64,000 nt of DNA, taken from positions 930,001 through 994,000 of the forward strand of contig NZ_QEOP01000002.1 of the NCBI RefSeq assembly GCF_003097495.1, given 5' to 3'. Within the stretch, counting starts at the first letter, position 1, and every line of letters starts with the position of its first letter. Below, piece by piece: positions 1 through 64,000 of this stretch. The stretch is from Amnibacterium flavum (GTDB taxonomy: Bacteria > Actinomycetota > Actinomycetes > Actinomycetales > Microbacteriaceae). A program made the translations under genes and the position numbers. The notes under the pieces were generated by a model. That model had not been told where the DNA came from. It ran no database searches and was given only the letters and a program-made list of their open reading frames with translations.

Positions 1-96
1 GCCGCCGGCAAGCCGTCCGGCCTCGATCGCGAATGGATCCGCCACCGCCGAGCGGCCGTGTCGAGCTACTTCCAGCAGCTGAACACCGACCGCTGA
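1..96 (+). CDS. C-terminal end of an unidentified protein (partial)
   Basis: The first frame is open from base 1 to a TGA at 94-96 and encodes the last 31 residues of a protein that starts before the window. The tail contains the run REWIRHRRAAVSSYFQQL, a basic amphipathic helix. Nothing in it identifies a family. It ends 26 bp before the start of the GyrI-like gene on the same strand, so the two could be co-transcribed. The reading is supported mainly by its fit with the next gene's start; it could also be a chance open frame. Confidence 0.45.
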   Translation, partial: AAGKPSGLDREWIRHRRAAVSSYFQQLNTDR

Positions 97-122
97 CCTC
101 GGCCGATCGTCGCGGTGCCGAG

Positions 123-743
123 ATGACGAAGACGGATCTCAAGAAGCTGATCGGCAGTTACACCGCGCACGCGGGGCGGTTCGAGGTGGTCACGGTGCCG
201 CCGATGCGGTTCCTGATGGTCGACGGCCACGGCGACCCCAACTCGTCGGCGGAATACGCGGATGCGCTTGCGACGATCTATCCGGTCGCGTACCGGCTGA
301 AGTTCCTCAGCAGGAACGAGCTCGATCGCGACTATTCCGTGATGCCTCTCGAGGCCCTCTGGTGGTCCGACGACCTGACATCGTTCACGAGCGCTCGCGA
401 TAAGTCCCGTTGGGACTGGACCACGATGATCATGATTCCCGACTGGATCACGGATGCGCACGTCGCGACCGCGCGGCGAGGGGTCGAGCTGAAGGGCGGG
501 GCTCCCGCGCTCGATCGGCTCCGGTTCGAGCTGTTCGACGAGGGGGCGGCGGTGCAGACCCTGCACATCGGCCCGTACGACGACGAGGGCCCGACCCTCG
601 CTGCCCTGCACGACGACGTCATCCCGGCCCAAGGGCTTCGGATGGTGGGCAAACACCACGAGATCTACTTGAGCGACCCCCGCCGCTCAGCCCCAGAGAA
701 ACTGAGGACGATCCTCCGCCAGCCGGTGACGTCAGCCACCTGA
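123..743 (+). CDS. GyrI-like small-molecule-binding domain protein
   Basis: The 206-residue protein begins MTKTDLKKLIGSYTAHAGRF. The segment VPPMRFLMVDGHGDPN, followed by a helix and VAYRLKF, is typical of stand-alone GyrI-like (SbmC/AraC C-terminal type) proteins, and the C-terminal HEIYLSDPRRSAPEKLRTILRQPV also fits this family. Such domains bind amphipathic small molecules in the cytoplasm; no ligand can be deduced here. The ATG at 123 was chosen over an upstream in-frame ATG at 33, because the extra residues are low-complexity and overlap the preceding reading frame. The gene ends just before the first repeat cluster and converges on the exonuclease gene. Confidence 0.85.
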   Translation: MTKTDLKKLIGSYTAHAGRFEVVTVPPMRFLMVDGHGDPNSSAEYADALATIYPVAYRLKFLSRNELDRDYSVMPLEALWWSDDLTSFTSARDKSRWDWTTMIMIPDWITDAHVATARRGVELKGGAPALDRLRFELFDEGAAVQTLHIGPYDDEGPTLAALHDDVIPAQGLRMVGKHHEIYLSDPRRSAPEKLRTILRQPVTSAT

Positions 744-746
744 GCC

Positions 747-978
747 CACCCGCCCGTTGAGCTCGTCGAAACGAAGGCACGCGCGCGGACCCCGGACTGA
801 TGCGCATCGCTCCGCTCAGCGAACGCCGAGCCCCGCCCGTCGAGCGCCGCCCCGCCCGTTGAGCGCCGCGAAACGAAGGAACGCACGCGACCCGAACTCG
901 TGCGCATCGCTCCGCTCAGCGACCGGCGCAGCCCGCCCGTTGAGCGCAGCCCGCCCGTTGAGCGGAGCGAAACGAAGG
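747..978. repeat. Intergenic repeat cluster 1 (between convergent genes)
   Basis: This 249-bp convergent gap is filled by copies of a short motif read here as CCCGCCCGTTGAG, five variable bases, CGAAACGAAGG. Full copies lie near 749-777, 851-879 and 950-978, with truncated copies near 833 and 932. A separate 22-bp direct repeat lies at 801-822 and 901-922, exactly 100 bp apart, suggesting duplication of a larger unit. All copies point the same way. The same motif, in reverse orientation, forms the cluster at 7513-7927. Confidence 0.85.
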
Positions 979-992
979 GCCTGCTCAGCGGG

Positions 993-1850
993 TCAGTATT
1001 CGAGCTGGAGCTCGCGGACCGGCCAGAGGTCCGAGGTCGTGAACTGCGGATCCTTCACGCGGCGCATGTACGCGATGAAGCTCTCCGTCTGCTCGCGGCA
1101 CCACGCCACCTGCAGTGCGTGCAGTTCATCGGCGGAGAGCCACAGCTCCGCGGCATAACGGCGGGCCAGAGCCTGAGCGACCCGGCCGGCGGCGATCGCG
1201 TCGGCGCTCGAGTCGTGAGCGTCGACGAGGCTCACCCCGTAGCAGTCGGCCGCAGCCGTGAGGGTGCGCTTGCCGCGTCGGTACTTGTCCACCGCCTTGT
1301 CGACGACGAGCGGATCGATCACGAGCAGCGAATCGTCGAGGGCCCGATGCCCGTGACGCACCGCCTCGTGCATGAGCAGGGTCAGGTCGTAAGGGGCGTT
1401 GTAGATGACGACGGGGATACGCCGATCGCTCAGATCGCGCAGCGCGTCGAGGATCTCGCCCACCACGTCGGGTGCGGGGCGCCCTTCGGCCCGCGCACGC
1501 TCAGTGCTGATGCCGTGGACAGCGGCGGCACCCTCGGGGATCTCGACCCCGGGATCGGCGAGCCAATCACGACGCTCCACCGGAACACCATCGGAACCTA
1601 GGACGCCGACATGGGCGCTCACGATCCGAGACGTGGCGGGATCGATCCCGGTCGTCTCGAGGTCGAACACCCCGAGCATCGCGGCCCAGGGCGGGATCTC
1701 GCCGGCGGTGAAGACCATGGGGGAGTCGGCCTCGACCGCGGCGGCCACCTCGGCCACCGCATCGGGACGGAACGACGACCCGGGAAGGGTGATCGGTTCG
1801 GTGCGCAGCGACTCGAAATCGAGTCCGTCGAGCGTGAGGTCTGTGTCCAC
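993..1850 (-). CDS. DEDDh 3'-5' exonuclease (DNA polymerase III epsilon-like)
   Basis: The 285-residue protein has Exo I at about residues 58-70 (LGVFDLETTGID), Exo II around IYNAPYDLTLL (about 150) and an Exo III region with HDSSADAIAAGRVA (about 213). These are the DEDDh-type acidic and His residues of DnaQ-like nucleases. The protein is much larger than a bare epsilon domain, with about 55 extra N-terminal residues. Such stand-alone exonucleases trim 3' ends; the in vivo role is not known. The GTG at 1850 is supported by a TAGCCT hexamer at 1857-1862 on the same strand, six nucleotides before it, and there is no Shine-Dalgarno sequence, so the transcript is probably leaderless. Confidence 0.88.
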   Translation of the reverse strand: MDTDLTLDGLDFESLRTEPITLPGSSFRPDAVAEVAAAVEADSPMVFTAGEIPPWAAMLGVFDLETTGIDPATSRIVSAHVGVLGSDGVPVERRDWLADPGVEIPEGAAAVHGISTERARAEGRPAPDVVGEILDALRDLSDRRIPVVIYNAPYDLTLLMHEAVRHGHRALDDSLLVIDPLVVDKAVDKYRRGKRTLTAAADCYGVSLVDAHDSSADAIAAGRVAQALARRYAAELWLSADELHALQVAWCREQTESFIAYMRRVKDPQFTTSDLWPVRELQLEY

Positions 1851-1960
1851 GCCGCCAGGCTAGGCACGACCTCCGACGTCGACCGGTATCACGCGCCGAC
1901 GTCGAACGAATGCCGAGACCGGTTGGGGGCGACGGGCGATACCCGACCCCGCCCCCTGGC

Positions 1961-3685
1961 TCAGAACTGCGCGGACGGATCCCAGATCTTCAGCCAGTAG
2001 AAGGCCTGGCTGCCGAGAGTGAACGTCACCGTGCCGTCGTCGGCGACCCGGGGGAACTCTCCGCCGCCGAACAGGTCGGTGAGACGGGCACCGGCGTGGT
2101 CGGCCATCGTGACCTTCACGGTGATCGGATTGTGCGAGAAGTTGAAGACGCACAGGACGTCCTCGGCAACGTCGCCCATGTGCTGCGCACCCGTCGACGC
2201 GCCCTCGTACGACCTCACGAAAGCGAGGGCCGACTCGTGGTCCGTGTCCTGCACCTCGAGCGAACCCAGCCCGAACGTCGGGTGGGCCTTGCGCGTGTGG
2301 ATCACGTTGCGCACCCAGTGCAGCATCGACCGCGACTGGGCCAGCTGCGCCTCGACGTTCACGAGTGTGTAGTTGTAGACCAGAGATTGCACGACGGGCA
2401 GGAAGAGCTTGCCGGGGTCGGCGGACGAGAACCCGGCGTTGCGGTCGGGCGTCCACTGCATCGGCGTGCGGGAGGCATCCCGGTCCGGAAGCCAGATGTT
2501 GTCGCCCATCGCGATCTCGTCGCCGTAGTACAGGAACGGGCTGCCCGGCAGGGAGAACAGGAGCGCATGGGCCAGCTCCAGCTCGGCCCGTGAGTTGTCG
2601 AGCAGCGGGGCGAGGCGCCGCCGGATGCCGATGTTGGAACGCATCCGCGGGTCGTACGCGTACCAGCCGTACATCGCCTGGCGGTACTCCTCGGACACCA
2701 TCTCGAGCGTCAGCTCGTCGTGGTTGCGAAGGAACACCCCCCACGCGGCGCCCACCGGCACATCGGTCGTCTCCCCGAGGATCCGGACCAGCTCGGTGGC
2801 GGTCTGCGCCCGCAGCGAATAGAAGATTCGCGGCATGATCGGGAAGTTGAACGCCATGTGGCATTCCGGCTCCTCCTCGGTGCCGAAGAACGCGGCGACC
2901 TCACGCGGCCACTGGTTGGCCTCGGCGATGAGGATGCGACCGGGGTAGTCGCGGTCGATCATCGCGCGGAGACGCTTGATGTACTCGTGCGTCGCCGGCT
3001 CGCCCTCGCCGTTGCCGCCCTCGGACTCGTACAGGTACGGGATCGCATCGAGGCGGAGGCCGTCGACACCCAGGTCGAGCCAGAAGCGGACGATGTCGAA
3101 GATCGCCTCCTGCACCGCGGGATTCTCGAAGTTCAGGTCGGGCTGGTGCGAGAAGAACCGGTGGAAGAAGAACTGCCGGCGGACCGGGTCGAACGTCCAG
3201 TTCGACTCCTCCGTGTCGACGAAGATGATGCGGATGTTGTCGTACTTCTCGTCGGTGTCGCTCCACACGTAATAGTCGCCGTACGGCCCCTCCGGGTCCT
3301 CCCGGGACTGCTGGAACCACTCGTGGGCGTCGGAGGTGTGGTTGAGCGGGAAGTCCATCACGATGCGCATGTTGCGCTCGTGCGCCTTCTTGACCAGCTC
3401 GCGGAACTCGTCGATCGTGCCGAACTCGGGCAGCACCGACTTGAAGTCCGACACGTCGTAGCCGCCGTCGCGGAGGGGTGACTGGTAGAACGGCGGCAAC
3501 CAGAGCGCATCGATGCCGAGCCACTGCAGGTAGTCGAGCCGCGCCGTCAGTCCGCCGAGGTCGCCGGTGCCGTCGCCGTTGCTGTCGGCGAACGACCGGA
3601 CCATTACCTCGTAGAACACCGACCGGCGATACCACTGAGGGTTCAGGGCCAGTCCCGGCAGGGTGATCGGTGCAGTGAAGCTCAC
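1961..3685 (-). CDS. treS: Maltose alpha-D-glucosyltransferase / trehalose synthase
   Basis: This 574-residue GH13 enzyme interconverts maltose and trehalose in the cytoplasm. TreS hallmarks are the N-terminal WYRRSVFYEVMVRSFADSNG and GDLGGLTARLDYLQWLGIDA. The nucleophile Asp lies in DGLRLDAIPYLYE, the acid/base Glu in ILIAEANQWP and the stabilising Asp in FLRNHDELTLE. The length matches TreS proteins without a fused maltokinase, and no maltokinase or glgE gene is adjacent. The GTG at 3685 is preceded by AAGGAGAG at good spacing. The gene diverges from the alpha/beta hydrolase gene; a 6-bp-arm inverted repeat lies between them. Confidence 0.95.
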   Translation of the reverse strand: MSFTAPITLPGLALNPQWYRRSVFYEVMVRSFADSNGDGTGDLGGLTARLDYLQWLGIDALWLPPFYQSPLRDGGYDVSDFKSVLPEFGTIDEFRELVKKAHERNMRIVMDFPLNHTSDAHEWFQQSREDPEGPYGDYYVWSDTDEKYDNIRIIFVDTEESNWTFDPVRRQFFFHRFFSHQPDLNFENPAVQEAIFDIVRFWLDLGVDGLRLDAIPYLYESEGGNGEGEPATHEYIKRLRAMIDRDYPGRILIAEANQWPREVAAFFGTEEEPECHMAFNFPIMPRIFYSLRAQTATELVRILGETTDVPVGAAWGVFLRNHDELTLEMVSEEYRQAMYGWYAYDPRMRSNIGIRRRLAPLLDNSRAELELAHALLFSLPGSPFLYYGDEIAMGDNIWLPDRDASRTPMQWTPDRNAGFSSADPGKLFLPVVQSLVYNYTLVNVEAQLAQSRSMLHWVRNVIHTRKAHPTFGLGSLEVQDTDHESALAFVRSYEGASTGAQHMGDVAEDVLCVFNFSHNPITVKVTMADHAGARLTDLFGGGEFPRVADDGTVTFTLGSQAFYWLKIWDPSAQF

Positions 3686-3716
3686 GGCTCTCCTTCAAGG
3701 CGGCGGCGGTGTGCTC

Positions 3717-3744
3717 AGTCTAGATAGGCAATCCTGCCTAAACT
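3717..3744. promoter_or_regulatory. Divergent treS/hydrolase promoter with inverted repeat
   Basis: The 66-bp gap between treS and the hydrolase contains TAGGCA-ATCC-TGCCTA at 3725-3740. It overlaps a candidate -10 (TAAACT, 3739-3744) that lies seven nucleotides before the hydrolase ATG at 3752. On the other strand TAGACT (3722-3717) is a candidate -10 for treS. A protein bound to the inverted repeat could affect both directions. The arms resemble a DtxR/IdeR half-site (AGGxxx), but the spacing between AGG and CCT is one base short of that consensus. Confidence 0.5.
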
Positions 3745-3751
3745 GAAACGG

Positions 3752-4660
3752 ATGAAGCAGGTCGTTTCGCCCTACGAGTCGGTGCTCGACCAGGCGGTCG
3801 GCCGACCGCGATCGACGACCGTGCTCGGCAGCCGCACCGCCTACTGGGAGTACGGGGCCGAGTCGCCGGAACGCAGTCTGGTGCTCGTGCACGGTTTCCG
3901 CGGCGATCACCACGGTCTCGAAGCGATCGCCGCTCATGTGGCCGCACTCGACCCCGGCCTCCGCGTCATCGTGCCCGACCTTCCCGGTTTCGGTGCGTCC
4001 GAGCCGCTGCGCGAGGCAGAGCACGACATCCACGGATACGCCGCGTGGCTGCGCCTGTTCACCGACGCCGTCGATGCGAACGGGTCGCCGGTTCTCGGGC
4101 ACTCGTTCGGCACCATCGTCGTGTCGGCCGCTCTCGCCTCCGGCCTCGCCGCGCCGCGCGCGGTGCTCGTCAACCCGATCGCAGCCCCGGCGCTCTCCGG
4201 ACCGAACGCGATCGGCACCCGTCTCGCGATCTTCTACTACTGGCTCGGCTCACGACTGCCTGAGAAACTCGGCTTCTGGGTGCTCCGCTGGCGTGTCGTC
4301 ACCCGCGGCATGAGCGTCTTCATGGCGAAGACCCGCGATCCCGCTCTCCGCCGGTGGATCCACAACCAGCACGACCTGTACTTCGGCGCGTTCGCGAACC
4401 GCCGTGTCGTCCTCGACGCCTTCCGCGCCTCGGTCAGTCACGACGTCAGCGAATACGCGCGCGGCATCGGCATCCCGGTGCGACTCATCGTCGCCGAGAA
4501 GGACGAGATCACGCCCCTCTCCGCGCAGCGCACGCTGGTGTCGCTGTTCCCGAACGCATCGATGCATGTCGAGATGAACGTCGGACACCTCATCCACTAC
4601 GAGCGCCCCGCCGAGACGGCTCGCGAGATCGAGACGTTCATCGGCTCGGCCGAGTCGTGA
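3752..4660 (+). CDS. Alpha/beta-fold hydrolase
   Basis: The 302-residue protein has the alpha/beta hydrolase layout: oxyanion region LVLVHGFRGDHHG (about residues 44-56), nucleophile elbow GHSFGT (about 113-118, catalytic Ser), acid LIVAEKDEITP (about 246) and catalytic His in NVGHLIHYERP (about 280). No signal peptide is visible, so it should be cytoplasmic. The substrate is unknown. The ATG at 3752 has no Shine-Dalgarno sequence but follows TAAACT by seven nucleotides, consistent with a leaderless mRNA. Its stop overlaps the GTG start of the glycosyltransferase (GTGA), so the two genes are translationally coupled. Confidence 0.88.
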   Translation: MKQVVSPYESVLDQAVGRPRSTTVLGSRTAYWEYGAESPERSLVLVHGFRGDHHGLEAIAAHVAALDPGLRVIVPDLPGFGASEPLREAEHDIHGYAAWLRLFTDAVDANGSPVLGHSFGTIVVSAALASGLAAPRAVLVNPIAAPALSGPNAIGTRLAIFYYWLGSRLPEKLGFWVLRWRVVTRGMSVFMAKTRDPALRRWIHNQHDLYFGAFANRRVVLDAFRASVSHDVSEYARGIGIPVRLIVAEKDEITPLSAQRTLVSLFPNASMHVEMNVGHLIHYERPAETAREIETFIGSAES

Positions 4661-5739
4661 AGATCTTCTTCGACTGCCGGTACGTCAAGACCGACGGCAG
4701 TCACGACGGGATCGCCCGCTACTCCGAGCGTCTCGTCGCGTCACTCGGCGCCGGTCACGACGTGACCATGCTGATCAACGACGAACGGCAGCTCGCCGTC
4801 CTTCCCGATCTGCCGTGGAAGCGCATCTCGTCGCCCACGTCCCCGCTCGAGATCCTCGTCGCGCGTGAGGTCAACAAGCTGAAGCCCGATGTCGTGTTCA
4901 GCCCGATGCAGACGATGGGATCCTTCGGGCGGCGATACCCGCTCGTCCTGACTCTGCACGACCTGATCTACTACCGGCACCGCACCCCGCCGCGCAGCAT
5001 GCCGACCTGGCTCCGACTGCTGTGGCGCATCTACCACCTCGCGTGGTGGCCTCAGCGGCTGCTGCTCAACGGCGCGGACGCCGTGGTCACCGTGTCGGAG
5101 ACGACCAAGGGGCTCATGGAGGAGCATCGGCTGACCCGCCGTCCGATCGAGGTCGTCTACAACGCCGCCGACGGGGCGACCGTCGGTGCAGGGACGGGGA
5201 CTCGGACGCGCCCCGACGGTGGCGTGCTCGTCTACATGGGCGCGTTCATCGGCTACAAGAACGTCGAGGCGCTCGTCCGCGCGGCCGCCCGCCTGCCCGG
5301 ATACGAACTGCATCTGCTGAGCCGGGTCTCCGACGCCGACCGGCGCCGCCTCACCGCCCTCGCACCCGATGCCCGACTCGTGTTCCACAACGGGGTCACC
5401 GACGAGGAGTACGCGGAGATCCTCTCCCGCGCGACCGCTCTGCTCACCGCGTCGCTCGACGAGGGGTTCGGCATCCCGGTGATCGAGGCGATGCGAGCGG
5501 GCACCCCCGCCGTGGTCAGCGACATCCCGATCTTCCGCGAGATCGGGGGAGACGCCGCGATCTACGTCGATCCGCACGACGATGCATCGATCGTCGACGG
5601 CATCCGCTCCCTCGAGGACCCCGACGCGTGGAAGACACGGTCGGTCGCGGGGGTGACCCAAGCCTCGAAGTTCTCCTGGACCGCCTCTGCCGAGGTCTTG
5701 AACGCCCTGCTGGAGCGAGTAGCCACCCGCCCCCACTGA
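4657..5739 (+). CDS. GT4 family glycosyltransferase
   Basis: The 360-residue protein starts (V)KIFFDCRYVKTDGSHDGIARYSERL, the N-terminal Rossmann domain of GT-B enzymes, with a glycine-turn acceptor region. The C-terminal nucleotide-sugar domain carries GVLVYMGAFIGYKNVEALV and the E(x7)E-type motif LDEGFGIPVIEAMRAGTPAVVSD. It should transfer a sugar from an activated donor; donor and acceptor cannot be read from the sequence. The GTG at 4657 overlaps the upstream hydrolase stop, indicating a two-gene operon. A longer upstream in-frame extension exists but lies inside the hydrolase gene and is not protein-like. Confidence 0.9.
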   Translation: MKIFFDCRYVKTDGSHDGIARYSERLVASLGAGHDVTMLINDERQLAVLPDLPWKRISSPTSPLEILVAREVNKLKPDVVFSPMQTMGSFGRRYPLVLTLHDLIYYRHRTPPRSMPTWLRLLWRIYHLAWWPQRLLLNGADAVVTVSETTKGLMEEHRLTRRPIEVVYNAADGATVGAGTGTRTRPDGGVLVYMGAFIGYKNVEALVRAAARLPGYELHLLSRVSDADRRRLTALAPDARLVFHNGVTDEEYAEILSRATALLTASLDEGFGIPVIEAMRAGTPAVVSDIPIFREIGGDAAIYVDPHDDASIVDGIRSLEDPDAWKTRSVAGVTQASKFSWTASAEVLNALLERVATRPH

Positions 5740-6137
5740 CTCGGATATTCCGGGCGCTTAGGCGTGTTCGCTCCGGCGTAGAGGTTTGTCCGGAACATGC
5801 GGTTCCGCGTTCGTGATCACTCTTGGGCGGGGTCGTCGATTGAGTACGCGGTTCGGTGATCATTGGGCTCGGCGCGGGTTCTACTGATGCCGGGATGGGA
5901 TCGGGATGGATCCGTGTTGGTGTGTTGGGGTGCGGTGTGCTGTGGGGCTGGGATGGGTGTTCCGGGCGTGTGCGCACGTTCCGGCCGGCCCCGGTGCCCG
6001 GAACGTGCGCGCACCCGCAGCACTCGTTTCCTTGCTGCTGACTGTCCGGAATAGGGTTCAGGTAGTGGTCTAATAAACCGTTGATCAGGGCTTATCTGGT
6101 CCGGTCAGTGTCGGTGGTTGGCGGCAGAATCAGGGGT
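5740..6137. other. Gene-free stretch with hairpin before the DUF222/HNH gene
   Basis: About 400 bp separate the glycosyltransferase from the HNH gene and no convincing gene is visible on either strand. The left part has two nearby TGATCA-type palindromes (about 5814 and 5857). The centre is G/T-rich, and a strong hairpin lies at 5968-6014. TGTCCGGAA occurs twice, near 5788 and 6043. Immediately before the HNH start, CAGAAT (6125-6130) could act as a -10 for a near-leaderless transcript. Confidence 0.6.
5968..6014. terminator. Inverted repeat, 17-bp arms, 13-nt loop
   Basis: GTGTGCGCACGTTCCGG at 5968-5984 pairs with CCGGAACGTGCGCGCAC at 5998-6014 with a single mismatch. There is no T-run after either arm. 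It could terminate the glycosyltransferase transcript about 230 bp downstream of that gene, or be a protein-binding site. The arm sequence GGAACGTGCGCG recurs in the hairpin at 12681-12718. Confidence 0.55.
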
Positions 6138-7508
6138 ATGAGCAGCCCCGTCGACCTCCTGAACGAGCGGGTGGGTGCGCTCGCGGGGCTCGTCGAGGGA
6201 ATGCCGTGGGCTGACACCGCCGAGCTGGGGGAGCTGCTGGCGGGGGCGAAGGATGCCACCGTCCTCGATCTCGCCGCCCGGGTGGGGGAGGTCGTCCGGT
6301 TGGCCGACGCGGTCGCCGCCCGCATCGCGGGGGAGATCGAACGCCGCTCCGACCGGACCCTCGAGGCCCCGCTCGCGACCCGGTTGGGGGAGCGGAACGC
6401 TCCCGCGGTGCTCGCGTCGATCACGGGGGTGCACGCGACCCGGGCGAGGGATTGGTGCGAGGTCGGCACCCGCCTCGCCGGCCGGACCACGCTCATCGGC
6501 GAACCGCTACCGTCACTCCACCCGGTCGTCGCCGCGGGACTCGATCATGGGTCGTTGAGTCTCGATGCGGCGCGGGTGATCCTCACAACGCTCCGGCAGG
6601 TCGACCCCTTCGCCACTGTCGAGGACCTTGCCGGGTTGGAGGAGTTCCTGGTCGGCCAGGCGGGAGAGTTGCCGTTGACGGACCTGACGAAACTGTGTCG
6701 TGCATTGCCCGACCGGTTCAACCCCGACGGGATCGAACCCCGCGAAGAAGCCGCCCGCGCACGCGCCGACTTCAGTGTCATCGCCCACCGAGACGGCACC
6801 TATAGCAGCGTGATCCACTGGGATGCTGAATCCCTCGGGATCGCCCAAGCGGCCCTCCACGCTCGGATGAACCCCCGCAAGGTGACCTTCACCGACCCCG
6901 ACACCCCTGGGGGTGATGAGGCGATCCGCGACACCCGGACCATCGGGCAGCGTCGTCTCGACGCGCTGACCTCGATCATGCGGGACTCTTTGCGCGCCGA
7001 TACCGGGGACAGCAACGGCATCGACACCACCATCCTCGTCACCATCCCCCTCGAAGCACTCATGACCGGGGTCGGGACGGCGACCCTGTTCGGTGTTGAT
7101 GCTTCGATCAGTGCCCGGACGGCACGGCGGATGGCGTGCGATGCGAAGATCCTCCCCGTCGTCCTCGACGGGAACTCCCAACCCCTCGACCTCGGCACCG
7201 CCCGCCGCCTCTTCAGCCCCGCGCAACGGCAGGCGATGGCCGTTCGGGACGGCGGGTGCATCTGGCCCGGCTGCGACGAACCGCCCTCACGGTGTCAATC
7301 CGCGCACATCACACCCTGGGCTGCCGGAGGACCCACCAATATCAGCAACGGGGTCCTGTTGTGTCCGTTCCATCACCGAAGATTCGACCTCGACGGATGG
7401 GACCTCGACACCGACCCTGCTACTGGGACCCGATACTTGATCCCACCAGCCTGGGTCGACGCCCGGCGCACACCACGACGCATCAGCCCGCCAGCCGTCG
7501 CTGCCTGA
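6138..7508 (+). CDS. DUF222 / HNH endonuclease domain protein (13E12 family)
   Basis: The 456-residue protein combines an N-terminal helical DUF222 region with a C-terminal HNH module. The latter reads MAVRDGGCIWPGCDEPPSRCQSAHITPW, then NGVLLCPFHHRRFDLDGW, with the CxxC-like cysteines and His/Asn/His residues expected of a zinc-stabilised HNH nuclease. This family is highly multicopy in Actinobacteria (REP13E12-associated in mycobacteria), and its function is not established. The ATG at 6138 follows AGGGG closely and CAGAAT by seven nucleotides. An in-frame ATG 57 bp upstream gives a non-conserved extension. The gene is flanked by a gene-free stretch and the largest repeat cluster, which fits a mobile or duplicated history. 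Confidence 0.9.
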   Translation: MSSPVDLLNERVGALAGLVEGMPWADTAELGELLAGAKDATVLDLAARVGEVVRLADAVAARIAGEIERRSDRTLEAPLATRLGERNAPAVLASITGVHATRARDWCEVGTRLAGRTTLIGEPLPSLHPVVAAGLDHGSLSLDAARVILTTLRQVDPFATVEDLAGLEEFLVGQAGELPLTDLTKLCRALPDRFNPDGIEPREEAARARADFSVIAHRDGTYSSVIHWDAESLGIAQAALHARMNPRKVTFTDPDTPGGDEAIRDTRTIGQRRLDALTSIMRDSLRADTGDSNGIDTTILVTIPLEALMTGVGTATLFGVDASISARTARRMACDAKILPVVLDGNSQPLDLGTARRLFSPAQRQAMAVRDGGCIWPGCDEPPSRCQSAHITPWAAGGPTNISNGVLLCPFHHRRFDLDGWDLDTDPATGTRYLIPPAWVDARRTPRRISPPAVAA

Positions 7509-7512
7509 GATC

Positions 7513-7927
7513 CCTGCGTTTCGCTGCGCTCAACGGGCGGGCAGTACCGTCCGCCTTGCGGCCCTCGTTTCGACGGGCTCAACGGGCGGGGGCCCCGGCG
7601 CGGCTCGGGGCCTTCGTTTCGGCGAGCTCAACGGGCGGGCAGGGCGCCGTTCCTCGGGTCCTGCGTTTCGCTGCGCTCAACGGGCGGGGGTGGAGCGCGT
7701 CTCGGGTCTGCGTTTCGGCGGGCTCAACGGGCGGGCAGGGCGCCGTTCCTCGGGTCCTGCGTTTCGCTGCGCTCAACGGGCGGGGGTGGAGCGCGTCTCG
7801 GGTCTGCGTTTCGGCGGGCTCAACGGGCGGGGTATGAGGCCTGCTTTGGGTCCTTCGTTTCGACGGGCTCAACGGGCGGAGCCCCAGCGCGGCTCCTGGC
7901 CGGCGTTTCGACGGGCTCAACGGGCGG
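7513..7927. repeat. Intergenic repeat cluster 2: nine copies
   Basis: The 456-bp gap between the convergent HNH and YbaK-like genes holds nine copies of TTTCG, five variable bases, CTCAACGGGCGG, all in the same orientation. The variable bases are CTGCG, ACGGG, GCGAG and GCGGG. Copies begin near 7518, 7568, 7616, 7665, 7712, 7758, 7809, 7857 and 7906. The 17-30 bp between copies are not conserved except inside the 96-bp duplication. No protein-coding gene is supported here. Confidence 0.9.
7639..7830. repeat. Perfect 96-bp tandem duplication
   Basis: Bases 7639-7734 and 7735-7830 are identical base for base. Each unit carries two copies of the short repeat plus the spacers GGGTCC and GGAGCGCGTC. 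It is a head-to-tail duplication with no intervening base, so it must be recent or maintained by conversion. Confidence 0.95.
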
Positions 7928-7964
7928 CGGGGCTGGTGCTCGGCTCGACGGGCACGTCGGGTGG

Positions 7965-8426
7965 TCAGTGGATGCGGGTGATCTCGGCCGCTGTCAGTGC
8001 CACCAGGCGGGCGGGGAGGATCGGGAACACCGCGTTCGGCATCCCCGCCGCCGCCCACAACTCGTCGAGCTCGAGCAGATCCTCATCGATCAGCGTCCGC
8101 AGCGGCGCCGGATGACCGAGCGGCGGCACACCGCCGATGCTGTACCCGGTCGCCGACTTCACCAACGCGGCATCCGCCTTCTCGAGCGGCGCACCCAGGT
8201 ACTCCGCCACCAGGTCGGTATCCACCCGATTCACGCCGGACACCAGCAGCAGGATCGGCTCGCCATCCACCCGGAACACCAGGCTCTTCACGATCGCCGC
8301 AACCGGCACACCCAGAGTCGCCGCCGCGTCAGCCGCAGTATGAGCCGTCTCGGCAGTCTCCTGCACAGCGCCGCTCTCCCCGAGCGACAGCAGAGTCTCC
8401 CGGAACCGGATCGCGTTCTTGTGCAC
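7965..8426 (-). CDS. YbaK/ProX-type aminoacyl-tRNA deacylase domain protein
   Basis: The 153-residue protein carries the YbaK fold: HTAADAAATLGVPVAAIVKSLVFRVDGEPILLLVSGVNRVD with the conserved Lys in IVKSL, and GYSIGGVPPLGHP, the conserved glycine-rich loop. Family members hydrolyse mischarged aminoacyl-tRNAs in trans. The GTG at 8426 is preceded by an exact AGGAGG, so a longer upstream open frame was rejected. The start lies 8 bp after the stop of the histidine phosphatase gene, so both probably form one transcript. Confidence 0.88.
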   Translation of the reverse strand: MHKNAIRFRETLLSLGESGAVQETAETAHTAADAAATLGVPVAAIVKSLVFRVDGEPILLLVSGVNRVDTDLVAEYLGAPLEKADAALVKSATGYSIGGVPPLGHPAPLRTLIDEDLLELDELWAAAGMPNAVFPILPARLVALTAAEITRIH

Positions 8427-8434
8427 GCCGCCTC

Positions 8435-9049
8435 CTACAGCCCCTCGACCTGAAGCGGATCCGTCTCGACCTGGCCCGGCTTCCACTTCGTCCCGTTGAA
8501 CTCGATCAGCCCGATCTCACCATCGGCGTACGCGAAGTGCTGCGACGACGCGTTGCTGATCATCTGCCCCGGCTCGGGCCACGCGTACGCGGTCACATCC
8601 CGAACCAGCGAGCCGATCACACCTCCATGCGTCACCACCAGCACCGACTGGTCGGGGTGACGCTCCGCCAACTCCACCAGCGCCGGCCGGGCACGCGCAA
8701 CGACATGCGAACGCTTCTCCCGACCCTGGATGTGCTCGCCGCGCTGGCGAAGCGCATCCAACTCGACCCCGCTCAGCCCCTCCGCCGTGCCGTACGAGCG
8801 TTCACGGAGATCGTCGATGATCTCGATGTCGTCGAGCCCGATCTCCGCGGCGATGATCTGCGCCGTCTCCAACGCCCGCGACAGAGGGCTCGACACGATC
8901 GCGTCCCAATGCTCTGCAGCGAGACGCTGACCGGCTTCCCGCGCCTGGCGACGGCCCGTGTCGTTCAGCGGGATGTCGCTCGTCCCCTGGATGCGCCCCT
9001 GCAGGTTCCAGTCGGTCTGGCCGTGGCGCACGAGTTCGAGACGGGTCAT
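8435..9049 (-). CDS. Histidine phosphatase family protein (phosphoglycerate-mutase-like)
   Basis: This 204-residue protein starts MTRLELVRHGQTDWNLQGRIQG, with the catalytic His in RHG. It also has SSPLSRALETAQIIA, ERSYGTAEGLSG (general acid Glu region) and the second active-site His in VVTHGGVIGSLVR. It is a cytoplasmic acid-phosphatase/mutase-type enzyme of unknown substrate. The ATG at 9049 has CGGAG ten nucleotides upstream; another ATG nine codons further upstream is less consistent with the family N-terminus. It lies between the sirtuin and YbaK-like genes on the same strand. Confidence 0.88.
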   Translation of the reverse strand: MTRLELVRHGQTDWNLQGRIQGTSDIPLNDTGRRQAREAGQRLAAEHWDAIVSSPLSRALETAQIIAAEIGLDDIEIIDDLRERSYGTAEGLSGVELDALRQRGEHIQGREKRSHVVARARPALVELAERHPDQSVLVVTHGGVIGSLVRDVTAYAWPEPGQMISNASSQHFAYADGEIGLIEFNGTKWKPGQVETDPLQVEGL

Positions 9050-9114
9050 CAGTGGGGCTCCGGGAAGTCGGCGCATGCGCGCAGGGGTGGTGGGGTTCGA
9101 GGACGTGCGGCAGG

Positions 9115-9978
9115 TCAGGTGATCAGACGTTCGACCAGCCCCGCCAGGGACTCGGTCGTGCCGGCATCGAGCTTGATCGTGGCCCGGGTGTCGCCCTTGG
9201 TCGCCCCACGGTTGATGATCACGATGGGGGAGCGAGCACGGCGGGCGACCTCGAGAAGTCGGATACCGGAATTCACGGCAAGCGACGAACCGGCGATGAT
9301 CAGCGCATCCGCCCGTCTCACCAGCGCACTCGCCTCCGCGAACTTCTCACTCGGCACGAACTCGCCGAAGAACACCACCTCGGGCTTCAGCACACCGCCG
9401 CAGACAGTGCACTCGGGCACGACGAACTCGGACACATCGGCGACCTCGGCGTCGCCGTCGGGGTTGATGGTGACCGAGTCGGGCTGCTCGAGCCACGGGT
9501 TCGCCGCCTCGATCCGCTCGGCGACGCTGGCACGCGCGAAGGTCTGGCCGCAACGCAGGCAGCGGACCCGATCGACGGTGCCGTGGAGGTCGACGACGTG
9601 GCGGGAGCCGGCCTTCAGATGCAGGCCGTCGACGTTCTGGGTGACGACGCCGTTGACCAGGCCGGAGGCTTCGAGATCGGCCAGAGCACGGTGGCCATCA
9701 TTCGGTTCCGCCGAGTCGAAACGCTTCCAGCCCAGATGGCTGCCCGCCCAATAGCGCTGACGGTAGGACGCCCCCGAGAGGAACTGCTGGAACGACATCG
9801 GCGAACGCTTCGGCGCACCCGCACCGCGATAGTCGGGGATACCCGAGTCCGTGCTCACCCCGGCACCCGTGAGAACGGACACACTGCGCCCGCGGAGGAG
9901 CTCGGCGACCCGGTCGAGGTCGCGCGAAAGGGAGGCCGCAGAATCGGCGCCCTGAGCCGAGGACGCTAGCGTGGTCAT
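9115..9978 (-). CDS. NAD-dependent protein deacetylase, Sir2 family
   Basis: The 287-residue protein has all sirtuin signatures: TGAGVSTDSGIPDYRG (NAD binding, about residues 36-51), VVTQNVDGLH (about 118), catalytic His in VDLHGTVDRVRC, and the zinc cysteines CLRCG and CTVCGG. IIAGSSLAV gives the C-terminal Rossmann strand. It should remove acyl groups from lysines using NAD+. The ATG at 9978 follows GGGAGGAA. The gene diverges from the rRNA/tRNA methyltransferase gene 88 bp away. Confidence 0.92.
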   Translation of the reverse strand: MTTLASSAQGADSAASLSRDLDRVAELLRGRSVSVLTGAGVSTDSGIPDYRGAGAPKRSPMSFQQFLSGASYRQRYWAGSHLGWKRFDSAEPNDGHRALADLEASGLVNGVVTQNVDGLHLKAGSRHVVDLHGTVDRVRCLRCGQTFARASVAERIEAANPWLEQPDSVTINPDGDAEVADVSEFVVPECTVCGGVLKPEVVFFGEFVPSEKFAEASALVRRADALIIAGSSLAVNSGIRLLEVARRARSPIVIINRGATKGDTRATIKLDAGTTESLAGLVERLIT

Positions 9979-10066
9979 CGTTCCTCCCGAGTCCAGCGTA
10001 GACAGGCGCGGGAGCAGGTGGCGACCAGACGCCGCCGGCATCCCCTCTCGAGAGAGTGATATCCGC

Positions 10067-10864
10067 GTGCAGATCGTCCGACTCGACTCGCTCGACGCGC
10101 CCGAGCTCGACGACTACTCCCGCCTCACCGACGTCGCCCTCCGCCGTCGCACCGAGCCGGCCGGCGGTCTGTACCTCGCCGAATCGACGAAAGTCATCGC
10201 CCGCGCCCTCGCAGCAGGGCACCGTCCGCGTTCGGTCCTGACCCGCGAGTCGTGGCTGCCCGAGCTCGAGCAGCTCCTCTCCGGCTACCCCGACCTCACG
10301 GTCTACGTGGGGGAGGACGCCCTCCTCGAGCAGCTCACCGGCTACCACCTCCACCGCGGCGCTCTCGCCTCCATGCACCGGCCCGTCCTGCCGGAACCCG
10401 CCGAGATCCTCCGAGATGCGAAGCGGGTCGTGATCCTCGACGGACTCGTCGACCACACCAACGTCGGAGCGATCTTCCGATCCGTCGCAGGCCTCGGAGC
10501 GGACGCCGTGCTCGTCACTCCGCGCTGCGCCGACCCGCTGTACCGCCGCAGCGTGCGGGTGAGCATGGGAACGGTGCTCCAGGTGCCGTGGACCCGGCTC
10601 CCCGAATGGCGCGAGGCGACCCCGCTGCTCCACGAGCACGGCTTCGAGATCGCGGCACTCGCCCTCGGCGACGGAGCGATCCCGCTCGATCGCTACCGAC
10701 CCGGTGAGAAGGTCGCGCTCGTTCTGGGAACAGAAGGCGACGGACTGGGCAGGCACGCACTCTCCTCAGCGGACACGATCGTGACCATCCCGATGCTCCA
10801 CGGGGTCGATTCGCTCAACGTCGCCGCAGCCGCAGCCGTGGCGCTCTGGGCCATCACGCGCTGA
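10067..10864 (+). CDS. SpoU/TrmH family RNA 2'-O-methyltransferase
   Basis: The 265-residue protein has an N-terminal substrate-binding domain (PAGGLYLAESTKVIARALAAGHRPRSVLT, typical of TrmH-like RNA methylases). The SPOUT catalytic domain follows, with motif 1 VDHTNVGAIFRSVAGLGADAVLV, motif 2 LVLGTEGDGLG and motif 3 IPMLHGVDSLNVAAAAAVALW. These motifs bind S-adenosylmethionine in the trefoil knot. It probably methylates a ribose in tRNA or 23S rRNA. The GTG start at 10067 is preceded by GAGAGAG. Confidence 0.9.
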   Translation: MQIVRLDSLDAPELDDYSRLTDVALRRRTEPAGGLYLAESTKVIARALAAGHRPRSVLTRESWLPELEQLLSGYPDLTVYVGEDALLEQLTGYHLHRGALASMHRPVLPEPAEILRDAKRVVILDGLVDHTNVGAIFRSVAGLGADAVLVTPRCADPLYRRSVRVSMGTVLQVPWTRLPEWREATPLLHEHGFEIAALALGDGAIPLDRYRPGEKVALVLGTEGDGLGRHALSSADTIVTIPMLHGVDSLNVAAAAAVALWAITR

Positions 10865-10962
10865 GGCCCCACCGGGTTGCTTCGTCGCTATGCTCGGCTC
10901 AGCGCACTGCCGTCACCGTCGACGGGTCGCAGAACGCAGCCATCCAGCGAGGAAGTGACTGT

Positions 10963-12516
10963 ATGACGCAGCAGACCGGCTCCGAACCCGTCATCGCCGA
11001 CGGAGGCGGCAAGGGGCTGCGTGCCGGATCCCTCGGCCTCATCGGATCGACCGTGATCGGCCTCGCCTCCACAGCTCCCGTCTACTCGCTCGCGGCGACC
11101 CTCGGCTTCATCGTCATCGCGGTCGGCCCCCAGACGCCGATCGCGATCATCCTCGCCTTCATCCCCATGTTCTTCGTCGCCTTCGCCTACCGAGAGCTGA
11201 ACCGGGCGGTCCCCGACTGCGGAACCACCTTCACCTGGGCCACCAAGGCCTTCGGTCCGCGGATCGGCTGGCTGGGCGGCTGGGGAGTGGCCGTCGCCGG
11301 CACCATCGTCCTCGCCAACCTGGCGCAGATCGGCGGCTACTACTTCTGGCTGCTGGTCGCGCCCGACGTGGCGGAGAACACGATCGCCGTCACGGCGACC
11401 GGCGTCGTCTTCATCGCCCTCATGGTCTTCGTCAGCTACCGCGGACTCGAGATCGGCGAGGTGCTGCAGAACATCCTCATCGCCATCCAGTACCTGGCGC
11501 TCATCCTGTTCGTCGTGTTCGCCCTCGTGGCGGTGGCGAACGGCACGGCCCCCGAGGGCGCGACTGCACCGCAGCTGTCCTGGTTCGACCCGTTCGCCTT
11601 CACCGACCTGTCGGGCTTCACCGAGGCCATCCTGCTCGCCCTCTTCATCTACTGGGGCTGGGACACCTGCCTGGCCCTCAACGAGGAGACCAAGGACCCG
11701 CAGCGCATCCCCGGCCGAGCCGCACTGCTCTCGACCGTCATCCTCGTCTTCACCTACGTGGCGGTCGCCGTCGCCGCGATGGCGTACGCGGGCCTCGGCA
11801 CCACGGGCATCGGCCTCGGCAACTCCGAGAACGCCGACGACGTCTTCTACGCCGTCAAGGACGCCCTCTTCGGACCCTGGGCGTGGCTGCTCGTCGTCGC
11901 CGTCATGGTCTCGGCGGTCTCGTCCACCCAGACCACGATCCTGCCGACCGCCCGCGGAACCCTCGCCATGGCGGTCTACAAGGCGCTCCCACCGAAGTTC
12001 GGCACCGTCCACCCCCGCTTCAAGACACCGGCGTACAGCACCTTCGTGATGGGTGCCGTCGCCATCGTCTTCTACGTCGGCATGACGCTCGTCAGCGAGA
12101 ACATCCTCGAGGACACGATCGCGTCCCTCGGCCTCGCGATCGCCTTCTACTACGGCATCACCGGGTTCGCGTGCGTCTGGCTGTTCCGCAAGCAGGCGTT
12201 CACGTCGGCCCGGAACTTCGTCTTCCAGTTCCTGTTCCCGCTCCTCGGCGGCGTGCTGCTGACGGCGGCATTCGTGAAGTCGGCGATCGACATGCTCGAT
12301 CCCGAATACGGCTCGACGACGCTGCTCGGCGTCGGAAGCGTCTTCGTCGTCGGAGTCGGCTCGCTGCTCGTCGGCGTGGTGCTGATGATCGTCTGGTCGT
12401 TCTTCCCCGCCTCGAAGCCGTTCTTCCGCGGCGAGAGCCTCAATCTGCAGACCGACGTCATGGTGCCGGATGCGGAGCACCCGAAGGGCCGCTCGGTCGA
12501 CGGCGGGCTGATCTGA
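10963..12516 (+). CDS. APC superfamily amino acid/polyamine permease
   Basis: This 517-residue integral membrane protein has about twelve hydrophobic segments. The TM1 hallmark GSLGLIGSTVIGLASTAPVYSLA and the FAYRELNRAVPDCGTTFTW segment are typical of the actinobacterial APC group. Lys- and Arg-rich loops alternate with membrane spans, and the C-terminus is hydrophilic. It is an inner-membrane transporter, probably for an amino acid or amine. The ATG at 10963 has GAGGAAG nine nucleotides upstream. It ends in a gap containing a hairpin shared with the convergent PBP gene. Confidence 0.9.
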   Translation: MTQQTGSEPVIADGGGKGLRAGSLGLIGSTVIGLASTAPVYSLAATLGFIVIAVGPQTPIAIILAFIPMFFVAFAYRELNRAVPDCGTTFTWATKAFGPRIGWLGGWGVAVAGTIVLANLAQIGGYYFWLLVAPDVAENTIAVTATGVVFIALMVFVSYRGLEIGEVLQNILIAIQYLALILFVVFALVAVANGTAPEGATAPQLSWFDPFAFTDLSGFTEAILLALFIYWGWDTCLALNEETKDPQRIPGRAALLSTVILVFTYVAVAVAAMAYAGLGTTGIGLGNSENADDVFYAVKDALFGPWAWLLVVAVMVSAVSSTQTTILPTARGTLAMAVYKALPPKFGTVHPRFKTPAYSTFVMGAVAIVFYVGMTLVSENILEDTIASLGLAIAFYYGITGFACVWLFRKQAFTSARNFVFQFLFPLLGGVLLTAAFVKSAIDMLDPEYGSTTLLGVGSVFVVGVGSLLVGVVLMIVWSFFPASKPFFRGESLNLQTDVMVPDAEHPKGRSVDGGLI

Positions 12517-12592
12517 CGGAGGACCGACGCTGCGCGGAGGGGCACGGAACGGCCTCCGGGCCTGTTCGAAGTGTTTCCAGCCCTGCGATCAA

Positions 12593-12611
12593 GGTCGAGT
12601 AGCGCGAAGCG
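12593..12611. repeat. Second dispersed repeat: GGTCGAGTAGCGCG(A/G)AGCG
   Basis: This 19-bp sequence occurs again at 44423-44441 with a single difference (A to G). Both copies lie between convergent genes. Only two copies were found by eye, so the family is provisional. Confidence 0.5.
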
Positions 12612-12680
12612 CGCGCCGGGACCGGTCGTGCAGGCCGCAGGCCGTCCCAAAACAGACTCGGCCCGGCCCGCAATGAGGAA

Positions 12681-12718
12681 GGAACGTGCGCGACAGGTTC
12701 ACCTGCCGCGCACGTCCC
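12681..12718. terminator. Long hairpin between convergent APC and PBP genes
   Basis: GGAACGTGCGCG (12681-12692) pairs with CGCGCACGTCCC (12707-12718) with one mismatch. Inside this, CAGGT (12694-12698) pairs with ACCTG (12701-12705), giving a nearly continuous stem. There is no T-run, but the symmetric position 165 bp after the permease and 25 bp after the PBP stop fits a bidirectional terminator. It shares the 12-base arm with the hairpin at 5968-6014. Confidence 0.65.
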
Positions 12719-12742
12719 TCGTCTACCACCGCTGGAGCGGCG

Positions 12743-15382
12743 CTAACAGGTGCGTTTGGTTACCGTGACCCGGACGGCGACATCGGATCTCGCGGCCGTG
12801 CCCGGTGAGGGATCCTGCGACTTCACGAGCGCCGGCGAATTGGGCTGCAGAGCGCCGTCGACCTCGCACTGGATCGTCGGAGCCGCGGTGAACCCGGCAC
12901 TGGCCAGAGCTCCCGCCACCGCGTTCTGCTGGACCCCGGTCAGGTCGGGCAGAGCCTTCAGCAGTCCGTTGCTCGTGTAGACGGTGACGATCGAGCTCTT
13001 GCTGGTCTGACCCGACGGGGTGGTGCCGGAGACGGTGCCGACCGGCAGGTCGGAGTCCTGCTGTCCGCCGTCGAGGAACCCGAATCCGGCGCCCTCGATG
13101 ATCGCCTTCGCCTGATCGATGCTGAGACCTCGGACATCGGGAACGGTCGCCTGCTGCCCGCGCAACAGCTCCTGCGATGCCGCCGGGAACTCGTCGCCGC
13201 CGTACTTGGCGTTGAGCGCGCTCATCACCCGGGGGGCGATCCGGTGCCGGGCGCTCGCGGCCTGTCCGCTGTCGAGGTAGTAGTTGCGCTCGTTGACGTG
13301 ACCGGTGACGTTGAAGACCCCCGTTACGGTCGCGGCCTTGGTGGTCGCTCCGCTCATCCAGGTGGCCTCGGCCTCATCGGTCGTACCCGTCTTGCCCAGC
13401 GTGGGCGCGCGGTTCGTCAGAGACGAGTAGGTGGGGCTGCCGGTACCGCGCTGGAACGCCTGCTGCAGGGCGTACGCGGCCGTCGCGGCCACCTCGGGCT
13501 CGAGGGCCTTCGTGCACTTCGACGGCGGGACCGGAACCTCGGTGCCATCGGGCGCGACAATCCGTTCGATCGCGATCGGCTCGCAGTAGGTACCACCCGA
13601 TGCGATCGTCGCGAAGGCGCCGGCCATCTGCAGAGGAGCGACCTCGTTGGTGCCGAGAACCGAGCTGGGCCCGTGGACGAGTTCGCCCGAGCGCACGCTG
13701 TAGGTCTCGTTGCCTTCGGCATCCAGGACGGGGTTGCCGGCGTCGTCGGTGATCATGTCCTCGACGCCGCGGTCGGCGCGGTACACGCCCATCGCGTTGG
13801 CGGTGCCGCTGATGCCGCAGAGATCGAGCTGCTTCGACATCGCGATGAAGCCGGTGTTCTCCGAGTTCATCGTGTTGTAGAGCGCCGTCCAGAACCCGCC
13901 GTTGCCGCCCTCGTCGTTGCGGGGGTTCCAGCTCTCGCCGAGCACGTACTTGCCGTCGGGTGAGCAGGAGTCCTTCCATGCCGTTCCGCGGAGGTCCTTG
14001 CGGCGGGCGTCGACACCCTCGTTGAGGCCGTGCCCCTCCTTCAGCCATTCGAGCAGCGTGAAGATCTTGTAGGTGGAGCCGGGCTGGAAGCCCGTCGATC
14101 CGCCGTAGTCGTAGTCGGCGTTGTAGTTGATGGCCGTCGCGGTCGGGTCGGCGGCGAGGTCCTCGGGATCGACCGAGTACCTCTTGTTCTGGGCCATGGC
14201 GAGGATCTTGCCGGTGCCGGGCTGCACGGTGACGACGGTCGCACCGATGTCGAAGTCGTCGAGGTGCCACGGCACGTTGTCGTTGATCGCGGCCTCGGCA
14301 GCGGCCTGCACGTCGACGTCGAGAGTCGTGTACACGTCGTAGCCGGCGGTGATGAAGTTGCGCAGACGCGCCTTCGGGTCGTCGCCGAAGAACTCGTCGT
14401 TCTTGAACACGCGGGTCACGTAATCGCAGAAGAATCCGGAGCCGCCGGCGAGGGCGCATCCACCCGACGGGGGCTGGATGGACGGCTCGACGGGAGCGGC
14501 GACGGCGTCGTCGTGCTCTTGCTGCGTGATCATCTTCTCCTCGAGCATGTTGCCCAGGATGTAGTCGCGGCGCGACTTGTTCGCCGCGTAGCCGTTCGCG
14601 GCGCCGTTGGTCTCGCTGTCGGGGTAGTCGAGTCGGTACTTCTCGGGGTTGTTGACGATGGCCATGAGGCTCGCCGACTGCTGCAGTGTCGCGTTCGCGG
14701 CGCTGGTGCCGAAGTAGTAGTTGGCCGCGGCCTCGATGCCGTAGACGGTGCCGCCGAAACCGGCGATGTTGAGATAGCCGAGGAGGATCTCGTCCTTCGT
14801 GTACCGCTTCTCGAGACCGATGGCGTACTTCATCTCGCGGATCTTGCGGGACTCGGTCTGCACCGTCGCCGCCTCGTAGGCGGCCGTGATCTCGTCCTGG
14901 TCGGTCAGGTCCTTGATCGCGTTCTGGATGTTGACGTTCTTCACGTACTGCTGCGTGATCGACGAACCACCCTGGATGGGACGACCGAGAGCGTTGTTCA
15001 GGACGGCGCGAACGGTGCCCTGGAGATCGATGCCGCCGTGGTCGTAGTAGCGGGGGTCCTCACCGGCGACCGCGGCATCCTTGACGAAGCCGTTGACCTG
15101 ATCCCAGCCGACCTCGATGCGGTTCTGCTCGTAGAAGTAGGCGAGCAGCTTGGGGGAGCCGTCGGAGTTCGTCGCGTAGATGTTGGTGCGCTGCGACAGG
15201 GGCTGGATCTCGAGGTAGTCGGGCAGATCCTCGAAGATGCCGATGGTGTCGTTGGCGGCGACACTCGTCAGGGCGAGAGCAGGAGTGATGGCCACGGTCG
15301 CGAGGACTCCGGCAGCGACACTCATGCCGATGAAACCGAGGAGTCCGGCGATCCGGCTGGGCGTGCGTGCAAACGGCGACAA
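12743..15382 (-). CDS. Class A penicillin-binding protein (transglycosylase/transpeptidase) with two PASTA domains
   Basis: The 879-residue protein has an N-terminal membrane anchor (GLLGFIGMSVAAGVLATVAI). A GT51 transglycosylase domain follows with AVAGEDPRYYDHGGID (catalytic Glu) and GGSSITQQYVKN. The transpeptidase domain has SxxK in GSTYK, SxN in NSENTG and KTG in LGKTGTTDEA. Two C-terminal PASTA repeats follow: VPDVRGLSIDQAKAIIEGAGF and LPDLTGVQQNAVAGALASAGF. It polymerises and cross-links peptidoglycan at the outer membrane face. A TTG at 15382 was chosen because GAAAGGGG lies just upstream and the longer open frame overlaps the divergent carboxypeptidase gene. The exact start is uncertain by a few codons. 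Confidence 0.9.
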   Translation of the reverse strand: MSPFARTPSRIAGLLGFIGMSVAAGVLATVAITPALALTSVAANDTIGIFEDLPDYLEIQPLSQRTNIYATNSDGSPKLLAYFYEQNRIEVGWDQVNGFVKDAAVAGEDPRYYDHGGIDLQGTVRAVLNNALGRPIQGGSSITQQYVKNVNIQNAIKDLTDQDEITAAYEAATVQTESRKIREMKYAIGLEKRYTKDEILLGYLNIAGFGGTVYGIEAAANYYFGTSAANATLQQSASLMAIVNNPEKYRLDYPDSETNGAANGYAANKSRRDYILGNMLEEKMITQQEHDDAVAAPVEPSIQPPSGGCALAGGSGFFCDYVTRVFKNDEFFGDDPKARLRNFITAGYDVYTTLDVDVQAAAEAAINDNVPWHLDDFDIGATVVTVQPGTGKILAMAQNKRYSVDPEDLAADPTATAINYNADYDYGGSTGFQPGSTYKIFTLLEWLKEGHGLNEGVDARRKDLRGTAWKDSCSPDGKYVLGESWNPRNDEGGNGGFWTALYNTMNSENTGFIAMSKQLDLCGISGTANAMGVYRADRGVEDMITDDAGNPVLDAEGNETYSVRSGELVHGPSSVLGTNEVAPLQMAGAFATIASGGTYCEPIAIERIVAPDGTEVPVPPSKCTKALEPEVAATAAYALQQAFQRGTGSPTYSSLTNRAPTLGKTGTTDEAEATWMSGATTKAATVTGVFNVTGHVNERNYYLDSGQAASARHRIAPRVMSALNAKYGGDEFPAASQELLRGQQATVPDVRGLSIDQAKAIIEGAGFGFLDGGQQDSDLPVGTVSGTTPSGQTSKSSIVTVYTSNGLLKALPDLTGVQQNAVAGALASAGFTAAPTIQCEVDGALQPNSPALVKSQDPSPGTAARSDVAVRVTVTKRTC

Positions 15383-15537
15383 GGTTGGGCCCCTTTCGCC
15401 GGAAAGAATACGTGAGCGCACAGACGGTTCTGCCGTTAGCGCGCCGATCGTAACGATTCTGTTGCGACGAGGAGTTGCCGTCGGCACGCATGCCGGGGAT
15501 GGCAGCGGGTCGGGAAGGGCCCTCAGAGGTTCTCGCA

Positions 15538-15549
15538 TAGCCTGACGGG
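15538..15549 (+). promoter_or_regulatory. Leaderless-type promoter of the D,D-carboxypeptidase gene
   Basis: TAGCCT at 15538-15543 is followed by exactly six bases and the GTG start at 15550. The same hexamer and spacing precede the starts at 1850 and 34247. No Shine-Dalgarno sequence is present between them. Confidence 0.6.
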
Positions 15550-16812
15550 GTGTCAACGCGCCCAGATCCGACGCGACGACAGGTCTCGCGGCAGCAGCTG
15601 TACCGGCGTCGCCGCATCGCCGCCGCGATCGTCCTCGTCCTGACCCTCGGCATCGTGTCGGTCGCCATCTACCTGCCGACCGCTGCCGCCGCCGAACTGC
15701 CCGACGCTGCACCGACCGTTGAGACACCCGCGTTCGCACCGGCCGCTCCGGTCGCCGCGGCGTTCCCGGGCTACGGTCGCGGCGCGATAGGCGCTGTCGG
15801 ATTCGACGGTGTACTCGCGTCGGCGGGTGACCAGGGGCAGTTCCCGATCGCGAGCATCACGAAGGTCATCACCGCTCTCGTCGTTCTGTCGGCCAAACCG
15901 CTCGCCGACGGGGAGGCCGGCCCCGACATCACCTTCACGGACGCCGATGTCGACATCTACTACGACGTGCTCGCGCAGAACGGCTCGCTCGAGCCGGTTC
16001 GCGAGGGGCTCGTGCTCTCGCAGCGCCAGGTCATGGAGACCATGCTGATCCCCTCGGCCAACAACTACGCTGAGTCGCTCGCGGTCTGGGCGTTCGGGTC
16101 GGTCGATGCCTACCTGACCGCGGCGAACGCCTGGCTCACCGAGCACGGTCTCACCGACACGGTGGTCGTCGACACCAACGGTCTGTCGCCCGGCGACCTG
16201 AGCACTCCGGCGAACCTCGTCGCGCTCGGCCAGCTCGCCCTCGCCGACCCGGTCATCGCCTCGATCGTGCGCACCCCCACGGCGCAGGAGCCCTACATCG
16301 GCGAGATCGACAACACCAACAAACTCCTCGGCATCTCCGGCGTCGACGGCATCAAGACCGGCACGACCGATGAGGCGGGCGCCTGCCTGCTCTTCTCGAC
16401 CGACGTGGTGGTCGGCTCGCAGTCCGTGACGGTCGTCGGGGTGATCCTCGGCGCCGACAGCCATCCCGAGCTCAACGACGGCGTGCTCGCCCTGCTCGAG
16501 AGCGTCACGCCCGGGTTCCACGAGGTGACCCTGACGACCGCGGGGCAGCAGTACGCCGCCTATTCGACGCTGTGGGGCGAGTCCTCGACCGCGGTCACGA
16601 CCGAGGCGCGTACGGCCCTCGTCTACGGCGACGAGACGGTGACCGCCGCGGTCGTGGCGGCCCCGGTCGAAGCCGCAGCCGCGGGCACCCAGGTGGGAAC
16701 TGTCACGTTCACGGTCGGCGACGAGACCATCGACGTTCCGCTGACCCTCGCGGCCTCCATCGATGCACCGGACTTCTGGTGGCGGGTCTCGAACCCGCCG
16801 TGGACCAGGTGA
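15550..16812 (+). CDS. D-alanyl-D-alanine carboxypeptidase (peptidase S11)
   Basis: The 420-residue protein has a signal/anchor segment (IAAAIVLVLTLGIVSVAIYL, about residues 24-43). It also has the three low-molecular-mass PBP motifs: SxxK in PIASITKVITAL, SxN in IPSANNYAES and KTG in DGIKTGTTDEAG. It trims the terminal D-Ala from peptidoglycan pentapeptides outside the membrane. A beta-rich C-terminal domain follows. The GTG at 15550 lies six nucleotides after TAGCCT and lacks a Shine-Dalgarno sequence. It diverges from the class A PBP gene, giving a cell-wall gene pair, and its stop is only 4 bp from the end of the convergent SGNH hydrolase gene. Confidence 0.9.
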   Translation: MSTRPDPTRRQVSRQQLYRRRRIAAAIVLVLTLGIVSVAIYLPTAAAAELPDAAPTVETPAFAPAAPVAAAFPGYGRGAIGAVGFDGVLASAGDQGQFPIASITKVITALVVLSAKPLADGEAGPDITFTDADVDIYYDVLAQNGSLEPVREGLVLSQRQVMETMLIPSANNYAESLAVWAFGSVDAYLTAANAWLTEHGLTDTVVVDTNGLSPGDLSTPANLVALGQLALADPVIASIVRTPTAQEPYIGEIDNTNKLLGISGVDGIKTGTTDEAGACLLFSTDVVVGSQSVTVVGVILGADSHPELNDGVLALLESVTPGFHEVTLTTAGQQYAAYSTLWGESSTAVTTEARTALVYGDETVTAAVVAAPVEAAAAGTQVGTVTFTVGDETIDVPLTLAASIDAPDFWWRVSNPPWTR

Positions 16813-16816
16813 CGAT

Positions 16817-17608
16817 CTAGTCCCGCGGGCCGTCCACCCGATAGGGGACCGCCTCGGGACGCTTGGGCAGGATGTTGTCGCCGGATGAGACGCGGCGGAT
16901 GCGGCGGATCACCCACGGCACGAAGTACTCGCGCGCCCAGACCAGGTCCTCGCTGCGGGCGGCGCGCCAGGTCGACGGCGGCAGCGGTTCGGGGCGCATC
17001 GGCTCGAGCTCGTTCTCGACCCCGAGCGTGTCGAGCACCATGCGGGCGACGGTGTGATGGCCGAGCGAGTTCAGGTGCAGGCGGTCCCGGGTCCACATGC
17101 GGGCGTCCTGCACGTCGGTGAGCGCCCACTGGTCGGCGACGAGCGCGTGATGACGGAGCGCCTCGCGGCGGAGGTTCTCGTTGTAGATGGCGACCTTGCC
17201 GCGGAGGCGGGACAGCACGGGCGAGAAGCCGACGTCGACGCCGGTGAAGATCACGACGGTGGCACCGGTCGCGGCGAGCCGGTCGAGCGCGTCGCCGAAC
17301 TTGCGTGCGAGCTGGTCGGGTTCCGTTCCGGGCCGGATCACGTCGTTGCCGCCGGCGGAGATGGTGATCAGGTCGGGTTTCAGCGCGATCGCCGGTTCGA
17401 TCTGGTCGTCGATGATCTGCTGCAGCAGCTTGCCCCGCACGGCGAGGTTGGCGTACGAGAAGTCGGGCACGCTCTGCGCCAGGACCTCGGCCACGCGGTC
17501 GGCCCAACCGCGGTTCCCGCCCGGGCTGGCGGGCTCGGGGTCGCCGATCCCTTCGGTGAATGAATCGCCGAGAGCGACGTATCGACGCCATGGATGTCCG
17601 GACGTCAC
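16817..17608 (-). CDS. SGNH/GDSL-family hydrolase
   Basis: This 263-residue protein has block I YVALGDSFTEGIGDP (catalytic Ser), block II with Gly in NLAVRGKLLQ, block III ISAGGNDVIRPG (Asn) and block V WTRDRLHLNSLGHHTVA (catalytic His; the usual Asp is represented by the nearby DRLHLN). No signal peptide is visible, so it is likely a cytoplasmic esterase/lipase of unknown substrate. The GTG at 17608 is preceded by GGAGG at 7-nt spacing; a GTG six codons upstream is less likely. Confidence 0.88.
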   Translation of the reverse strand: MTSGHPWRRYVALGDSFTEGIGDPEPASPGGNRGWADRVAEVLAQSVPDFSYANLAVRGKLLQQIIDDQIEPAIALKPDLITISAGGNDVIRPGTEPDQLARKFGDALDRLAATGATVVIFTGVDVGFSPVLSRLRGKVAIYNENLRREALRHHALVADQWALTDVQDARMWTRDRLHLNSLGHHTVARMVLDTLGVENELEPMRPEPLPPSTWRAARSEDLVWAREYFVPWVIRRIRRVSSGDNILPKRPEAVPYRVDGPRD

Positions 17609-17713
17609 AGCACACCTCCACACCACGTTCGAGCGGGCCGGTCGACACGCCGACGATGCCCGCTGTTATGCATTCAACCACTGCTGCCACCCGGTCGCGC
17701 GACCCGGGACGGG

Positions 17714-17727
17714 TACCATTTGATCAA
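17714..17727 (+). promoter_or_regulatory. Candidate leaderless promoter of the SF2 helicase gene
   Basis: TACCAT at 17714-17719 ends eight bases before the GTG at 17728. No Shine-Dalgarno sequence precedes that GTG, and no clear -35 is visible. Confidence 0.4.
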
Positions 17728-19659
17728 GTGAGCAACCCGCAGCAGATCCCCGACGAGCAGGCCCGGGGTGGGGGACTCGAGGCGATCGAAGGGTTCCCGA
17801 TGACGGATCGGGCCTCGGCGACCGACGGCCGGAACGGCGCCTCGGCCGAGCACGACGCCCACCCTCACGCCTGGACCCAGGTGGGCCCAACCGACCATGC
17901 TTGGACGGGGGGACTCTCCCCGTCGTTCCCCGAGCGGGCGGCGTGGGGCACGGCCGGCAAGCTCCGTGCGTGGCAGGAGGAGGCGCTCACCCTCTACTTC
18001 GAGCGCGAGCCCCGCGACTTCCTCGCGGCCGCCACCCCCGGCGCCGGCAAGACCACCTTCGCCCTGCGTCTCGCGAAGGAGCTGCTCGCCCGCGGTCAGA
18101 TCGATCGCATCACCGTCGTCGCACCGACCGAGCACCTCAAGAGCCAGTGGGCCGACGCCGCCGAGCGCGTCGCCATCCACCTGAACCCCTCCTTCCGAAA
18201 CAAAGACCGCTGGTACGGGCGGCACTTCCACGGGATCGCCGTCACCTACGCGCAGGTCGTCGCCGACGCCGCCCTGCACCGGGAACTGACGGTGAGCGCG
18301 CGCACGCTGGTGATCCTCGACGAGGTCCACCACGGTGGTGACGCGCTCAGCTGGGGCGACGCCATCCGCGAGGCGTTCGAATCGGCGGAGCGACGGCTCT
18401 CCCTGAGCGGCACCCCGTTCCGCTCCGACACGGCGCCCATCCCGTTCGTCGAGTACGGACCCGACCAGCACGGAATCCGCGTCTCGCGCACCGACTACGC
18501 CTACGGCTACGACCGGGCGCTGCAAGACGGCGTCGTCCGCCCGGTGCTCTTCATGGTCTACGCGGGCAGCATGCGCTGGCGGACCTCGGCGGGTGAGGAG
18601 ATGGAGGCGAAGCTCGGCGAGGGCAACACCAAGGACATCACCTCCCAGGCCTGGCGCACCGCGCTCGATCCGTCGGGGGAGTGGATCCCCTCGGTTCTGC
18701 GCGCCGCCGACCTGCGTCTCACCGAGGTGCGCCGCGGGGTGCCCGACGCCGGTGGGCTGGTCATCGCGACTGATCAGTTCGTCGCCCGCGCCTACGCACG
18801 AATCCTCGAGGAGATCTGCGGCGAGGAGGTCACGGTCGTCCTGTCCGACGACAAGGGCGCATCGGACCGGATCGCCGAGTACGCCGCGAACGAGAAGCGC
18901 TGGATGGTTGCCGTCCGGATGGTGTCGGAGGGCGTCGACATCCCCCGGCTCGCCGTGGGCGTCTACGCGACCTCGTCGGCGACGCCGCTGTTCTTCGCGC
19001 AGGCCATCGGCCGCTTCGTGCGCGCCCGTCGGCGCGGCGAGACCGCGTCGGTGTTCCTGCCGAACGTACCGAGCCTGATGGCGCTGGCGAACAGCATGGA
19101 GGTGCAGCGCGATCACGCCCTCGACCGCCGCGACTCCGACGAGAACCCCAACGGTCCGGGGCTCGAGGACGGCCTGCTCCAGGCGGCCGAGAGGTCCGAC
19201 AAGGCATCCGACGCGCTCACCCAGGAGTTCGAGTTCCAGGCCGTCAGCTCGGACGCGATGTTCGACCGTGTGCTCTACGAAGGCGGCGAGTTCGGCTTCG
19301 AGGCCGACACGGGCAGCGACGAGGAGCTCGACTTCATCGGCATCCCGGGTCTGCTCGAACCCGACCAGGTGAGGGATCTGCTCCGGCACCGGCAGTCGCG
19401 TCAGCAGGGCCGGCGGGAGGCGAAACCGCAGCGCGAGGCCGGATCCGCCGAGCCTGCGCCGATGTACCGCAACCTGAAGGAGCAGCGGGCCCTGCTCAAC
19501 TCCCTGGTCGGGTTGTGGTCGAAGACGTCGGGCGACAGCCACGGCATCATCCACGCCGAGCTGCGCCGCATCTGCGGCGGCCCCGCCGTCGCCCAGGCGA
19601 GCGTCACGCAGCTGCAGTCCCGCATCGAGCTGATTCGCAAGAGGATGGCCGGACACTAG
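17728..19659 (+). CDS. SF2 DEAD/DEAH-type helicase
   Basis: The 643-residue protein has the superfamily 2 motifs: Q-like KLRAWQEEAL, Walker A ATPGAGKTTFALRLA, Ia VVAPTEHLKSQW, Walker B LVILDEVHHGG, III LSLSGTPFRSD, V VSEGVDIPRLAVG and VI FAQAIGRFVRARRRGET. The C-terminal 200 residues are charged and unassigned. It resembles XPB/type-III-restriction-like translocases found widely in Actinobacteria. The GTG at 17728 follows TACCAT; an ATG at 17800 with GAAGGG upstream is a credible alternative that removes 24 residues. It ends 5 bp before the Pyr_excise-domain gene, so the two are probably co-transcribed. Confidence 0.88.
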   Translation: MSNPQQIPDEQARGGGLEAIEGFPMTDRASATDGRNGASAEHDAHPHAWTQVGPTDHAWTGGLSPSFPERAAWGTAGKLRAWQEEALTLYFEREPRDFLAAATPGAGKTTFALRLAKELLARGQIDRITVVAPTEHLKSQWADAAERVAIHLNPSFRNKDRWYGRHFHGIAVTYAQVVADAALHRELTVSARTLVILDEVHHGGDALSWGDAIREAFESAERRLSLSGTPFRSDTAPIPFVEYGPDQHGIRVSRTDYAYGYDRALQDGVVRPVLFMVYAGSMRWRTSAGEEMEAKLGEGNTKDITSQAWRTALDPSGEWIPSVLRAADLRLTEVRRGVPDAGGLVIATDQFVARAYARILEEICGEEVTVVLSDDKGASDRIAEYAANEKRWMVAVRMVSEGVDIPRLAVGVYATSSATPLFFAQAIGRFVRARRRGETASVFLPNVPSLMALANSMEVQRDHALDRRDSDENPNGPGLEDGLLQAAERSDKASDALTQEFEFQAVSSDAMFDRVLYEGGEFGFEADTGSDEELDFIGIPGLLEPDQVRDLLRHRQSRQQGRREAKPQREAGSAEPAPMYRNLKEQRALLNSLVGLWSKTSGDSHGIIHAELRRICGGPAVAQASVTQLQSRIELIRKRMAGH

Positions 19660-19664
19660 TAAAG

Positions 19665-20519
19665 ATGCAGACCTTCCTGCCGTTCGAAGATTTCGATGCA
19701 TCGATGCGCGTGCTCGACCAGGCGCGTCTCGGCAAGCAGCGGGTCGAGACGCTGCAGGTACTGCGGTCGCTGCTGCTGCCGAGCTACGGCTGGCAGAACC
19801 ATCCGGTGAGTCGGATGTGGCGCGGCTTCGTTCCGGGACTCACCGCCTATGGTCTGTCGAACGTTCGCGAGTGGACGGCTCGCGGCCACGCGGACAGCAC
19901 GTCAGCGCTCATCCGCGAATTCGCCCCCGAGGTCGACGGTCTGACGCAGGAGGCCCTCGCGGCGCGCGGCCTCCTGCCGCGCTGGGTCGGGGACGAGGAA
20001 GTGCACCGCAGTCACCGCTCCAACCTGATCCGCAAGGACCCGAGCTTCTACGAGCCGCTCTTCCCCGGCACTCCCGGCGACCTCGAGTACGTCTGGCCCG
20101 GCGTCGGCATCGGCACGACGACGGGTCCCGAGCTCGGCGATCCGGTCTGGATCGTGCGAGCGCAGGACGATGCGGAACTCGATCTCTGGCGCACGCAGGA
20201 CTTCGTCGCCGTCGGCGAGCTGTCGCCCCGGGGCAAGGACACCCCCGCCTGGAGAGCCCAGGTCACCGCGTTCGTCGACGCGATCGTCCCGGGAAGCGTC
20301 GCGGGAGTACTCGTCGGCAACGCGGATCGAGTCGAGCGGGTCGAGGTCAGCGGCGAGCTCGGCAGTTCGGTGACCGACGACGGTCGCGCCTACCTGACCC
20401 GGGAAGCGCATTTCGTCGGGTCTTGGGATCGCTCCGACTTCGCGATCCCGGCGACCCTGCAGGACCCGCGCTCGGTCTTCGAGACGAATCTCGCCGCGTC
20501 GCCCGGTTCGGCCCGGTAG
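19665..20519 (+). CDS. MSMEG_6728/Pyr_excise family protein with extra C-terminal domain
   Basis: Residues 1-147 match the MSMEG_6728 family, related to T4 pyrimidine-dimer DNA glycosylase: MQTFLPFEDFDASMRVLDQARLGKQR, SYGWQNHPVSRMWRG and SHRSNLIRKDPSFY. The usual protein ends near here. This one continues to residue 284 with a beta-rich segment, DPVWIVRAQDDAE then DFVAVGEL then FVDAIVPGSVAGVL. That layout loosely resembles the small domain in front of Mrr-type restriction enzymes, but this is only a visual resemblance. The ATG at 19665 lies 5 bp after the helicase stop. DNA repair or restriction is a plausible role; activity is unproven. Confidence 0.82.
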   Translation: MQTFLPFEDFDASMRVLDQARLGKQRVETLQVLRSLLLPSYGWQNHPVSRMWRGFVPGLTAYGLSNVREWTARGHADSTSALIREFAPEVDGLTQEALAARGLLPRWVGDEEVHRSHRSNLIRKDPSFYEPLFPGTPGDLEYVWPGVGIGTTTGPELGDPVWIVRAQDDAELDLWRTQDFVAVGELSPRGKDTPAWRAQVTAFVDAIVPGSVAGVLVGNADRVERVEVSGELGSSVTDDGRAYLTREAHFVGSWDRSDFAIPATLQDPRSVFETNLAASPGSAR

Positions 20520-20558
20520 ATCGCGCTCAGAGAGGCGGAACCGGGCGACTCGGCGGTC

Positions 20559-21419
20559 TCAGGTCAGCTCTGCCAGCAGGCCGGGCAGTTCGACGGTCAG
20601 CTCGCGGGCCAGGAAGCCGAGCGGGCCGACCCTCTCGGAGAGCCGGTCACCGGCTCGGGCGTGGAGGTAGGTCGCCCAGCAGGCGGCTTCAGCCAGGTCC
20701 GTGCCTCGGGCGGCGAGCCCGGCGAGGGCTCCCGCGAGCACGTCTCCGCTGCCGGAGGTGCCGAGGCCCGGGCCGCCCGCCTCGATGCTCCAGAGCGCAC
20801 CGTCGGGACCCGCGATGAGGCTCTGGCAGGAGACCACCGCGCCGAAGCGGTCGGCGATCTCGAGCAGGTCGGAACCGAGGCAGTCGATCTCGCGGCCTAG
20901 CAGGAGGCCCGCCTCGGTCGCGTTCGGCGTCAGCGCGAGGCGCCCCGTCAGGCTGTCGCCGAGGGAGTCGTCATGGGTGAGGGCTCCGAGTGCGTAGGCG
21001 TCGAGCAGCACCCGCGCCTCCGGGCCGATCATGGGGATGAAATTGCGCAACAGCTCGACCGTCTCGTCGGCGTCGTCGAGTCCGGGCCCGATGACGATGC
21101 AGTCCGCGTCGATCTCGTCGGTCAGACGCCATGCCGCCGACGAGGCGACGGCGCCTGCCCGTGTCTCGGGGAGTCCGGTGACTCCCGCCTCGGGGAATGC
21201 GACCGCCAGCGCGGGGGCGACGGCATCCGCGACGGCGAGAGTCAGCCGCCCGGCCCCTACCCGCAGAGCGGACATCCCGGCGAGGGCGACGGCTCCGGGG
21301 GTCTTCCGCGCGCCGCCGATGATGAGGACGTCTCCGCGATCCTTCTTCGACGAGCCGGGCGCGGGCAGCGACCATCCCCGCAGGGTGTCGGCGTCGATCG
21401 GTTCCGGGTCGGTGCTCAC
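20559..21419 (-). CDS. nnrD: ADP-dependent NAD(P)H-hydrate dehydratase
   Basis: The 286-residue protein has the ribokinase-like fold of NnrD/YjeF C-terminal enzymes: KKDRGDVLIIGGARKTPGAVALAG, CIVIGPGLDD, LTPNATEAGLLLG and the phosphate-binding GLGTSGSGDVLAGALAGLAARG with catalytic Asp. It dehydrates damaged NADHX/NADPHX using ADP or ATP. It lacks the N-terminal epimerase domain seen in bifunctional Nnr, so it is the stand-alone form. The GTG at 21419 overlaps the stop of the upstream phosphatase gene by four bases. Confidence 0.9.
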   Translation of the reverse strand: MSTDPEPIDADTLRGWSLPAPGSSKKDRGDVLIIGGARKTPGAVALAGMSALRVGAGRLTLAVADAVAPALAVAFPEAGVTGLPETRAGAVASSAAWRLTDEIDADCIVIGPGLDDADETVELLRNFIPMIGPEARVLLDAYALGALTHDDSLGDSLTGRLALTPNATEAGLLLGREIDCLGSDLLEIADRFGAVVSCQSLIAGPDGALWSIEAGGPGLGTSGSGDVLAGALAGLAARGTDLAEAACWATYLHARAGDRLSERVGPLGFLARELTVELPGLLAELT

Positions 21420-22141
21420 GCCGGTTCCCCGGAGTGCTCGGTGACCTCGGCGTCGTGGCGTGCGAGGTGGTCGATGTCGCCGGCGGCCGTCGCCACCCAT
21501 TCGCCGTCCCGGTCCCGTTCGAGGCGCGTGATCGATGCGTTGGGGAGCGGGTAGCGGCGCACCTGATCGAGCAGGTCGGCTTCGTCGAGCCGTTCCGAGA
21601 CGTAGCGGATCAGCGAGACGACGGCGTCGTGGCAGACGATGAGCACCCGCTGGCCGTCGCATTCCCGGTCGATGTCGTCGAGGACGCTGCGCACCCGCAG
21701 GGCGACATCGGCCCACGACTCGCCCCCCGGCGGCCGGTAGTAGAACTTGCCGAGGAAGCGCCGTCGAGCCGCTTCGTCGGGATGAAGGCGGTCGACGCCG
21801 CGGGAGGTAAGACCGTCGAGGATTCCGAGCTCGCGATCGCGGAGTCTCTCGTCGACACGGGTGGGGAGGGCGAGACCGACGACACCGAGCGCGATCTCCG
21901 CCGTCTCCCGTGCCCTTCTGTACGGAGAGACCCAGACGACGTCGGGTCGGTCACGGCTCTCCGGGTCGGTGAGGTGCCGCCCGAAGGCCTCGGCTTGCTC
22001 GCGGCCGGTGGCCGAGAGCACCACATCGGCGTCGCGCGCGGGGACGGAAATCCTGTCGGACTGTCGACGCTCGGCGTCGGAGGCGGCGACGTTGGCCTCG
22101 CTCTCACCGTGTCGGACGAGGAGGAGTTCGAGGGCGGCCAT
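21416..22141 (-). CDS. Histidine phosphatase family protein
   Basis: The 241-residue protein begins LELLLVRHGESEANVAA, with the catalytic His. It also has VVLSATGREQAEAFGRHL, VSPYRRARETAEIAL, the RDRELGILDG acid region and VLIVCHDAVVSLIRYV with the second His. An insertion around residues 24-40 (ERRQSDRISVPARDADV) is longer than in the phosphatase at 8435-9049, and the two are not close paralogues. The ATG at 22141 has TAGTGT six bases upstream on its strand and no Shine-Dalgarno sequence, suggesting leaderless expression. It diverges from the ferritin-VIT gene. Confidence 0.88.
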   Translation of the reverse strand: MAALELLLVRHGESEANVAASDAERRQSDRISVPARDADVVLSATGREQAEAFGRHLTDPESRDRPDVVWVSPYRRARETAEIALGVVGLALPTRVDERLRDRELGILDGLTSRGVDRLHPDEAARRRFLGKFYYRPPGGESWADVALRVRSVLDDIDRECDGQRVLIVCHDAVVSLIRYVSERLDEADLLDQVRRYPLPNASITRLERDRDGEWVATAAGDIDHLARHDAEVTEHSGEPA

Positions 22142-22221
22142 GGGGCGACACTAGCGGCCGGTTCCGGAGGTCGAGCCGTGAGGTCCCTGGTGATGGCCGG
22201 GGCATCTGGGACAATCGTCAG

Positions 22222-23301
22222 GTGACGATCGCCTCCGCATCATCCGAGCCCTCGTCCGCAGACGTCAGACGCTGGCGGCGCTACCTCGCCGACGAGCGCG
22301 CGGAGGCCCTCGTCTACCGCGACCTCGCCTCCCGGCGGGAGGGCGAGGAGAGGGCGATCCTGCTGGCTCTCGCCGACGCGGAGGGTCGGCACGAGCAGCA
22401 CTGGCGCGATCTTCTGGGTTCCCGGTTGCGGTCGGAGCCTCCGATCGGTCTCCGCACCCGGGTGCTCGCCTTCCTCGCGCGCCGGTTCGGTTCGGTCTTC
22501 GTGCTCGCCCTGGTGCAGCGCGCCGAGTCGCGCACGCCCTACGACGACGACACCGACGCCACCGATCAGATGGCCGCCGACGAGCGGATCCACGAGGAGG
22601 TCGTCCGCGGGCTCGCCGCGCGGGGACGCAGTCGGATCTCGGGCACCTTCCGAGCCGCGGTGTTCGGCGCCAACGACGGTCTCGTCAGCAACCTGGCCCT
22701 CGTCCTCGGTATCGGCGCGACGGGCGTGTCGCCTCAGACCGTTCTCTTCACCGGCATCGCCGGCCTCCTCGCGGGGGCCCTGTCGATGGGCGCGGGGGAG
22801 TACGTCTCGGTGCGATCCCAGCGCGAGCTGCTCTCCGGCTCGGCACCCAGCGCCCTGGCGAACCGCGCCGTCGCGGATCTCGATGTCGACGCCAACGAGC
22901 TCGCGCTGGTCTACCGCGCCAGAGGGATGAGCGAGATCGACTCGCTGGCGAAGGCCGCCTCAGTTCTGGCGGGCCGGGAATCGCTTCCCGGAGTCGCGAC
23001 GGGCGCTGATGAGCACGAGGCGATCGGCAGCGGCTGGAGTGCCGCGCTGTCGAGCTTCGTCTTCTTCGCCTCCGGCGCGATCATCCCCGTCATCCCGTAC
23101 CTCATCGGTCTGTCCGGCCTGCCGGCGATCGTGCTCGCGTCGGGCCTCGTCGGGGTCGCGCTGCTGGCGACGGGGACCGTGGTCGGGCTGCTGTCGGGCA
23201 CGTCGCTGCTCTGGCGCGCGATCCGGCAGCTGCTGATCGGTCTCGGCGCCGCGGCGGTCACCTACCTGCTCGGACTCGTGTTCGGTGCGAGCCTCGGATG
23301 A
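22222..23301 (+). CDS. Ferritin-like/VIT1-CCC1 fusion transporter
   Basis: Residues 1-130 form a rubrerythrin/ferritin-like helical domain with ExxH-type ligands: ERAEALVYRDLASRREGEE, EGRHEQHWRDLLG and ADERIHEEVVRGL. The remaining 220 residues are a VIT1/CCC1 membrane domain: AAVFGANDGLVSNLALVLG (TM1 signature), then SMGAGEYVSVRSQREL, then three or four more spans. VIT1 proteins export Fe2+ or Mn2+ across membranes, and the ferritin-like domain may sense or oxidise iron. The GTG at 22222 lies six bases after GACAAT, with no Shine-Dalgarno sequence. Its stop overlaps the acylphosphatase start (ATGA). Confidence 0.9.
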   Translation: MTIASASSEPSSADVRRWRRYLADERAEALVYRDLASRREGEERAILLALADAEGRHEQHWRDLLGSRLRSEPPIGLRTRVLAFLARRFGSVFVLALVQRAESRTPYDDDTDATDQMAADERIHEEVVRGLAARGRSRISGTFRAAVFGANDGLVSNLALVLGIGATGVSPQTVLFTGIAGLLAGALSMGAGEYVSVRSQRELLSGSAPSALANRAVADLDVDANELALVYRARGMSEIDSLAKAASVLAGRESLPGVATGADEHEAIGSGWSAALSSFVFFASGAIIPVIPYLIGLSGLPAIVLASGLVGVALLATGTVVGLLSGTSLLWRAIRQLLIGLGAAAVTYLLGLVFGASLG

Positions 23302-23594
23302 CCATGACAGACATGGATCAGGAGGGTGCTGTCGCTCGCAAGGTGCTCGTCTCGGGTCGCGTGCAGGGTGTCGGATTCCGGGTGGCGACCGTGGAGGCCG
23401 CCCGCCGTATCGGTGTGGCGGGCACGGTGCGGAATCTGTTCGACGGCAGGGTGGAGGCGATCATCGAGGGCGCACCCCAGGTGGTGGAGCAGATGCTCGA
23501 CTGGCTGCGCTCGGGTCCGCCGACCGCTCGGGTCGAGCAGGTGCAGGTGACGGAGGCGCGCCCGACCGGCGCCTCGGGATTCGAGTTGCGGTGA
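23298..23594 (+). CDS. acyP: Acylphosphatase
   Basis: The 98-residue protein has the acylphosphatase signature ARKVLVSGRVQGVGFRVATVEAA, with the phosphate-binding loop GRVQGVGFR and catalytic Arg, and GTVRNLFDGRVEAIIEG with the conserved Asn. It hydrolyses acyl phosphates such as acetyl or carbamoyl phosphate in the cytoplasm. The first 13 residues precede the core, so a later start is possible. It overlaps the transporter gene before it and the GNAT gene after it by four bases each, so all three are one translationally coupled operon. Confidence 0.92.
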   Translation: MTMTDMDQEGAVARKVLVSGRVQGVGFRVATVEAARRIGVAGTVRNLFDGRVEAIIEGAPQVVEQMLDWLRSGPPTARVEQVQVTEARPTGASGFELR

Positions 23595-24040
23595 GCATCC
23601 CCACCCTGCATGTGGCGGGGCTCGCCGAGATGCAGAGCCGCACCCTCTACCAGCTGCTCCGACTGCGGATCGACGTGTTCGTCGTGGAGCAGCATGCCGC
23701 GTACGCCGACATCGACGGTCGCGACGCCGAGCCCGGCGCACTGCTGGTCTGGGCCGAGGACGAGTCGGGGACCGTCATCAGCACCGCTCGGGTGCTGCGG
23801 GAACCGGGCGGGATGCGGATCGGCCGGGTCGCGACGGCTCCGTCGGCGCGCGGGCGGGGGATCGCCGCGGCGATCATGAGGCACTCCATCAGCCTCTGCG
23901 GGGATGCGGAGATCCTGCTCGACGCCCAGGCGCAGCTCACCGACTGGTACGCCGGGTTCGGCTTCGAACTCGCGGGCGGGGAGTACCTCGAGGACGGCAT
24001 CCCACACTTCCCGATGCGCCGACCCGCGGTGGGCGCCTGA
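23591..24040 (+). CDS. ElaA-type GNAT acetyltransferase
   Basis: The 149-residue protein shows the ElaA subgroup pattern of GNAT enzymes: LYQLLRLRIDVFVVEQHAAYADIDGRD at the N-terminus, the acetyl-CoA loop RVATAPSARGRGIAAAIM (Q/RxxGxG/A), and LDAQAQLTDWYAGFGFELAGGEYLEDGIPHFPM at the C-terminus. It should transfer an acetyl group from acetyl-CoA to an unknown acceptor. The GTG at 23591 overlaps the acylphosphatase stop (GTGA). It ends 21 bp from the convergent dnaE2 gene. Confidence 0.9.
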   Translation: MSIPTLHVAGLAEMQSRTLYQLLRLRIDVFVVEQHAAYADIDGRDAEPGALLVWAEDESGTVISTARVLREPGGMRIGRVATAPSARGRGIAAAIMRHSISLCGDAEILLDAQAQLTDWYAGFGFELAGGEYLEDGIPHFPMRRPAVGA

Positions 24041-24061
24041 CCCTCCGCCGAGGCGACGGCG

Positions 24062-27000
24062 TCAGCGGAAGTCCCGGGAGACGTTCCGGACCCCGATGGT
24101 CAAGGGCTCGAAGCGGTCGGCGAGCACGTTGACGACGCCCTCGGGTGTGCGCTCGAGCACACCGCGGATGATCATGGCGGGTGCCTCCCGGGCGATGCGG
24201 CGGAAGCGCTGCCACACCCCAACGCTGCAGATCACGTTGACCATGCCCGTCTCGTCCTCGAGGTTGATGAACGTGACGCCCGACGCGGTCGCGGGGCGCT
24301 GCCGGTGGATGACGACGCCGCCCACTTCGATGCGCCGCCCCGTCTCGGCGGTGCGCAGACTCTCGGAGGACAGCACTCCCCGTTCGGTGAGGCGGGTGCG
24401 GACGAAGGTGATCGGATGCTCGCCCGGGGAGATGCCGGTGGCCCACAGGTCGGATGCCACCTGTTCTGCGTCGGAGAGGATCGGCAGAAGGGGAGGCTGC
24501 ACCGTCATCACGGTGCCGGGCAGGTAGTCGGCTCGCTCCTTCGCCGCGGCTCCCGCCCCCCAGAGGGCCTCGCGCTGGCCGAGACCCATCGAGGAGAAGG
24601 CGTCGGCCGCGGAGAGCGCCTCGATCTGCGCCGCCGTCAGGCGGACCCGACGGGCGAGGTCGGCCTGGCTGGTGAAGTCGCCGCCACGGTCGCGTTCGTC
24701 GACGATGCGCTGCGCCACCTTCTCGTCGATGCCGTTCACCTCGGTGAGCCCGAGCCGCACCGCGTGATGGGCGTCGCGCCGGTGGAGGTGGTAGTCGATC
24801 GGTGCGGTCCTGTCGAAGCGGGCGGTCACGTCGGGCTGCAGATGATCGAGGCAGGAGTCGCGCCCGCTCGGGCCGGTCTTCTCGCCAAGGGGTTCGAGGT
24901 CGGCCCAGACACCGGAGCGCAGGATGTCGGGGCGAAGCACCTCGACCCCGTGCCGTTTCGCGTCGGCGGTGAGCGACTGCGGGGAGTAGAACCCCATGGG
25001 CTGTGCGCGCAGCAGCGAGGCGAGGAACAGTCCTGGATAGTGCAGTCGCATCCAGGCGCTCGCGTAGACGATGAGGGCGAAGCTGATCGAGTGGCTCTCG
25101 GCGAAGCCGAAGTCGGCGAACGCCTCGATCTGCCGGTAGATGAGCTCTGCCGTATCGCCGAAGATGCCGTTCTCGGCCATTCCGGCGAAGAGCTTCTCCT
25201 TCAGCGACTCGATCTTCTCGAGCCCGCGTTTCGACCCCATCGCACGGCGGAGCAGGTCGGCGTCCTCACCCGTGCAGCCGCCGACGACCATGGCGATCTG
25301 CATGAGCTGCTCCTGGAAGATCGGCACCCCCAGCGTGCGCTTGAGCACCGGCTCGAGCTTGGGGTGCAGGTAGCTGACCTGCTCCTCGCCGACCCGGCGT
25401 CGCACGAACGGGTGGACCGCCTTGCCCTGGATCGGACCGGGCCGGATGAGGGCGACCTCGACGACGAGGTCGTAGAAGCGACGCGGCTGCAGGCGGGGCA
25501 GGGTGGCGATCTGCGCTCGGCTCTCGACCTGGAACACCCCGACGGAGTCGGCCCTGCAGAGCTGGTCGTAGACCCCCTGCTCCTCGCGGGGCAGAGTGCC
25601 GAGATCCCAGCGTTCGCCGAAATGCCGGTCGGCGAGGTCGAAGGAGTACTGCAGGGCGGCGAGCATGCCGAGGCCGAGCAGGTCGAACTTGACGAGCCCC
25701 ATCCACGCGCAGTCGTCCTTGTCCCATTGCAGCACGGTGCGGCCCGGCATGCGCGCATGCTCGATGGGGCAGACCTCGCCGACGGGACGGTCGGTGAGCA
25801 CCATTCCGCCCGAGTGGATGCCGAGGTGCCGGGGGAACTTGAGCACCTGGCTGGCGAGGTCGACGACGGGGCCGGGGATGTCGTGGTCGTCGCTGTGCAC
25901 GACACCTCCCCAGCGCTCGACCTGCTTCGACCAGGCATCCTGCTGCCCGGTCGAGTGCCCGAGTGCCTTCGCCATGTCGCGCACCGCGTTCTTCGGACGG
26001 TAGGTGATGACGTTGGCGACCTGGGCGGCGTTCTGCCTGCCGTACTTGTCGTAGACGTACTGGATGATCTCCTCGCGCCGGTCGGAGTCGAAGTCGACGT
26101 CGATGTCGGGCTCCTCGTCGCGCATGCTCGACAGGAATCTCTCGAACGGCAGGCCGTAGAAGATCGAGTCGACCGCGGTGATGCCGAGCAGGTAGCAGAC
26201 CGCCGAGTTCGCGGCGGAACCGCGCCCCTGGCAGAGGATGCCGCGGCTCTTCGCCTCTTTGACGATGTCGTGGACGATGAGGAAGTAGCCGGGGAAGTCC
26301 TTCTTCTCGATCACGTCGAGTTCGCGTTCGATCCGTTCGACGGAGCTCTGCGGTGCCCCCGGGTAGCGGATCGGGATGGCCTCGCGCACGAGGTGCCGCA
26401 GCCAGCTCATCGGCGTATGCCCCTCGGGCACCTCCTGCTTGGGCAGGCCGGGGCGTGCGCTCTTGAGCGAGAAGGACAGGTCGGCGGCGAGGTCGACGGT
26501 GTTCTCCACGGCGCCGGGGTAGCGGGCGAAGCGGGCCGCCATCTCGGCCCCGGTCCGCAGGTGGGCGCCCGAGTTGGCCGGCAGCCAGCCGTCGAGCTCG
26601 TCGAGACTGCGCCGGGCGCGCACCGCGGCGAGTGCGCTCGCGAGACGGTGCCGTTCGGGCGTGGCGTAGTGGACGGCCCCTGTCGCGACCATGGGCAGGT
26701 GCCGGGCGGCAGCAAGTCGGGCGAGCGCGTCGTTGCGCAGCGAGTCGCCGGACAGTCCGTGATCGGTCAGCTCGACGACGACGCTGTCACGGCCGAACAG
26801 CTCGACGAGACGGTCGAGTTGACGCCCCGCAGCCTCGAGGTCGGGGGAGGCGGGATCACCGAGTGCGCTGCGGACGAGTCCCTTGCGGCATCCGGTCAGC
26901 ACGACCCAGTGCCCGTCGGCTCGGGCGGCGAGGTCGTCGAGACCGAACCGGGGGCTGCCCTTCTCCGCCCCGGGCGCCAGTTGGGCGGCGGTGATCGCGG

Positions 27001-27478
27001 CGGCGAGCCGGTGGTGCCCCTCCTGACCGCGCGAGAGCACGACGAGGTGGGCGCCCTCGGGATCGGGCACCCCGTTCTGCGGCGCCGTGAGCCCGAGGGT
27101 CAGCTCGGCGCCGAAGACGGTGCGGACCGCGTGCTGCTCGGCCGCCTCGGCGAAACGGACGGCGCCGTACAGCCCGTTGTGGTCGGTCAGGGCGAGGCCC
27201 TCGAGTCGGAGTCGCAGCGCCTCCTGGAGGAGCTCCTCGGGAGAGGAGGCGCCGTCGAGGAAGCTGAAGTTGGAGTGGGCGTGCAGTTCGGCGTAGGGGA
27301 CGACCGGACCCTCGACCTGAGGTATCTCGACGGCGGGCGGGCGGTACGGCGGGCGCTTGAGGGTCCAGGCCGGGCTGTCGCCCCCATCCGCCTCGAGCGG
27401 GCGCGTGTTCGGGCGGGACGCCTCGGAGAGACGCCGCTCGAGCTCCGACCAGGGGATCGGAGGGTTGTTGTAGCCCAC
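24062..27478 (-). CDS. dnaE2: Error-prone DNA polymerase III alpha subunit DnaE2
   Basis: The 1138-residue C-family polymerase has a PHP domain (YAELHAHSNFSFLDGASSPEEL, LALTDHNGLYG), the catalytic palm with PDIDVDFDSDRREEI, the fingers, a helix-hairpin-helix region and a C-terminal OB-fold (RIEVGGVVIHRQRPAT). The length and N-terminal YNNPPIPWSELERRL segment are typical of DnaE2 rather than the replicative DnaE1. It performs SOS-induced mutagenic translesion synthesis with ImuA' and ImuB. The GTG at 27478 lies five bases after a GAAACT hexamer that abuts a perfect LexA box, so it has its own SOS promoter separate from imuA-imuB. Confidence 0.96.
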   Translation of the reverse strand: MGYNNPPIPWSELERRLSEASRPNTRPLEADGGDSPAWTLKRPPYRPPAVEIPQVEGPVVPYAELHAHSNFSFLDGASSPEELLQEALRLRLEGLALTDHNGLYGAVRFAEAAEQHAVRTVFGAELTLGLTAPQNGVPDPEGAHLVVLSRGQEGHHRLAAAITAAQLAPGAEKGSPRFGLDDLAARADGHWVVLTGCRKGLVRSALGDPASPDLEAAGRQLDRLVELFGRDSVVVELTDHGLSGDSLRNDALARLAAARHLPMVATGAVHYATPERHRLASALAAVRARRSLDELDGWLPANSGAHLRTGAEMAARFARYPGAVENTVDLAADLSFSLKSARPGLPKQEVPEGHTPMSWLRHLVREAIPIRYPGAPQSSVERIERELDVIEKKDFPGYFLIVHDIVKEAKSRGILCQGRGSAANSAVCYLLGITAVDSIFYGLPFERFLSSMRDEEPDIDVDFDSDRREEIIQYVYDKYGRQNAAQVANVITYRPKNAVRDMAKALGHSTGQQDAWSKQVERWGGVVHSDDHDIPGPVVDLASQVLKFPRHLGIHSGGMVLTDRPVGEVCPIEHARMPGRTVLQWDKDDCAWMGLVKFDLLGLGMLAALQYSFDLADRHFGERWDLGTLPREEQGVYDQLCRADSVGVFQVESRAQIATLPRLQPRRFYDLVVEVALIRPGPIQGKAVHPFVRRRVGEEQVSYLHPKLEPVLKRTLGVPIFQEQLMQIAMVVGGCTGEDADLLRRAMGSKRGLEKIESLKEKLFAGMAENGIFGDTAELIYRQIEAFADFGFAESHSISFALIVYASAWMRLHYPGLFLASLLRAQPMGFYSPQSLTADAKRHGVEVLRPDILRSGVWADLEPLGEKTGPSGRDSCLDHLQPDVTARFDRTAPIDYHLHRRDAHHAVRLGLTEVNGIDEKVAQRIVDERDRGGDFTSQADLARRVRLTAAQIEALSAADAFSSMGLGQREALWGAGAAAKERADYLPGTVMTVQPPLLPILSDAEQVASDLWATGISPGEHPITFVRTRLTERGVLSSESLRTAETGRRIEVGGVVIHRQRPATASGVTFINLEDETGMVNVICSVGVWQRFRRIAREAPAMIIRGVLERTPEGVVNVLADRFEPLTIGVRNVSRDFR

Positions 27479-27483
27479 ACGTA

Positions 27484-27513
27484 AGTTTCGAACATGTGTT
27501 CGAGTTGCGCAAC
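27484..27513 (-). promoter_or_regulatory. SOS promoter of dnaE2 with LexA box
   Basis: The perfect palindromic LexA box TCGAACATGTGTTCGA (reads TCGAACACATGTTCGA on the minus strand) lies at 27488-27503. On the minus strand TTGCGC (27513-27508), 17 bases, GAAACT (27489-27484), five bases and the dnaE2 GTG follow in order. LexA bound here would cover the promoter between -35 and -10. Confidence 0.9.
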
Positions 27514-27539
27514 TCGGCCGTGCCGCTCAGCTGTCGGCC

Positions 27540-29117
27540 TCAGTCGTAGCGTGCCTCCACCCAGCAGGCGCCGCCCTCGATCACCACCAGCCAGGCGTCC
27601 CCCTGGGCGTCGACCACCTGGAACCGATGCAGCGAACGCGCCGCGTTCGGATCCCACCAGCGCTCCTCGACCGGCCACGGGCCCGCCCAGGACCCGACCC
27701 CCACCGTGCGGCCGGCGCCCGGGGGAGCGAAGCGGGCGGGCGGGCCGTTCACGGCACCGCGCTCGTCGACGGTGACGGGGTCGCCCGACGGGGTGAGGAG
27801 GATGCAGGGACGCGGATCGGGGAACACGGTCGACGGGGGCATGCCGAGCAGTGCGCCCGGCCATGGTCTGTCGGCAGGACGGGCGATGAGCTCGCGGTCG
27901 CCCCACGGCACGAGCACCTGACGATCGGCGAGCATGCGTCCGCCGCCGACGGCGACGGTGACGACCGCGGTGTGGCCGAGCATGCTCTGCACGCGGGACA
28001 GGCCGTGATGCAGTGCCGCATCGGGGCCACCGCCCCAGAGCCCCGGCTCGTGGTGCACCGCCTCGTCGACACTGTGCGGCAGGATGCGCACGCGCACGAC
28101 GGGGGAGCGCAGACCGCTGTCGATCGCGCCGGTGCCCTGCAGCTGCCAGCGCACCCTGTCGACGACCTCCGCGGGAGTGAACGATCGGGGATGGAGCCAG
28201 GTGCGGGCCGACAGCTCGCCGGACTCGGAGGTGATCTCGACCCGCAGCCCGGTGCAGACGAGCCGCATCTCGGCCAGCCGGTCGAGGAACCGGTCGGCGG
28301 AGGCGCGCACTCCGAAGGTGACCTGGTCGACCCGGTCGAGGGGCGGCTCGAACGCGGTCTCGACGTCGAGTTCGTCGGGTGGGATGCGCGGGATGACCCG
28401 TCGCCCGTCGAGTCCGCGGGCGAGCCGGTGCGCCGTCATGCCCTCGATGCCGAAGCGTTCGCCGACCTGCGCCTCGGGCAGCTCGGCGAACATGCCGAGG
28501 TTCGGCAGGCCGAGCCGCCGGAGCAGCATGCCGAGCGCGGGCAGCCCGAGCACGGCGACGGGCAGCGGTGCGAGGAATGCCGGGGACCCGCCCGGCTCGA
28601 CGATCGAGACGCGCCCCGATCCGAGACGAGCCGCCTGCTCGGCCGCGAAGGGTCCGTCGGCGATGCCGATGCGGGAGCCCGCCACCCCTGCGTCATCGAG
28701 GTGCGCGAGCAGGGACTCAGCTGCAAGACCCTCGTTTCCGAAGTAGCGGGCGGGCCCTTGGGCGCGCAGCGCGGCGATGCCCGGACGGAGCACCTGCACG
28801 CCCGGCATCAGCTCGTCGATGCGGTCGAGAACCGGTTCGAAGGCGCGAGCATCGAGTGCGGGATCGAACGGGAGGGTCAGCAGGGATGCGCAGCGCGACT
28901 GCGCCTCGCGGACCCGCAGCCCCCGTCGAACCCCCTCGGAGCGCGCCGCGGCGGAGCAGGCGTGCACCTCGCCCCTGTCGATCAGCGCCAGCGGCGCACC
29001 GAGCGGGATGCCATCGGCCCGGGCGGCGGCGAAGGCGGGCCAATCCGGTATCCACAGCACCATCGTGCGGGTCACCTGATGCGGGTCGGCATCGCCGACC
29101 AGGGCATGCGCGGCCAT
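27540..29117 (-). CDS. imuB: Y-family polymerase-like mutasome protein ImuB
   Basis: The 525-residue protein resembles Y-family polymerases (TMVLWIPDWPAFAAARA, LDRIDELMPGVQVLRPGIAALRAQGPARYFG) but lacks the paired catalytic acidic residues, as known for ImuB. It keeps helix-hairpin-helix and little-finger-like regions and a long C-terminal tail that in this family contacts ImuA' and the beta clamp. It acts as an adaptor recruiting DnaE2 to stalled forks. Its ATG directly abuts the TAG of imuA (TAGATG), giving translational coupling and one transcript. It ends 61 bp before dnaE2, a gap that contains the second LexA box. Confidence 0.93.
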   Translation of the reverse strand: MAAHALVGDADPHQVTRTMVLWIPDWPAFAAARADGIPLGAPLALIDRGEVHACSAAARSEGVRRGLRVREAQSRCASLLTLPFDPALDARAFEPVLDRIDELMPGVQVLRPGIAALRAQGPARYFGNEGLAAESLLAHLDDAGVAGSRIGIADGPFAAEQAARLGSGRVSIVEPGGSPAFLAPLPVAVLGLPALGMLLRRLGLPNLGMFAELPEAQVGERFGIEGMTAHRLARGLDGRRVIPRIPPDELDVETAFEPPLDRVDQVTFGVRASADRFLDRLAEMRLVCTGLRVEITSESGELSARTWLHPRSFTPAEVVDRVRWQLQGTGAIDSGLRSPVVRVRILPHSVDEAVHHEPGLWGGGPDAALHHGLSRVQSMLGHTAVVTVAVGGGRMLADRQVLVPWGDRELIARPADRPWPGALLGMPPSTVFPDPRPCILLTPSGDPVTVDERGAVNGPPARFAPPGAGRTVGVGSWAGPWPVEERWWDPNAARSLHRFQVVDAQGDAWLVVIEGGACWVEARYD

Positions 29118-29873
29118 CTAGACGGCTCGTCGCAGGGGTGCGGACGCGAAGTCGATCTCATCGGGTCGCGCCCCGTCGATGCGCGGATCGGCGATCGACG
29201 GCGAGGGAGCCGCGACGGGCGAACCCGGCCCCGAGCCGGCGGGAAGCCAGACGTGCTTGCTGCGCGCGGGGCGGCCCCGCGTCTCGACGAGCACCTCGAC
29301 GCGACGCCCGGTGATCATGCCGTGACCGTCGCCGATGCCGCTCCACTGACTGCCCTGCAGGGTCAGTCGTGCCTCGCTGCCCGGCCAGTCGCCGAGTGAG
29401 ACGAGAGCGGCCTCGCGTTTGCGCAGACGGGCGGCGAGCCGTGAGGCATCGGAGTCGGACACGCGTCGCTGCGGCCGCACCACCACGACGGTGAGCACGT
29501 CGACGATGGCCGCCGTGACCGCGAGCCACTGGTCGCCCGGGTCGGGCACGAGCACGAGCCGTTCGAGGTCGATGCCGTGGGCGAGCGCCGCCTGCACACC
29601 GAACTCGGGAACGCCGATCACCCCGCACCAGGCGCCGGCGGCGGAGGGGGCGGCGAGCATGCTCATCGCGAGACTCAGCGACCCCTGCACGGAGTAGGCG
29701 CCACCTGCACGCATCATGCCGTCGGGGAGGAGCCCCTGGAACATGGGGTGGGTGGCGAGGGCCTTGGTCTGCAGGGTGGTCGCCTGCATCTCGCGGATGC
29801 GCGACTGCAGCTCGCGGACCTTGCCGAGCGGGTCGGCGGGGTCGGCGAGTGATGCTGCGCTCACGACTGCCAC
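29118..29873 (-). CDS. imuA: RecA-like mutasome protein ImuA'
   Basis: The 251-residue protein has a RecA-like core without an intact Walker A: MMRAGGAYSVQGSLSLAMSMLAAPSAAGAWCGVIGVPEFGVQAAL, then LERLVLVPDPGDQWLAVTAAIVD and TVVVVRPQRRVS. This matches actinobacterial ImuA', which interacts with ImuB rather than promoting strand exchange. Its position directly upstream of imuB and dnaE2 confirms the assignment. The GTG at 29873 lies five bases after a GAAACT hexamer within the SOS promoter and has no Shine-Dalgarno sequence, so a leaderless SOS transcript is likely. Confidence 0.9.
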   Translation of the reverse strand: MAVVSAASLADPADPLGKVRELQSRIREMQATTLQTKALATHPMFQGLLPDGMMRAGGAYSVQGSLSLAMSMLAAPSAAGAWCGVIGVPEFGVQAALAHGIDLERLVLVPDPGDQWLAVTAAIVDVLTVVVVRPQRRVSDSDASRLAARLRKREAALVSLGDWPGSEARLTLQGSQWSGIGDGHGMITGRRVEVLVETRGRPARSKHVWLPAGSGPGSPVAAPSPSIADPRIDGARPDEIDFASAPLRRAV

Positions 29874-29878
29874 AGCCC

Positions 29879-29907
29879 AGTTTCGAACATGTGTTCGAGT
29901 CTGTCAA
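29879..29907 (-). promoter_or_regulatory. SOS promoter of imuA-imuB with LexA box
   Basis: TTGACA (29907-29902), 17 bases, GAAACT (29884-29879), five bases and the GTG of imuA. The LexA box TCGAACATGTGTTCGA lies at 29883-29898, between and overlapping the promoter elements. The 22 bases around the box are identical to those at the dnaE2 promoter. Confidence 0.92.
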
Positions 29908-29959
29908 ACGCCGCCGACACGGGCGGCGACCCCGTCAGGAGACGGGACCAGCCAGCCGG

Positions 29960-30154
29960 TCAGGCCCCTTCGACCTCGGAGGGGTCGGGCCCCTCGGGGT
30001 CGGCGCGGGTGTCGTCGAGGGTGAGGAGTCCGTCGGGATCCTTGGGATCGTCGACTCCCGTCAGCCTCTCGCCGACGGAGGCGCTCCCGTCGCCGTCGAA
30101 GACCGGCTTGTCCTCATGGTCGGGCGGGGGCAGCTGACCCTCGCGCGGTGTCAC
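29960..30154 (-). CDS. Small acidic proline-rich hypothetical protein
   Basis: This 64-residue protein is acidic and rich in Asp, Glu and Pro (DHEDKPVFDGDGSASVGERL, DDPKDPDGLLTLDD) with no visible fold or membrane segment. The GTG at 30154 overlaps the stop of the small gene before it by four bases (GTGA), which is the main reason to accept it as a gene. Its composition resembles that of the proteins at 30151-30390 and 40320-40511. Function unknown; it may be intrinsically disordered. Confidence 0.6.
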   Translation of the reverse strand: MTPREGQLPPPDHEDKPVFDGDGSASVGERLTGVDDPKDPDGLLTLDDTRADPEGPDPSEVEGA

Positions 30155-30390
30155 GAACGGTCCTCGACGGGGCCCTCGTCGTCGAGGCCGACGATCTCGT
30201 CGTACTCGAGGTCGTTCTCGTCGTAGGTGGGGGTCGCCTCGCCCGGCGCCCCGCCGGTGGGACCGTCGTTGCCGTCGCCGAGTCCGTCGAACACGGTCTC
30301 GCCCGCGACGGCGTCGTTGGTGACCGTCTCGTTCGCGAGGGCGGCCAGCCGCTCCTTGTCGAAGCCTTCGCCGTAGGGTGCGTCGCTCAT
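30151..30390 (-). CDS. Small acidic hypothetical protein
   Basis: The 79-residue protein starts MSDAPYGEGFDKERLAALAN and ends in an acidic tail (YDENDLEYDEIVGLDDEGP). No known domain is visible, and low complexity suggests partial disorder. The ATG at 30390 has GGAGAAGAAG directly upstream, a strong ribosome-binding site. A longer open frame upstream was rejected as non-protein-like. It is translationally coupled to the next small acidic gene. Similar MSD-starting small proteins lie at 40620-40817. Confidence 0.72.
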   Translation of the reverse strand: MSDAPYGEGFDKERLAALANETVTNDAVAGETVFDGLGDGNDGPTGGAPGEATPTYDENDLEYDEIVGLDDEGPVEDRS

Positions 30391-30521
30391 CTTCTTCTCC
30401 TTGCTCGGAACCTTCACGGTATCGATGGCCGAGGTCGCAGCGATCCTCGCCCGGTGTGCTCGCAGAGGGCTCCCAGCAACGGGCCCGCCCGATCGGACCG
30501 CCACTGCTGCGGCGAGACGAC

Positions 30522-32162
30522 TCAGACGCGTTCGAGCAGGTCGTGCTCGGCGATCGCCTCGAGGGACAGCACGCGGTACCCCTCTGTGCCGAAGAAGACG
30601 GTGATCCGGTCGTCCTCCACCTTCATCACGGTTCCGGAACCCCACTCGCGGTGCCGGACCGTCGCGTCGACGGGGAAGGGACCGGCATCCTGATCCGCCC
30701 CGTCGAGGTGCTCGTAGGCGGTGCCGGAGGTGCAGGTGTCGCAGTTGCCGCACGGCTCATCGCGCTCCTCGCCGAAGTAGCCGAGCAGGAAGATGCGTCG
30801 GCAGCTCAGCGTCTCCGCGTACGAGCGCATCATGGCGATCCGCGATTCGTCGATGTTCGCGCGGTTCTCCGCCTGGGTCACCGCGGCGGCGACAGCCTCG
30901 CCGACTCCCATGTCGGAGACCGCGCTGATGCCGTCGTCTCCGTCGACGGCGGCCCCGGCGTCGATCAGCAGGGACAGGCTCGGGCCGAGCTGACGACTCG
31001 ACAGGAGGGTCGCCTCCGCGAGTTCGGCGGCGCTGACCGGCCGCTCCACCGAGGCGAGCGCGGTGGCGATCCGCTCGAGCCGGCTCCTGTTGGGCGAGTT
31101 CCCGGCGAAGAAGGACCGCAACGAGAGGTCCTCGGAGCGGTAGTGCAGCCGGGCGAGAGCGGGCTCGCCGTCGCGACCGCTCCGGCCGACCTCCTGGTAG
31201 TACTCGTCGACCGACTCCGTGACGGCCGCGTGCAGGACGAATCGGATGCCGGCTTTGTCGATGCCCATCCCGAAGGCCGATGTCGCGACGACGACGTCGT
31301 ACTCGTCGGCACGGAACCCTTCGTGCAGGCCGCGACGATCCTTCGCGCCGAGGCCTCCGTGGTAAGCCGCGGCTCGAAGCCCCCGGGATCGGAGCTCCTC
31401 GGCGTACCGCTCGGTGTCGCGCCGGGTGCCGACGTAGAGGAGCCCGGGTTTCTGGAGGGATTCGACGTCCTCGACGACGGCGGCGCGTTTGGCGTCGTCG
31501 TCGGAGTGGCGGACGACCTCGAGTCGGATATTGGGTCGGTCGTAGCCGCGGCTGATGAGCACGGGATCGCGGAGCTCGAGGCGATCAACGATCTCCTGGC
31601 GGACGGGCCCGGCCCCCGTCGCCGTCATCGCGAGCACGGTGGGGCGGCCGATCGCATCCACCGCATCGTGGAGGCGCAGGTAGTCGGGCCGGAAGTCGTG
31701 ACCCCACGACGACACGCAGTGCGCCTCGTCGACGACGAACAGGGACACGGATGCGGCGGCGAGGCGCTCGATCACGTCCTCGCGGGCGAGCTGCTCGGGT
31801 GAGAGGAAGAGGTACCCGACGCGGCCCCCCTCGACCTCGCGCCACGCCTCCTCGTTGGCGCGCTCGCCCTGAGCCGAGTTGATCGCGTACGCGGTGGGAG
31901 CGGTCGGACGGTCGCGGATCCCGGCGACCTGGTCGTCCTGGAGCGCGATCAGCGGCGAGACGACGACGGTCATTCCGGGCAGCAGAGCCCCCGCGACCTT
32001 GTACACGGCGGATTTGCCGTAGCCCGTCGGCATGATGGCGAGCACGTCCCGGCCGTCGAGCACCTGGGCAATCGCGTCGGCGAGGCCCGGTCGGAGTTCG
32101 GTCCAGCCGAAGAGTTCGTCTGCGGTGTTGGAGATCCGATCGGTCGTGGTCGATGAAGTCAC
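30522..32162 (-). CDS. recQ: ATP-dependent DNA helicase RecQ
   Basis: The 546-residue protein has the RecQ helicase motifs: LRPGLADAIAQVLDGRD, Walker A IMPTGYGKSAVY, Walker B VDEAHCVSSWGHDFRPDY, III AMTATGAG, V VATSAFGMGIDKAGIRFV and VI YYQEVGRSGRDGE. A zinc-binding cysteine cluster (CRRIFLLGYFGE, CGNCDTC) and a winged-helix-like region follow, but no canonical HRDC domain. It unwinds recombination intermediates 3'-5'. The start is uncertain: GTG at 32162 lies six bases after GAGCAT, while an ATG at 32195 adds 11 unconserved residues. Confidence 0.93.
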   Translation of the reverse strand: MTSSTTTDRISNTADELFGWTELRPGLADAIAQVLDGRDVLAIMPTGYGKSAVYKVAGALLPGMTVVVSPLIALQDDQVAGIRDRPTAPTAYAINSAQGERANEEAWREVEGGRVGYLFLSPEQLAREDVIERLAAASVSLFVVDEAHCVSSWGHDFRPDYLRLHDAVDAIGRPTVLAMTATGAGPVRQEIVDRLELRDPVLISRGYDRPNIRLEVVRHSDDDAKRAAVVEDVESLQKPGLLYVGTRRDTERYAEELRSRGLRAAAYHGGLGAKDRRGLHEGFRADEYDVVVATSAFGMGIDKAGIRFVLHAAVTESVDEYYQEVGRSGRDGEPALARLHYRSEDLSLRSFFAGNSPNRSRLERIATALASVERPVSAAELAEATLLSSRQLGPSLSLLIDAGAAVDGDDGISAVSDMGVGEAVAAAVTQAENRANIDESRIAMMRSYAETLSCRRIFLLGYFGEERDEPCGNCDTCTSGTAYEHLDGADQDAGPFPVDATVRHREWGSGTVMKVEDDRITVFFGTEGYRVLSLEAIAEHDLLERV

Positions 32163-32250
32163 AGATGCATGCTCACACGTCGAGGCTGACAGCATGCACG
32201 ACGGATGATCGGACGTCGCAGCGGACCGACCGGAGGAGCTCGGGAAGCGG

Positions 32251-32574
32251 TCAGGCGGCCTTGGGGTCGATGCGGCCGATCATGGACCACACGGTGCGGG
32301 TGAGCTCGGGATGCTCGAGCGCGATGAGGCGGAGGATCCCGAATTCGAACTTCTCGGCTCGCTCCGGGGGAGCCGACGGGTGATACGCCTGGGAGCGCTG
32401 CTCGGTCAGGCCGAGGGCGGCGATGGTGTCGCCGCGCAGGATCCGAACGACCCGCTCGTCGACGCTCGGCAGCTCGGGGATGAACTGCCACGGATCCTCG
32501 CCGAGACGGCAGCGGTGCTCGATCTCGGCCTGCAGCTCGTCGCGTGCCTCCGCCCGCAACGTCGCCAGTTCCAT
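32251..32574 (-). CDS. Conserved hypothetical protein
   Basis: The 107-residue protein (MELATLRAEARDELQAEIEHRC, DPWQFIPELPSVDERVVRILRGDTIAALGL, HPELTRTVWSMIGRIDP) is well structured and helix-rich, without membrane segments or known catalytic motifs. I recall similar proteins in Microbacteriaceae but no function. A GTG three codons upstream, which has AAGGGGG before it, is an equally good start. It lies upstream of recQ on the same strand, 88 bp away. Confidence 0.75.
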   Translation of the reverse strand: MELATLRAEARDELQAEIEHRCRLGEDPWQFIPELPSVDERVVRILRGDTIAALGLTEQRSQAYHPSAPPERAEKFEFGILRLIALEHPELTRTVWSMIGRIDPKAA

Positions 32575-32692
32575 CTGCGCCACCCCGGCCCCCTTCCCTC
32601 GTTCCGACCCTACGTCACACCCCATGGGCGTTTTCCCGGGACCGATCCGCGTGTCACGGACACGAAACATGACGGTTACGAAGGCGAGCGCC

Positions 32693-33061
32693 TCAGAGGA
32701 TCTGCGCGACGATGACCTCGATGCCGGTGGGATCGACGAGGCGGGCGATCCGCTCGCCCCACGGCTGGTCCTCGGCGGCGGTCGTGACGACGGCTCCGAT
32801 CGCGAGCGCGCGGGCGACGAGCGCGTCGACGTCGTCGACGTAGAACCAGAGCGACACCTGGCTGGGACCGCGGGTCGGGTCGGGGTGCAGCCCCAAGCCG
32901 ATCTCGGCCGCCCCGATGTGCAGGGACAGGTAGGTGGGCGCGTCCTCGGGGAAGCGGTAGACGACCTCGCCGCCCATCACATCGCGGTAGAAGCCGAGGA
33001 GCTGCGGGAGGTCGGCGGAGACGACGATCGGGAATCCGCTCCGGCGGCGTGGTTCAGTCAC
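32693..33061 (-). CDS. VOC family protein (glyoxalase/bleomycin-resistance fold)
   Basis: The 122-residue single-domain protein shows the VOC pattern of two beta-alpha-beta-beta-beta units: FPIVVSADLPQLLGFYRDVMGGEVVYRFPED, then YLSLHIGAAEIGLGLHP, then VSLWFYVDDVDALVARALAIGAVVTTAAEDQPWGERIARLVDPTGIEV. His and Glu metal-ligand positions are partly kept. It may be an antibiotic-binding protein or a metal enzyme; the substrate is unknown. AGAGGA lies upstream of the GTG start at 33061. It diverges from the NUDIX gene. Confidence 0.88.
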   Translation of the reverse strand: MTEPRRRSGFPIVVSADLPQLLGFYRDVMGGEVVYRFPEDAPTYLSLHIGAAEIGLGLHPDPTRGPSQVSLWFYVDDVDALVARALAIGAVVTTAAEDQPWGERIARLVDPTGIEVIVAQIL

Positions 33062-33146
33062 GGTGTCCTCTTCGAGTGGTGTTCACGCCATCTTGGTGCA
33101 CGCGGACGATCGTCGGCGACACGTCGGAAACATGAGCGGCGCGCCG

Positions 33147-33158
33147 TACGCTGATGCG
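33147..33158 (+). promoter_or_regulatory. Leaderless-type promoter of the NUDIX gene
   Basis: TACGCT at 33147-33152 is followed by six bases and GTG at 33159. The same hexamer with the same spacing precedes the LysM lipoprotein ATG at 34115 on the other strand. Confidence 0.55.
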
Positions 33159-33641
33159 GTGTTCGAAGTCGCCGTCACCTACCTGCTGCGCAGCACGGAC
33201 TCGGGGGTGGAGGTGCTGCTCGGCGAGAAGCTGACCGGGATCGGACGCGGCAAGGTCGTGGGTCCGGGCGGCAAGCTCGAACCGGGGGAGAGCGCTGTCG
33301 CCGCCGCCGTGCGCGAGGTGTCGGAGGAGGTCGGCCTCACGGTCGGGGAGGCGGACGCGAGGCCCATCGCGCGCCTGGAGTACTCGTTCCCGCACCGCCC
33401 GGAGTGGAGTCAGGCGTCGACCGCGTTCGTCGCGACCCGCTGGTCGGGTGAGCCGCGCTCGAGCCGCGAGCTCTCGCCGGTCTGGTTCCCGATCGGCGCG
33501 CTGCCGCTCGAGCGCATGTGGGCGGATGCCCGGCTGTGGCTGCCGAGGGCTCTCGCGGGCGAGTTCGTCAGGGGCGAATGCTCCTACGGCGAGGACAACG
33601 ACTCGGTCGCGGACTGGCGGGAGATCGCCTCTCCGCGGTAG
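33159..33641 (+). CDS. NUDIX hydrolase (MutT/MTH1-like)
   Basis: The 160-residue protein starts VFEVAVTYLLRSTDSGVEVLLGEKLTGIGRGKVVGPGG. It carries the full Nudix box GGKLEPGESAVAAAVREVSEEVGL, with the catalytic REVSEE metal-binding helix, and a C-terminal SPVWFPIGALPLERMWADARLWLP. The pattern fits oxidised-purine nucleoside triphosphate diphosphatases. The GTG at 33159 was preferred over an ATG at 33132, because TACGCT lies six nucleotides before it and the extra nine residues are not conserved-looking. It converges on the LysM gene, 6 bp away. Confidence 0.88.
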   Translation: MFEVAVTYLLRSTDSGVEVLLGEKLTGIGRGKVVGPGGKLEPGESAVAAAVREVSEEVGLTVGEADARPIARLEYSFPHRPEWSQASTAFVATRWSGEPRSSRELSPVWFPIGALPLERMWADARLWLPRALAGEFVRGECSYGEDNDSVADWREIASPR

Positions 33642-33647
33642 GCCGGG

Positions 33648-34115
33648 TCAGCGCGTGGTCTGCCAGTCGAGGTTGATGATCTGCCCGATGTAGAGCGTCT
33701 CGCCCAGGTTCGGGATCGACGGGTTCATGCGCAGCAGCTGCTGCTGCGGTACATCGAATCGCTGGGCGATGTCGAAGAACGAGTCTCCGCTGACGACGGT
33801 GTAGGTCAGGAGATAGCCGTTGCCGTCGGCGCTCGCGGCGCCCTGGGCGCCCGGGATCGCGCCGGTGTCGTTCGCGGGGCCCTCGACGACGACGGGGGCG
33901 GGCGCGTTGGGCACGACGGGTGCCTCGACGGGCGCCTCCGCCACCGGGGTCGGAGTGGGGGTGGCCGTGACGACGACGGTCTCCGCAGGTTCCGGCGTCG
34001 CTGTCACGATGACGGTCTGCACGGGGGCGGGGGCCGTGCAGGCCGAGACGCCGACTCCGACGGCACCGAGCAGCAGCACGGTCAGGGTCGCCGTGCCTCG
34101 GAGACGCAGAGCCAT
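33648..34115 (-). CDS. LysM-domain lipoprotein
   Basis: The 155-residue protein has a lipoprotein signal peptide (LTVLLLGAVGVGVSAC, lipobox VSAC), a long Pro/Thr/Ala/Val-rich linker (residues about 25-90) and one C-terminal LysM domain (YTVVSGDSFFDIAQRFDVPQ, then LLRMNPSIPNLGETLYIGQIINL). It should be anchored to the outer face of the membrane and bind peptidoglycan. TACGCT (34127-34122) lies six bases before the ATG, with no Shine-Dalgarno sequence, again suggesting a leaderless mRNA. It diverges from the secreted HNH nuclease gene. Confidence 0.88.
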   Translation of the reverse strand: MALRLRGTATLTVLLLGAVGVGVSACTAPAPVQTVIVTATPEPAETVVVTATPTPTPVAEAPVEAPVVPNAPAPVVVEGPANDTGAIPGAQGAASADGNGYLLTYTVVSGDSFFDIAQRFDVPQQQLLRMNPSIPNLGETLYIGQIINLDWQTTR

Positions 34116-34234
34116 GCGCCGAGCGTATCCGGGCGCACTCCTGTCCCGCATCCTCGTCCGTGTGCCGTGTCCGCACGGTCGGGTCGACCTCGCGCATGCT
34201 GGCGCGCCGGACGTGGATCGAGGCGGTGCCGACC

Positions 34235-34246
34235 TAGCCTTGCGGC
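34235..34246 (+). promoter_or_regulatory. Leaderless-type promoter of the secreted HNH nuclease gene
   Basis: TAGCCT at 34235-34240, six bases, then GTG at 34247. Identical hexamer and spacing occur at the exonuclease (1850) and carboxypeptidase (15550) starts. Confidence 0.6.
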
Positions 34247-34942
34247 GTGACGGCGCGTACTCGGGGCAGGCGGATGGGCCCGGCGGCTCTTGTCGTCCTC
34301 GCCATCGTCGTCGCGCTCTCCCTGTGGGTGGCCGCGCGGGGACAGAACGCCGACGCCCAGGGGGCTCCGTCGGAGTCGTGGGCGGGGGGTTCCGACCTCA
34401 CCTCCGCCGTCCTCGCCCTTCCGGCAGCGGGCGGATCGGTTGCGGGATACGAGAGGGACGCGTTCGGCGATGGCTGGAAGGATCCGGATCGGAACGGCTG
34501 CGACGCCCGCAACGACATCCTGGCGAGGGATCTGACCTCGGTGACCTTCCGCCCCGGCACGCACGACTGCGTCGTCACGAGCGGCGTCCTCAGAGACCCG
34601 TACACCGCGACCGTCATCGACTTCGTGCGCGGCGACTCGACCTCCGAGCTCGTGCAGATCGATCACGTCGTCCCGCTCAGCTGGGCGTGGAATCACGGCG
34701 CTGCGGTCTGGGACGATGCGACGCGCGAGCTGTTCGCCAACGATCCGGTCAACCTGCTCGCCGTCGACGGCCCGACCAATTCGTCGAAGTCCGACTCGGG
34801 TCCTGCCGAATGGATGCCGCCCGACCCCTCGTATCACTGCGCCTATGCGAGCAGGTTCACCGAGGTGCTGACGGAGTACCGGCTCGGCATCGACGACGCC
34901 GACCGAGCGTCGCTGCTCGACATCGCGGCCGCCTGCGCCTGA
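34247..34942 (+). CDS. Secreted/anchored HNH (DUF1524, GmrSD C-terminal type) nuclease-like protein
   Basis: The 231-residue protein has an N-terminal signal or anchor (PAALVVLAIVVALSLWVAA, residues about 11-29). A DUF1524-type domain follows, with RNGCDARNDILARDL, the HNH-like core VQIDHVVPLSWAWNHG, and FANDPVNLLAVDGPTNSSKSDSGPAEWMPP, ending in a cysteine-containing helix. Family members include extracellular nucleases; catalytic His and Asn are present here. It is probably exported and degrades or nicks DNA at the cell surface. The GTG at 34247 lies six bases after TAGCCT. Confidence 0.87.
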   Translation: MTARTRGRRMGPAALVVLAIVVALSLWVAARGQNADAQGAPSESWAGGSDLTSAVLALPAAGGSVAGYERDAFGDGWKDPDRNGCDARNDILARDLTSVTFRPGTHDCVVTSGVLRDPYTATVIDFVRGDSTSELVQIDHVVPLSWAWNHGAAVWDDATRELFANDPVNLLAVDGPTNSSKSDSGPAEWMPPDPSYHCAYASRFTEVLTEYRLGIDDADRASLLDIAAACA

Positions 34943-35041
34943 GGGGCGACATCCTCCACACCCCCGGACTGCGCACGAGTTCTCCTCGGCAGGCGGCGCG
35001 ATCGGCGGGGCGCCGGATCCGCGCTGGAAGAGTCCCGTGGC

Positions 35042-35449
35042 ATGACGAACGATCTCTTCACCGAACCCGTGTCCACCGGCGACGACCTCCTGGAGCGTGT
35101 CGCCGGGCTCCTGGGAACCGCTGTGCGCCACCAGTTCTGGCTGCTGTTCATCGATGCCGACGGGCGGCAGCTGCAGACCCTCGTCCCCATCGACGGCGTA
35201 CCCGACTCACCGGGCCCGCAGGAGGCGCTCCGTTTCGCCCCCATGCTCGACTGGCTCGCCGAGGGCGAGGGTGCGCATTCCGTGGCCTTCGTGATCGAGC
35301 GGCCGGGGGATCGCGAGTTCGGTGAGAACGATCTCGCCTGGGCACGCGTGCTCGCCGAGGCCGCGTCGTTCATCGAGCTGCCGGTGCGCGGACTCGTCGT
35401 CATGCACACCGACGGGGTGCGCTGGCTTGCGGCCGACGACTACGCCTGA
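35042..35449 (+). CDS. Conserved hypothetical protein
   Basis: The 135-residue protein (MTNDLFTEPVSTGDDLLERVAGLL, HQFWLLFIDADGRQLQTLVPIDGVPD, AHSVAFVIERPGDREFGENDLAWARVLAEAASF, VRGLVVMHTDGVRWLAADDYA) looks like a compact alpha/beta domain. I recognise it only as an actinobacterial hypothetical protein. The ATG at 35042 has GGAAGAG upstream. Its last 10 bp overlap the end of the convergent MFS gene. Confidence 0.78.
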   Translation: MTNDLFTEPVSTGDDLLERVAGLLGTAVRHQFWLLFIDADGRQLQTLVPIDGVPDSPGPQEALRFAPMLDWLAEGEGAHSVAFVIERPGDREFGENDLAWARVLAEAASFIELPVRGLVVMHTDGVRWLAADDYA

Positions 35450-36858
35450 CTCGGAGCAGTCCCGTCCGAAGGCCTGGCACCGTCGGCAGCGGACTCCGCG
35501 GCCGGGTCGATCTTGGCGGCGCGGTTGCTGATGCCGATCGCCGAAGTGACGGCGCCGAGAACGAGCAGCGTCGCCGCGACGACGAGCACCCGGCGGAACC
35601 CGTCGAGGTCGAGCGGCCCGGCGAGGATCGAGCCGAGGAACGCGATCGCGATGAGACCGGCGACCCGTGAGACGGCGTTGTTGACAGCGGAGGCGATGCC
35701 GCTGCGGGACGAGTCGACGGCGCTCAGCACCGCGGAGGTGAGGGGCGCGACGGTGATCGTGATGCCGAGTCCGAAGACGACGAGACCGGGCAGGAGCTGC
35801 CACCAGAACGAGAAGTCCGAGCCGACGAGGAACATGCTGGTGACCCCGACCGCCGCGACGGCGGGACCGATCGCCATGAACCAGCGCGGACCGTAGCGCC
35901 CTGCCAGGGAGCCGAACGTGCCCGAGAGGAAGAGCGGGATCAGGGCGCCGGGCAGGCTGGCGAGCCCGGCGAGGATCGCCGGTGCGCCGACGACCTGCTG
36001 GAGGTAGAGGGTCACGACCAGCGGCGCGAGGGACAGCGCGGCGTAGATGAACGCGGTCGCCAGGTTGCCGACCGCGAAGTTGCGGACCGAGAACAGCGAC
36101 AACGGGAGCATCGGGTGCGGTGCGCGCCGTTCCCAGAGCAGGTACGCGACGAACGAGGCGAGGCCGACGACGAGGGGCACGAGCACCGCCGGGCTGAGCC
36201 AGCCGAGCCGTTCGCTCTCGATCAGCGCGAACACGGGACCCGCCAGACCCACCGATCCGAGCACGGCGCCGAGGATGTCGATCCGGACGCCGGAGTGACT
36301 GCCGGCCGGGTCGGAGACGCGGCGCAGAAGAAGGATCGTGACGAGGATCGGCACGACGTTGGCACCGAAGATCCACCGCCACCCGACGAGGTCGACGAGG
36401 GCGCCGCCGAAGACGGGTCCCGCGATGAAGGCGACGCCGGTCCACCCCGTCCACAGCCCGATCGCGCGGGAGCGGAGCGCCCCGTCGAAGTTGGAGGTGA
36501 TGATGGCGAGCGAGCTCGGGACGAGCAGCGCCCCACCGATTCCCTGCACGACGCGCGCAGCGATCAGGAGCCCCGCGCTCGGTGCGATGGCGCAGGCAAC
36601 CGAGGCGATGCCGAAGATGACGAGACCCGCGGCGAGGACTCTCACCCTGCCGAAGGAGTCCGAGATCGATCCGGCCAGGAGGATGAGCGAGGCGAGGGTC
36701 AGCAGGTACCCGTCGAGCACCCATTGGCTCGTGACGACGCCTCCACCGAGTTCGTCGACGATCGCCGGGAGCGCCACGTTGACGATCGACCCGTCGAGGA
36801 ACGGGACGAACGACGCGAGGATCGCGACGATCAGGATCGAGCGTTGGCGGCTGTTCAC
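35440..36858 (-). CDS. MFS drug/proton antiporter (DHA2, EmrB/QacA type)
   Basis: This 472-residue membrane protein shows about 14 spans. The DHA2 signatures are ILASFVPFLDGSIVNVALPAIVDELGGG (TM1), WVLDGYLLTLASLILLAGSISDSFGRVRVLAAG (motif A region) and GPVFGGALVDLVGWRWIFGANVVP (motif C). It should export a drug or metabolite using the proton gradient. The GTG at 36858 follows AAGGAG. It lies 46 bp after the small lipoprotein gene on the same strand, so both may be co-expressed. Confidence 0.92.
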   Translation of the reverse strand: MNSRQRSILIVAILASFVPFLDGSIVNVALPAIVDELGGGVVTSQWVLDGYLLTLASLILLAGSISDSFGRVRVLAAGLVIFGIASVACAIAPSAGLLIAARVVQGIGGALLVPSSLAIITSNFDGALRSRAIGLWTGWTGVAFIAGPVFGGALVDLVGWRWIFGANVVPILVTILLLRRVSDPAGSHSGVRIDILGAVLGSVGLAGPVFALIESERLGWLSPAVLVPLVVGLASFVAYLLWERRAPHPMLPLSLFSVRNFAVGNLATAFIYAALSLAPLVVTLYLQQVVGAPAILAGLASLPGALIPLFLSGTFGSLAGRYGPRWFMAIGPAVAAVGVTSMFLVGSDFSFWWQLLPGLVVFGLGITITVAPLTSAVLSAVDSSRSGIASAVNNAVSRVAGLIAIAFLGSILAGPLDLDGFRRVLVVAATLLVLGAVTSAIGISNRAAKIDPAAESAADGARPSDGTAPSQA

Positions 36859-36904
36859 GGAACTCCTTCTGTGCCGGAGCGCGTGGACGCGCCGTCGGCG
36901 TCGT

Positions 36905-37282
36905 CTATCCGGTGACCTCGAGGGTGAACTCGATCGTCTCGTCGGACGCGCTGTCGGTGAGAGTGACCTGGGTGGTCCCCGCACTGATGGGCTTGATGCC
37001 CGGATTGAATTCTGCGCTCCCGTCGTCCTTGCCGGGGACGAACTCGGCGATCGCGGTGTCGGCCACCTCGCCCGTCCACGCCTTCGGGTCCTCGGCGCTG
37101 AGGTCGAGGACGGTGCCGATCGGCAGCGATACGGTCGTGCCGTCGAGGCTCGAGTCGAGTGTGACGATGACGGGTGCGACGACCGAGCCCGTCGCCGAGG
37201 GCTCGGGCGAGGGCGACGAGCAGCCGGCGAGAGCGAGGGTCGCGGCGAGGGCCGCGACGACGAACGATTTCCTGAGCGACAT
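36905..37282 (-). CDS. Small lipoprotein of unknown function
   Basis: The 125-residue protein has a clear lipoprotein signal: MSLRKSFVVAALAATLALAGC, with the lipobox LAGC at residues about 18-21. A Ser/Pro linker precedes a beta-rich domain (VIVTLDSSLDGTTVSLPIGTVLDL, then GTTQVTLTDSASDETIEFTLEV). This looks like an Ig-like or inhibitor-type fold. The ATG at 37282 has GGAGGGG upstream; a longer open frame exists but is not protein-like. It precedes the MFS exporter gene. Confidence 0.82.
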   Translation of the reverse strand: MSLRKSFVVAALAATLALAGCSSPSPEPSATGSVVAPVIVTLDSSLDGTTVSLPIGTVLDLSAEDPKAWTGEVADTAIAEFVPGKDDGSAEFNPGIKPISAGTTQVTLTDSASDETIEFTLEVTG

Positions 37283-37467
37283 GGGGTCCCCTCCGACCGG
37301 TGCTGTCGATGGGTCCGCGGAAGCCCGGCGGACCCGCACATCGGTGCGGTCGCGGTGTCGGCGGCCGCACTTCCCGTGCGCGCTCACGCTACTCCCAGCG
37401 AGGGTGGAGCATCGGGAACGACACCGCACCCCAGCGCGTCGCCGTCACATAGGGCAGGATCGAGCAG

Positions 37468-39960
37468 ATGAGCCTCGTCGACCGCATGCCCGCGACCGAC
37501 GATCCCGATGCCGCGTACGAGGGCTTCACGGGATGGGCGGCCGACGAGGGCTTCACGCTCTATCCGGCACAGGATGAGGCGGTGCTCGAGATCGCCACGG
37601 GCGCGAACCTGATCCTCGCGACACCGACGGGGAGCGGGAAGTCGCTCGTGGCCGTCGCAGCCCATGCGACAGCCCTCGCGCAGGGCAGACGCAGCTACTA
37701 CACCGCTCCGATCAAGGCGCTGGTGAGCGAGAAGTTCTTCGCTCTCGTCGACATCTTCGGCGCGGAGAACGTGGGGATGGTGACGGGGGACTCATCCGTC
37801 AACTCGCACGCCCCCATCATCTGCTGCACCGCGGAGATCCTGGCCAATCTCGCGCTGCGGCGCGGCGCCGACGCAGAGGTCGACCAAGTGGTGATGGACG
37901 AGTTCCACTTCTACTCCGACCCCGACCGCGGGTGGGCGTGGCAGGTTCCGCTCCTCCTCCTCAGCCGGGCGCAGTTCGTACTGATGTCGGCGACCCTCGG
38001 CGACATGTCGAGCATCGCCGCCGACCTCTCGCGGCGCACGGGTCGGCCGACCGCTCAGGTGACGGGGGTCGACCGTCCGATCCCGCTGCACTACTACTAC
38101 GTCACCACACCCGTGCAGGAGACCGTCGAGGACCTGCTGCACAGCGCTCAGGCCCCCGTCTACATCGTGCACTTCTCGCAGGCCGCCGCCATGGAGCGGG
38201 CTCAGGCCCTCTCGAGCATCAAGGTGCTCGACAGGGAAGGACGCGACCGCATCGGCGAGGAGATCGGCGGCTTCCGATTCACGACTGCGTTCGGCCGCAC
38301 CCTCAGCCGCCTGCTGAGATCGGGCATCGGCGTGCACCACGCGGGGATGCTGCCCAAGTACCGCCGGCTCGTCGAGCAGCTCGCCCAGCGCGGACTGCTG
38401 CGCGTCATCTGCGGCACCGACACGCTGGGGGTCGGAATCAACGTCCCCATCCGGACCGTCCTGCTCACCGCGCTGACGAAGTACGACGGCACCCGGATGC
38501 GTCAGCTCACGGCCCGGGAGTTCCACCAGATCGCCGGCCGCGCCGGCCGGGCGGGCTTCGACACCGCGGGCACCGTCGATGTGCAGGCGCCGGAGCACGA
38601 GATCGAGAACGCCAAGCAGATCGAGAAGGCCGGCGACGACCCAAAGAAGCGCCGCAAGATCATCCGCAAGAAGGCGCCGGAGGGCTTCGTCTCGTGGGGC
38701 GAGCCGAGCTTCCGCAAGCTGGTCGACGCCGACCCCGAGCCGCTCTCGAGCAGCATGGTGCTCACCTCGGCGATGCTCGTGAACGTCATCGCGCGCGGAG
38801 GCGACGTGTTCGGCAACGTGCGCTCACTGGTCTTCGACAATCACGAACCGCGCGCCCGGAAGTATGCACTGGCCCGGCGTGCGATCGGCATCTACCGGAC
38901 CCTGGTGGCCGCGGGCGTCGTCGAGAACATCGACGGCGAGATCCGGCTGACGGTCGACCTCGCCCCCGACTTCGCCCTCAATCAGCCGCTGTCGCCCTTC
39001 GCTCTCGCGGCTCTCGAGCTGCTCGACCGTGACGCGCCGACCTACGCGCTCGATGCGGTCAGCGTGATCGAATCGACCCTCGACGACCCCCGGGCGGTGC
39101 TGTCGCAGCAGGAGTACATCGCGCGCGGCGAGGCCGTCGCCGCGATGAAGGCCGACGGCGTCGAGTACGAGGAGCGGATGGCGGCGCTCGAGGAGGTCAC
39201 CTACGCGAAGCCGCTCGCCGAGTTGCTCGACGCCGCATTCGAGACGTTCGCGAGCAGCCAGCCGTGGGTTCGCGACTTCGCTCTCCGACCCAAGTCGGTG
39301 GTCCGCGACATGTTCGAGCGGGCGATGTCCTTCGGCGAGTTCGTCTCGTTCTACAGTCTCGGACGCAGCGAGGGACTCGTCCTGCGCTATCTGTCCGATG
39401 CCTTCCGGGCGATCCGGCAGACCGTTCCTCCCGAGGCGAAGTCCGAGGAGCTGCTCGACATCATCGAGTGGCTGGGCGAACTCGTCCGCCAGGTGGACTC
39501 GAGTCTGGTCGACGAGTGGGAGCAGTTGATCGCCCCGACCGCTGATCCCGAGGCGCCGGTCGTCCCGCCGGCACCGCCGAGCGTGCTCACCAACCGGCGC
39601 GCGTTCATGGTGCTCATCCGCAACGAGATGTTCCGCCGCGTCCAGCTGGCCGCCCTCGACAAGGCCGACGATCTCGCAGCCCTCGAATCGCACGGCGGTC
39701 TCGACGCCGAGGCGTGGGGCGACGCGCTCGACAGGTACTACGGCGAGCACGACTCGATCGGGACGGGGCCGGCCGCCCGAGCTCCCTCGATGCTGGTCGT
39801 CGACGAGGCGCGCGCGTCGGAGGGCGTGTGGGGTCTTGAGCAGATCATCGACGATCCCACGGGCGACCACGACTGGCGGATCCGCGCCGAGGTGGACCTG
39901 GCAGCGTCGGACGAGGCGGGCACCGCGGTGGTCCGCACGCTCGACGTCATCCGACTCTGA
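37468..39960 (+). CDS. Ski2-like DEAD/DEAH helicase with DUF3516 domain
   Basis: The 830-residue protein has SF2 motifs: LYPAQDEAVLEI, Walker A LATPTGSGKSLVAV, Ia YYTAPIKALVSEKF, DEFH box VVMDEFHFYSDPDRGW, III LMSATLGD, V TDTLGVGINVPIRTV and VI FHQIAGRAGRAGFDT. The C-terminal half from about residue 450 is the DUF3516 region characteristic of Actinobacteria. It probably remodels RNA or RNA-protein complexes, as suggested by its Ski2 relatives; no direct evidence. The ATG follows CAGGAT by seven bases. It ends in repeat cluster 3. Confidence 0.92.
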   Translation: MSLVDRMPATDDPDAAYEGFTGWAADEGFTLYPAQDEAVLEIATGANLILATPTGSGKSLVAVAAHATALAQGRRSYYTAPIKALVSEKFFALVDIFGAENVGMVTGDSSVNSHAPIICCTAEILANLALRRGADAEVDQVVMDEFHFYSDPDRGWAWQVPLLLLSRAQFVLMSATLGDMSSIAADLSRRTGRPTAQVTGVDRPIPLHYYYVTTPVQETVEDLLHSAQAPVYIVHFSQAAAMERAQALSSIKVLDREGRDRIGEEIGGFRFTTAFGRTLSRLLRSGIGVHHAGMLPKYRRLVEQLAQRGLLRVICGTDTLGVGINVPIRTVLLTALTKYDGTRMRQLTAREFHQIAGRAGRAGFDTAGTVDVQAPEHEIENAKQIEKAGDDPKKRRKIIRKKAPEGFVSWGEPSFRKLVDADPEPLSSSMVLTSAMLVNVIARGGDVFGNVRSLVFDNHEPRARKYALARRAIGIYRTLVAAGVVENIDGEIRLTVDLAPDFALNQPLSPFALAALELLDRDAPTYALDAVSVIESTLDDPRAVLSQQEYIARGEAVAAMKADGVEYEERMAALEEVTYAKPLAELLDAAFETFASSQPWVRDFALRPKSVVRDMFERAMSFGEFVSFYSLGRSEGLVLRYLSDAFRAIRQTVPPEAKSEELLDIIEWLGELVRQVDSSLVDEWEQLIAPTADPEAPVVPPAPPSVLTNRRAFMVLIRNEMFRRVQLAALDKADDLAALESHGGLDAEAWGDALDRYYGEHDSIGTGPAARAPSMLVVDEARASEGVWGLEQIIDDPTGDHDWRIRAEVDLAASDEAGTAVVRTLDVIRL

Positions 39961-39995
39961 CCCGATCCCGCCAGCCCGAGCCCGCCCGCACAGGC

Positions 39996-40062
39996 TTGCC
40001 CGCTGAGCCCGTCGAAGCGAAGGCCCCCGCCAGGGCCCGCCCGCTGAGCGCAGCGAAGCGAA
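39996..40062. repeat. Intergenic repeat cluster 3 (two copies)
   Basis: Two copies of the intergenic motif lie between the convergent DUF3516 helicase and YozE-like genes, near 39998-40023 and 40035-40062. They read CCCGCTGAG, five variable bases, CGAAGCGAA. They differ from clusters 1 and 2 by GTT to GCT and AAAC to AAGC changes, a sub-variant also seen in part of cluster 4. Confidence 0.8.
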
Positions 40063-40071
40063 CGGCGACCG

Positions 40072-40323
40072 TCAGCCGCCGAAGCCCTCCGGCCGATCCG
40101 AGGTCGGCGACGGCTGCGCCGATGCGGTGAACTCCGACCATGCCCGGTCGTATCGTGCCTTCTCCTCCGGCGATGCGTTCTCGAAGTAGCCGTCGAAGAT
40201 CGGCTTGCCGCCCGAGTCGGGGAAGTCGCCGGCCGCGGCGATGTCGGCCGCGAACGCGCCGACCTCGTCGTCGCGGCCCTTCTGCTCGGACAGCCAGTGG
40301 GGGAAGGTGGCGGTTGCGGTCAT
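40072..40323 (-). CDS. YozE SAM-like fold small protein
   Basis: The 83-residue protein FPHWLSEQKGRDDEVGAFAAD, then DFPDSGGKPIFDGYFENAS, then ARYDRAWSEFTA has the spacing of aromatic and acidic residues seen in Bacillus YozE (F..WL, D.IG.FA.D, FP, W..Y), a small sterile-alpha-motif-like helical domain of unknown function. The match is by eye and moderate. The ATG at 40323 overlaps the stop of the gene before it (ATGA). The C-terminal tail is Ser/Pro-rich. Confidence 0.72.
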   Translation of the reverse strand: MTATATFPHWLSEQKGRDDEVGAFAADIAAAGDFPDSGGKPIFDGYFENASPEEKARYDRAWSEFTASAQPSPTSDRPEGFGG

Positions 40324-40511
40324 GATTCGTCCTCTCGTCCTTCTGGGTCGAGGTCGGGTGTGGCCGACTCGTAATCGTCGTCCAGTTCGTCCTCCTCGGA
40401 GATGGGCCGTCGATGCTCGGTTCCCGGGGGAGCGGGCGCCGCGGTGGCGCCGCCGTTCATATCGGGGATGAGCGCGTACGGATCGGGTTCACCGAAACCA
40501 GGTCGTGACAT
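40320..40511 (-). CDS. Small acidic hypothetical protein
   Basis: The 63-residue protein (MSRPGFGEPDPYALIPDMNGG, then ISEEDELDDDYESATPDLDPEG) is acidic and probably disordered. AAGGAGCACCAC precedes the ATG at 40511, and its stop overlaps the YozE-like start, so the two are coupled. The length and composition resemble the small acidic genes at 29960-30390. No function is known to me. Confidence 0.68.
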   Translation of the reverse strand: MSRPGFGEPDPYALIPDMNGGATAAPAPPGTEHRRPISEEDELDDDYESATPDLDPEGREDES

Positions 40512-40619
40512 GTGGTGCTCCTTGTTCCTTCGATGGATCATGGGCGGCCGGGCTTGTGCTCAGAGAGCCGGCGGGCCCGACCATACCCCTGGCGCCTCCT
40601 CGGGCGGCGGCCGATTCGG

Positions 40620-40817
40620 TCAGACGGCTCCGTCGCCGGCCGGTGCGTCGGGCGCGCCCGCACTGTCATCGCCGCCTTCGAGTTCGGCGTCCTGCGGGTC
40701 GACGTCGGAGGGGGCCGGGACTCCCGTGCTGAACCCCGTCGCTCCGGCGCTGCCATCGGGGGGCAGCGTGCCGCCGATGATGCCGCTCAGGTCGGGTTCG
40801 ATGTTCGGGTCGCTCAT
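40620..40817 (-). CDS. Small acidic hypothetical protein
   Basis: The 65-residue protein begins MSDPNIEPDLSGIIGGTLPPDG and continues as an acidic, Gly/Ala/Pro-rich tail. GAGGAGGA lies just upstream of the ATG at 40817, supporting translation. It precedes two more small genes on the same strand, separated from them by 108 bp. It is likely disordered; function unknown. Confidence 0.62.
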   Translation of the reverse strand: MSDPNIEPDLSGIIGGTLPPDGSAGATGFSTGVPAPSDVDPQDAELEGGDDSAGAPDAPAGDGAV

Positions 40818-41002
40818 GGTCGTCCTCCTCGTGCTCGCCCTCGGTTTCCGAGGTCACCCCAGCCAACGACGGGAGCCCTGCCGAATCAAGGACACTCACG
40901 ATGCCCTCAGCAACTCGACAGCGGGATGGGTGGCCGCGTCGGGGAGCCGTTCAGGAGGGCTCCCTCTCGGTTTCGCAGCCGAGGCGTGAAAGGGTTGACC
41001 CG

Positions 41003-41833
41003 ATGTCGGACATCGCAGCGCAGCCGAAGACCCGGGAGAGCGGCACCGCACCCTGGGGTGTGATCCCCGCAGCCGGAGTGTCGGTCTCCGCGTTCCTGCT
41101 CTTCGCGGTCCAGCAGCCGATCCCGGGGTATCTGGTCCTCGTGGCGAGCATCGCCGTCGCGTTCGCGGCGGGGCGAGAGCTCGGCAAGGACCTGCTTCTG
41201 ATCGGAGTGGGTCTCGGGATCGTCAGCTCGGTCTCGGTGGAGGCGAATCTCGAGTGGGGCAACATCGTCCTGCTCGGTTTCGTTCTGACCGCGGCCGTCG
41301 TCGTGCCCTTCGTGCTCGACCGGTACGTGTACAAGCACCGCACGATCCAGTTCCCGGTGCGCCGGCGCGAACCCTGGACGAGGCTGGAGAAGAGCTACCT
41401 CGGCATCGCGGTCGTGCTCGCCTACCTGATCCTCCCCGTCTACTTCATCGGGTCGGGCGCCTACCGCAACTGGCCCGCGGTGCACGAGTGGCACGAGATC
41501 GCTCGGCTGTTTGTCGGCGTCAACGCGGTCGGCATCTGGGACGAGCTGTTCTTCATCTGCATCGTGTTCACCCTGTTCCTGCGACACTTCCCCCTCTGGG
41601 TGGCGAACATCCTGCAGGCCGTCGTCTTCGTCTCGTTCCTGTGGGAGCTGGGATACCGCGAGTGGGGACCTGCGATCACGATTCCATTCGCCCTGATCCA
41701 GGCCTACATCTTCACCAAGACCCGTTCCCTCGTCTACGTGATCTGCGTGCACCTGCTGTTCGACCTGTTCGTCTTCCTGGTCATCGTGCGCGCCCACAAC
41801 CCGGGAGCCATCCCGATCTTCCTGTTCAACTGA
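41003..41833 (+). CDS. CPBP-family-like membrane protein (glutamic-type intramembrane protease)
   Basis: The 276-residue protein has about seven hydrophobic segments. Two motifs resemble the CPBP (Abi) family: VGIWDELFFICIVFTLFLR, with DE in place of the usual EE and R at the expected distance, and VYVICVHLLFDLFVFLVIV, with H and D in the last conserved helix. CPBP proteins cleave or process membrane substrates. The EE to DE change leaves one glutamate, so activity is uncertain. The ATG at 41003 has AAAGGG about ten nucleotides upstream. Confidence 0.8.
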   Translation: MSDIAAQPKTRESGTAPWGVIPAAGVSVSAFLLFAVQQPIPGYLVLVASIAVAFAAGRELGKDLLLIGVGLGIVSSVSVEANLEWGNIVLLGFVLTAAVVVPFVLDRYVYKHRTIQFPVRRREPWTRLEKSYLGIAVVLAYLILPVYFIGSGAYRNWPAVHEWHEIARLFVGVNAVGIWDELFFICIVFTLFLRHFPLWVANILQAVVFVSFLWELGYREWGPAITIPFALIQAYIFTKTRSLVYVICVHLLFDLFVFLVIVRAHNPGAIPIFLFN

Positions 41834-41901
41834 CGGCGCGGACCCACCCGGCGGCTCGAATCCACCGGCGGTCCGAGCCGTCCTCCGACGAAATGGCAGT
41901 G

Positions 41902-42627
41902 ATGAGCAAGTCAGACAAGAAGTCCGTGTCCGATTCGGGCCGTAAGAGCAGGAAGGCCGAGGCGACCGTCGAGGAGCTCACGGCAGCGGTCACCGACACC
42001 GCCCGCATCGCGAGCGATGCCGCACTCAGATCGAACGCCGCGACGGCGAAGGCGGTGCGCAAGCGCGAGGCGCTCAAGGTCGCCCGTGCCAGAGCCGAGG
42101 CGGCCGCGGAGGACGCCGCTGAAGCGCGCGCCGCGCTCGACACGGCCAAGGCGGCCGCGAAGAAGGCGCTGCGCGAGGAACGGAGGGCGGACGAGGCGGC
42201 AGCCAAGGCGAAGCGCAAGCGGCGCAAGGCCGAGGCGGCGGCCGCCGTCGCATTCGGCGCGGCGGCGGATGCCCGTTCCGCGCTCGACGCGCATCCGCTG
42301 CCTCTTGCGGCGCAGGAGGCCACCGCGGGCGATGCCGACGCCGGAGCGATCCCCTCGGAGCTGACCGAGCCGGAGGGAGCCCCCGTCGCTCCCGTGCCGG
42401 TCGAGGATGTGCCGGCCTCACCCGAGGACATCCCCATCGCCTCGACCGGACCCGCCGTCTCGGGGGAGCCCGGGGACGGGCTGGGCGCGGCAGTGGACGG
42501 GACGCTCGCCCACCTGCGGGCTCTCGCCAAACAGCGCGGCCTGCGCGGCTACTCGGCGATGTCGAAGAGCCGCCTGCTCGAGGTGCTCAGCGCATCCGAG
42601 ACGGAGAGCAGCGCGGACAGGGCATGA
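41902..42627 (+). CDS. Ala/Lys/Arg-rich coiled-coil protein with C-terminal Rho_N/HeH-like motif
   Basis: The 241-residue protein is dominated by an Ala-rich, charged helix (about residues 20-130; AAEDAAEARAALDTAKAAAKKA), probably one long coiled coil, then an acidic Pro-rich linker. The last 35 residues, LRALAKQRGLRGYSAMSKSRLLEVL, match the Rho N-terminal/HeH SAP-like motif that binds nucleic acids. The C-terminal motif is the only recognisable domain. ATG candidates at 41893 and 41902 both lack a Shine-Dalgarno sequence. A role in nucleic-acid organisation is only an inference. Confidence 0.8.
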   Translation: MSKSDKKSVSDSGRKSRKAEATVEELTAAVTDTARIASDAALRSNAATAKAVRKREALKVARARAEAAAEDAAEARAALDTAKAAAKKALREERRADEAAAKAKRKRRKAEAAAAVAFGAAADARSALDAHPLPLAAQEATAGDADAGAIPSELTEPEGAPVAPVPVEDVPASPEDIPIASTGPAVSGEPGDGLGAAVDGTLAHLRALAKQRGLRGYSAMSKSRLLEVLSASETESSADRA

Positions 42628-42634
42628 TTCTCTC

Positions 42635-43654
42635 GTGAAGAGAATCGGCTTCCTCAGCTTCGGTCACTGGCAGGCGGTTCCGGGGTCGCTGACACGCACT
42701 GCCGCGGACGCGTACCTGCAGGCCATCGAACTCGCGGAAGCGGCCGAGGAGATCGGCATCGACGGCGCCTACCTGCGGGTCCATCATTTCGCGCGCCAGT
42801 TCGCGTCCCCGTTCCCGCTGCTGTCGGCGATGGCTGCCCGGACGAAGACCATCGAGCTCGGCACGGGCGTGATCGACATGCGGTACGAGAACCCGCTGTA
42901 CATGGCCGAGGAGGCCGCGATCGCCGACCTCATCAGCGGGGGTCGACTCCAGCTCGGTGTGAGCCGCGGGTCACCGGAAACGGCTCTCCGCGGATTCGAG
43001 TCGTTCGGCTACGTTCCGGGCGAGGGGAGCACGGACGCCGACGACGCCCGAGCGCGCACCGAGGTGTTCCGCGCGGCGATCGCCGGTGCGGGTGTCGCGC
43101 GGGCGAACCCGCAGATGACCGGTTCCACCGGAGCGCTGGCGATCCAGCCGCAGGCACCCGGTCTCGCCGACCGGATCTGGTGGGGGAGCGGCACCCGTTC
43201 CACCGCCACCTGGACGGCCGAGCAGGGTATGAACCTGATGAGCTCGACGCTGCTGAGCGAGGACACCGGAGTTCCGTTCCACGAACTGCAGGCCGAGCAG
43301 ATCGCGCTGTACCGCGAGGCCTGGGCGGCAGCGGGTTGGGACCGGGAGCCGCGCGTGTCGGTGAGCCGCAGCATCCTGCCGATCACGAACGACATGGACG
43401 AGCTCTACTTCGGGGAGCGTGCCGACGGCGAGGGCGAGGACCAGGTCGGTTACCTCGACGGCGGACTCGCCCGGTTCGGCAAGAGCTACATCGGCTCGCC
43501 CGAGCAGATCGTGCGCGAACTCGAACGCGACACCGCCGTGCAGGCGGCCGACACCGTTCTCGTCACCGTGCCGAACCAGCTGGGCGTCGACTACAACACC
43601 CACCTGCTGCAGTCGATCGTGCGCGACATCGCGCCCGCGGTCGGCTGGCGCTGA
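42635..43654 (+). CDS. LLM class flavin-dependent oxidoreductase
   Basis: The 339-residue protein has the bacterial luciferase-like fold: RIGFLSFGHWQAVPGS, then LAEAAEEIGIDGAYLRVHHF, then FPLLSAMAARTKTIELGTGVIDMRYENPLYMAEEAAIADLISGGRLQLGVSRG. Short-chain monooxygenases of this type use FMNH2 or F420. Substrate unknown. The GTG at 42635 lies six bases after CATGAT, inside the end of the preceding gene, and 7 bp after its stop. Confidence 0.92.
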   Translation: MKRIGFLSFGHWQAVPGSLTRTAADAYLQAIELAEAAEEIGIDGAYLRVHHFARQFASPFPLLSAMAARTKTIELGTGVIDMRYENPLYMAEEAAIADLISGGRLQLGVSRGSPETALRGFESFGYVPGEGSTDADDARARTEVFRAAIAGAGVARANPQMTGSTGALAIQPQAPGLADRIWWGSGTRSTATWTAEQGMNLMSSTLLSEDTGVPFHELQAEQIALYREAWAAAGWDREPRVSVSRSILPITNDMDELYFGERADGEGEDQVGYLDGGLARFGKSYIGSPEQIVRELERDTAVQAADTVLVTVPNQLGVDYNTHLLQSIVRDIAPAVGWR

Positions 43655-43754
43655 CCCCCTCCACACAGACCGGACACGGGCTGGGAGGTATCTGAGACGT
43701 CTCTCCGCTGCCGGGCTCCGGTGTTTCGATGGCGGTGAGGAGAGGACGGTCACG

Positions 43755-44102
43755 ATGGCGATCGAACTGAACAAGCCGGCACTCGAACAGGCCCGAAAGC
43801 TTGTCCGCGACGGCGAGGTCGTGAAGGACGAGCGCGACGACTGGAGCGAGGCGGCCCCCACCGCGAGCCAGGAGAACGCGTTCATCGAGAAGCACGGCTG
43901 GACCGAGTACTCGCACTGGCATCTCGGCATCGACCGGGACCAGTCGGAGGAGACGAAGGGGCGCTACAGCTTCCCGTACGGCGACTTCTCGAAGGTCCGC
44001 CGCGGCGGTGTCATCTCGGCGGAGAGCCGGGCCGCTCAGAACGATCACGACGACATCGCCGACGCGACGAAGAAGCTCAAAGAACTCATCGACGGCGACT
44101 GA
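43755..44102 (+). CDS. Conserved hypothetical protein
   Basis: The 115-residue protein contains LNKPALEQARKLVRDGEVVKDERDDWSE, then IEKHGWTEYSHWHLGIDRDQSEETKGRYSFPYGDFSKV, then ESRAAQNDHDDIADATKKL. This motif-rich pattern is shared by conserved hypothetical proteins in actinobacteria and proteobacteria; the function is not known to me. GGAGGAGAGGA lies upstream of the ATG at 43755. It ends at repeat cluster 4. Confidence 0.85.
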   Translation: MAIELNKPALEQARKLVRDGEVVKDERDDWSEAAPTASQENAFIEKHGWTEYSHWHLGIDRDQSEETKGRYSFPYGDFSKVRRGGVISAESRAAQNDHDDIADATKKLKELIDGD

Positions 44103-44115
44103 CGCCCGCGCCGCC

Positions 44116-44407
44116 CTGCGCTTCGACGAGCTCAGCGGGCGGTCGGGCAACCCCGCCCATTGAGCTCGTCGAAATGAGCGAACGGACGCAACCCGCCCAC
44201 CCCTCCGGTCGAAAAGACCGGACCGACGCACCCCCGCCCATTGAGTCGTCGAAATGAGGGAACCAACGCAACCCCGCCCATTGAGCCCGTCGAAATGAGC
44301 GAGGCGACGCAACCTACGCTTCGACAGGCTCAGCGGGCGGGCGGTCCCGCGCTTCGACAGGCTCAGCGGGCGGGCGTTCCCGCGCTTCGACGGGCTCAGC
44401 GGGCGGG
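44116..44407. repeat. Intergenic repeat cluster 4 (seven copies, both orientations)
   Basis: The 388-bp gap between the convergent hypothetical gene and the aminotransferase gene holds four forward copies (near 44117, 44316, 44349 and 44381; TTCGAC, then CTCAGCGGGCGG) and three reverse copies (near 44151, 44231 and 44272; CCCGCCCATTGAG, then CGAAATGAG). The reverse copies carry ATTGAG/GAAATGAG, the forward copies CAGCGGG. An extra small hairpin, CCGGTC-gaaaa-GACCGG, lies at 44205-44221. Neighbouring opposite copies could pair into larger stems. Confidence 0.85.
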
Positions 44408-44422
44408 GGTCGCGCAGTCGGA

Positions 44423-44441
44423 GGTCGAGTAGCGCGGAGCG
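44423..44441. repeat. Second dispersed repeat, copy 2
   Basis: GGTCGAGTAGCGCGGAGCG differs by one base from the copy at 12593-12611. It lies just after repeat cluster 4, about 50 bp before the aminotransferase stop. Confidence 0.5.
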
Positions 44442-44490
44442 GGTACCGAGGGCAGCCCAAGCCCAGCCTCAGCCCCAGCCCCCGCCCGGC

Positions 44491-45843
44491 CTACGCCGTC
44501 AGCTCGGCCAGCGCCTGCTCGAGGACCGCGAGGTGGGCGTCCACATCGTCCCTGGTGGTGACGGGAGACATCAGCGCCATGTTGTGGAACGGGGTGAGCA
44601 GGATCCCGCGGTTCGTCAGATAGAGGTGCAGGAAGTCCTCCAGCTCCGCATCGGCGGCGGCGTCCGACTCCGTTCCGTTCCGCGGGGCGGGGGAGACGAA
44701 GCGGTATTCGGCTCGCGCGCCCAGCTGACTGATCGTCCACGGCAGCCCGAACCGCTCGAAGAGTCGGCGCACCCCGTCGGTGTAGTGATCGGCGACCTCG
44801 ATCATGCCGGTGAACGCCGCGTCCGTGAGCACGTGCTCCAGGGTCGCGCGGGTGGCGGCGATCGACAGCGGACTGCCGGCGAGGGTGCCGCCGACACCGC
44901 CCATGTCGATCAGGCCGAGGTCGGTGCGGCCGAGCACACGGTCGGCGATCTCCCGGGTGAGCCCGTAGGCGCCGCTCGGGACGCCACCCGCGATCGCCTT
45001 GCCGATCACGAGCACATCCGGCTCGAGCCCCCATGCCTTCGTCGCCCCGCCGGGGCCGGCGGAGAAGGTGTGCGTCTCGTCGATGATGAGCAGCGCCCCG
45101 TGACGGCGGGTGAGCTCGCGCACGCCCTCGTGATAACCCGGGTCGGGAAGCACGATGCCGATGTTGGTCAACGCCGGCTCGATGAGCACCGCCGCGACGT
45201 CGCCGTGGGCGAGCTGCCGCTCGAGCCCGTCGAGGTCGTTGATCTCGGCGACCCGACTGGTGAGCGTGACGTCCACGGGAGCTCCGACGTTGCCGGGACG
45301 GCTCGTCCCTTCACCGTCAGCGCCGACGACGATGAGCGACTCGTCGACGCTGCCGTGGTAGCTGTAGCTGTGGAACAGGATCTTCGACCGGCCGGTGAGT
45401 GCCCGGACGAGTCGGATGGCCCACCGGTTGGCGTCGGTCGCGGTGAGCGAGAAGCTCCAGACGTCGAGCCCGAATCGGCGGCTGAGCTCTGCGCCCACCC
45501 ATTCGGCGTCCTCCGTCGGCATCATCGTCGTGACCCCTCCGGAATCGCCGATCCGACGCTGGACCGCGTCGACGACGGGAGCGGGGGAGTGCCCGCCCAT
45601 CGCACCGGTGTCGCCCAGGGCGAAGTCGAGGTAGACGTTGCCGTCGATGTCGGTGACCCGATTGCCCCTGGCCTCGGCGAGGTAGAGCGGGAAGGCGCCC
45701 GCCTTCTTGTTCATCCAGGTCATCGGAACCTGGCCGAACAGATGCTCGGCACGGTCGTAGGCGGCGCGTGAGCGCGGGTTCCGCTCCAGGAAGGTCCGCT
45801 GCTCACGCGCGGTCAGCTCAGCGAGTCGGGCGCGATCGATCAT
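44491..45843 (-). CDS. Class III pyridoxal-phosphate aminotransferase
   Basis: The 450-residue protein has the class III aminotransferase pattern: YLDFALGDTGAMGGHSPAPVV, the cofactor region ALTGRSKILFHSYSYHGS, LLIIDETHTF with the Asp that contacts PLP nitrogen, and VLVIGKAIAGGVPSGAYG with the Schiff-base Lys. It resembles glutamate-1-semialdehyde-mutase-like transaminases, but hemL itself is unlikely in this context. TAGGTT (45855-45850) lies six bases before the ATG at 45843, suggesting a leaderless transcript independent of gntR. Its proximity to the catabolic operon suggests, but does not show, a shared role. Confidence 0.88.
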   Translation of the reverse strand: MIDRARLAELTAREQRTFLERNPRSRAAYDRAEHLFGQVPMTWMNKKAGAFPLYLAEARGNRVTDIDGNVYLDFALGDTGAMGGHSPAPVVDAVQRRIGDSGGVTTMMPTEDAEWVGAELSRRFGLDVWSFSLTATDANRWAIRLVRALTGRSKILFHSYSYHGSVDESLIVVGADGEGTSRPGNVGAPVDVTLTSRVAEINDLDGLERQLAHGDVAAVLIEPALTNIGIVLPDPGYHEGVRELTRRHGALLIIDETHTFSAGPGGATKAWGLEPDVLVIGKAIAGGVPSGAYGLTREIADRVLGRTDLGLIDMGGVGGTLAGSPLSIAATRATLEHVLTDAAFTGMIEVADHYTDGVRRLFERFGLPWTISQLGARAEYRFVSPAPRNGTESDAAADAELEDFLHLYLTNRGILLTPFHNMALMSPVTTRDDVDAHLAVLEQALAELTA

Positions 45844-45883
45844 GTCGCCAACCTACCGACCGGCGGGACGCCTGCGCGCCGTT

Positions 45884-46591
45884 TCAGTCGTCGAAGCTCT
45901 TGCGGAAGCGGACGGCGGACGCGTCGATGTGCTGGCGCATGGCGAAGGCCGCGTCTCCCGGGTCGCGCAGTCGGATCGCCGTCAGGATCCGCGCATGCTC
46001 GTCGACCGCCAGGGAGGTGATGAGCGCGTGATTCGACAGACGGAAGAGGTGCGCGTGGGTGTGCAGTCGCGAGAGCGCCTCGCGAATGAAGGTGTTGACG
46101 CCCGCGACCGCGATCTGGTCGTGGAACTCGGCGTCGAGCCGCGAGAACTCCGCATAGCTGCGACCGCGGTCGCCGAGGACGGACGCCATCTGCTGCTCCA
46201 ACTGGTCGAGCGATGCCAGTTGCTCGGGGGTGATCTCCTCCGCCGCCCGTCGAGCGGCCGCGGGCTCGAGGAGCTGGCGGATGACGATCAGATCCTCGAA
46301 CTGCGCCCGGGTCATCTTGGGGGCGACTCGGTAGCCCGACAGGTGGTTGCGAACCACGATGCCGTCGGCTGAGAGGCGATGCAGCGCCTCCCGGATCGGG
46401 GTCTGCGACACCCGGAGCTCGCGGGCGAGGGCGTCGATGGTGATGCGGTCGTCGGGGCCGAGTTCGGAGGAGAGCACCCGACCGAGGAGCTCTTCGTAGA
46501 CGGATTCGCCGATGGGGGCTCGCGGATGATCGTCGGGCGCGAGCTCGGGATCGACCGCTGCCTCTGGCGTGCCCTGCGGAGAGAGTTCCAT
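45884..46591 (-). CDS. GntR/FCD-family transcriptional regulator
   Basis: The 235-residue protein has a GntR winged helix (YEELLGRVLSSELGPDDRITIDALARELRVSQTPIREALHRLSADGIV) at residues about 30-80. The FCD effector domain follows, with EFHDQIAVAGVNTFI, LFRLSNHAL and DEHARILTAI, giving metal-binding Asp/His residues. FCD regulators usually respond to carboxylate or sugar-acid metabolites. The ATG at 46591 has GAAGGG upstream. It is divergent from the twelve-gene operon, the usual place for its regulator, and overlaps a candidate operator in its own promoter. Confidence 0.9.
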   Translation of the reverse strand: MELSPQGTPEAAVDPELAPDDHPRAPIGESVYEELLGRVLSSELGPDDRITIDALARELRVSQTPIREALHRLSADGIVVRNHLSGYRVAPKMTRAQFEDLIVIRQLLEPAAARRAAEEITPEQLASLDQLEQQMASVLGDRGRSYAEFSRLDAEFHDQIAVAGVNTFIREALSRLHTHAHLFRLSNHALITSLAVDEHARILTAIRLRDPGDAAFAMRQHIDASAVRFRKSFDD

Positions 46592-46624
46592 CGCGTGCCC
46601 TTCTGCAGACGGAAGAGAGAACCT

Positions 46625-46640
46625 TGCGAATCGTATCGCA
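46625..46640. promoter_or_regulatory. Candidate GntR operator in its own promoter
   Basis: TGCGA (46625-46629) and TCGCA (46636-46640) are inverted with six bases between. Those six bases read TACGAT on the minus strand, a plausible -10 for gntR. A protein on the arms would cover that -10. Related half-sites TTTGCGA occur at 46650-46656 and 46753-46759, the latter inside the operon promoter. Confidence 0.5.
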
Positions 46641-46741
46641 TATCGGTCATTTGCGATCAGATCCGTGACGGACGCCTCCCGTTTGATCCGGATCATTTCG
46701 CGGAGGCGGCTGCAAATATCGACGAATTGCGGGCAGAACGG

Positions 46742-46802
46742 TTGACATGGCGTTTGCGACGCTCGTAAGGTCTCCGTAATCCGATCCGATCTGATCGGAT
46801 TA
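46742..46802 (+). promoter_or_regulatory. Promoter and palindromic operator of the catabolic operon
   Basis: TTGACA (46742-46747), 18 bases, TAAGGT (46766-46771). The expected transcription start falls on a 26-bp palindrome, TAATCCGATC-CGATCT-GATCGGATTA, at 46777-46802. The arms are perfect. Binding here would block initiation or early elongation, so this is a good repressor site, probably for the divergent GntR protein. About 27 bp of leader remain before the GTG at 46830. Confidence 0.75.
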
Positions 46803-46829
46803 CCTCGACCGAAGAAGCTTGGGGCCGCT

Positions 46830-48131
46830 GTGCACTCGTCGTCCATCCTGCCGGGATCCGTCCCGGTGAGCACTCGCCCCATGGGGGAGCTCTTCGCGGC
46901 ACTCCGAGCTCCGAGCGAGATCATCTTCGGCGCGGGTCAGCGCAGCGCCCTGTCGTGGCTCGGCCCGCGACTGGGCACACGCGCCTTCATCTGCGTCGAC
47001 CCCTACTTCGCGACGAGCGAGGAGTTCACCGAACTCGTCGCGCTCGTCGAGACGGCGGGTGTCGCGGCGGCGATCTTCTCCGACGTGGTTCCCGAACTGC
47101 CGACCGACAGCATCCTCGCCGCGGTCGAAGCGGCACGCTCGCACGAGGCCGACCTGTTCATCGCGGTCGGAGGCGGCTCATGCATCGACCTGGCCAAAGT
47201 CGCCGCCTGCCTCCTCGCCCACGGCGGGGACATCGGCGACTACTACGGCGAGTTCCGCGTGCCGGGCCCCATCCTCCCGCTCATCGCGATCCCCACCACG
47301 GCCGGCACCGGCTCGGAGGTGACCCCGGTCGCCGTCATCACCGATCCGCGGCGCGAGACCAAGGTCGGCATCTCCAGCCCCTACCTCATCCCCACCGTCG
47401 CGATCTGCGACCCCGAGCTGACGCTCACCTGCCCTCCGGGCGTGACGGCCAGCGCGGGGGCGGATGCGCTGTCGCACTGCATCGAGTCGTACACGGCGAT
47501 CAGCCGCGAGACCAACTCGGCGCTCGCGGGCGAACGCGTCTTCGTGGGGCGGGGCGAACTCACCGACAGCTTCGCGCTCGCCGGGATCAGCGCGATCGCG
47601 CAGGGCCTGCAGCGGGCCTACACGGATGCCTCGGACCTCGAGGCGCGCGCTCTCGTGATGTACGGCTCGTTGATGGGCGGTCTCGCTTTCGGCACAGCCG
47701 GAACCGCGGCGGCCCACGCCCTGCAGTACCCGATCGGCGCGATGACGCACACCCCGCACGGGGTCGGTGTCGGCATGCTCCTGCCCTACGTCATGGAGTA
47801 CAACCGCGAGGAACGGGTGACGGAGCTCGCGGAGATCGCCCGCCGGTTCGGGGCCGTCGGAGACGACGAGAGCGTCGCCGCACTCGCGCCGCAGCTCGTC
47901 CAGGACTTCCTCGCATCCGTCGGCATCCCGTCGACTCTCGACGCCATCGGATTCCCGACCGATCGTGTCGGTTGGGCCGCGGAGCAGGGGCTGGCGGCCG
48001 TGCGACTCAGCGAGAACAATCCCCGCCCCCTCGCGGACGGCGCCGTCTCCATCCTCGGCGCTGCGGCGATCGGGCGACTCGACGCGGTGCACGAACGCGT
48101 TCATCCGACAGCGAAAGTGGAGAAGGTATGA
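46830..48131 (+). CDS. Iron-containing alcohol dehydrogenase
   Basis: This 433-residue group III alcohol dehydrogenase has APSEIIFGAGQRSAL, FIAVGGGSCIDLAKVAA (NAD loop) and IAIPTTAGTGSEVTPVAV. The iron ligands lie in ICDPELT, GADALSHCIESY and MTHTPHGVGVGMLLPYV. Members include 4-hydroxybutyrate, 1,3-propanediol and maleylacetate reductases, and the substrate cannot be fixed. The partner aldehyde dehydrogenase suggests alcohol to aldehyde to acid oxidation. The GTG at 46830 was used; a GTG at 46866 is also possible. Its stop overlaps the next start by four bases (ATGA). Confidence 0.9.
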   Translation: MHSSSILPGSVPVSTRPMGELFAALRAPSEIIFGAGQRSALSWLGPRLGTRAFICVDPYFATSEEFTELVALVETAGVAAAIFSDVVPELPTDSILAAVEAARSHEADLFIAVGGGSCIDLAKVAACLLAHGGDIGDYYGEFRVPGPILPLIAIPTTAGTGSEVTPVAVITDPRRETKVGISSPYLIPTVAICDPELTLTCPPGVTASAGADALSHCIESYTAISRETNSALAGERVFVGRGELTDSFALAGISAIAQGLQRAYTDASDLEARALVMYGSLMGGLAFGTAGTAAAHALQYPIGAMTHTPHGVGVGMLLPYVMEYNREERVTELAEIARRFGAVGDDESVAALAPQLVQDFLASVGIPSTLDAIGFPTDRVGWAAEQGLAAVRLSENNPRPLADGAVSILGAAAIGRLDAVHERVHPTAKVEKV

Positions 48132-49573
48132 CCCCCGTGCTCGACGGCCTGATCGAGGACATCACCGATGGCCGGCAGACCTCCGACCCATCGGCCCGCG
48201 AGGTCCGAGTCGACAACCCGGCGACCGGCCGGCCGCTCATCAGCCTTGCGGCCGATGACGTCGCCGCCGCGCTGCGGGCCGCCGACCAGGCCTCCGCGGT
48301 CGCCGAGGCCTGGGCCGCCACCTCGGCACGCGAACGCAGCGGGATCCTGATGCGCACCTTCACCACGATGATCGAGCGGCGCGAACTGCTCGCCGACCTG
48401 ATCTCGGCCGAGAACGGCAAATCGCATGCTGACGCGCTGGGCGAGGTCGACTACGCGGCCGAGTACTTCCGCTGGTACGCGGAAGAGGCCGTCAGGATCC
48501 GCGGCGAGGTGTTCGACAGTCCGAACGGGGCGAATCGGGTGCTCGTCACGCACGAGCCCGTTGGACTCTGCCTCCTCATCACCCCGTGGAACTTCCCGGC
48601 CGCCATGGCGACCCGCAAGATCGGACCGGCGATCGCCGCCGGTTGCACGGCGATCCTGAAGCCCGCCTCCGAGACACCGCTCACCGCTCTCGCGATCGCG
48701 GACATCCTCCGCGAGTCCGGACTGCCGGACGGGGTGCTGAACGTCGTCGTCACCGACACGGCGGGCAAAGTCGTCCGAGCCCTCCTCGACGACGGTCGGG
48801 TCCGGATGCTCTCCTTCACCGGGTCGACCGAGGTCGGCCGGATCCTGCTCGCCCAGGCGTCGGAGACGGTCATCAAGACCGCGATGGAGCTCGGCGGCAA
48901 CGCCCCGTTCCTGGTGCTCGACGACGCCGACGTCGACGCCGCACTCGACGGCGCACTCATCGCCAAAATGCGCAACGGCGGCCAGGCCTGCACCGCCGCC
49001 AACCGGTTCTACGTGGCGGACAGCCGGCACGACGAGTTCGTGGAGGGCCTGGTCGAGCGCATGGGCGCCATCACCGTCGGCGACCCGGCGGAGAGCAGCA
49101 CCCAGTGCGGACCCCTGATCAACGCGGAGGCGGTTCGCAAGGCGCAGGAGCTCGTCGACGACGCGCTCTCCCGCGGGGCCCGGCTCGCCCTCGGCGGCGA
49201 GACCCCCGACGGCCCCGGGTCCTTCTACCCGCCGACCGTCCTCGTCGACGTGCCCGCCGACGCGCGGATCCTGCACGAGGAGGTGTTCGGCCCCGTCGCC
49301 CCCGTCGTGCGCTTCACCTCGGACGACGAGGCGCTGGCCGCCGCCAACGACACCGTGCACGGCCTCGTCTCCTACCTCTACACGGGTGACCTGGCCCGCG
49401 GGCTCCGGCTCTCGGCGCGGCTCGAGGCGGGAATGGTCGCGCTCAACCGCGGCCTGGTCTCCGACCCGGCGGCCCCGTTCGGCGGGGTCAAGCAGAGCGG
49501 CCTCGGCCGCGAGGGCTCCCACGAGGGCCTCCACGAATACCTCGAGACGAAGTACGTCGCCACCACCTGGTGA
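48128..49573 (+). CDS. NAD(P)-dependent aldehyde dehydrogenase (succinate-semialdehyde type)
   Basis: The 481-residue enzyme has ITPWNFPAAMATRKIGPAIAAGCTAILKPASETPLTALAI, FTGSTEVGRIL, MELGGNAPFLVLDDADVD (catalytic Glu) and GGQACTAANRFYV (nucleophile Cys). The N-terminal region and length match SSADH/GabD relatives. It would oxidise an aldehyde or semialdehyde formed by the alcohol dehydrogenase before it. The gene is coupled to that gene by an ATGA overlap. Confidence 0.93.
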   Translation: MTPVLDGLIEDITDGRQTSDPSAREVRVDNPATGRPLISLAADDVAAALRAADQASAVAEAWAATSARERSGILMRTFTTMIERRELLADLISAENGKSHADALGEVDYAAEYFRWYAEEAVRIRGEVFDSPNGANRVLVTHEPVGLCLLITPWNFPAAMATRKIGPAIAAGCTAILKPASETPLTALAIADILRESGLPDGVLNVVVTDTAGKVVRALLDDGRVRMLSFTGSTEVGRILLAQASETVIKTAMELGGNAPFLVLDDADVDAALDGALIAKMRNGGQACTAANRFYVADSRHDEFVEGLVERMGAITVGDPAESSTQCGPLINAEAVRKAQELVDDALSRGARLALGGETPDGPGSFYPPTVLVDVPADARILHEEVFGPVAPVVRFTSDDEALAAANDTVHGLVSYLYTGDLARGLRLSARLEAGMVALNRGLVSDPAAPFGGVKQSGLGREGSHEGLHEYLETKYVATTW

Positions 49574-49614
49574 CCGTCCCGACCGCAGATCACCACAAGA
49601 AAGGGAACAACCCC

Positions 49615-50313
49615 ATGGATTACCCCGAGATCGAGAAGCTCTTCGACGGATTGCGCGTCTCCGACGTGCGCGACGGGATGGACTGGATCGGACTCTTCAG
49701 CAAGGGCTCGGTGCACCGCGACATCCGCCCTCTGTTCGAGGGAGCACGCCTCGCGGGCCCGGCCCTGACCGTCCGTCTGACGGCGAGTCAGCGCCAGGCG
49801 CCGTTCATGACCCCCGACGAGTACACCGAGTGGGCTCGTGACTTCTGGTACAAGGAGGTGCACATCGAGCCGTACGCGGAGGAGATCAAGAAGGGCGACG
49901 TCGTCGTCATCGAGGCGCCCGACCAGGGCGTCGGCCAGCTCGGCTCGTGGAACACGCTGAACTTCTACCTCAAGGGCGCCCAGGGCGTCGTCACCTCCGG
50001 TGGAGTGCGCGACACCGACGAGTGCCGCATCCAGAAGGTGCCCGTCTTCGCGCAGTTCATCAACCAGACCATGACGCAGGGCCGGATCGAGTACCTCGAG
50101 CACAACGTGCCCATCACCGTCGGCAACCAGCTCGTCAAGCCCGGCGACATCATCGTCGGCGACGGCGACGGCGTCATCGTCGTGCCCATCGAGCACGTCG
50201 AAGAGGTCGCCAAGTACGCGAGGCAGGAGGCCGAGAACGACAAGCGCGGCCGCCGCCGCATGTACGAGCAGCTGGGCTGGGCCCTCGACGACACGGTCCA
50301 GGTCGACGACTGA
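49615..50313 (+). CDS. RraA-family protein (HMG aldolase-like)
   Basis: The 232-residue protein has the RraA fold: LRVSDVRDGMDWIG, then DVVVIEAPDQGVGQLGSWNTLNFYLKGAQGVVTSGGVRD with the GGVRD motif, then PITVGNQLVKPGDIIVGDGDGVIVVP. The family includes class II pyruvate aldolases (4-hydroxy-4-methyl-2-oxoglutarate/4-carboxy-4-hydroxy-2-oxoadipate aldolase) as well as the RNase E inhibitor RraA. The catabolic context favours an aldolase or lyase. AAGGGAAC precedes the ATG. Confidence 0.88.
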   Translation: MDYPEIEKLFDGLRVSDVRDGMDWIGLFSKGSVHRDIRPLFEGARLAGPALTVRLTASQRQAPFMTPDEYTEWARDFWYKEVHIEPYAEEIKKGDVVVIEAPDQGVGQLGSWNTLNFYLKGAQGVVTSGGVRDTDECRIQKVPVFAQFINQTMTQGRIEYLEHNVPITVGNQLVKPGDIIVGDGDGVIVVPIEHVEEVAKYARQEAENDKRGRRRMYEQLGWALDDTVQVDD

Positions 50314-50372
50314 CGACTGATCGGCTCTGGCCGATCCATCCCCTCACCGTGTCTTTCAAAGGAGAGAGAGCA

Positions 50373-51212
50373 ATGAAAGTGGCCTTCATCGGGCTCGGCG
50401 ACATCGGCCTCCCCATGGCCCGGCATCTCGTCGATGCCGGCTTCGAGGTGGTCGGCGCCGATCTGAACGCCGCACCCCGTCGCTCCCTCGAGAAGCACGG
50501 CGGCACCGTCGTCGACGACGTGGCCGACCTGGGGGACTGCGAGGTGATCTGCATCGCCGTGCCCGACGACGATGCGGTCACCGCGGTCCTCCTGGAATCC
50601 GGCCTCGTGGAGAAGCTCGCGAAAGGGTCAGCGGTGCTGCTGCACAGCACGATCCTCCCGCCGACGGCTCCGCGTCTGGCCGAGGCCGCCGAGACCCACG
50701 GGGTGAGCGTGAACGACGCTCCCGTGAGCGGCGGCGCCGCGCGGGCGGCGACGGGGGAGCTGACCATCATGGTCGGCGGATCGGTCCCCGCGTCGGGACG
50801 CCGCGTGCTCGACGCGCTCGGTTCCGTCGTCGAGGCGGGCCCGGTGGGAAGCGGGTCGGCGCTCAAACTCGCCAACCAGCTGTCGATGCTGGCCTCCCTG
50901 CAGGCGCTGTACGAGGGTCTCGCGCTCGCCACCGAGTTCGGCGTCGACGAGAAGGTCGCGCTCGCGACCCTCGAAGGTTCGACGGGCGACAGCTGGGTCG
51001 CCCGCAACTGGGGCTTCTTCGACGAGCTGGCCCGCAACTACGACGCGAGCGGCACCCCCGTCGAGTTCCGTCCGTGGAGCAAGGACCTCTGGGACATCGT
51101 CGCGACCGGACGCCAGGCGGGCCTGTCCCTGCCGCTCGCTGCGCTCCTGTCGCAGATCCTCGCCACCGCCGTCGAAGACCACGCCCACCACGGCGGAAAG
51201 AAGGAGTCATGA
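50373..51212 (+). CDS. Beta-hydroxyacid dehydrogenase (3-hydroxyisobutyrate/tartronate-semialdehyde type)
   Basis: The 279-residue protein has the NAD(P) motif MKVAFIGLGDIGLPMARHLVDAGFEVVG, the substrate-binding signature VNDAPVSGGAARAATGELTIMVGG and the catalytic Lys in SALKLANQLSM. Family members oxidise or reduce beta-hydroxyacids. GGAGAGAGAG precedes the ATG at 50373. A short GATCGG-CTCTGG-CCGATC inverted repeat sits in the 59-bp gap before it (50319-50336). Its stop overlaps the first permease start (ATGA). Confidence 0.9.
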   Translation: MKVAFIGLGDIGLPMARHLVDAGFEVVGADLNAAPRRSLEKHGGTVVDDVADLGDCEVICIAVPDDDAVTAVLLESGLVEKLAKGSAVLLHSTILPPTAPRLAEAAETHGVSVNDAPVSGGAARAATGELTIMVGGSVPASGRRVLDALGSVVEAGPVGSGSALKLANQLSMLASLQALYEGLALATEFGVDEKVALATLEGSTGDSWVARNWGFFDELARNYDASGTPVEFRPWSKDLWDIVATGRQAGLSLPLAALLSQILATAVEDHAHHGGKKES

Positions 51213-52192
51213 GCCAGCTCGTCGCCGACCTGGTGTCGGTCGAGAACGATGAGGGCGCCGCGCCCGGCGGTCGCGCCATCCCGCCGCGCTCGGCGGCGCA
51301 GAAGCGACGCCGGCGCAAGGAGACGCTCTCCGCCTACGCGTTCCTGTCGCCATGGCTGCTCGGACTGCTCGCCATCGTGCTCGGCCCGATGCTCGCGTCC
51401 CTGTACCTCTCGTTCACCCGCTACGACCTGATCGGCACACCCGAGTTCATCGGGCTCGACAACTACGTGCGGATGCTGTTCGAGGACCCGCGTTTCTACC
51501 GAACCGTCGGCGTGACCGCGATGTACACCCTCATCTCGGTCCCCGCGATCCTGATCTTCTCGCTGCTGCTCGCGATGTTCCTCAACCGGGGCATCCGGTT
51601 CCTCGGCATCTACCGTGCACTCTTCTACCTGCCCTCTCTGCTCGGCGGCAGCGTCGCCATCGCCGTCCTCTGGCTCCAGGTGTTCGGCTCGGAGGGCATC
51701 TTCAACGCCGTGCTCGCGCTGGTGGGGATCGACGGTCCCAGCTGGATCGGCAGCCCGTCCTACGCGCTCCTCACCGTCATCGCACTGAGCGTCTGGACAT
51801 TCGGAAGCACCATGGTGATCTTCCTCGCGGGCCTCCGGCAGATCCCCGACACCTACTACGAGGCGGCCTCCCTCGACGGGGCCAGCAAGTTCCGGCAGTT
51901 CCTGTCGATCACCCTGCCGCACCTCACTCCGGTGATCTTCTTCAACGGGCTGCTCACCATCGTCAACGCCCTGCAGTCCTTCACCCCCGCCTACGTGATC
52001 AGCGGCGGAACCGGCCAGCCGGCCGACTCCCTCCTGCTCTACACCGTCTACCTCTACCTGCGCGGCTTCGTCGACTTCCAGATGGGCTACGCCTCGGCGC
52101 TCGCCTGGGGTCTCCTCCTCGCGCTCGCCGCCATCACCGCACTTCTGTTCTGGAGCACCCGCTTCTGGGTCTTCTACGGGGAGGACTCATGA
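51209..52192 (+). CDS. Sugar ABC transporter permease (MalF/UgpA type)
   Basis: The 327-residue inner-membrane protein has six spans after a cytoplasmic N-terminus (SAYAFLSPWLLGLLAIVLGP). The EAA loop EAASLDGASKFRQFLSITLPHLTPV contacts the ATPase. It pairs with the next permease to form the translocation channel. Overlaps of four bases with both neighbours show tight coupling. No ATPase gene is present in the operon, so a shared MsiK-type ATPase encoded elsewhere is probably used. Confidence 0.92.
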   Translation: MSQLVADLVSVENDEGAAPGGRAIPPRSAAQKRRRRKETLSAYAFLSPWLLGLLAIVLGPMLASLYLSFTRYDLIGTPEFIGLDNYVRMLFEDPRFYRTVGVTAMYTLISVPAILIFSLLLAMFLNRGIRFLGIYRALFYLPSLLGGSVAIAVLWLQVFGSEGIFNAVLALVGIDGPSWIGSPSYALLTVIALSVWTFGSTMVIFLAGLRQIPDTYYEAASLDGASKFRQFLSITLPHLTPVIFFNGLLTIVNALQSFTPAYVISGGTGQPADSLLLYTVYLYLRGFVDFQMGYASALAWGLLLALAAITALLFWSTRFWVFYGEDS

Positions 52193-53127
52193 CCACCACA
52201 CCGGCTGCTCGCATCTCACCCGACCTGCTCGAACCCTCCGGCAGTCGCGGTCGCCGGCGCAGGGGCGGGCTGTTCATGCCCCGACGAGCGACCAACAGCC
52301 GCCTCCTCGCCGGATGGGCCCGACACGCGATCACGATCGCCGTGCTCGTCGTCATGCTCTATCCGGTGGTGTGGATGATCGACGCCTCCTTCAAACCCGA
52401 CGCGCAGATCGGCTCGACGCTCCTCCCGTTCCAGGGCCCGTTCACCCTCGAGAACTACGCCGATGGGCTCAACCCGACCTCGACATTGAACTTCGGTCTC
52501 TACTTCTTCAACTCGTTCGTGCTGGCGATCCTCGCGGTCATCGGCAACGTCGTGGCCTGCACCCTCACCGGGTACGCCTTCGCCCGACTGAACTTCCCGT
52601 TCAAGAAGACGCTGTTCGCGGTGCTGATGGGCACGCTCCTGCTGCCGTATCAGGTGACGATCGTTCCGCAGTACATCCTGTTCAACGAACTCGGCTGGCT
52701 GAACACCTACCTGCCGCTCGTCGTCCCGAAGTTCCTCGCCACCGACGCGTTCTTCGTGTTCCTCACCGTCCAGTTCATCCGCGGCCTGCCGCGCGAGCTC
52801 GACGAGGCCGCCCGCCTCGACGGAGCGGGCGACTGGGGGATCTTCCGCCGCATCATCGTCCCTCTCCTGGGGCCGGCGATCGCAACCACGGCGATGTTCA
52901 CCTTCATCGCCACCTGGAACGACTTCCTCGGGCCGCGGCTCTACCTGAGCAACACCGCGCTCTACACGGTGCCGCAGGGCCTGGTGCAGTTCGTCGACTC
53001 GACCGGCCAATCCTCGATCGGCACCCTCTTCGCCATGGCGACCCTCTCCATCACGCCGCTCGTCGGGTTCTTCCTGGCCTCGCAGCGGCTGCTGACCCAG
53101 GGCATCGCCACCACCGGACTCAAATGA
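52189..53127 (+). CDS. Sugar ABC transporter permease (MalG/UgpE type)
   Basis: The 312-residue protein has an N-terminal basic extension, then TM1 HAITIAVLVVMLYPVVWMIDASFKP, and the EAA loop EAARLDGAGDWGIFRRIIVPLLGP. A C-terminal SQRLLTQGIATTGLK is typical of MalG-type permeases. It completes the heterodimer with the upstream permease. Start overlap: ATGA with the previous stop. Confidence 0.92.
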   Translation: MTTTPAARISPDLLEPSGSRGRRRRGGLFMPRRATNSRLLAGWARHAITIAVLVVMLYPVVWMIDASFKPDAQIGSTLLPFQGPFTLENYADGLNPTSTLNFGLYFFNSFVLAILAVIGNVVACTLTGYAFARLNFPFKKTLFAVLMGTLLLPYQVTIVPQYILFNELGWLNTYLPLVVPKFLATDAFFVFLTVQFIRGLPRELDEAARLDGAGDWGIFRRIIVPLLGPAIATTAMFTFIATWNDFLGPRLYLSNTALYTVPQGLVQFVDSTGQSSIGTLFAMATLSITPLVGFFLASQRLLTQGIATTGLK

Positions 53128-53164
53128 CTCACGACACAGCACAAAGAAACGAAATGGAGATGAC

Positions 53165-54484
53165 ATGAACAGATCCCGCACCATGACGATGGCGTCGGCG
53201 GCGATCATCGCCGTCCTCGGCCTGAGCGCCTGCGCAGGAGGCGGAGGAGGCGGCGGCGAGACCACCGCACCCGAGGCCGAGATCGGTGGAGAGATCCAGT
53301 ACGCCTGGTGGGGAGGTCCGGCCCGCAACGAGAAGACGCAGGCGGTGATCGACCTCTACCAGGAGGCCAACCCCGAGGTGACCGTGCAGGGCACGACGGC
53401 CGAGTTCGCCGCGTACTTCGAGCAGGCGACCGTGCAGGCCGCCGGCAAGAACCTGCCCTGCGTTCCGCAGATGCAGAACCGCCTCATGGCCGACTACGCG
53501 GATCGCGGGGCCCTCATGCCCCTCGACGACCTTGTCGACTCCGGCGCGATCGACGTGTCGAACATCCCCGAGTCCGTGCTCGAGAGCGGTCGCGGAAGCG
53601 ACGGCAACCTCTACATGATCCCCTACGGCGCTGCCTTCGGTTCGATGATCGTCAACACCACGCAGGTCGAAGCGGCGGGTCTCGACCTGCCGCCGGAGGG
53701 TTACGACTGGGATTGGCTGGCCGAATGGGGCGCCGACCTCACGAAGGCTCAGGGCAAGCCCTCCCTCGACCTGGTGCGCAGCCAGACCGATTCGCTCGAA
53801 GCCTGGATGCGCAGCCACGGCAAGGACCTGTACGAGGACGGGCAGCTCGGATTCGACGAGGGCGACCTGGTCGACTTCTGGGACTACGTCACCGACCTCC
53901 AGGACTCGGGCGTCGCCATCCCGGCGGAGACCGCGTCGGAGCAGAACTCGCTGCCGCTCGAACAGCTCGGCGTGAGCACCGGCAACCAGGCGACGGTCGT
54001 CTGGCCCGCGAACGGTCTCGGAACCGCTCAGGCGACCATCGACGCGGCAGCGCCCGGCAACACCCTGGCGACGTACCCGCTTCCGACAGGTCCTGACGGC
54101 TACGGCAACGCCTTCTGGGTATCCGGTCTGGCGATCTCGGCCAACTGCAGCAACGTCCCGACCGCGGCATCGTTCATCGACTTCTTCGTCAACGATCCGG
54201 AGGCTGCCACCGTGTACGCCTCCGACAACGGCGCGAACGTCAACACCGAGAACCTGCAGCTGATCCTCGACGACGAGGCGACGACACCGGCCAAGAAGGC
54301 GGAGCTCGAGCTCTACGCATTCGTCGCCGACCAGGATGTCGCCCCCGCCGTCTACGGCAAGGGCTACGCGAGCATCTTCCAGCAGAACCTGCCCCGGTTC
54401 TACCAGCAGGTGGCATTCGGCGAGCTCAGCTCGAAGGAAGCGGCGAAGCAGTTCATCCAGGAAGCCGAAGCAGTACTCGGCTGA
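53165..54484 (+). CDS. Carbohydrate ABC transporter substrate-binding lipoprotein
   Basis: The 439-residue protein has a lipoprotein signal (TMASAAIIAVLGLSAC, lipobox LSAC), a Gly-rich linker (GGGGGGG), and the cluster B/family 1 extracellular binding-protein fold: IQYAWWGGPARNEKTQAVIDLYQEANPEVTVQ, then LYMIPYGAAFGSMIVNTTQVEAAGL. It captures the substrate outside the membrane and delivers it to the two permeases encoded before it. The ligand is unknown; the Trp/Tyr-rich front segment resembles sugar binders. A strong stem-loop follows the gene. Confidence 0.92.
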   Translation: MNRSRTMTMASAAIIAVLGLSACAGGGGGGGETTAPEAEIGGEIQYAWWGGPARNEKTQAVIDLYQEANPEVTVQGTTAEFAAYFEQATVQAAGKNLPCVPQMQNRLMADYADRGALMPLDDLVDSGAIDVSNIPESVLESGRGSDGNLYMIPYGAAFGSMIVNTTQVEAAGLDLPPEGYDWDWLAEWGADLTKAQGKPSLDLVRSQTDSLEAWMRSHGKDLYEDGQLGFDEGDLVDFWDYVTDLQDSGVAIPAETASEQNSLPLEQLGVSTGNQATVVWPANGLGTAQATIDAAAPGNTLATYPLPTGPDGYGNAFWVSGLAISANCSNVPTAASFIDFFVNDPEAATVYASDNGANVNTENLQLILDDEATTPAKKAELELYAFVADQDVAPAVYGKGYASIFQQNLPRFYQQVAFGELSSKEAAKQFIQEAEAVLG

Positions 54485-54489
54485 TCATC

Positions 54490-54533
54490 CCCGAGGGGCG
54501 GGATGCGGCGCGTGCCGCACCCCGCCCCTCGGG
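54490..54533 (+). terminator. Long stem-loop after the binding-protein gene
   Basis: The 20-base arms (54490-54509 and 54514-54533, beginning CCCGAGGGGCGGG) pair with a single mismatch around a GCGT loop, starting 6 bp after the SBP stop. No T-run follows and the operon continues 60 bp later, so it is best read as a partial terminator or a 3'-end stabiliser that raises binding-protein mRNA over the downstream genes. Confidence 0.8.
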
Positions 54534-54593
54534 CCGTCCGTCATCCGCCGCCCTGACCCGGGCCGGCACCCCGTCTCGACCAGGAAGTTCGAC

Positions 54594-55760
54594 ATGGACC
54601 CCCAGGCCCTCCAAGGAATGCGCGTCATCGACCTCACACAGGTGATGGCGGGACCGTTCTCGACCATGCTCCTCGCCGACCTCGGCGCCGACGTCATCAA
54701 GGTCGAGCCGCCCGGCGGGGGAGACCAGACCCGGCATTCCTGGGGCCGATCGGGCAAGGGCGACGACGGGCCCGCCTTCTTCGCGCTCAACCGCAACAAG
54801 AGGAGCGTCGTGCTCGACCTGCGCAGCGAGGGCGGCAAGGCCGACTTCCTCGCACTCATCGCCGACGCCGACGTCCTCATCGAGAACTACCGTCCCGGGG
54901 TGACCGACCGGCTCGGAATCGATTACGAGACCCTCCGCGCCATCAACCCCGGCCTCATCTACGCGAGCATCTCGGGCTTCGGCCAGACCGGCCCCTACTC
55001 GCAGCGCGCCGGCTACGACCTCATCGCCCAGGGAATGACCGGCGTGATGAGCATCACGGGCACACCCGGCGGAGCGCCCGTGAAGGCGGGCGTGCCCGTC
55101 GCCGATCTCGGCGCGGGACTGTTCAGCGTCTACGGCATCCTCGCCGCCTACATCCACAAGCTGCGCACGGGTGAGGGCCAACGTCTCGAGACCTCCCTGT
55201 ACGAGGCGGCCATCGCGCTGTCGGTCTGGGAAGCCACCGAGTACTGGGCGAGCGGCCAGGTGCCGAAGGCGACCGGCTCGTTCCACCGGATGTCCGCGCC
55301 CTACGGCGCCTACCGGACCGCTGACGGCCACATCACGATCGGTGCGAACAACCAGCGACTCTGGGGGTTCCTCACCGCTGCTCTCGGCCATCCCGAGCTC
55401 GAGCACGACGAGAGGTTCGCGACCAACCCGCTGCGCATGCGCAACCGCAATGAGCTCACGGGCGTGATCGAGAGCATCCTCGCGGGCCACGACTCCCAGT
55501 ACTGGGTCGACACCCTGCTCGCCGGAGGAGTGCCCGCCGGCCCGATCCTCGCCTACGACGAGGTGCTCGCCGACCCGCACGCCCAGTACCGCGAGATGGT
55601 GCAGACCATCCCGCATCCGGTCGAGGGCGAGGTCAAGACGCTCGGCTTCCCGGTCAAGTTCGGCCGGACGCCGGCACGCACCCACCGTCACCCTCCGCTC
55701 CTCGGCGAGCATCAGGAGGAGCTGCTGTCGAAGACGGACGCCGACACGGGGAAGCGATGA
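54594..55760 (+). CDS. CaiB/BaiF family CoA-transferase
   Basis: The 388-residue class III CoA-transferase has LQGMRVIDLTQVMAGPFSTMLLADLGADVIKVEPPGGGD, LNRNKRSVVLDLRSEGG, and LIENYRPGVTDRLGIDYETL with YASISGFGQTGP. A catalytic Asp is expected in AGVPVADLGAGLF. It moves CoA between acids; donor and acceptor are unknown. The start at 54594 follows AGGAAG. Coupled to the enoyl-CoA hydratase gene by ATGA. Confidence 0.92.
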   Translation: MDPQALQGMRVIDLTQVMAGPFSTMLLADLGADVIKVEPPGGGDQTRHSWGRSGKGDDGPAFFALNRNKRSVVLDLRSEGGKADFLALIADADVLIENYRPGVTDRLGIDYETLRAINPGLIYASISGFGQTGPYSQRAGYDLIAQGMTGVMSITGTPGGAPVKAGVPVADLGAGLFSVYGILAAYIHKLRTGEGQRLETSLYEAAIALSVWEATEYWASGQVPKATGSFHRMSAPYGAYRTADGHITIGANNQRLWGFLTAALGHPELEHDERFATNPLRMRNRNELTGVIESILAGHDSQYWVDTLLAGGVPAGPILAYDEVLADPHAQYREMVQTIPHPVEGEVKTLGFPVKFGRTPARTHRHPPLLGEHQEELLSKTDADTGKR

Positions 55761-56560
55761 CCGGGCAGGTCCTCCGCAGCCGCGACGACGGAGTCGTCAC
55801 ATTCACCCTGTCGCAGCCGGAGCGGCGCAATGCGATCTCGTTCGAGATGTACGACCGGCTCGAGGACGAGTTCGCGGCGATCGCCGCGGACGACACCGTG
55901 CGGGCCCTCGTCCTGCGCGGCGCGGCCGGATCCTTCGCCGGCGGCACCGACATCCGTCACCTCGCCGACATCCACGACGGATCCGCCGGCGTCGAGTACG
56001 AGGCCCATATGCGCCGAGTGCAGAAGGGGCTCATCGACCTGCGGATCCCCGTCGTCTCCGTCGTCGAGGGCGCCTGCGTCGGAGGCGGTCTCGTCTTCGC
56101 GGCCCTCAGCGACCTCGTCTACTGCACACCGGATGCGAGATTCGGCACCCCGATCGCCCGCACGCTCGGCAACACCATCTCGGCGACCTCGTTGGCACGA
56201 CTGCAGGAGACCTTCGGGCGGCGTCGGACCGCCGAGATGCTCCTGACGGGCCGACTCCTCACCGCCGATGAGGCGGAGCGAGCCGGATTCGTCACCGCCG
56301 TGCTCGGCGGCGCGGCGCTCGAGGCGCGGCTCGGCGAGACCCTGCAGGCGATCTCGCAGTGCTCACCCGAGTCGATCTGGTCGTTCAAGGAGCTCGAGCG
56401 CCGGATCGACGCCCATCTCTCGACCGTCGAAGTCGACGACGTCTTCGCCCGGATCTACGGGGGGCGGCAGTTCCGCGAGGGGGTCGCGGCATTCCTCGGC
56501 AAACGGGCCGCGCGATTCGTCACCGACGCGCCGGCCGAGCCGGACGGGGGAGGACGATGA
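55757..56560 (+). CDS. Enoyl-CoA hydratase/isomerase family protein
   Basis: The 267-residue crotonase-fold protein has FTLSQPERRNAISFEMYDRLEDEF, then FAGGTDIRHLADIH, then GACVGGGLVFAALSDLVYCTPDARFGTPIARTLGN. These give the CoA-binding and oxyanion-hole segments. The usual catalytic Glu pair cannot be assigned with certainty (a Glu lies in VEGACVGGG). It may hydrate, isomerise or hydrolyse the CoA ester made by the preceding transferase. Overlaps its neighbours by four bases on each side. Confidence 0.88.
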   Translation: MTGQVLRSRDDGVVTFTLSQPERRNAISFEMYDRLEDEFAAIAADDTVRALVLRGAAGSFAGGTDIRHLADIHDGSAGVEYEAHMRRVQKGLIDLRIPVVSVVEGACVGGGLVFAALSDLVYCTPDARFGTPIARTLGNTISATSLARLQETFGRRRTAEMLLTGRLLTADEAERAGFVTAVLGGAALEARLGETLQAISQCSPESIWSFKELERRIDAHLSTVEVDDVFARIYGGRQFREGVAAFLGKRAARFVTDAPAEPDGGGR

Positions 56561-57477
56561 GCGCGAACGCGGCGATCGACTCCCACCATCACCTCTGGCC
56601 CAGTTCCGTGATCGGCCGTCAGGACTGGCGTCCCGCCGATGACGACGCCATCGACCGCGCTTTCGAGACCGCGGAATTCGCCGAGCTGCGCCGGTCGACG
56701 GGTGTCGACGGAAGCGTCCTCATGCAGTCGGTCGACGACGCGGACGAGAACGATCGGCTGTTCGCCTACGCGGCCGCGGATCCCGGCATCGTCGGCGTCG
56801 TCGGCTGGGCCCCGCTGAACAGGCCGGTCGAGGCGCGGGGCGTGATCGACGCGCTCCTGTCATCGAACGGCGATGTCGCCGGGGCGGAACGACTCTCAGG
56901 GGTCCGCTGCCTCATCGGCCGCGACGACATCGACTGGGCGCTCGAACCCGAGGGCCTCGCTCTGTTCCGCTCGATCGCCGCAGCCGGGCTCGCGTGGGAC
57001 GTCGTGCCGATCACCGCCGAACAGCGTCGGACGGTCGCTCGCCTGGCCGAACAGGTCCCCGCGCTGCGCATCGTCATCGACCATCTCGGAGCGCCGCCCC
57101 TCGATGGCGGATGGGACGCCTGGTGCTCGGCACTCGGCGACATCGCGCAGGCCGACAACGCCGCGATCAAGCTCTCGGTCGGCGTCGCGGTGCTCTCCGC
57201 CATGCCGCGCTGGGACCGCGGGTTCGTGGCCACCGCGTTCGGGCATGCGCTCGACGTGTTCGGTCCCGAGAGGGCCATGCTCGGCAGCAACTGGCCCGTC
57301 GTCCTCCTCCGCACGGAGTACGGGTCCGCCTGGAGCGACGCGGACGCCGCCGTCGCGGGTCTCCTCGACGGCGACGACCTCCGCCGCGTTCGCGGCGGCA
57401 CGGCGTCCGACTGGTACGGGCTCGACCTTCCAGCGGCCGGACCCGTGTCACCCCAGGAGAGACAGGAGCAACTGTGA
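56557..57477 (+). CDS. COG3618 amidohydrolase (lactonase type)
   Basis: The 306-residue protein has the amidohydrolase_2 pattern: IDSHHHLWP near the start, VVGWAPLNRP, VRCLIGRDD, and IVIDHLGAPP with a later metal His. The C-terminal motif reads LGSNWPVVL, with Asn where many relatives have Asp. COG3618 enzymes hydrolyse lactones such as L-fucono- and 2-pyrone-4,6-dicarboxylate lactones. It suits the two Gfo/Idh dehydrogenases that follow, which would form lactones. Coupled at both ends (ATGA, GTGA). Confidence 0.9.
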   Translation: MSANAAIDSHHHLWPSSVIGRQDWRPADDDAIDRAFETAEFAELRRSTGVDGSVLMQSVDDADENDRLFAYAAADPGIVGVVGWAPLNRPVEARGVIDALLSSNGDVAGAERLSGVRCLIGRDDIDWALEPEGLALFRSIAAAGLAWDVVPITAEQRRTVARLAEQVPALRIVIDHLGAPPLDGGWDAWCSALGDIAQADNAAIKLSVGVAVLSAMPRWDRGFVATAFGHALDVFGPERAMLGSNWPVVLLRTEYGSAWSDADAAVAGLLDGDDLRRVRGGTASDWYGLDLPAAGPVSPQERQEQL

Positions 57478-58526
57478 ACAGACCTCTGCGAGTCGGACTC
57501 GTCGGGACGGGATGGGTGGCCCATCAGCACGTCGCCGGGTACCGCTCGGTCGCCGACGGGGTGATCGACGTCGTGGCCGCCTGCGATCCCCGTGCCGACG
57601 TGCTCGCCGACTTCGCCGACCGCTACACGATCGAGCGCCGCTTCCCCGATGCGACGAGCATGATCGCGTCGGGCGAGATCGACGCCGTCGTCCTGCTCAC
57701 CCCGCCGTCCGTTCGCGACGAGGTCATCTTCCCCGCCATGGAGGCCGGGGTGCACCTGCTCATCGAGAAGCCGTTCGCGACGACCGGCGGCGACGCGGTG
57801 CGCTACGTCGAGGCGGCCGAGCAGGCGGGCATCACCCTCGCCGTCAGCCAGAACTTCCGGTGGTTCCCGGAGTACGTGTGGCTGAAGGAACGTCTGGCGC
57901 GACCCGACGCGGGCACACCTCGGTATCTCGAGGCCCGCAGCTTCCAGAATCGGCCGCAGGCACCGGGGGTGTGGAGGGCGACCGAGCGGAAGCTCGAGAT
58001 GGCGATCTTCAGCGTGCATCTCATCGACCGCCTCCAGTGGCTGGCGGCGGCGCATCCGGTCACGGTGAGCGCGATCACCCGCCCCGGCTTCGACGAGTCC
58101 ATCCCGGGCGAGCAGTTCACGACGCTCACCGTGGAGTTCGAGGGCGGTCCGGTCGCTCGGATTACGTCGTCCTGGACGAGCCTCGCGCTTCCGGTCCAGG
58201 ACGCCCGCGTCGACACGGAGATCGGCTCCGCCGCGGTCGGTCGGGTGCACCCGATGGCGGGTGAATCGTGGGGGAGGGCGCAGTTCGGCGACGGGTCGGA
58301 CGAAGTCGCCTTCGCCGACGACGACGCGGATCCCCAGATGGCGCGGAGCTACGGCTTCAGCGGACGCGAGTTCGCCGAAGCGGTACGGGAGGGCCGCCAG
58401 CCCGCACACAGCGGACGCGACAACCTGAAGACGATGGGCATCATGGAGGCCGCGTACCTGTCGGCCGATCGGGGCGGGGAGCCGGTGGCGGTCGCCGAGG
58501 CGCTCGCCACGGCGGCGCACGCGTGA
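57474..58526 (+). CDS. Gfo/Idh/MocA family oxidoreductase 1
   Basis: The 350-residue protein has the NAD(P) Rossmann motif LRVGLVGTGWVAHQHVAGY, the family signature VHLLIEKPFATTGGDAVRYV (catalytic EKP), and FRWFPEYVWLKERLA with a beta-sheet C-terminal domain. Family members oxidise sugars, inositols or related alcohols. The GTG at 57474 overlaps the lactonase stop, and its own stop overlaps the next dehydrogenase. Confidence 0.92.
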   Translation: MNRPLRVGLVGTGWVAHQHVAGYRSVADGVIDVVAACDPRADVLADFADRYTIERRFPDATSMIASGEIDAVVLLTPPSVRDEVIFPAMEAGVHLLIEKPFATTGGDAVRYVEAAEQAGITLAVSQNFRWFPEYVWLKERLARPDAGTPRYLEARSFQNRPQAPGVWRATERKLEMAIFSVHLIDRLQWLAAAHPVTVSAITRPGFDESIPGEQFTTLTVEFEGGPVARITSSWTSLALPVQDARVDTEIGSAAVGRVHPMAGESWGRAQFGDGSDEVAFADDDADPQMARSYGFSGREFAEAVREGRQPAHSGRDNLKTMGIMEAAYLSADRGGEPVAVAEALATAAHA

Positions 58527-59554
58527 GTGAACAGCTCGGCGTCGCCCTGATCGGAGCCGGCAACAGTGGCGGTCACTACCACCTGCCCCACCTCCTGAAC
58601 CATCCCGGGTTCCGCCTCCGCACGGTCGCGACCCGGTCGGGCACGGTCGGTCCCGAGCTTCCCGACGCCGTCACGGTGGTGTCGGACTGGCGTTCTGCGA
58701 TCTCGGATCCCTCGATCGACCTCGTCGTGGTCGCCCTGCCGCATGATCTGCACCATCCGGTTGCACTCGCCGCTCTCGATGCCGGGCGGCACGTCCTCGT
58801 CGAGAAGCCGATCACGGTCACGGGCGACGAGGCTCGCGAGCTCGAGGCCGCCGCGAACCGTTCAGGCGTCGTGCTCGCCGCGCACCACCAGCGCCGATTC
58901 GAGGCGGACTTCGTCGCTCTCACCGAGGTGGTGCGCTCAGGAGAGCTCGGAGAGATCTGGCGGATCGTCGTGACACGGAGCCATCAGGGCCGTTACCGCG
59001 AGAGCACGCCGACGCGGCCCCACGTGGGCTCCGCCTCACTCGGCTGGGCCCACGCCAGAGCCAGCGGGGGCGGGATCGCACGGGTCATCGCCCCGCATTC
59101 CGTCGACCAGCTGCTCACCCTTGCCGACGACGGTGTCGATCGCGTCTCGGGTCGAGCACACCTCGATCCCGTCGACGACGTCGAGGACTGGGTGGCCATC
59201 GACATCGACTTCGCCTCCGGGATCACGGGCACCGTCGAGGCGTTCCGGCGGAGCCGGATCGCGCCCGCCCGCTTCACCGTCTACGGAAGTGCGGGCACGG
59301 CGGTCGCGACGGACGGCACCGAGCTGCGGATCACGACCGATGACGGCGACCGGGTCATCGACGGTCTCGAGCCGCCGGGCACCATGGGGCGGGAGATCTA
59401 CGACGACCTCTTCGCCGCCGTCACTCGTGGGGCGCCGCTGCGGGCGAGCCTCGCCGACGCCATCCGGGTGGTCGATGTGATCGAGGCGGCGGAGACGTCG
59501 TTCAGGGGCGCGAACTCGTGGGTCAGCGCGTCGTCAGGCGGAGGAAGCCACTGA
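58523..59554 (+). CDS. Gfo/Idh/MocA family oxidoreductase 2
   Basis: The 343-residue protein has GVALIGAGNSGGHYHLPHL, then HVLVEKPITVTGDEARELEAAANRSGV, then LAAHHQRRFEADFVALTEVV. It shares fold but little sequence with the preceding dehydrogenase, so the pair is not a recent duplication. Both are probably NAD(P)-dependent sugar or polyol oxidases of the same pathway. It ends 31 bases inside the end of the convergent nuclease-helicase gene. Confidence 0.92.
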   Translation: MSEQLGVALIGAGNSGGHYHLPHLLNHPGFRLRTVATRSGTVGPELPDAVTVVSDWRSAISDPSIDLVVVALPHDLHHPVALAALDAGRHVLVEKPITVTGDEARELEAAANRSGVVLAAHHQRRFEADFVALTEVVRSGELGEIWRIVVTRSHQGRYRESTPTRPHVGSASLGWAHARASGGGIARVIAPHSVDQLLTLADDGVDRVSGRAHLDPVDDVEDWVAIDIDFASGITGTVEAFRRSRIAPARFTVYGSAGTAVATDGTELRITTDDGDRVIDGLEPPGTMGREIYDDLFAAVTRGAPLRASLADAIRVVDVIEAAETSFRGANSWVSASSGGGSH

Positions 59555-62500
59555 GCTCGGCGACCCCCTCGGCGGTGTAGGGAAGGTATTCGCGCAGACC
59601 GGGGGAGTGGACGAGGTACGCGGCCCACTTCGCCCGCGACACGGCCACGTTCAGCCGGTTGCGCATCAGCAGGAAGGAGAGTCCTCGAGGCGCGTCGCCC
59701 GGAGATGACGCCGTGAGCGAGACGATCGCGACGGCGGCCTCCTGGCCCTGGAACTTGTCGACCGTGCCGACGGGGGTCGAGGTGAAGCCGGCCTCGTCGA
59801 GCAGACGGCGGATCAGCGACACCTGGGCGTTGTAGGGCGCGACGACGATGATGTCGGAGGCGAGCAGCGGGTCGCCGATCCGGCCCGTCGAGGGGTCGGT
59901 CCATTCCCGGCCGAGATGAGCCCGTACGAGGTCGACGACGGCCCGCGCCTCTTCGGGGGATTCTATCGAGTTGGACTCGTGACCGATCGGCACCGGGTGC
60001 AGTCCCGGAGCAGCGCCCTCGAGCAGGCGATCGGTGGTCTCGGGCAGGCGCGACGTGAGCCTTCCCTCGTAGGACAGGTCGGATACGGCGGCGCAGAGAG
60101 CGGGATGCATGCGCCAGCTCTGGTCGAGGAAGTAGCCGAACTCGGACGGCAGGACGTCGTGCCCGTCGGACAGCCAGCCCAGCGCCGAGCTGTCGATCGG
60201 CTCGGGGTGCAGGCCCTGACTGACCTGCGGGAGCTGCTGCGGATCGCCGAGCAGCAGGAGGTTGCGGGCGCTCACCCCGACGGCGATCGTGTTGGCGAGC
60301 GAGAACTGGCCGGCCTCGTCGATGACGAGGAGGTCGAGGCTGTTGCGGGGCACCTGGGAGGCGTTCGAGAAGGTCCACGCCGTGCCGCCGATGACGAACC
60401 CCGACGACCGCCGATCCAGCTGGAACTGGAGCAGCGCCTTCACGTCGGCGACCTCGGTCCAGGGCGGCGGCTCGCCGTAGCCCGTGCGCGGGGCCCGCTT
60501 GCCGACCAGCTCGGCGGCGACGCCCTCCTGCAGGATGCGGCGGAACAGGTTCTCGACGACCTCGTGCGATTGCGCGACGACACCGATCCTCCACCCGCGG
60601 CGCAGCACCAGCTCGGCGATCACCTTGGCGCCCACGTAGGTCTTGCCCGATCCGGGCGGGCCCTGGACCGCGAGGTAGGAGTGATCGAGTCGTTCCGCCG
60701 CCTCGGCGATGGGGCGCCACCCGTCGGTGTCGGTCGGCTGGGGCAGCGGGCCGCCGTCGATGAGTCGCGGGGGTCGGCGTCGCAGCAGATCGAGGCTCGG
60801 CTCACCGGGAAGGGAGGGCAGCCCGGCCGTGACCTGCTCACCCCATTCGATGATCGCCGAACGCAGCGTCGTCGTCGGGATGGGTGCGGCGGGCGTCAGA
60901 GCGACCGGCATGGTGTTCCAGGTCTCGGCGCCGACACCGGCCTGCTCCTCGAGGATGATCTCGGTGCGCTCACCGACCGCGCGGATGGCGACCACGGAGG
61001 TGGCGTGATGCTCGCCGCGGTTGCCGGCGGGCACCGGATCGCAGCGCGGGGGGATCGGATCCTCGTACATCGCGTACGGCTGCGCGCCCGGGTCGAGTCG
61101 ACTGCCCGGAGCGAGGAGGCCGCTGAAGCGGAGCCTGCGCACGGTCTGCCGTCGCCCCTCCGGCACATGCCAGTCGGCGACGACCCCGCCGGCGAGGGGG
61201 ATGAACACGTCGCGCTGGTCGGCCCATTCCTCGATGGGCGACACCTCGCGGTTGAAGTGCTCCCACCAGAACGCCTTGTCCTCGCGGCGGTGGTACTCGA
61301 TCGCGGCGGCCGCGAGGGCGAGGGCGGTCTGGTCCGCGTCGCGCTCGGCAGCGGGCACGCCTTCGACCGCGCCCAGCAGCGAGTCGCGAGCGGCGTCCTC
61401 GGCGCGTTCGAGCCGCTCGTTGCGCGGGGCGTCGGGCACGAGTTCATCCCGCCGGGCGACGCCCTGCTCGTCGGCGCGCGCCACCAGCCAATCGCGGAGT
61501 CGACGGGTGGAGACGCAGTCGTACCGGTTGTACTCGGCGATCTCGGCGAGCAGCGCAGCAGCCTCGTCGGCGCGTCCGGCGTCGCGGAGGACCGTGTAGT
61601 CGACGTAGGCGGTGATCGATGCGGCGGCGTTGGTCACGTCGCTGACGCGCAGCTCGTCGCCCATGTACAGCGGCTCGAGCTTCTTCAGGCTGTAGGAGCG
61701 CTCGGAGATGCGGATGGAGCGCTTGACGATCGGGTACAGGTCGACCAGGACGTGCTCGCGCAGGAGCTCGTCGAGCACGCTCTCGCCCACGCCGTACCGC
61801 GCGCACAGCATCTGCAGGTGCGCCCGCTCGTAGTCGGCGTAATGGTAGATGTGCATGCCGGGGAACCGCGCCCTGCGCTTCTGGACGTAGTCGAGGAAGT
61901 CGAGGAGAGCCTGCTTCTCGCTCGCCCGGTCGTGCGCCCAGAACGCGACGAAGTGCTCGGAGTCGTCGTCGAGATCGATGACGCCGAAGAGGTAGTCGAG
62001 GCCCCAGTCGCGGCCTTCGTCGCTCCAGAGCGGGTCGCCCTCGAAGTCGAAGAAGACGTCGCCGCGATCGGGCGAGGGGAGGGCGGCGAGCCCGGTGGGA
62101 TCGCGCACCTCGAAGTGCACGGGTCGGCGACCCTGCTCGTCGTAGGGCGGGGCGGCGACCTGCATGGCCGCCTGCGCCCGGAGGTTCTCGAGGGTCGCCG
62201 CACCGATGCCCTCGACCGGGTGGTCGAGCGCGGCGAGCTCGTCGATCGTGCGGACACCGGCCGCGGCGAGGCGGGCGCGCTGATTGCCGCGGAGGCCGGC
62301 GACCAGGAGGACGTCGTGGTGCAGCTCGACCTGCAGGGCGCATTCCGCGCAGCGACCGCAGGCGGCGTACCCGACGGCGCCCCACGCGATCGGGGACGGG
62401 TCGGCGAGGCGCTCGTCGATCATGAACCGCAGCCGCGCGAAGCGGTCGTCGAAGACGGGTTCGATGTCGGTCAGCCGGTGGGTCGACCTCGACCCGTCGC

Positions 62501-63053
62501 CGAGGAGGAGGTGGACCTCGGATCCGATCGGGATGTCGAGCCTCCGCAGCTGCCCGGCGTAAGCGGCCAGCTGGAGCAGGGCCGTGATCTTCGCCTTCCG
62601 CGCGAGCTTGGTGTCGTAGACCTCGTAACGGGGCCGGCCGGATGAATCGTCGTCCGTTCGGACGAGGAAGTCGGCGAATCCGACGAACTCGTCGTCGAGG
62701 AAGGTGGCCTGGTACACGACGTCGGCGCCATCGCGGAGGGCCCCGATCGTCTCGGTCATCGCAGCGGCGAGCGCGGCCAGATCGCCCTTCGACGACGGCT
62801 CCGCGATCTCGGCGACTCCGCCGCGCGAACCGGGGGAGTGCACGCCGAAGAGCTCGCGGTAGCGGAGGAGCTCGCGCTGCTCGTGTTCGCCGCCCAGGAC
62901 GCTGGCACGCTCGAGCATGGGGTCGTCGAGGTCGGGGACGGCCTCGACGCGGCCGAGCTTGGCATCGAGACGGCGCATGAGGGCCCACTCGCAGGTCACC
63001 GCGGCGGTGAGATCGGAGGCGCTCGAGAACACGACTCCATCACGGACGAACAT
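59523..63053 (-). CDS. TM0106-family RecB-like nuclease with SF1 helicase domain
   Basis: The 1176-residue protein has an N-terminal PD-(D/E)XK nuclease-like domain (RYEVYDTKLARKAK) and a cysteine-rich cluster (CGRCAEC). A helix-hairpin-helix-like segment (RLAAAGVRTIDELAALDHPVEGIG) and an RNase H-like region (GDVFFDFEGDPLWSDEGRDWGLDY) follow. A C-terminal SF1 helicase has Walker A VQGPPGSGKTYVGA, LLVIDEAGQFSLAN, LLLGDPQQLPQVSQG, GTVDKFQGQEAA and LNVAVSRAK. It probably processes nucleic acids; cellular role unknown. The ATG at 63053 has GGGAGG eight nucleotides upstream; a longer start at 63179 adds 42 residues with no domain. Confidence 0.92.
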   Translation of the reverse strand: MFVRDGVVFSSASDLTAAVTCEWALMRRLDAKLGRVEAVPDLDDPMLERASVLGGEHEQRELLRYRELFGVHSPGSRGGVAEIAEPSSKGDLAALAAAMTETIGALRDGADVVYQATFLDDEFVGFADFLVRTDDDSSGRPRYEVYDTKLARKAKITALLQLAAYAGQLRRLDIPIGSEVHLLLGDGSRSTHRLTDIEPVFDDRFARLRFMIDERLADPSPIAWGAVGYAACGRCAECALQVELHHDVLLVAGLRGNQRARLAAAGVRTIDELAALDHPVEGIGAATLENLRAQAAMQVAAPPYDEQGRRPVHFEVRDPTGLAALPSPDRGDVFFDFEGDPLWSDEGRDWGLDYLFGVIDLDDDSEHFVAFWAHDRASEKQALLDFLDYVQKRRARFPGMHIYHYADYERAHLQMLCARYGVGESVLDELLREHVLVDLYPIVKRSIRISERSYSLKKLEPLYMGDELRVSDVTNAAASITAYVDYTVLRDAGRADEAAALLAEIAEYNRYDCVSTRRLRDWLVARADEQGVARRDELVPDAPRNERLERAEDAARDSLLGAVEGVPAAERDADQTALALAAAAIEYHRREDKAFWWEHFNREVSPIEEWADQRDVFIPLAGGVVADWHVPEGRRQTVRRLRFSGLLAPGSRLDPGAQPYAMYEDPIPPRCDPVPAGNRGEHHATSVVAIRAVGERTEIILEEQAGVGAETWNTMPVALTPAAPIPTTTLRSAIIEWGEQVTAGLPSLPGEPSLDLLRRRPPRLIDGGPLPQPTDTDGWRPIAEAAERLDHSYLAVQGPPGSGKTYVGAKVIAELVLRRGWRIGVVAQSHEVVENLFRRILQEGVAAELVGKRAPRTGYGEPPPWTEVADVKALLQFQLDRRSSGFVIGGTAWTFSNASQVPRNSLDLLVIDEAGQFSLANTIAVGVSARNLLLLGDPQQLPQVSQGLHPEPIDSSALGWLSDGHDVLPSEFGYFLDQSWRMHPALCAAVSDLSYEGRLTSRLPETTDRLLEGAAPGLHPVPIGHESNSIESPEEARAVVDLVRAHLGREWTDPSTGRIGDPLLASDIIVVAPYNAQVSLIRRLLDEAGFTSTPVGTVDKFQGQEAAVAIVSLTASSPGDAPRGLSFLLMRNRLNVAVSRAKWAAYLVHSPGLREYLPYTAEGVAELSGFLRLTTR

Positions 63054-63215
63054 CGTCGGCCTCCCTCCCTCATCGACTCCGCCGACGCTAACAGTGACCG
63101 AGGACATCGGAGGCCGACCCGGACGTCCCAACCTGAGCGCCCGCCGGGTGCGGGCTCGGAACGCGGGCGTAACGTTCATGACGGTAAACCTTCGGCGACC
63201 TCAACAGGAGAACTA

Positions 63216-64000
63216 GTGAAGCAGCGCACCATCGGCACACGCACCGTCAGCGCGATCGGCCTGGGCGGGATGCCCATGTCCATCGAGGGCCGGCCCGACG
63301 AGGAGCAGTCGATCCGCACGATCCACGCGGCACTCGACTCGGGGGTCACATTCTTCGACACCGCGGACGCGTACCACCTGCACGCCGACGACGTCGGACA
63401 CAACGAGGAGCTCTTCGCGAAGGGCATCGCCACCTGGAGCGGCGACACCTCGGACGTGCTCGTGGCGACGAAGGGCGGACACCTGCGTCCCGGCGACGGA
63501 TCATGGACCCTCAACGGTCGCCCGGACTACATCAAGGGGGCCGCGAAGGCGTCGATCAAGCGGCTCGGCGTCGAGCGGATCGGGCTGTACCAGTTCCACC
63601 GCCCCGACCCCGAGACCCCGTACGCGGACTCCGTCGGTGCCGTGCGCGACCTGCTCGACGAGGGCCTCATCGAGATGGCGGGCATCTCGAACGCGAACCC
63701 CGAGCAGATCCGCCTCGCGCAGGAGATCCTCGGCGGTCGCCTCGTCTCGGTCCAGAACCAGTTCTCGCCCGCCTTCCGCAGCAGCGAGCCCGAGCTCGAA
63801 CTCTGCGCGGAGCTCGGAATCGCCTTCCTTCCGTGGAGCCCCCTCGGAGGCATCGGCCGCGCCAGCCAGCTGGGCAGCAAGTACGAGGTGATCCAGCAGA
63901 TCGCCGACGCGCACGGGGTCAGCCCCCAGCAGGTCACCCTCGCCTGGGAGCTCGCCCTCGCGCCCATCGTGATCCCGATCCCGGGCGCGTCGAAGCCCAC
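63216..64000 (+). CDS. Aldo/keto reductase (partial; runs off the window)
   Basis: From the GTG at 63216 (AGGAG six bases upstream) the frame stays open to base 64000, about 261 residues, missing only the C-terminus. It shows the AKR tetrad: Asp and Tyr in TFFDTADAY, Lys in VATKGG, His in YQFHRPDPE. SNANPEQIRLAQ and FLPWSPLGG follow the family order. It reduces a carbonyl with NADPH; substrate unknown. Confidence 0.92.
   Translation, partial: MKQRTIGTRTVSAIGLGGMPMSIEGRPDEEQSIRTIHAALDSGVTFFDTADAYHLHADDVGHNEELFAKGIATWSGDTSDVLVATKGGHLRPGDGSWTLNGRPDYIKGAAKASIKRLGVERIGLYQFHRPDPETPYADSVGAVRDLLDEGLIEMAGISNANPEQIRLAQEILGGRLVSVQNQFSPAFRSSEPELELCAELGIAFLPWSPLGGIGRASQLGSKYEVIQQIADAHGVSPQQVTLAWELALAPIVIPIPGASKP

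Follow-up and report, generated by a model that had tools for sequence, protein, structure and literature searches.

Which compound does an operon serve that joins sugar uptake to several dehydrogenases, an RraA-type aldolase and CoA-ester chemistry? We asked this of a locus of Amnibacterium flavum that lies in a window of 64,000 nucleotides of contig NZ_QEOP01000002.1 (positions 930,001 to 994,000). The original prediction of twelve tightly coupled genes with seven ATGA/GTGA overlaps was confirmed on both counts by Pfam searches and inspection of start codons. The twelve genes, on the plus strand from 46881 to 59554, form one operon preceded by a divergent gene for a GntR/FCD regulator (Table 1). 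The 4-nt overlaps join the genes for the iron-containing alcohol dehydrogenase (Fe-ADH) and aldehyde dehydrogenase (ALDH), the 3-hydroxyisobutyrate dehydrogenase family protein (HIBDH) and permease 1, permeases 1 and 2, the CoA-transferase (CoAT) and crotonase, the crotonase and amidohydrolase, the amidohydrolase and Gfo/Idh 1, and Gfo/Idh 1 and 2. An eighth, between ALDH and RraA, exists only if RraA uses an upstream GTG start at 49570; the start in Table 1 is more likely. The operon had been predicted to begin at 46830. The operon itself holds, and comparison with the Microbacterium yannicii sequence makes the ATG at 46881 the more likely first codon of Fe-ADH. A long, G+C-rich hairpin lies in the 109-nt gap between the binding protein and CoAT genes, and the fold of 54478-54600 has a z of -4.66, with none of 200 shuffles equally stable, suggesting that transcript levels of the two operon halves may differ.

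Table 1. Features of the catabolic locus, in window coordinates
Feature	Position	Strand	Basis and remarks
GntR/FCD regulator	45884..46591	-	Pfam GntR and FCD
Putative promoter	46742..46771	+	TTGACA (46742-46747), 18 nt, TAAGGT; by eye
Operator-like perfect palindrome	46776..46803		GTAATCCGATC-6-GATCGGATTAC; 11-bp arms, 6-nt spacer
Fe-ADH	46881..48131	+	PF00465; alternative GTG start 46830
ALDH	48128..49573	+	PF00171; nearest to succinate-semialdehyde type
RraA, class II pyruvate aldolase candidate	49615..50313	+	PF03737; lineage A
HIBDH (3-hydroxyisobutyrate/tartronate-semialdehyde/threonate dehydrogenase family)	50373..51212	+	PF03446 and PF14833
ABC sugar permease 1	51209..52192	+	PF00528
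ABC sugar permease 2	52189..53127	+	PF00528
Solute-binding lipoprotein	53165..54484	+	PF01547; nearest solved YesO (5z6b, E 3.9e-26)
Hairpin	54490..54533	+
CoAT, family III (CaiB/BaiF)	54594..55760	+	PF02515 (3.8e-136)
Crotonase, PIARTLGN type	55757..56560	+	PF00378 (6.4e-36); both catalytic Glu absent
Amidohydro_2 protein, COG3618-like	56557..57477	+	PF04909
Gfo/Idh/MocA dehydrogenase 1	57474..58526	+	PF01408
Gfo/Idh/MocA dehydrogenase 2	58523..59554	+	PF01408

The divergent GntR/FCD protein is probably a local repressor. A GntR-type gene is present in 15 of 16 related loci described below; the L038 sequence ends short upstream. A shared promoter and a palindromic operator had been proposed, and the palindrome stood. 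It is the sole such site in the 3.57-Mb genome when up to three mismatches are allowed, and no perfect copy occurs in the M. yannicii intergenic stretch. The putative promoter was recognised by eye, and a sigma-70 consensus scan of 45800-59800 reported no site, this TTGACA included; a TTGACA likewise lies upstream of Fe-ADH in M. yannicii.

The predicted sugar-type uptake and oxidation chemistry are both supported by the domain calls. The ABC ATPase is encoded outside the operon, with UgpC-like candidates elsewhere in the genome (best G000:C1:407728-408789, 47%). This make-up, a binding protein and two permeases with a distant ATPase, is that of a sugar importer of what we take to be the CUT1 class. 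When ten operon proteins were scanned against NCBIfam, none reached any cut-off among the models listed. Fe-ADH fell below all 16 of its listed cut-offs; its best match was ErcA, and a lactaldehyde reductase model also matched. ALDH matched succinate-semialdehyde dehydrogenase best (TIGR01780, 543.6 bits, cut-off 646.35) and a lactaldehyde dehydrogenase model as well. The nearest solved relative of HIBDH is tartronate semialdehyde reductase (1vpd). Pfam found no enolase-type or other sugar-acid dehydratase among the twelve genes, as had been predicted, nor a thiolase, beta-keto acid cleavage enzyme or ring-cleavage dioxygenase.

CoA chemistry had been called unexpected for a sugar-acid route, and our results agree. 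The CoAT is nearest to the succinyl-CoA:dicarboxylate type (9br6, E 1e-84) and scored 333.1 bits against succinate--glutarate CoA-transferase NF052585 (cut-off 750). The Asp of its (V/I/G)-A/G-D-L-G motif is invariant (15/15), as in family III, and presumably corresponds to catalytic Asp169 of formyl-CoA transferase. The usual catalytic glutamates are E144 and E164 in rat ECH. Excerpts of PMC9007349 name E144 and Q162. In the operon crotonase and its relatives neither place holds Glu (16/16 proteins and 5/5 further ones, 21/21 aligned), a feature new here. The PF00378 match places the protein in the crotonase family and the oxyanion-hole glycines (G-x-G) are conserved; it scored 237.6 bits against the PRK06144 enoyl-CoA hydratase subfamily (NF004796, cut-off 272). 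One host paralogue (L118) has Glu at both places, and another (L117), which we read as MenB, is Glu-less. Of 29 loci outside the window with Glu-less crotonases, from 394 genomes of the class, 8 hold a CoAT gene no more than roughly 1.5 kb away, 1 of them together with the amidohydrolase. Losing these residues is thus no mark of the proposed pathway alone.

The amidohydrolase is probably a lactone or ester hydrolase. Its sole NCBIfam match was L-fuconolactonase (NF052480, 92.6 bits, cut-off 400), and the HxH motif near the N-terminus is kept in 14/14 aligned proteins. The Asp of the SDWP motif, which we take to be the beta-8 Asp of COG3618 lactonases, is present in solved relatives (GSDWPV in 4dlf) whereas it is Asn in the same 14 proteins and in 3/3 further ones (17/17), also new here; 6uvz, with no function assigned, likewise carries Asn. 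The original labels of lactonase and crotonase are weakened as statements of function because key catalytic residues differ in all members aligned.

Gene-neighbourhood comparison showed an eight-gene core to be conserved and the full set of twelve to be whole in M. yannicii alone, where all genes and the divergent GntR gene occur in the same order at 49-82% identity. Partial conservation, which the original prediction had named as a ground for its refutation, thus applies to the full set and not to the core. Among 16 related loci chosen for holding CoAT and crotonase, the amidohydrolase occurs in 16, HIBDH and RraA in 15 each, an FAH-family protein in 10 and Fe-ADH in 2. CoAT, crotonase and amidohydrolase are parts of the conserved core and no odd extras. 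The core is common to a Devosia MAG and a Microvirga ossetica plasmid. Gfo/Idh, Fe-ADH and ALDH are missing from most of these loci and make up a variable part; an FAH-type protein and a 2-hydroxyacid dehydrogenase mostly stand where the host has Fe-ADH and ALDH. The second solved match of the FAH protein is 2-keto-3-deoxy-D-arabinonate dehydratase, and the host encodes a homologue outside the operon (C2:627904-629058). RraA is absent from a Roseinatronobacter locus (20.7-kb stretch), so with the variable genes in mind the twelve may not be one linear pathway. The operon is accessory: of the genomes compared, host included, 1 of 9 in the genus and 6 of 299 in the family have its RraA orthologue.

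Loci were also retrieved by RraA and the best 33 of 80 (L037-L069) compared. Crotonase and amidohydrolase share the locus in all 10 actinobacterial cases and CoAT is present in 9, the tenth being a 5-kb contig; 22 of the 33 had no CoAT match in the stretch examined, some being short contigs, and these 22 include the Bacillota and Anaerolineae loci closest to lineage A. The Bacillota and Anaerolineae operons L039, L043, L047 and L128 (RraA-HIBDH-RraA2-Ldh_2 with a sugar ABC transporter) include the closest lineage A relatives, with HIBDH and related permeases, and L039, L043 and L128 have Fe-ADH and ALDH; L047 is the exception in having a lineage B RraA. Unlike our operon, these four have no CoAT, crotonase or amidohydrolase match.

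The RraA itself, a lyase in the original prediction, is upheld as a putative one by PF03737. R132-D133-x-x-E136 is invariant (6/6), and the first motif position is Ser111 (6/6). Mazurkewich in 2014 reportedly gave the aldolase motif as G-X20-R-D-X2-E/D or D-X20-R-D. Excerpts of PMC5065237 mention two motifs. The protein matches CHA aldolase models (90.6 bits against a ligK cut-off of 304.5) and is a candidate metal-dependent aldolase acting on 2-oxo-4-hydroxy acids. Two distant RraA lineages (A and B) occur upon one gene set, also new here, which fits exchange of a cleavage module. Constraining actinobacterial CoAT- or crotonase-linked RraAs to one clade cost 77 log units (AU p 5e-5), and the CoAT and permease of Cellulomonas (lineage A) group with those of Pseudokineococcus (lineage B; 98/98 and 96/98). 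A single clade of the three lineage A loci in the CoAT tree was not rejected (p 0.079). The clades in these tests were named post hoc, from trees already inspected. RraA modules have thus apparently been exchanged, as far as these trees suggest.

We favor, at about 70%, the reading that the operon is induced by its substrate, serves the breakdown of one sugar or sugar acid, and is built of a chassis (transporter, HIBDH, CoAT, crotonase and amidohydrolase) and an exchangeable module of RraA and downstream enzymes. The binding protein and permeases would import the compound with a shared ATPase encoded elsewhere, Gfo/Idh enzymes would oxidise it to a lactone or keto-sugar and the amidohydrolase would open this to an acid. 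The CoAT, which keeps the presumed catalytic Asp, would load the acid with CoA, drawn for instance from succinyl-CoA. Because the Glu pair is absent, the crotonase would perform enolate-type elimination, cleavage or rearrangement of the thioester, not ordinary hydration. HIBDH would oxidise or reduce a hydroxy-acid intermediate, RraA, given its largely conserved motif, would split a 2-oxo-4-hydroxy acid into pyruvate and a second product, an aldehyde or oxo acid, and ALDH and Fe-ADH would oxidise or reduce the aldehyde. This exact order is quite doubtful. Only tentatively do we suggest an undescribed CoA-dependent sugar-acid pathway across Actinomycetota and Alphaproteobacteria, in which a family III CoAT and a Glu-less crotonase replace a sugar-acid dehydratase or thiolase on a chassis with interchangeable RraA modules. 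In the literature searched we found no published pathway matching the gene set, so that this part of the original prediction stands.

Some crotonases, BadI and 6-oxocamphor hydrolase among them, catalyse retro-Claisen reactions. A CoA-dependent retro-Claisen route, in which HIBDH yields a 3-oxo sugar acid, CoAT its 3-oxoacyl-CoA and the crotonase cleaves hydrolytically in place of the cleavage enzyme or thiolase of deoxyribonate catabolism, agrees with the loss of both Glu, as in L117. 3-Keto-deoxyribonate routes are published in PMC6365646, one CoA-bound and proposed for Klebsiella michiganensis, which is also a precedent for the CoA steps of the reading favored above. In the excerpted text, that route resembles ours in a sugar acid carried as CoA thioester, a clustered CoA-transferase and oxidation before cleavage, and the Pseudomonas version includes a lactonase. 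It differs in a CoA-synthetase, hydroxyacyl-CoA dehydrogenase, thiolase and glycerate kinase, and the excerpts name no RraA, crotonase or Gfo/Idh; the term ABC transporter is absent from the article text. Gene content does not discriminate here because no thiolase-type partner is needed, but the 3-oxo intermediate is a supposition and RraA is left unexplained; we consider this unlikely. Non-phosphorylative oxidation of a pentose or an L-fucose- or L-rhamnose-like deoxyhexose by a Gfo/Idh dehydrogenase and the fuconolactonase-like enzyme, with RraA as 2-keto-3-deoxy-acid aldolase, oxidation and reduction of the aldehyde, and CoAT and crotonase acting on a side fragment, would fit the fuconolactonase match, the lactaldehyde models (best for neither Fe-ADH nor ALDH) and the relatives' FAH protein. 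Excerpts of PMC6336799 describe FAH-superfamily KDP dehydratases, a precedent, in pathways that share a dehydrogenase, lactonase and 2-keto-3-deoxy intermediate with this scheme; they use an acid-sugar dehydratase, unlike our operon, and have no CoA steps, the article text containing neither CoA nor RraA as a term. The operon has no such dehydratase, model scores are far below cut-offs and SDWP carries Asn. CoAT and crotonase are unlikely side genes because both belong to the core, and we regard the scheme as rather improbable.

A modified sugar, a sugar acid and an aromatic-linked glycoside had been suggested as substrates; all are still candidates, though gene content lends an aromatic route, such as one like protocatechuate/gallate 4,5-cleavage, little support. 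We take LigC, LigI and LigK to be Gfo/Idh, Amidohydro_2 and RraA proteins, so three families agree in name and RraA matches CHA aldolase models, but the twelve genes include no ring-cleavage dioxygenase, the importer is sugar-type, the PDC hydrolase 2ffi matched the amidohydrolase at only E 0.016 and the ligK score is low; this is extremely unlikely. Scarcely more probable is a branched saccharinic acid such as glucoisosaccharinate lactone, handled by lactone opening, terminal oxidation by Fe-ADH and ALDH, C2 oxidation and RraA cleavage to pyruvate and hydroxypyruvate. RraA fits a tertiary 4-hydroxy-2-oxo acid chemically and relatives include a 2-hydroxyacid dehydrogenase, but the argument is chemical, CoAT and crotonase are unexplained and the literature searched held no such cluster.

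Should the proposed working of the chassis prove right, sugar-acid catabolism would gain a route through CoA thioesters. The chassis would also help to assign PIARTLGN crotonases, Asn-type COG3618-like amidohydrolases and an RraA subgroup, none of which the scanned curated models name specifically, and the operator, regulator and binding protein would be ready tools in the search for its substrate. Comparison of the apparently exchanged RraA modules would offer a handle on which intermediate connects chassis and cleavage.

The 3.57-Mb genome of A. flavum (13 contigs) contains twelve genes that are predicted to encode, in order, an iron-containing alcohol dehydrogenase (Fe-ADH), an aldehyde dehydrogenase (ALDH), an RraA-like aldolase, a 3-hydroxyisobutyrate-dehydrogenase-family enzyme (HIBDH), two ABC permeases, a solute-binding lipoprotein, a family III CoA-transferase (CoAT), a crotonase, an Amidohydro_2 protein that we take to be of the COG3618 type, and two Gfo/Idh dehydrogenases (Gfo1 and Gfo2). 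Seven adjoining gene pairs overlap by four bases, and a GntR/FCD regulator gene identified with Pfam is divergent from the operon. The original prediction of an operon with overlapping genes and a palindromic operator-like site was thus confirmed by Pfam, start codons, and repeat searches. The palindrome is the sole such site in the window and, allowing up to three mismatches, in the genome. Because it is unique in both, this suggests that it is a putative site of a local regulator. No perfect copy was found in the intergenic stretch of the Microbacterium yannicii locus (L037). The hairpin within the operon may shape transcript levels. Scanning the window for Rfam families and tRNA genes gave no matches.

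Features of the operon and its surroundings
Feature	Position	Strand	Remarks
Twelve-gene operon	46881-59554	+	Pfam, start-codon inspection
Perfect 11-bp inverted repeat	46776-46803		directly downstream of TTGACA
Near-perfect G+C-rich hairpin	54490-54533		19 pairs and one internal mismatch; between binding-protein and CoAT genes
Overlap of Gfo2 with end of convergent frame	59523-59554		32 nt; 1218-codon frame with helicase/RNase H-like domains (Pfam)
Class III aminotransferase gene	44491-45843		adjoins the GntR gene; meets the PRK07046 cut-off
Copies of CTTCGACAGGCTCAG	44319-44399, 44121-44135, 40003-40017		three at 33-nt spacing

Two other features lie on the regulator side of the operon. The aminotransferase has no match in the best 33 of at least 80 loci retrieved with RraA. 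The repeat CTTCGACAGGCTCAG occurs five times in the window at up to two mismatches versus 0.2 copies expected and looks like a REP-type element.

Among 299 genomes of the family, its own included, near full-length RraA matches with 37-39% identity occur in five others (G023, G021, G254, G199, G085), and all remaining matches are partial or much weaker. HIBDH, CoAT, crotonase, and amidohydrolase neighbor RraA in all five; the transporter is nearby in four, and around RraA of the fifth, G254, permeases match at only 24-30%. Within the genus, RraA is found at E ≤ 1e-30 in one of nine genomes, its own. The six RraAs were aligned and the alignment was used to scan named genomes, which yielded at least 80 loci; the best 33 (L037-L069) were annotated with the window proteins. 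L050 and G023, which are equal in length, appear to be one contig. Ten of these best 33 are actinobacterial; crotonase and amidohydrolase share the locus in all ten and CoAT is present in nine, the tenth (L066) being a 5-kb contig. No CoAT match was found in the stretch compared at 22 other loci of the best 33, several of which are short contigs. All twelve genes recur in unchanged order in M. yannicii, together with a divergent GntR gene; an uncultured Pseudokineococcus genome (L069) keeps the order from RraA through Gfo2 without Fe-ADH and ALDH; and in a Devosia MAG (L052) the core is split over two divergent units. Chance adjacency was rejected given the conservation of the sets and their order across genera. 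The operon is real, conserved, accessory, and catabolic, with a chemistry that is without a name. As side observations, M. yannicii has another binding-protein gene directly after Gfo2, which is convergent and encodes a protein with 58% identity (L037 19789-20661), and a D-lactate dehydrogenase frame adjoins the Devosia core, a product hint that was set aside since it occurs at one locus only.

We tabulated gene presence at 16 loci picked for CoAT and crotonase. FAH, an FAH-family protein encoded in relatives' loci, and Fe-ADH never occur together (0/16). Clustering of frames from these loci gave no recurrent families beyond those named, with clusters mixing genes and shadow frames. To look for a substrate hint, we picked 19 proteins by hand from the flanks or accessory genes of related loci and searched them with Pfam; one, from Streptomyces (L053), is glycosidase-like and of the GDE/MGH1 type.

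Presence of genes at 16 loci picked for CoAT and crotonase
Gene	Loci	Remarks
CoAT, crotonase	16/16 each	by selection
Amidohydrolase	16/16	three of a more distant type
HIBDH	15/16	L038 cut there; three at merely 29-30%
RraA	15/16
GntR-type regulator	15/16
First permease	15/16	three at 24-40% identity
Binding protein	12/16
FAH	10/16
2-Hydroxyacid dehydrogenase	9/16	one at merely 32%
ALDH	4/16
Fe-ADH	2/16
Gfo1	2/16

Comparison of the nine enzymes and the binding protein with NCBIfam showed that none of these ten reached a curated cut-off among the matches listed (25 of 45 families for ALDH and 25 of 68 for crotonase). For the binding protein there was no NCBIfam match at all, and among solved structures it is closest to YesO (E 3.9e-26). 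The closest matches are succinyl-CoA:dicarboxylate transferases for CoAT, and tartronate semialdehyde reductase and L-threonate dehydrogenase for HIBDH.

Several of these enzymes have unusual catalytic residues. The crotonase has Glu at neither enoyl-CoA hydratase position in all 16 aligned sequences and five further proteobacterial ones, a count of 21/21 that leaves out six distant crotonases without the signature P-I/V-A-R-T-L/I/V-G-N, which is otherwise in place with minor variants. In a control comparison of L117-L121 that consisted of alignments only, host paralog L118 has Glu at both positions and L117, read as MenB, at neither. Crotonase matches at E ≤ 1e-55 occur in 28 of 394 genomes of the class, its own included. 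At 29 crotonase loci outside the window, the signature is present in 23, CoAT lies within ~1.5 kb in eight, and amidohydrolase is there too in one; the six crotonases without the signature are more ordinary and three of them (L161, L163, L164) have the first Glu. Glu loss is therefore shared by a wider subfamily. The amidohydrolase reads SNWPV, SNFPV, or SNYPV versus SDWP in 4dlf and 2ffi, the Asp of which is presumably the beta-8 Asp of the amidohydrolase superfamily. Asn occupies this position in 14/14 aligned and 3/3 further proteins linked to the set, among which a second, unlinked amidohydrolase of L129 with Asp at the comparable place was not counted, and 6uvz likewise has Asn. RraA retains R-D-x-x-E in 6/6, and the first position of the motif is occupied by Ser. 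Most RraA homologs carry one of two motifs, according to PMC5065237.

Named pathways were weighed against this gene set. An aromatic 4,5-cleavage route was rejected given an operon with no dioxygenase and weak scores, as was a plain L-fucose route given that there is no dehydratase and scores fall far under the cut-offs. For an apiose/apionate route we found no usable literature support, and for an isosaccharinate route the literature search gave no matching gene cluster. Demethoxylation of 4-O-methylglucuronate through a CoA ester is a chemical idea only. We recognized no publication describing this gene set in the literature searched, which did not extend to subscription papers and preprints, and the pathway could be described in these. 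A clue to the chemistry comes from FAH of the relatives, which is closest to 9kkt (an FAH-family structure with no function named; E 6e-126) and next, among solved matches, to 2q18, a 2-keto-3-deoxy-D-arabinonate dehydratase (E 9e-21). FAH-superfamily enzymes of Herbaspirillum convert 2-keto-3-deoxypentonate to alpha-ketoglutaric semialdehyde by dehydration, as stated in PMC6336799. This points to a putative 2-keto-3-deoxy acid near the RraA step. FAH is absent from the window operon. A host homolog (58%, one in-frame TGA) is located ~348 kb away in another neighborhood (G000:C2:627904-629058, or ~10405-11559 of L124), near an aldo/keto reductase and frames that by eye resemble SDR and Gfo/Idh proteins.

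The transporter, HIBDH, CoAT, crotonase, and amidohydrolase form a chassis that is associated with two far-apart RraA lineages. The RraA tree has 41 rows, without L050 (an apparent duplicate of G023/L032) and L049 (a stop in the aligned segment). Clade A (100/97) contains the RraAs of the window, M. yannicii, and Cellulomonas; beside it are seven Bacillota, Anaerolineae, and plasmid RraAs with no CoAT in the stretches compared. Clade B (17 rows) contains the other 14 CoAT- or crotonase-linked RraAs and three from Anaerolineae/Latescibacterota with no CoAT match. The linkage label needs three changes on this tree, and a single clade of the 15 actinobacterial linked RraAs was rejected on a 28-row tree (77 log units, p 5e-5). 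The CoAT and permease of Cellulomonas, in contrast, join those of Pseudokineococcus, a genome with a clade B RraA, with support of 98/98 and 96/98. Forcing the window, M. yannicii, and Cellulomonas together was rejected for the permease (p 0.006) and not for CoAT (p 0.079), in tests whose clades were named after the trees had been seen and on trees carrying a warning of long-branch meeting. Clade A RraA occurs with Fe-ADH and ALDH at 3/3 loci, the window included, and clade B RraA often with FAH and a 2-hydroxyacid dehydrogenase.

Other RraA arrangements were seen. A Bacillota operon (L039 9992-19865, L043 6205-19916, L128 10968-22678) encodes two RraAs, HIBDH, Ldh_2, Fe-ADH, ALDH, RpiB, and sugar ABC proteins, and in L043 adjoins an SBD_N/NBD_C kinase and PdxA. 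In family loci L008-L031, the RraA match mostly lies within a frame of ~500-790 codons (L022 excepted) with an ALDH match nearby; these are perhaps FAH-RraA fusions (PRK12764-like) of a separate system.

Of 72,556 plasmid records, RraA matched six at E ≤ 1e-15 and crotonase matched 511; we inspected seven regions. The Microvirga ossetica plasmid encodes GntR, divided from HIBDH, amidohydrolase, RraA, a binding protein, two permeases, UgpC, CoAT, and crotonase. The Roseinatronobacter plasmid encodes HIBDH with amidohydrolase, GntR, and CoAT with crotonase as separate groups, together with a TRAP transporter and RpiB; RraA is absent from this region. On the Microvirga lotononidis plasmid, RraA is ~6 kb from crotonase. 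The full core is absent at the Rhizobium and Mesobacillus RraA matches and at the Comamonadaceae, Azospirillum, and Caballeronia crotonase matches.

In our working model, the chassis probably imports a sugar-derived compound, converts it to an acid, and activates this with CoA, and would then rearrange, eliminate, or cleave the activated acid. RraA would next yield pyruvate together with an aldehyde or oxo acid, the latter to be finished by the variable dehydrogenases. Subject to the limits of the tree tests, the simplest reading is that the cleavage module, RraA with its downstream enzymes, has been exchanged on a shared chassis. The operon is probably a sugar-acid catabolic cluster with CoA steps.
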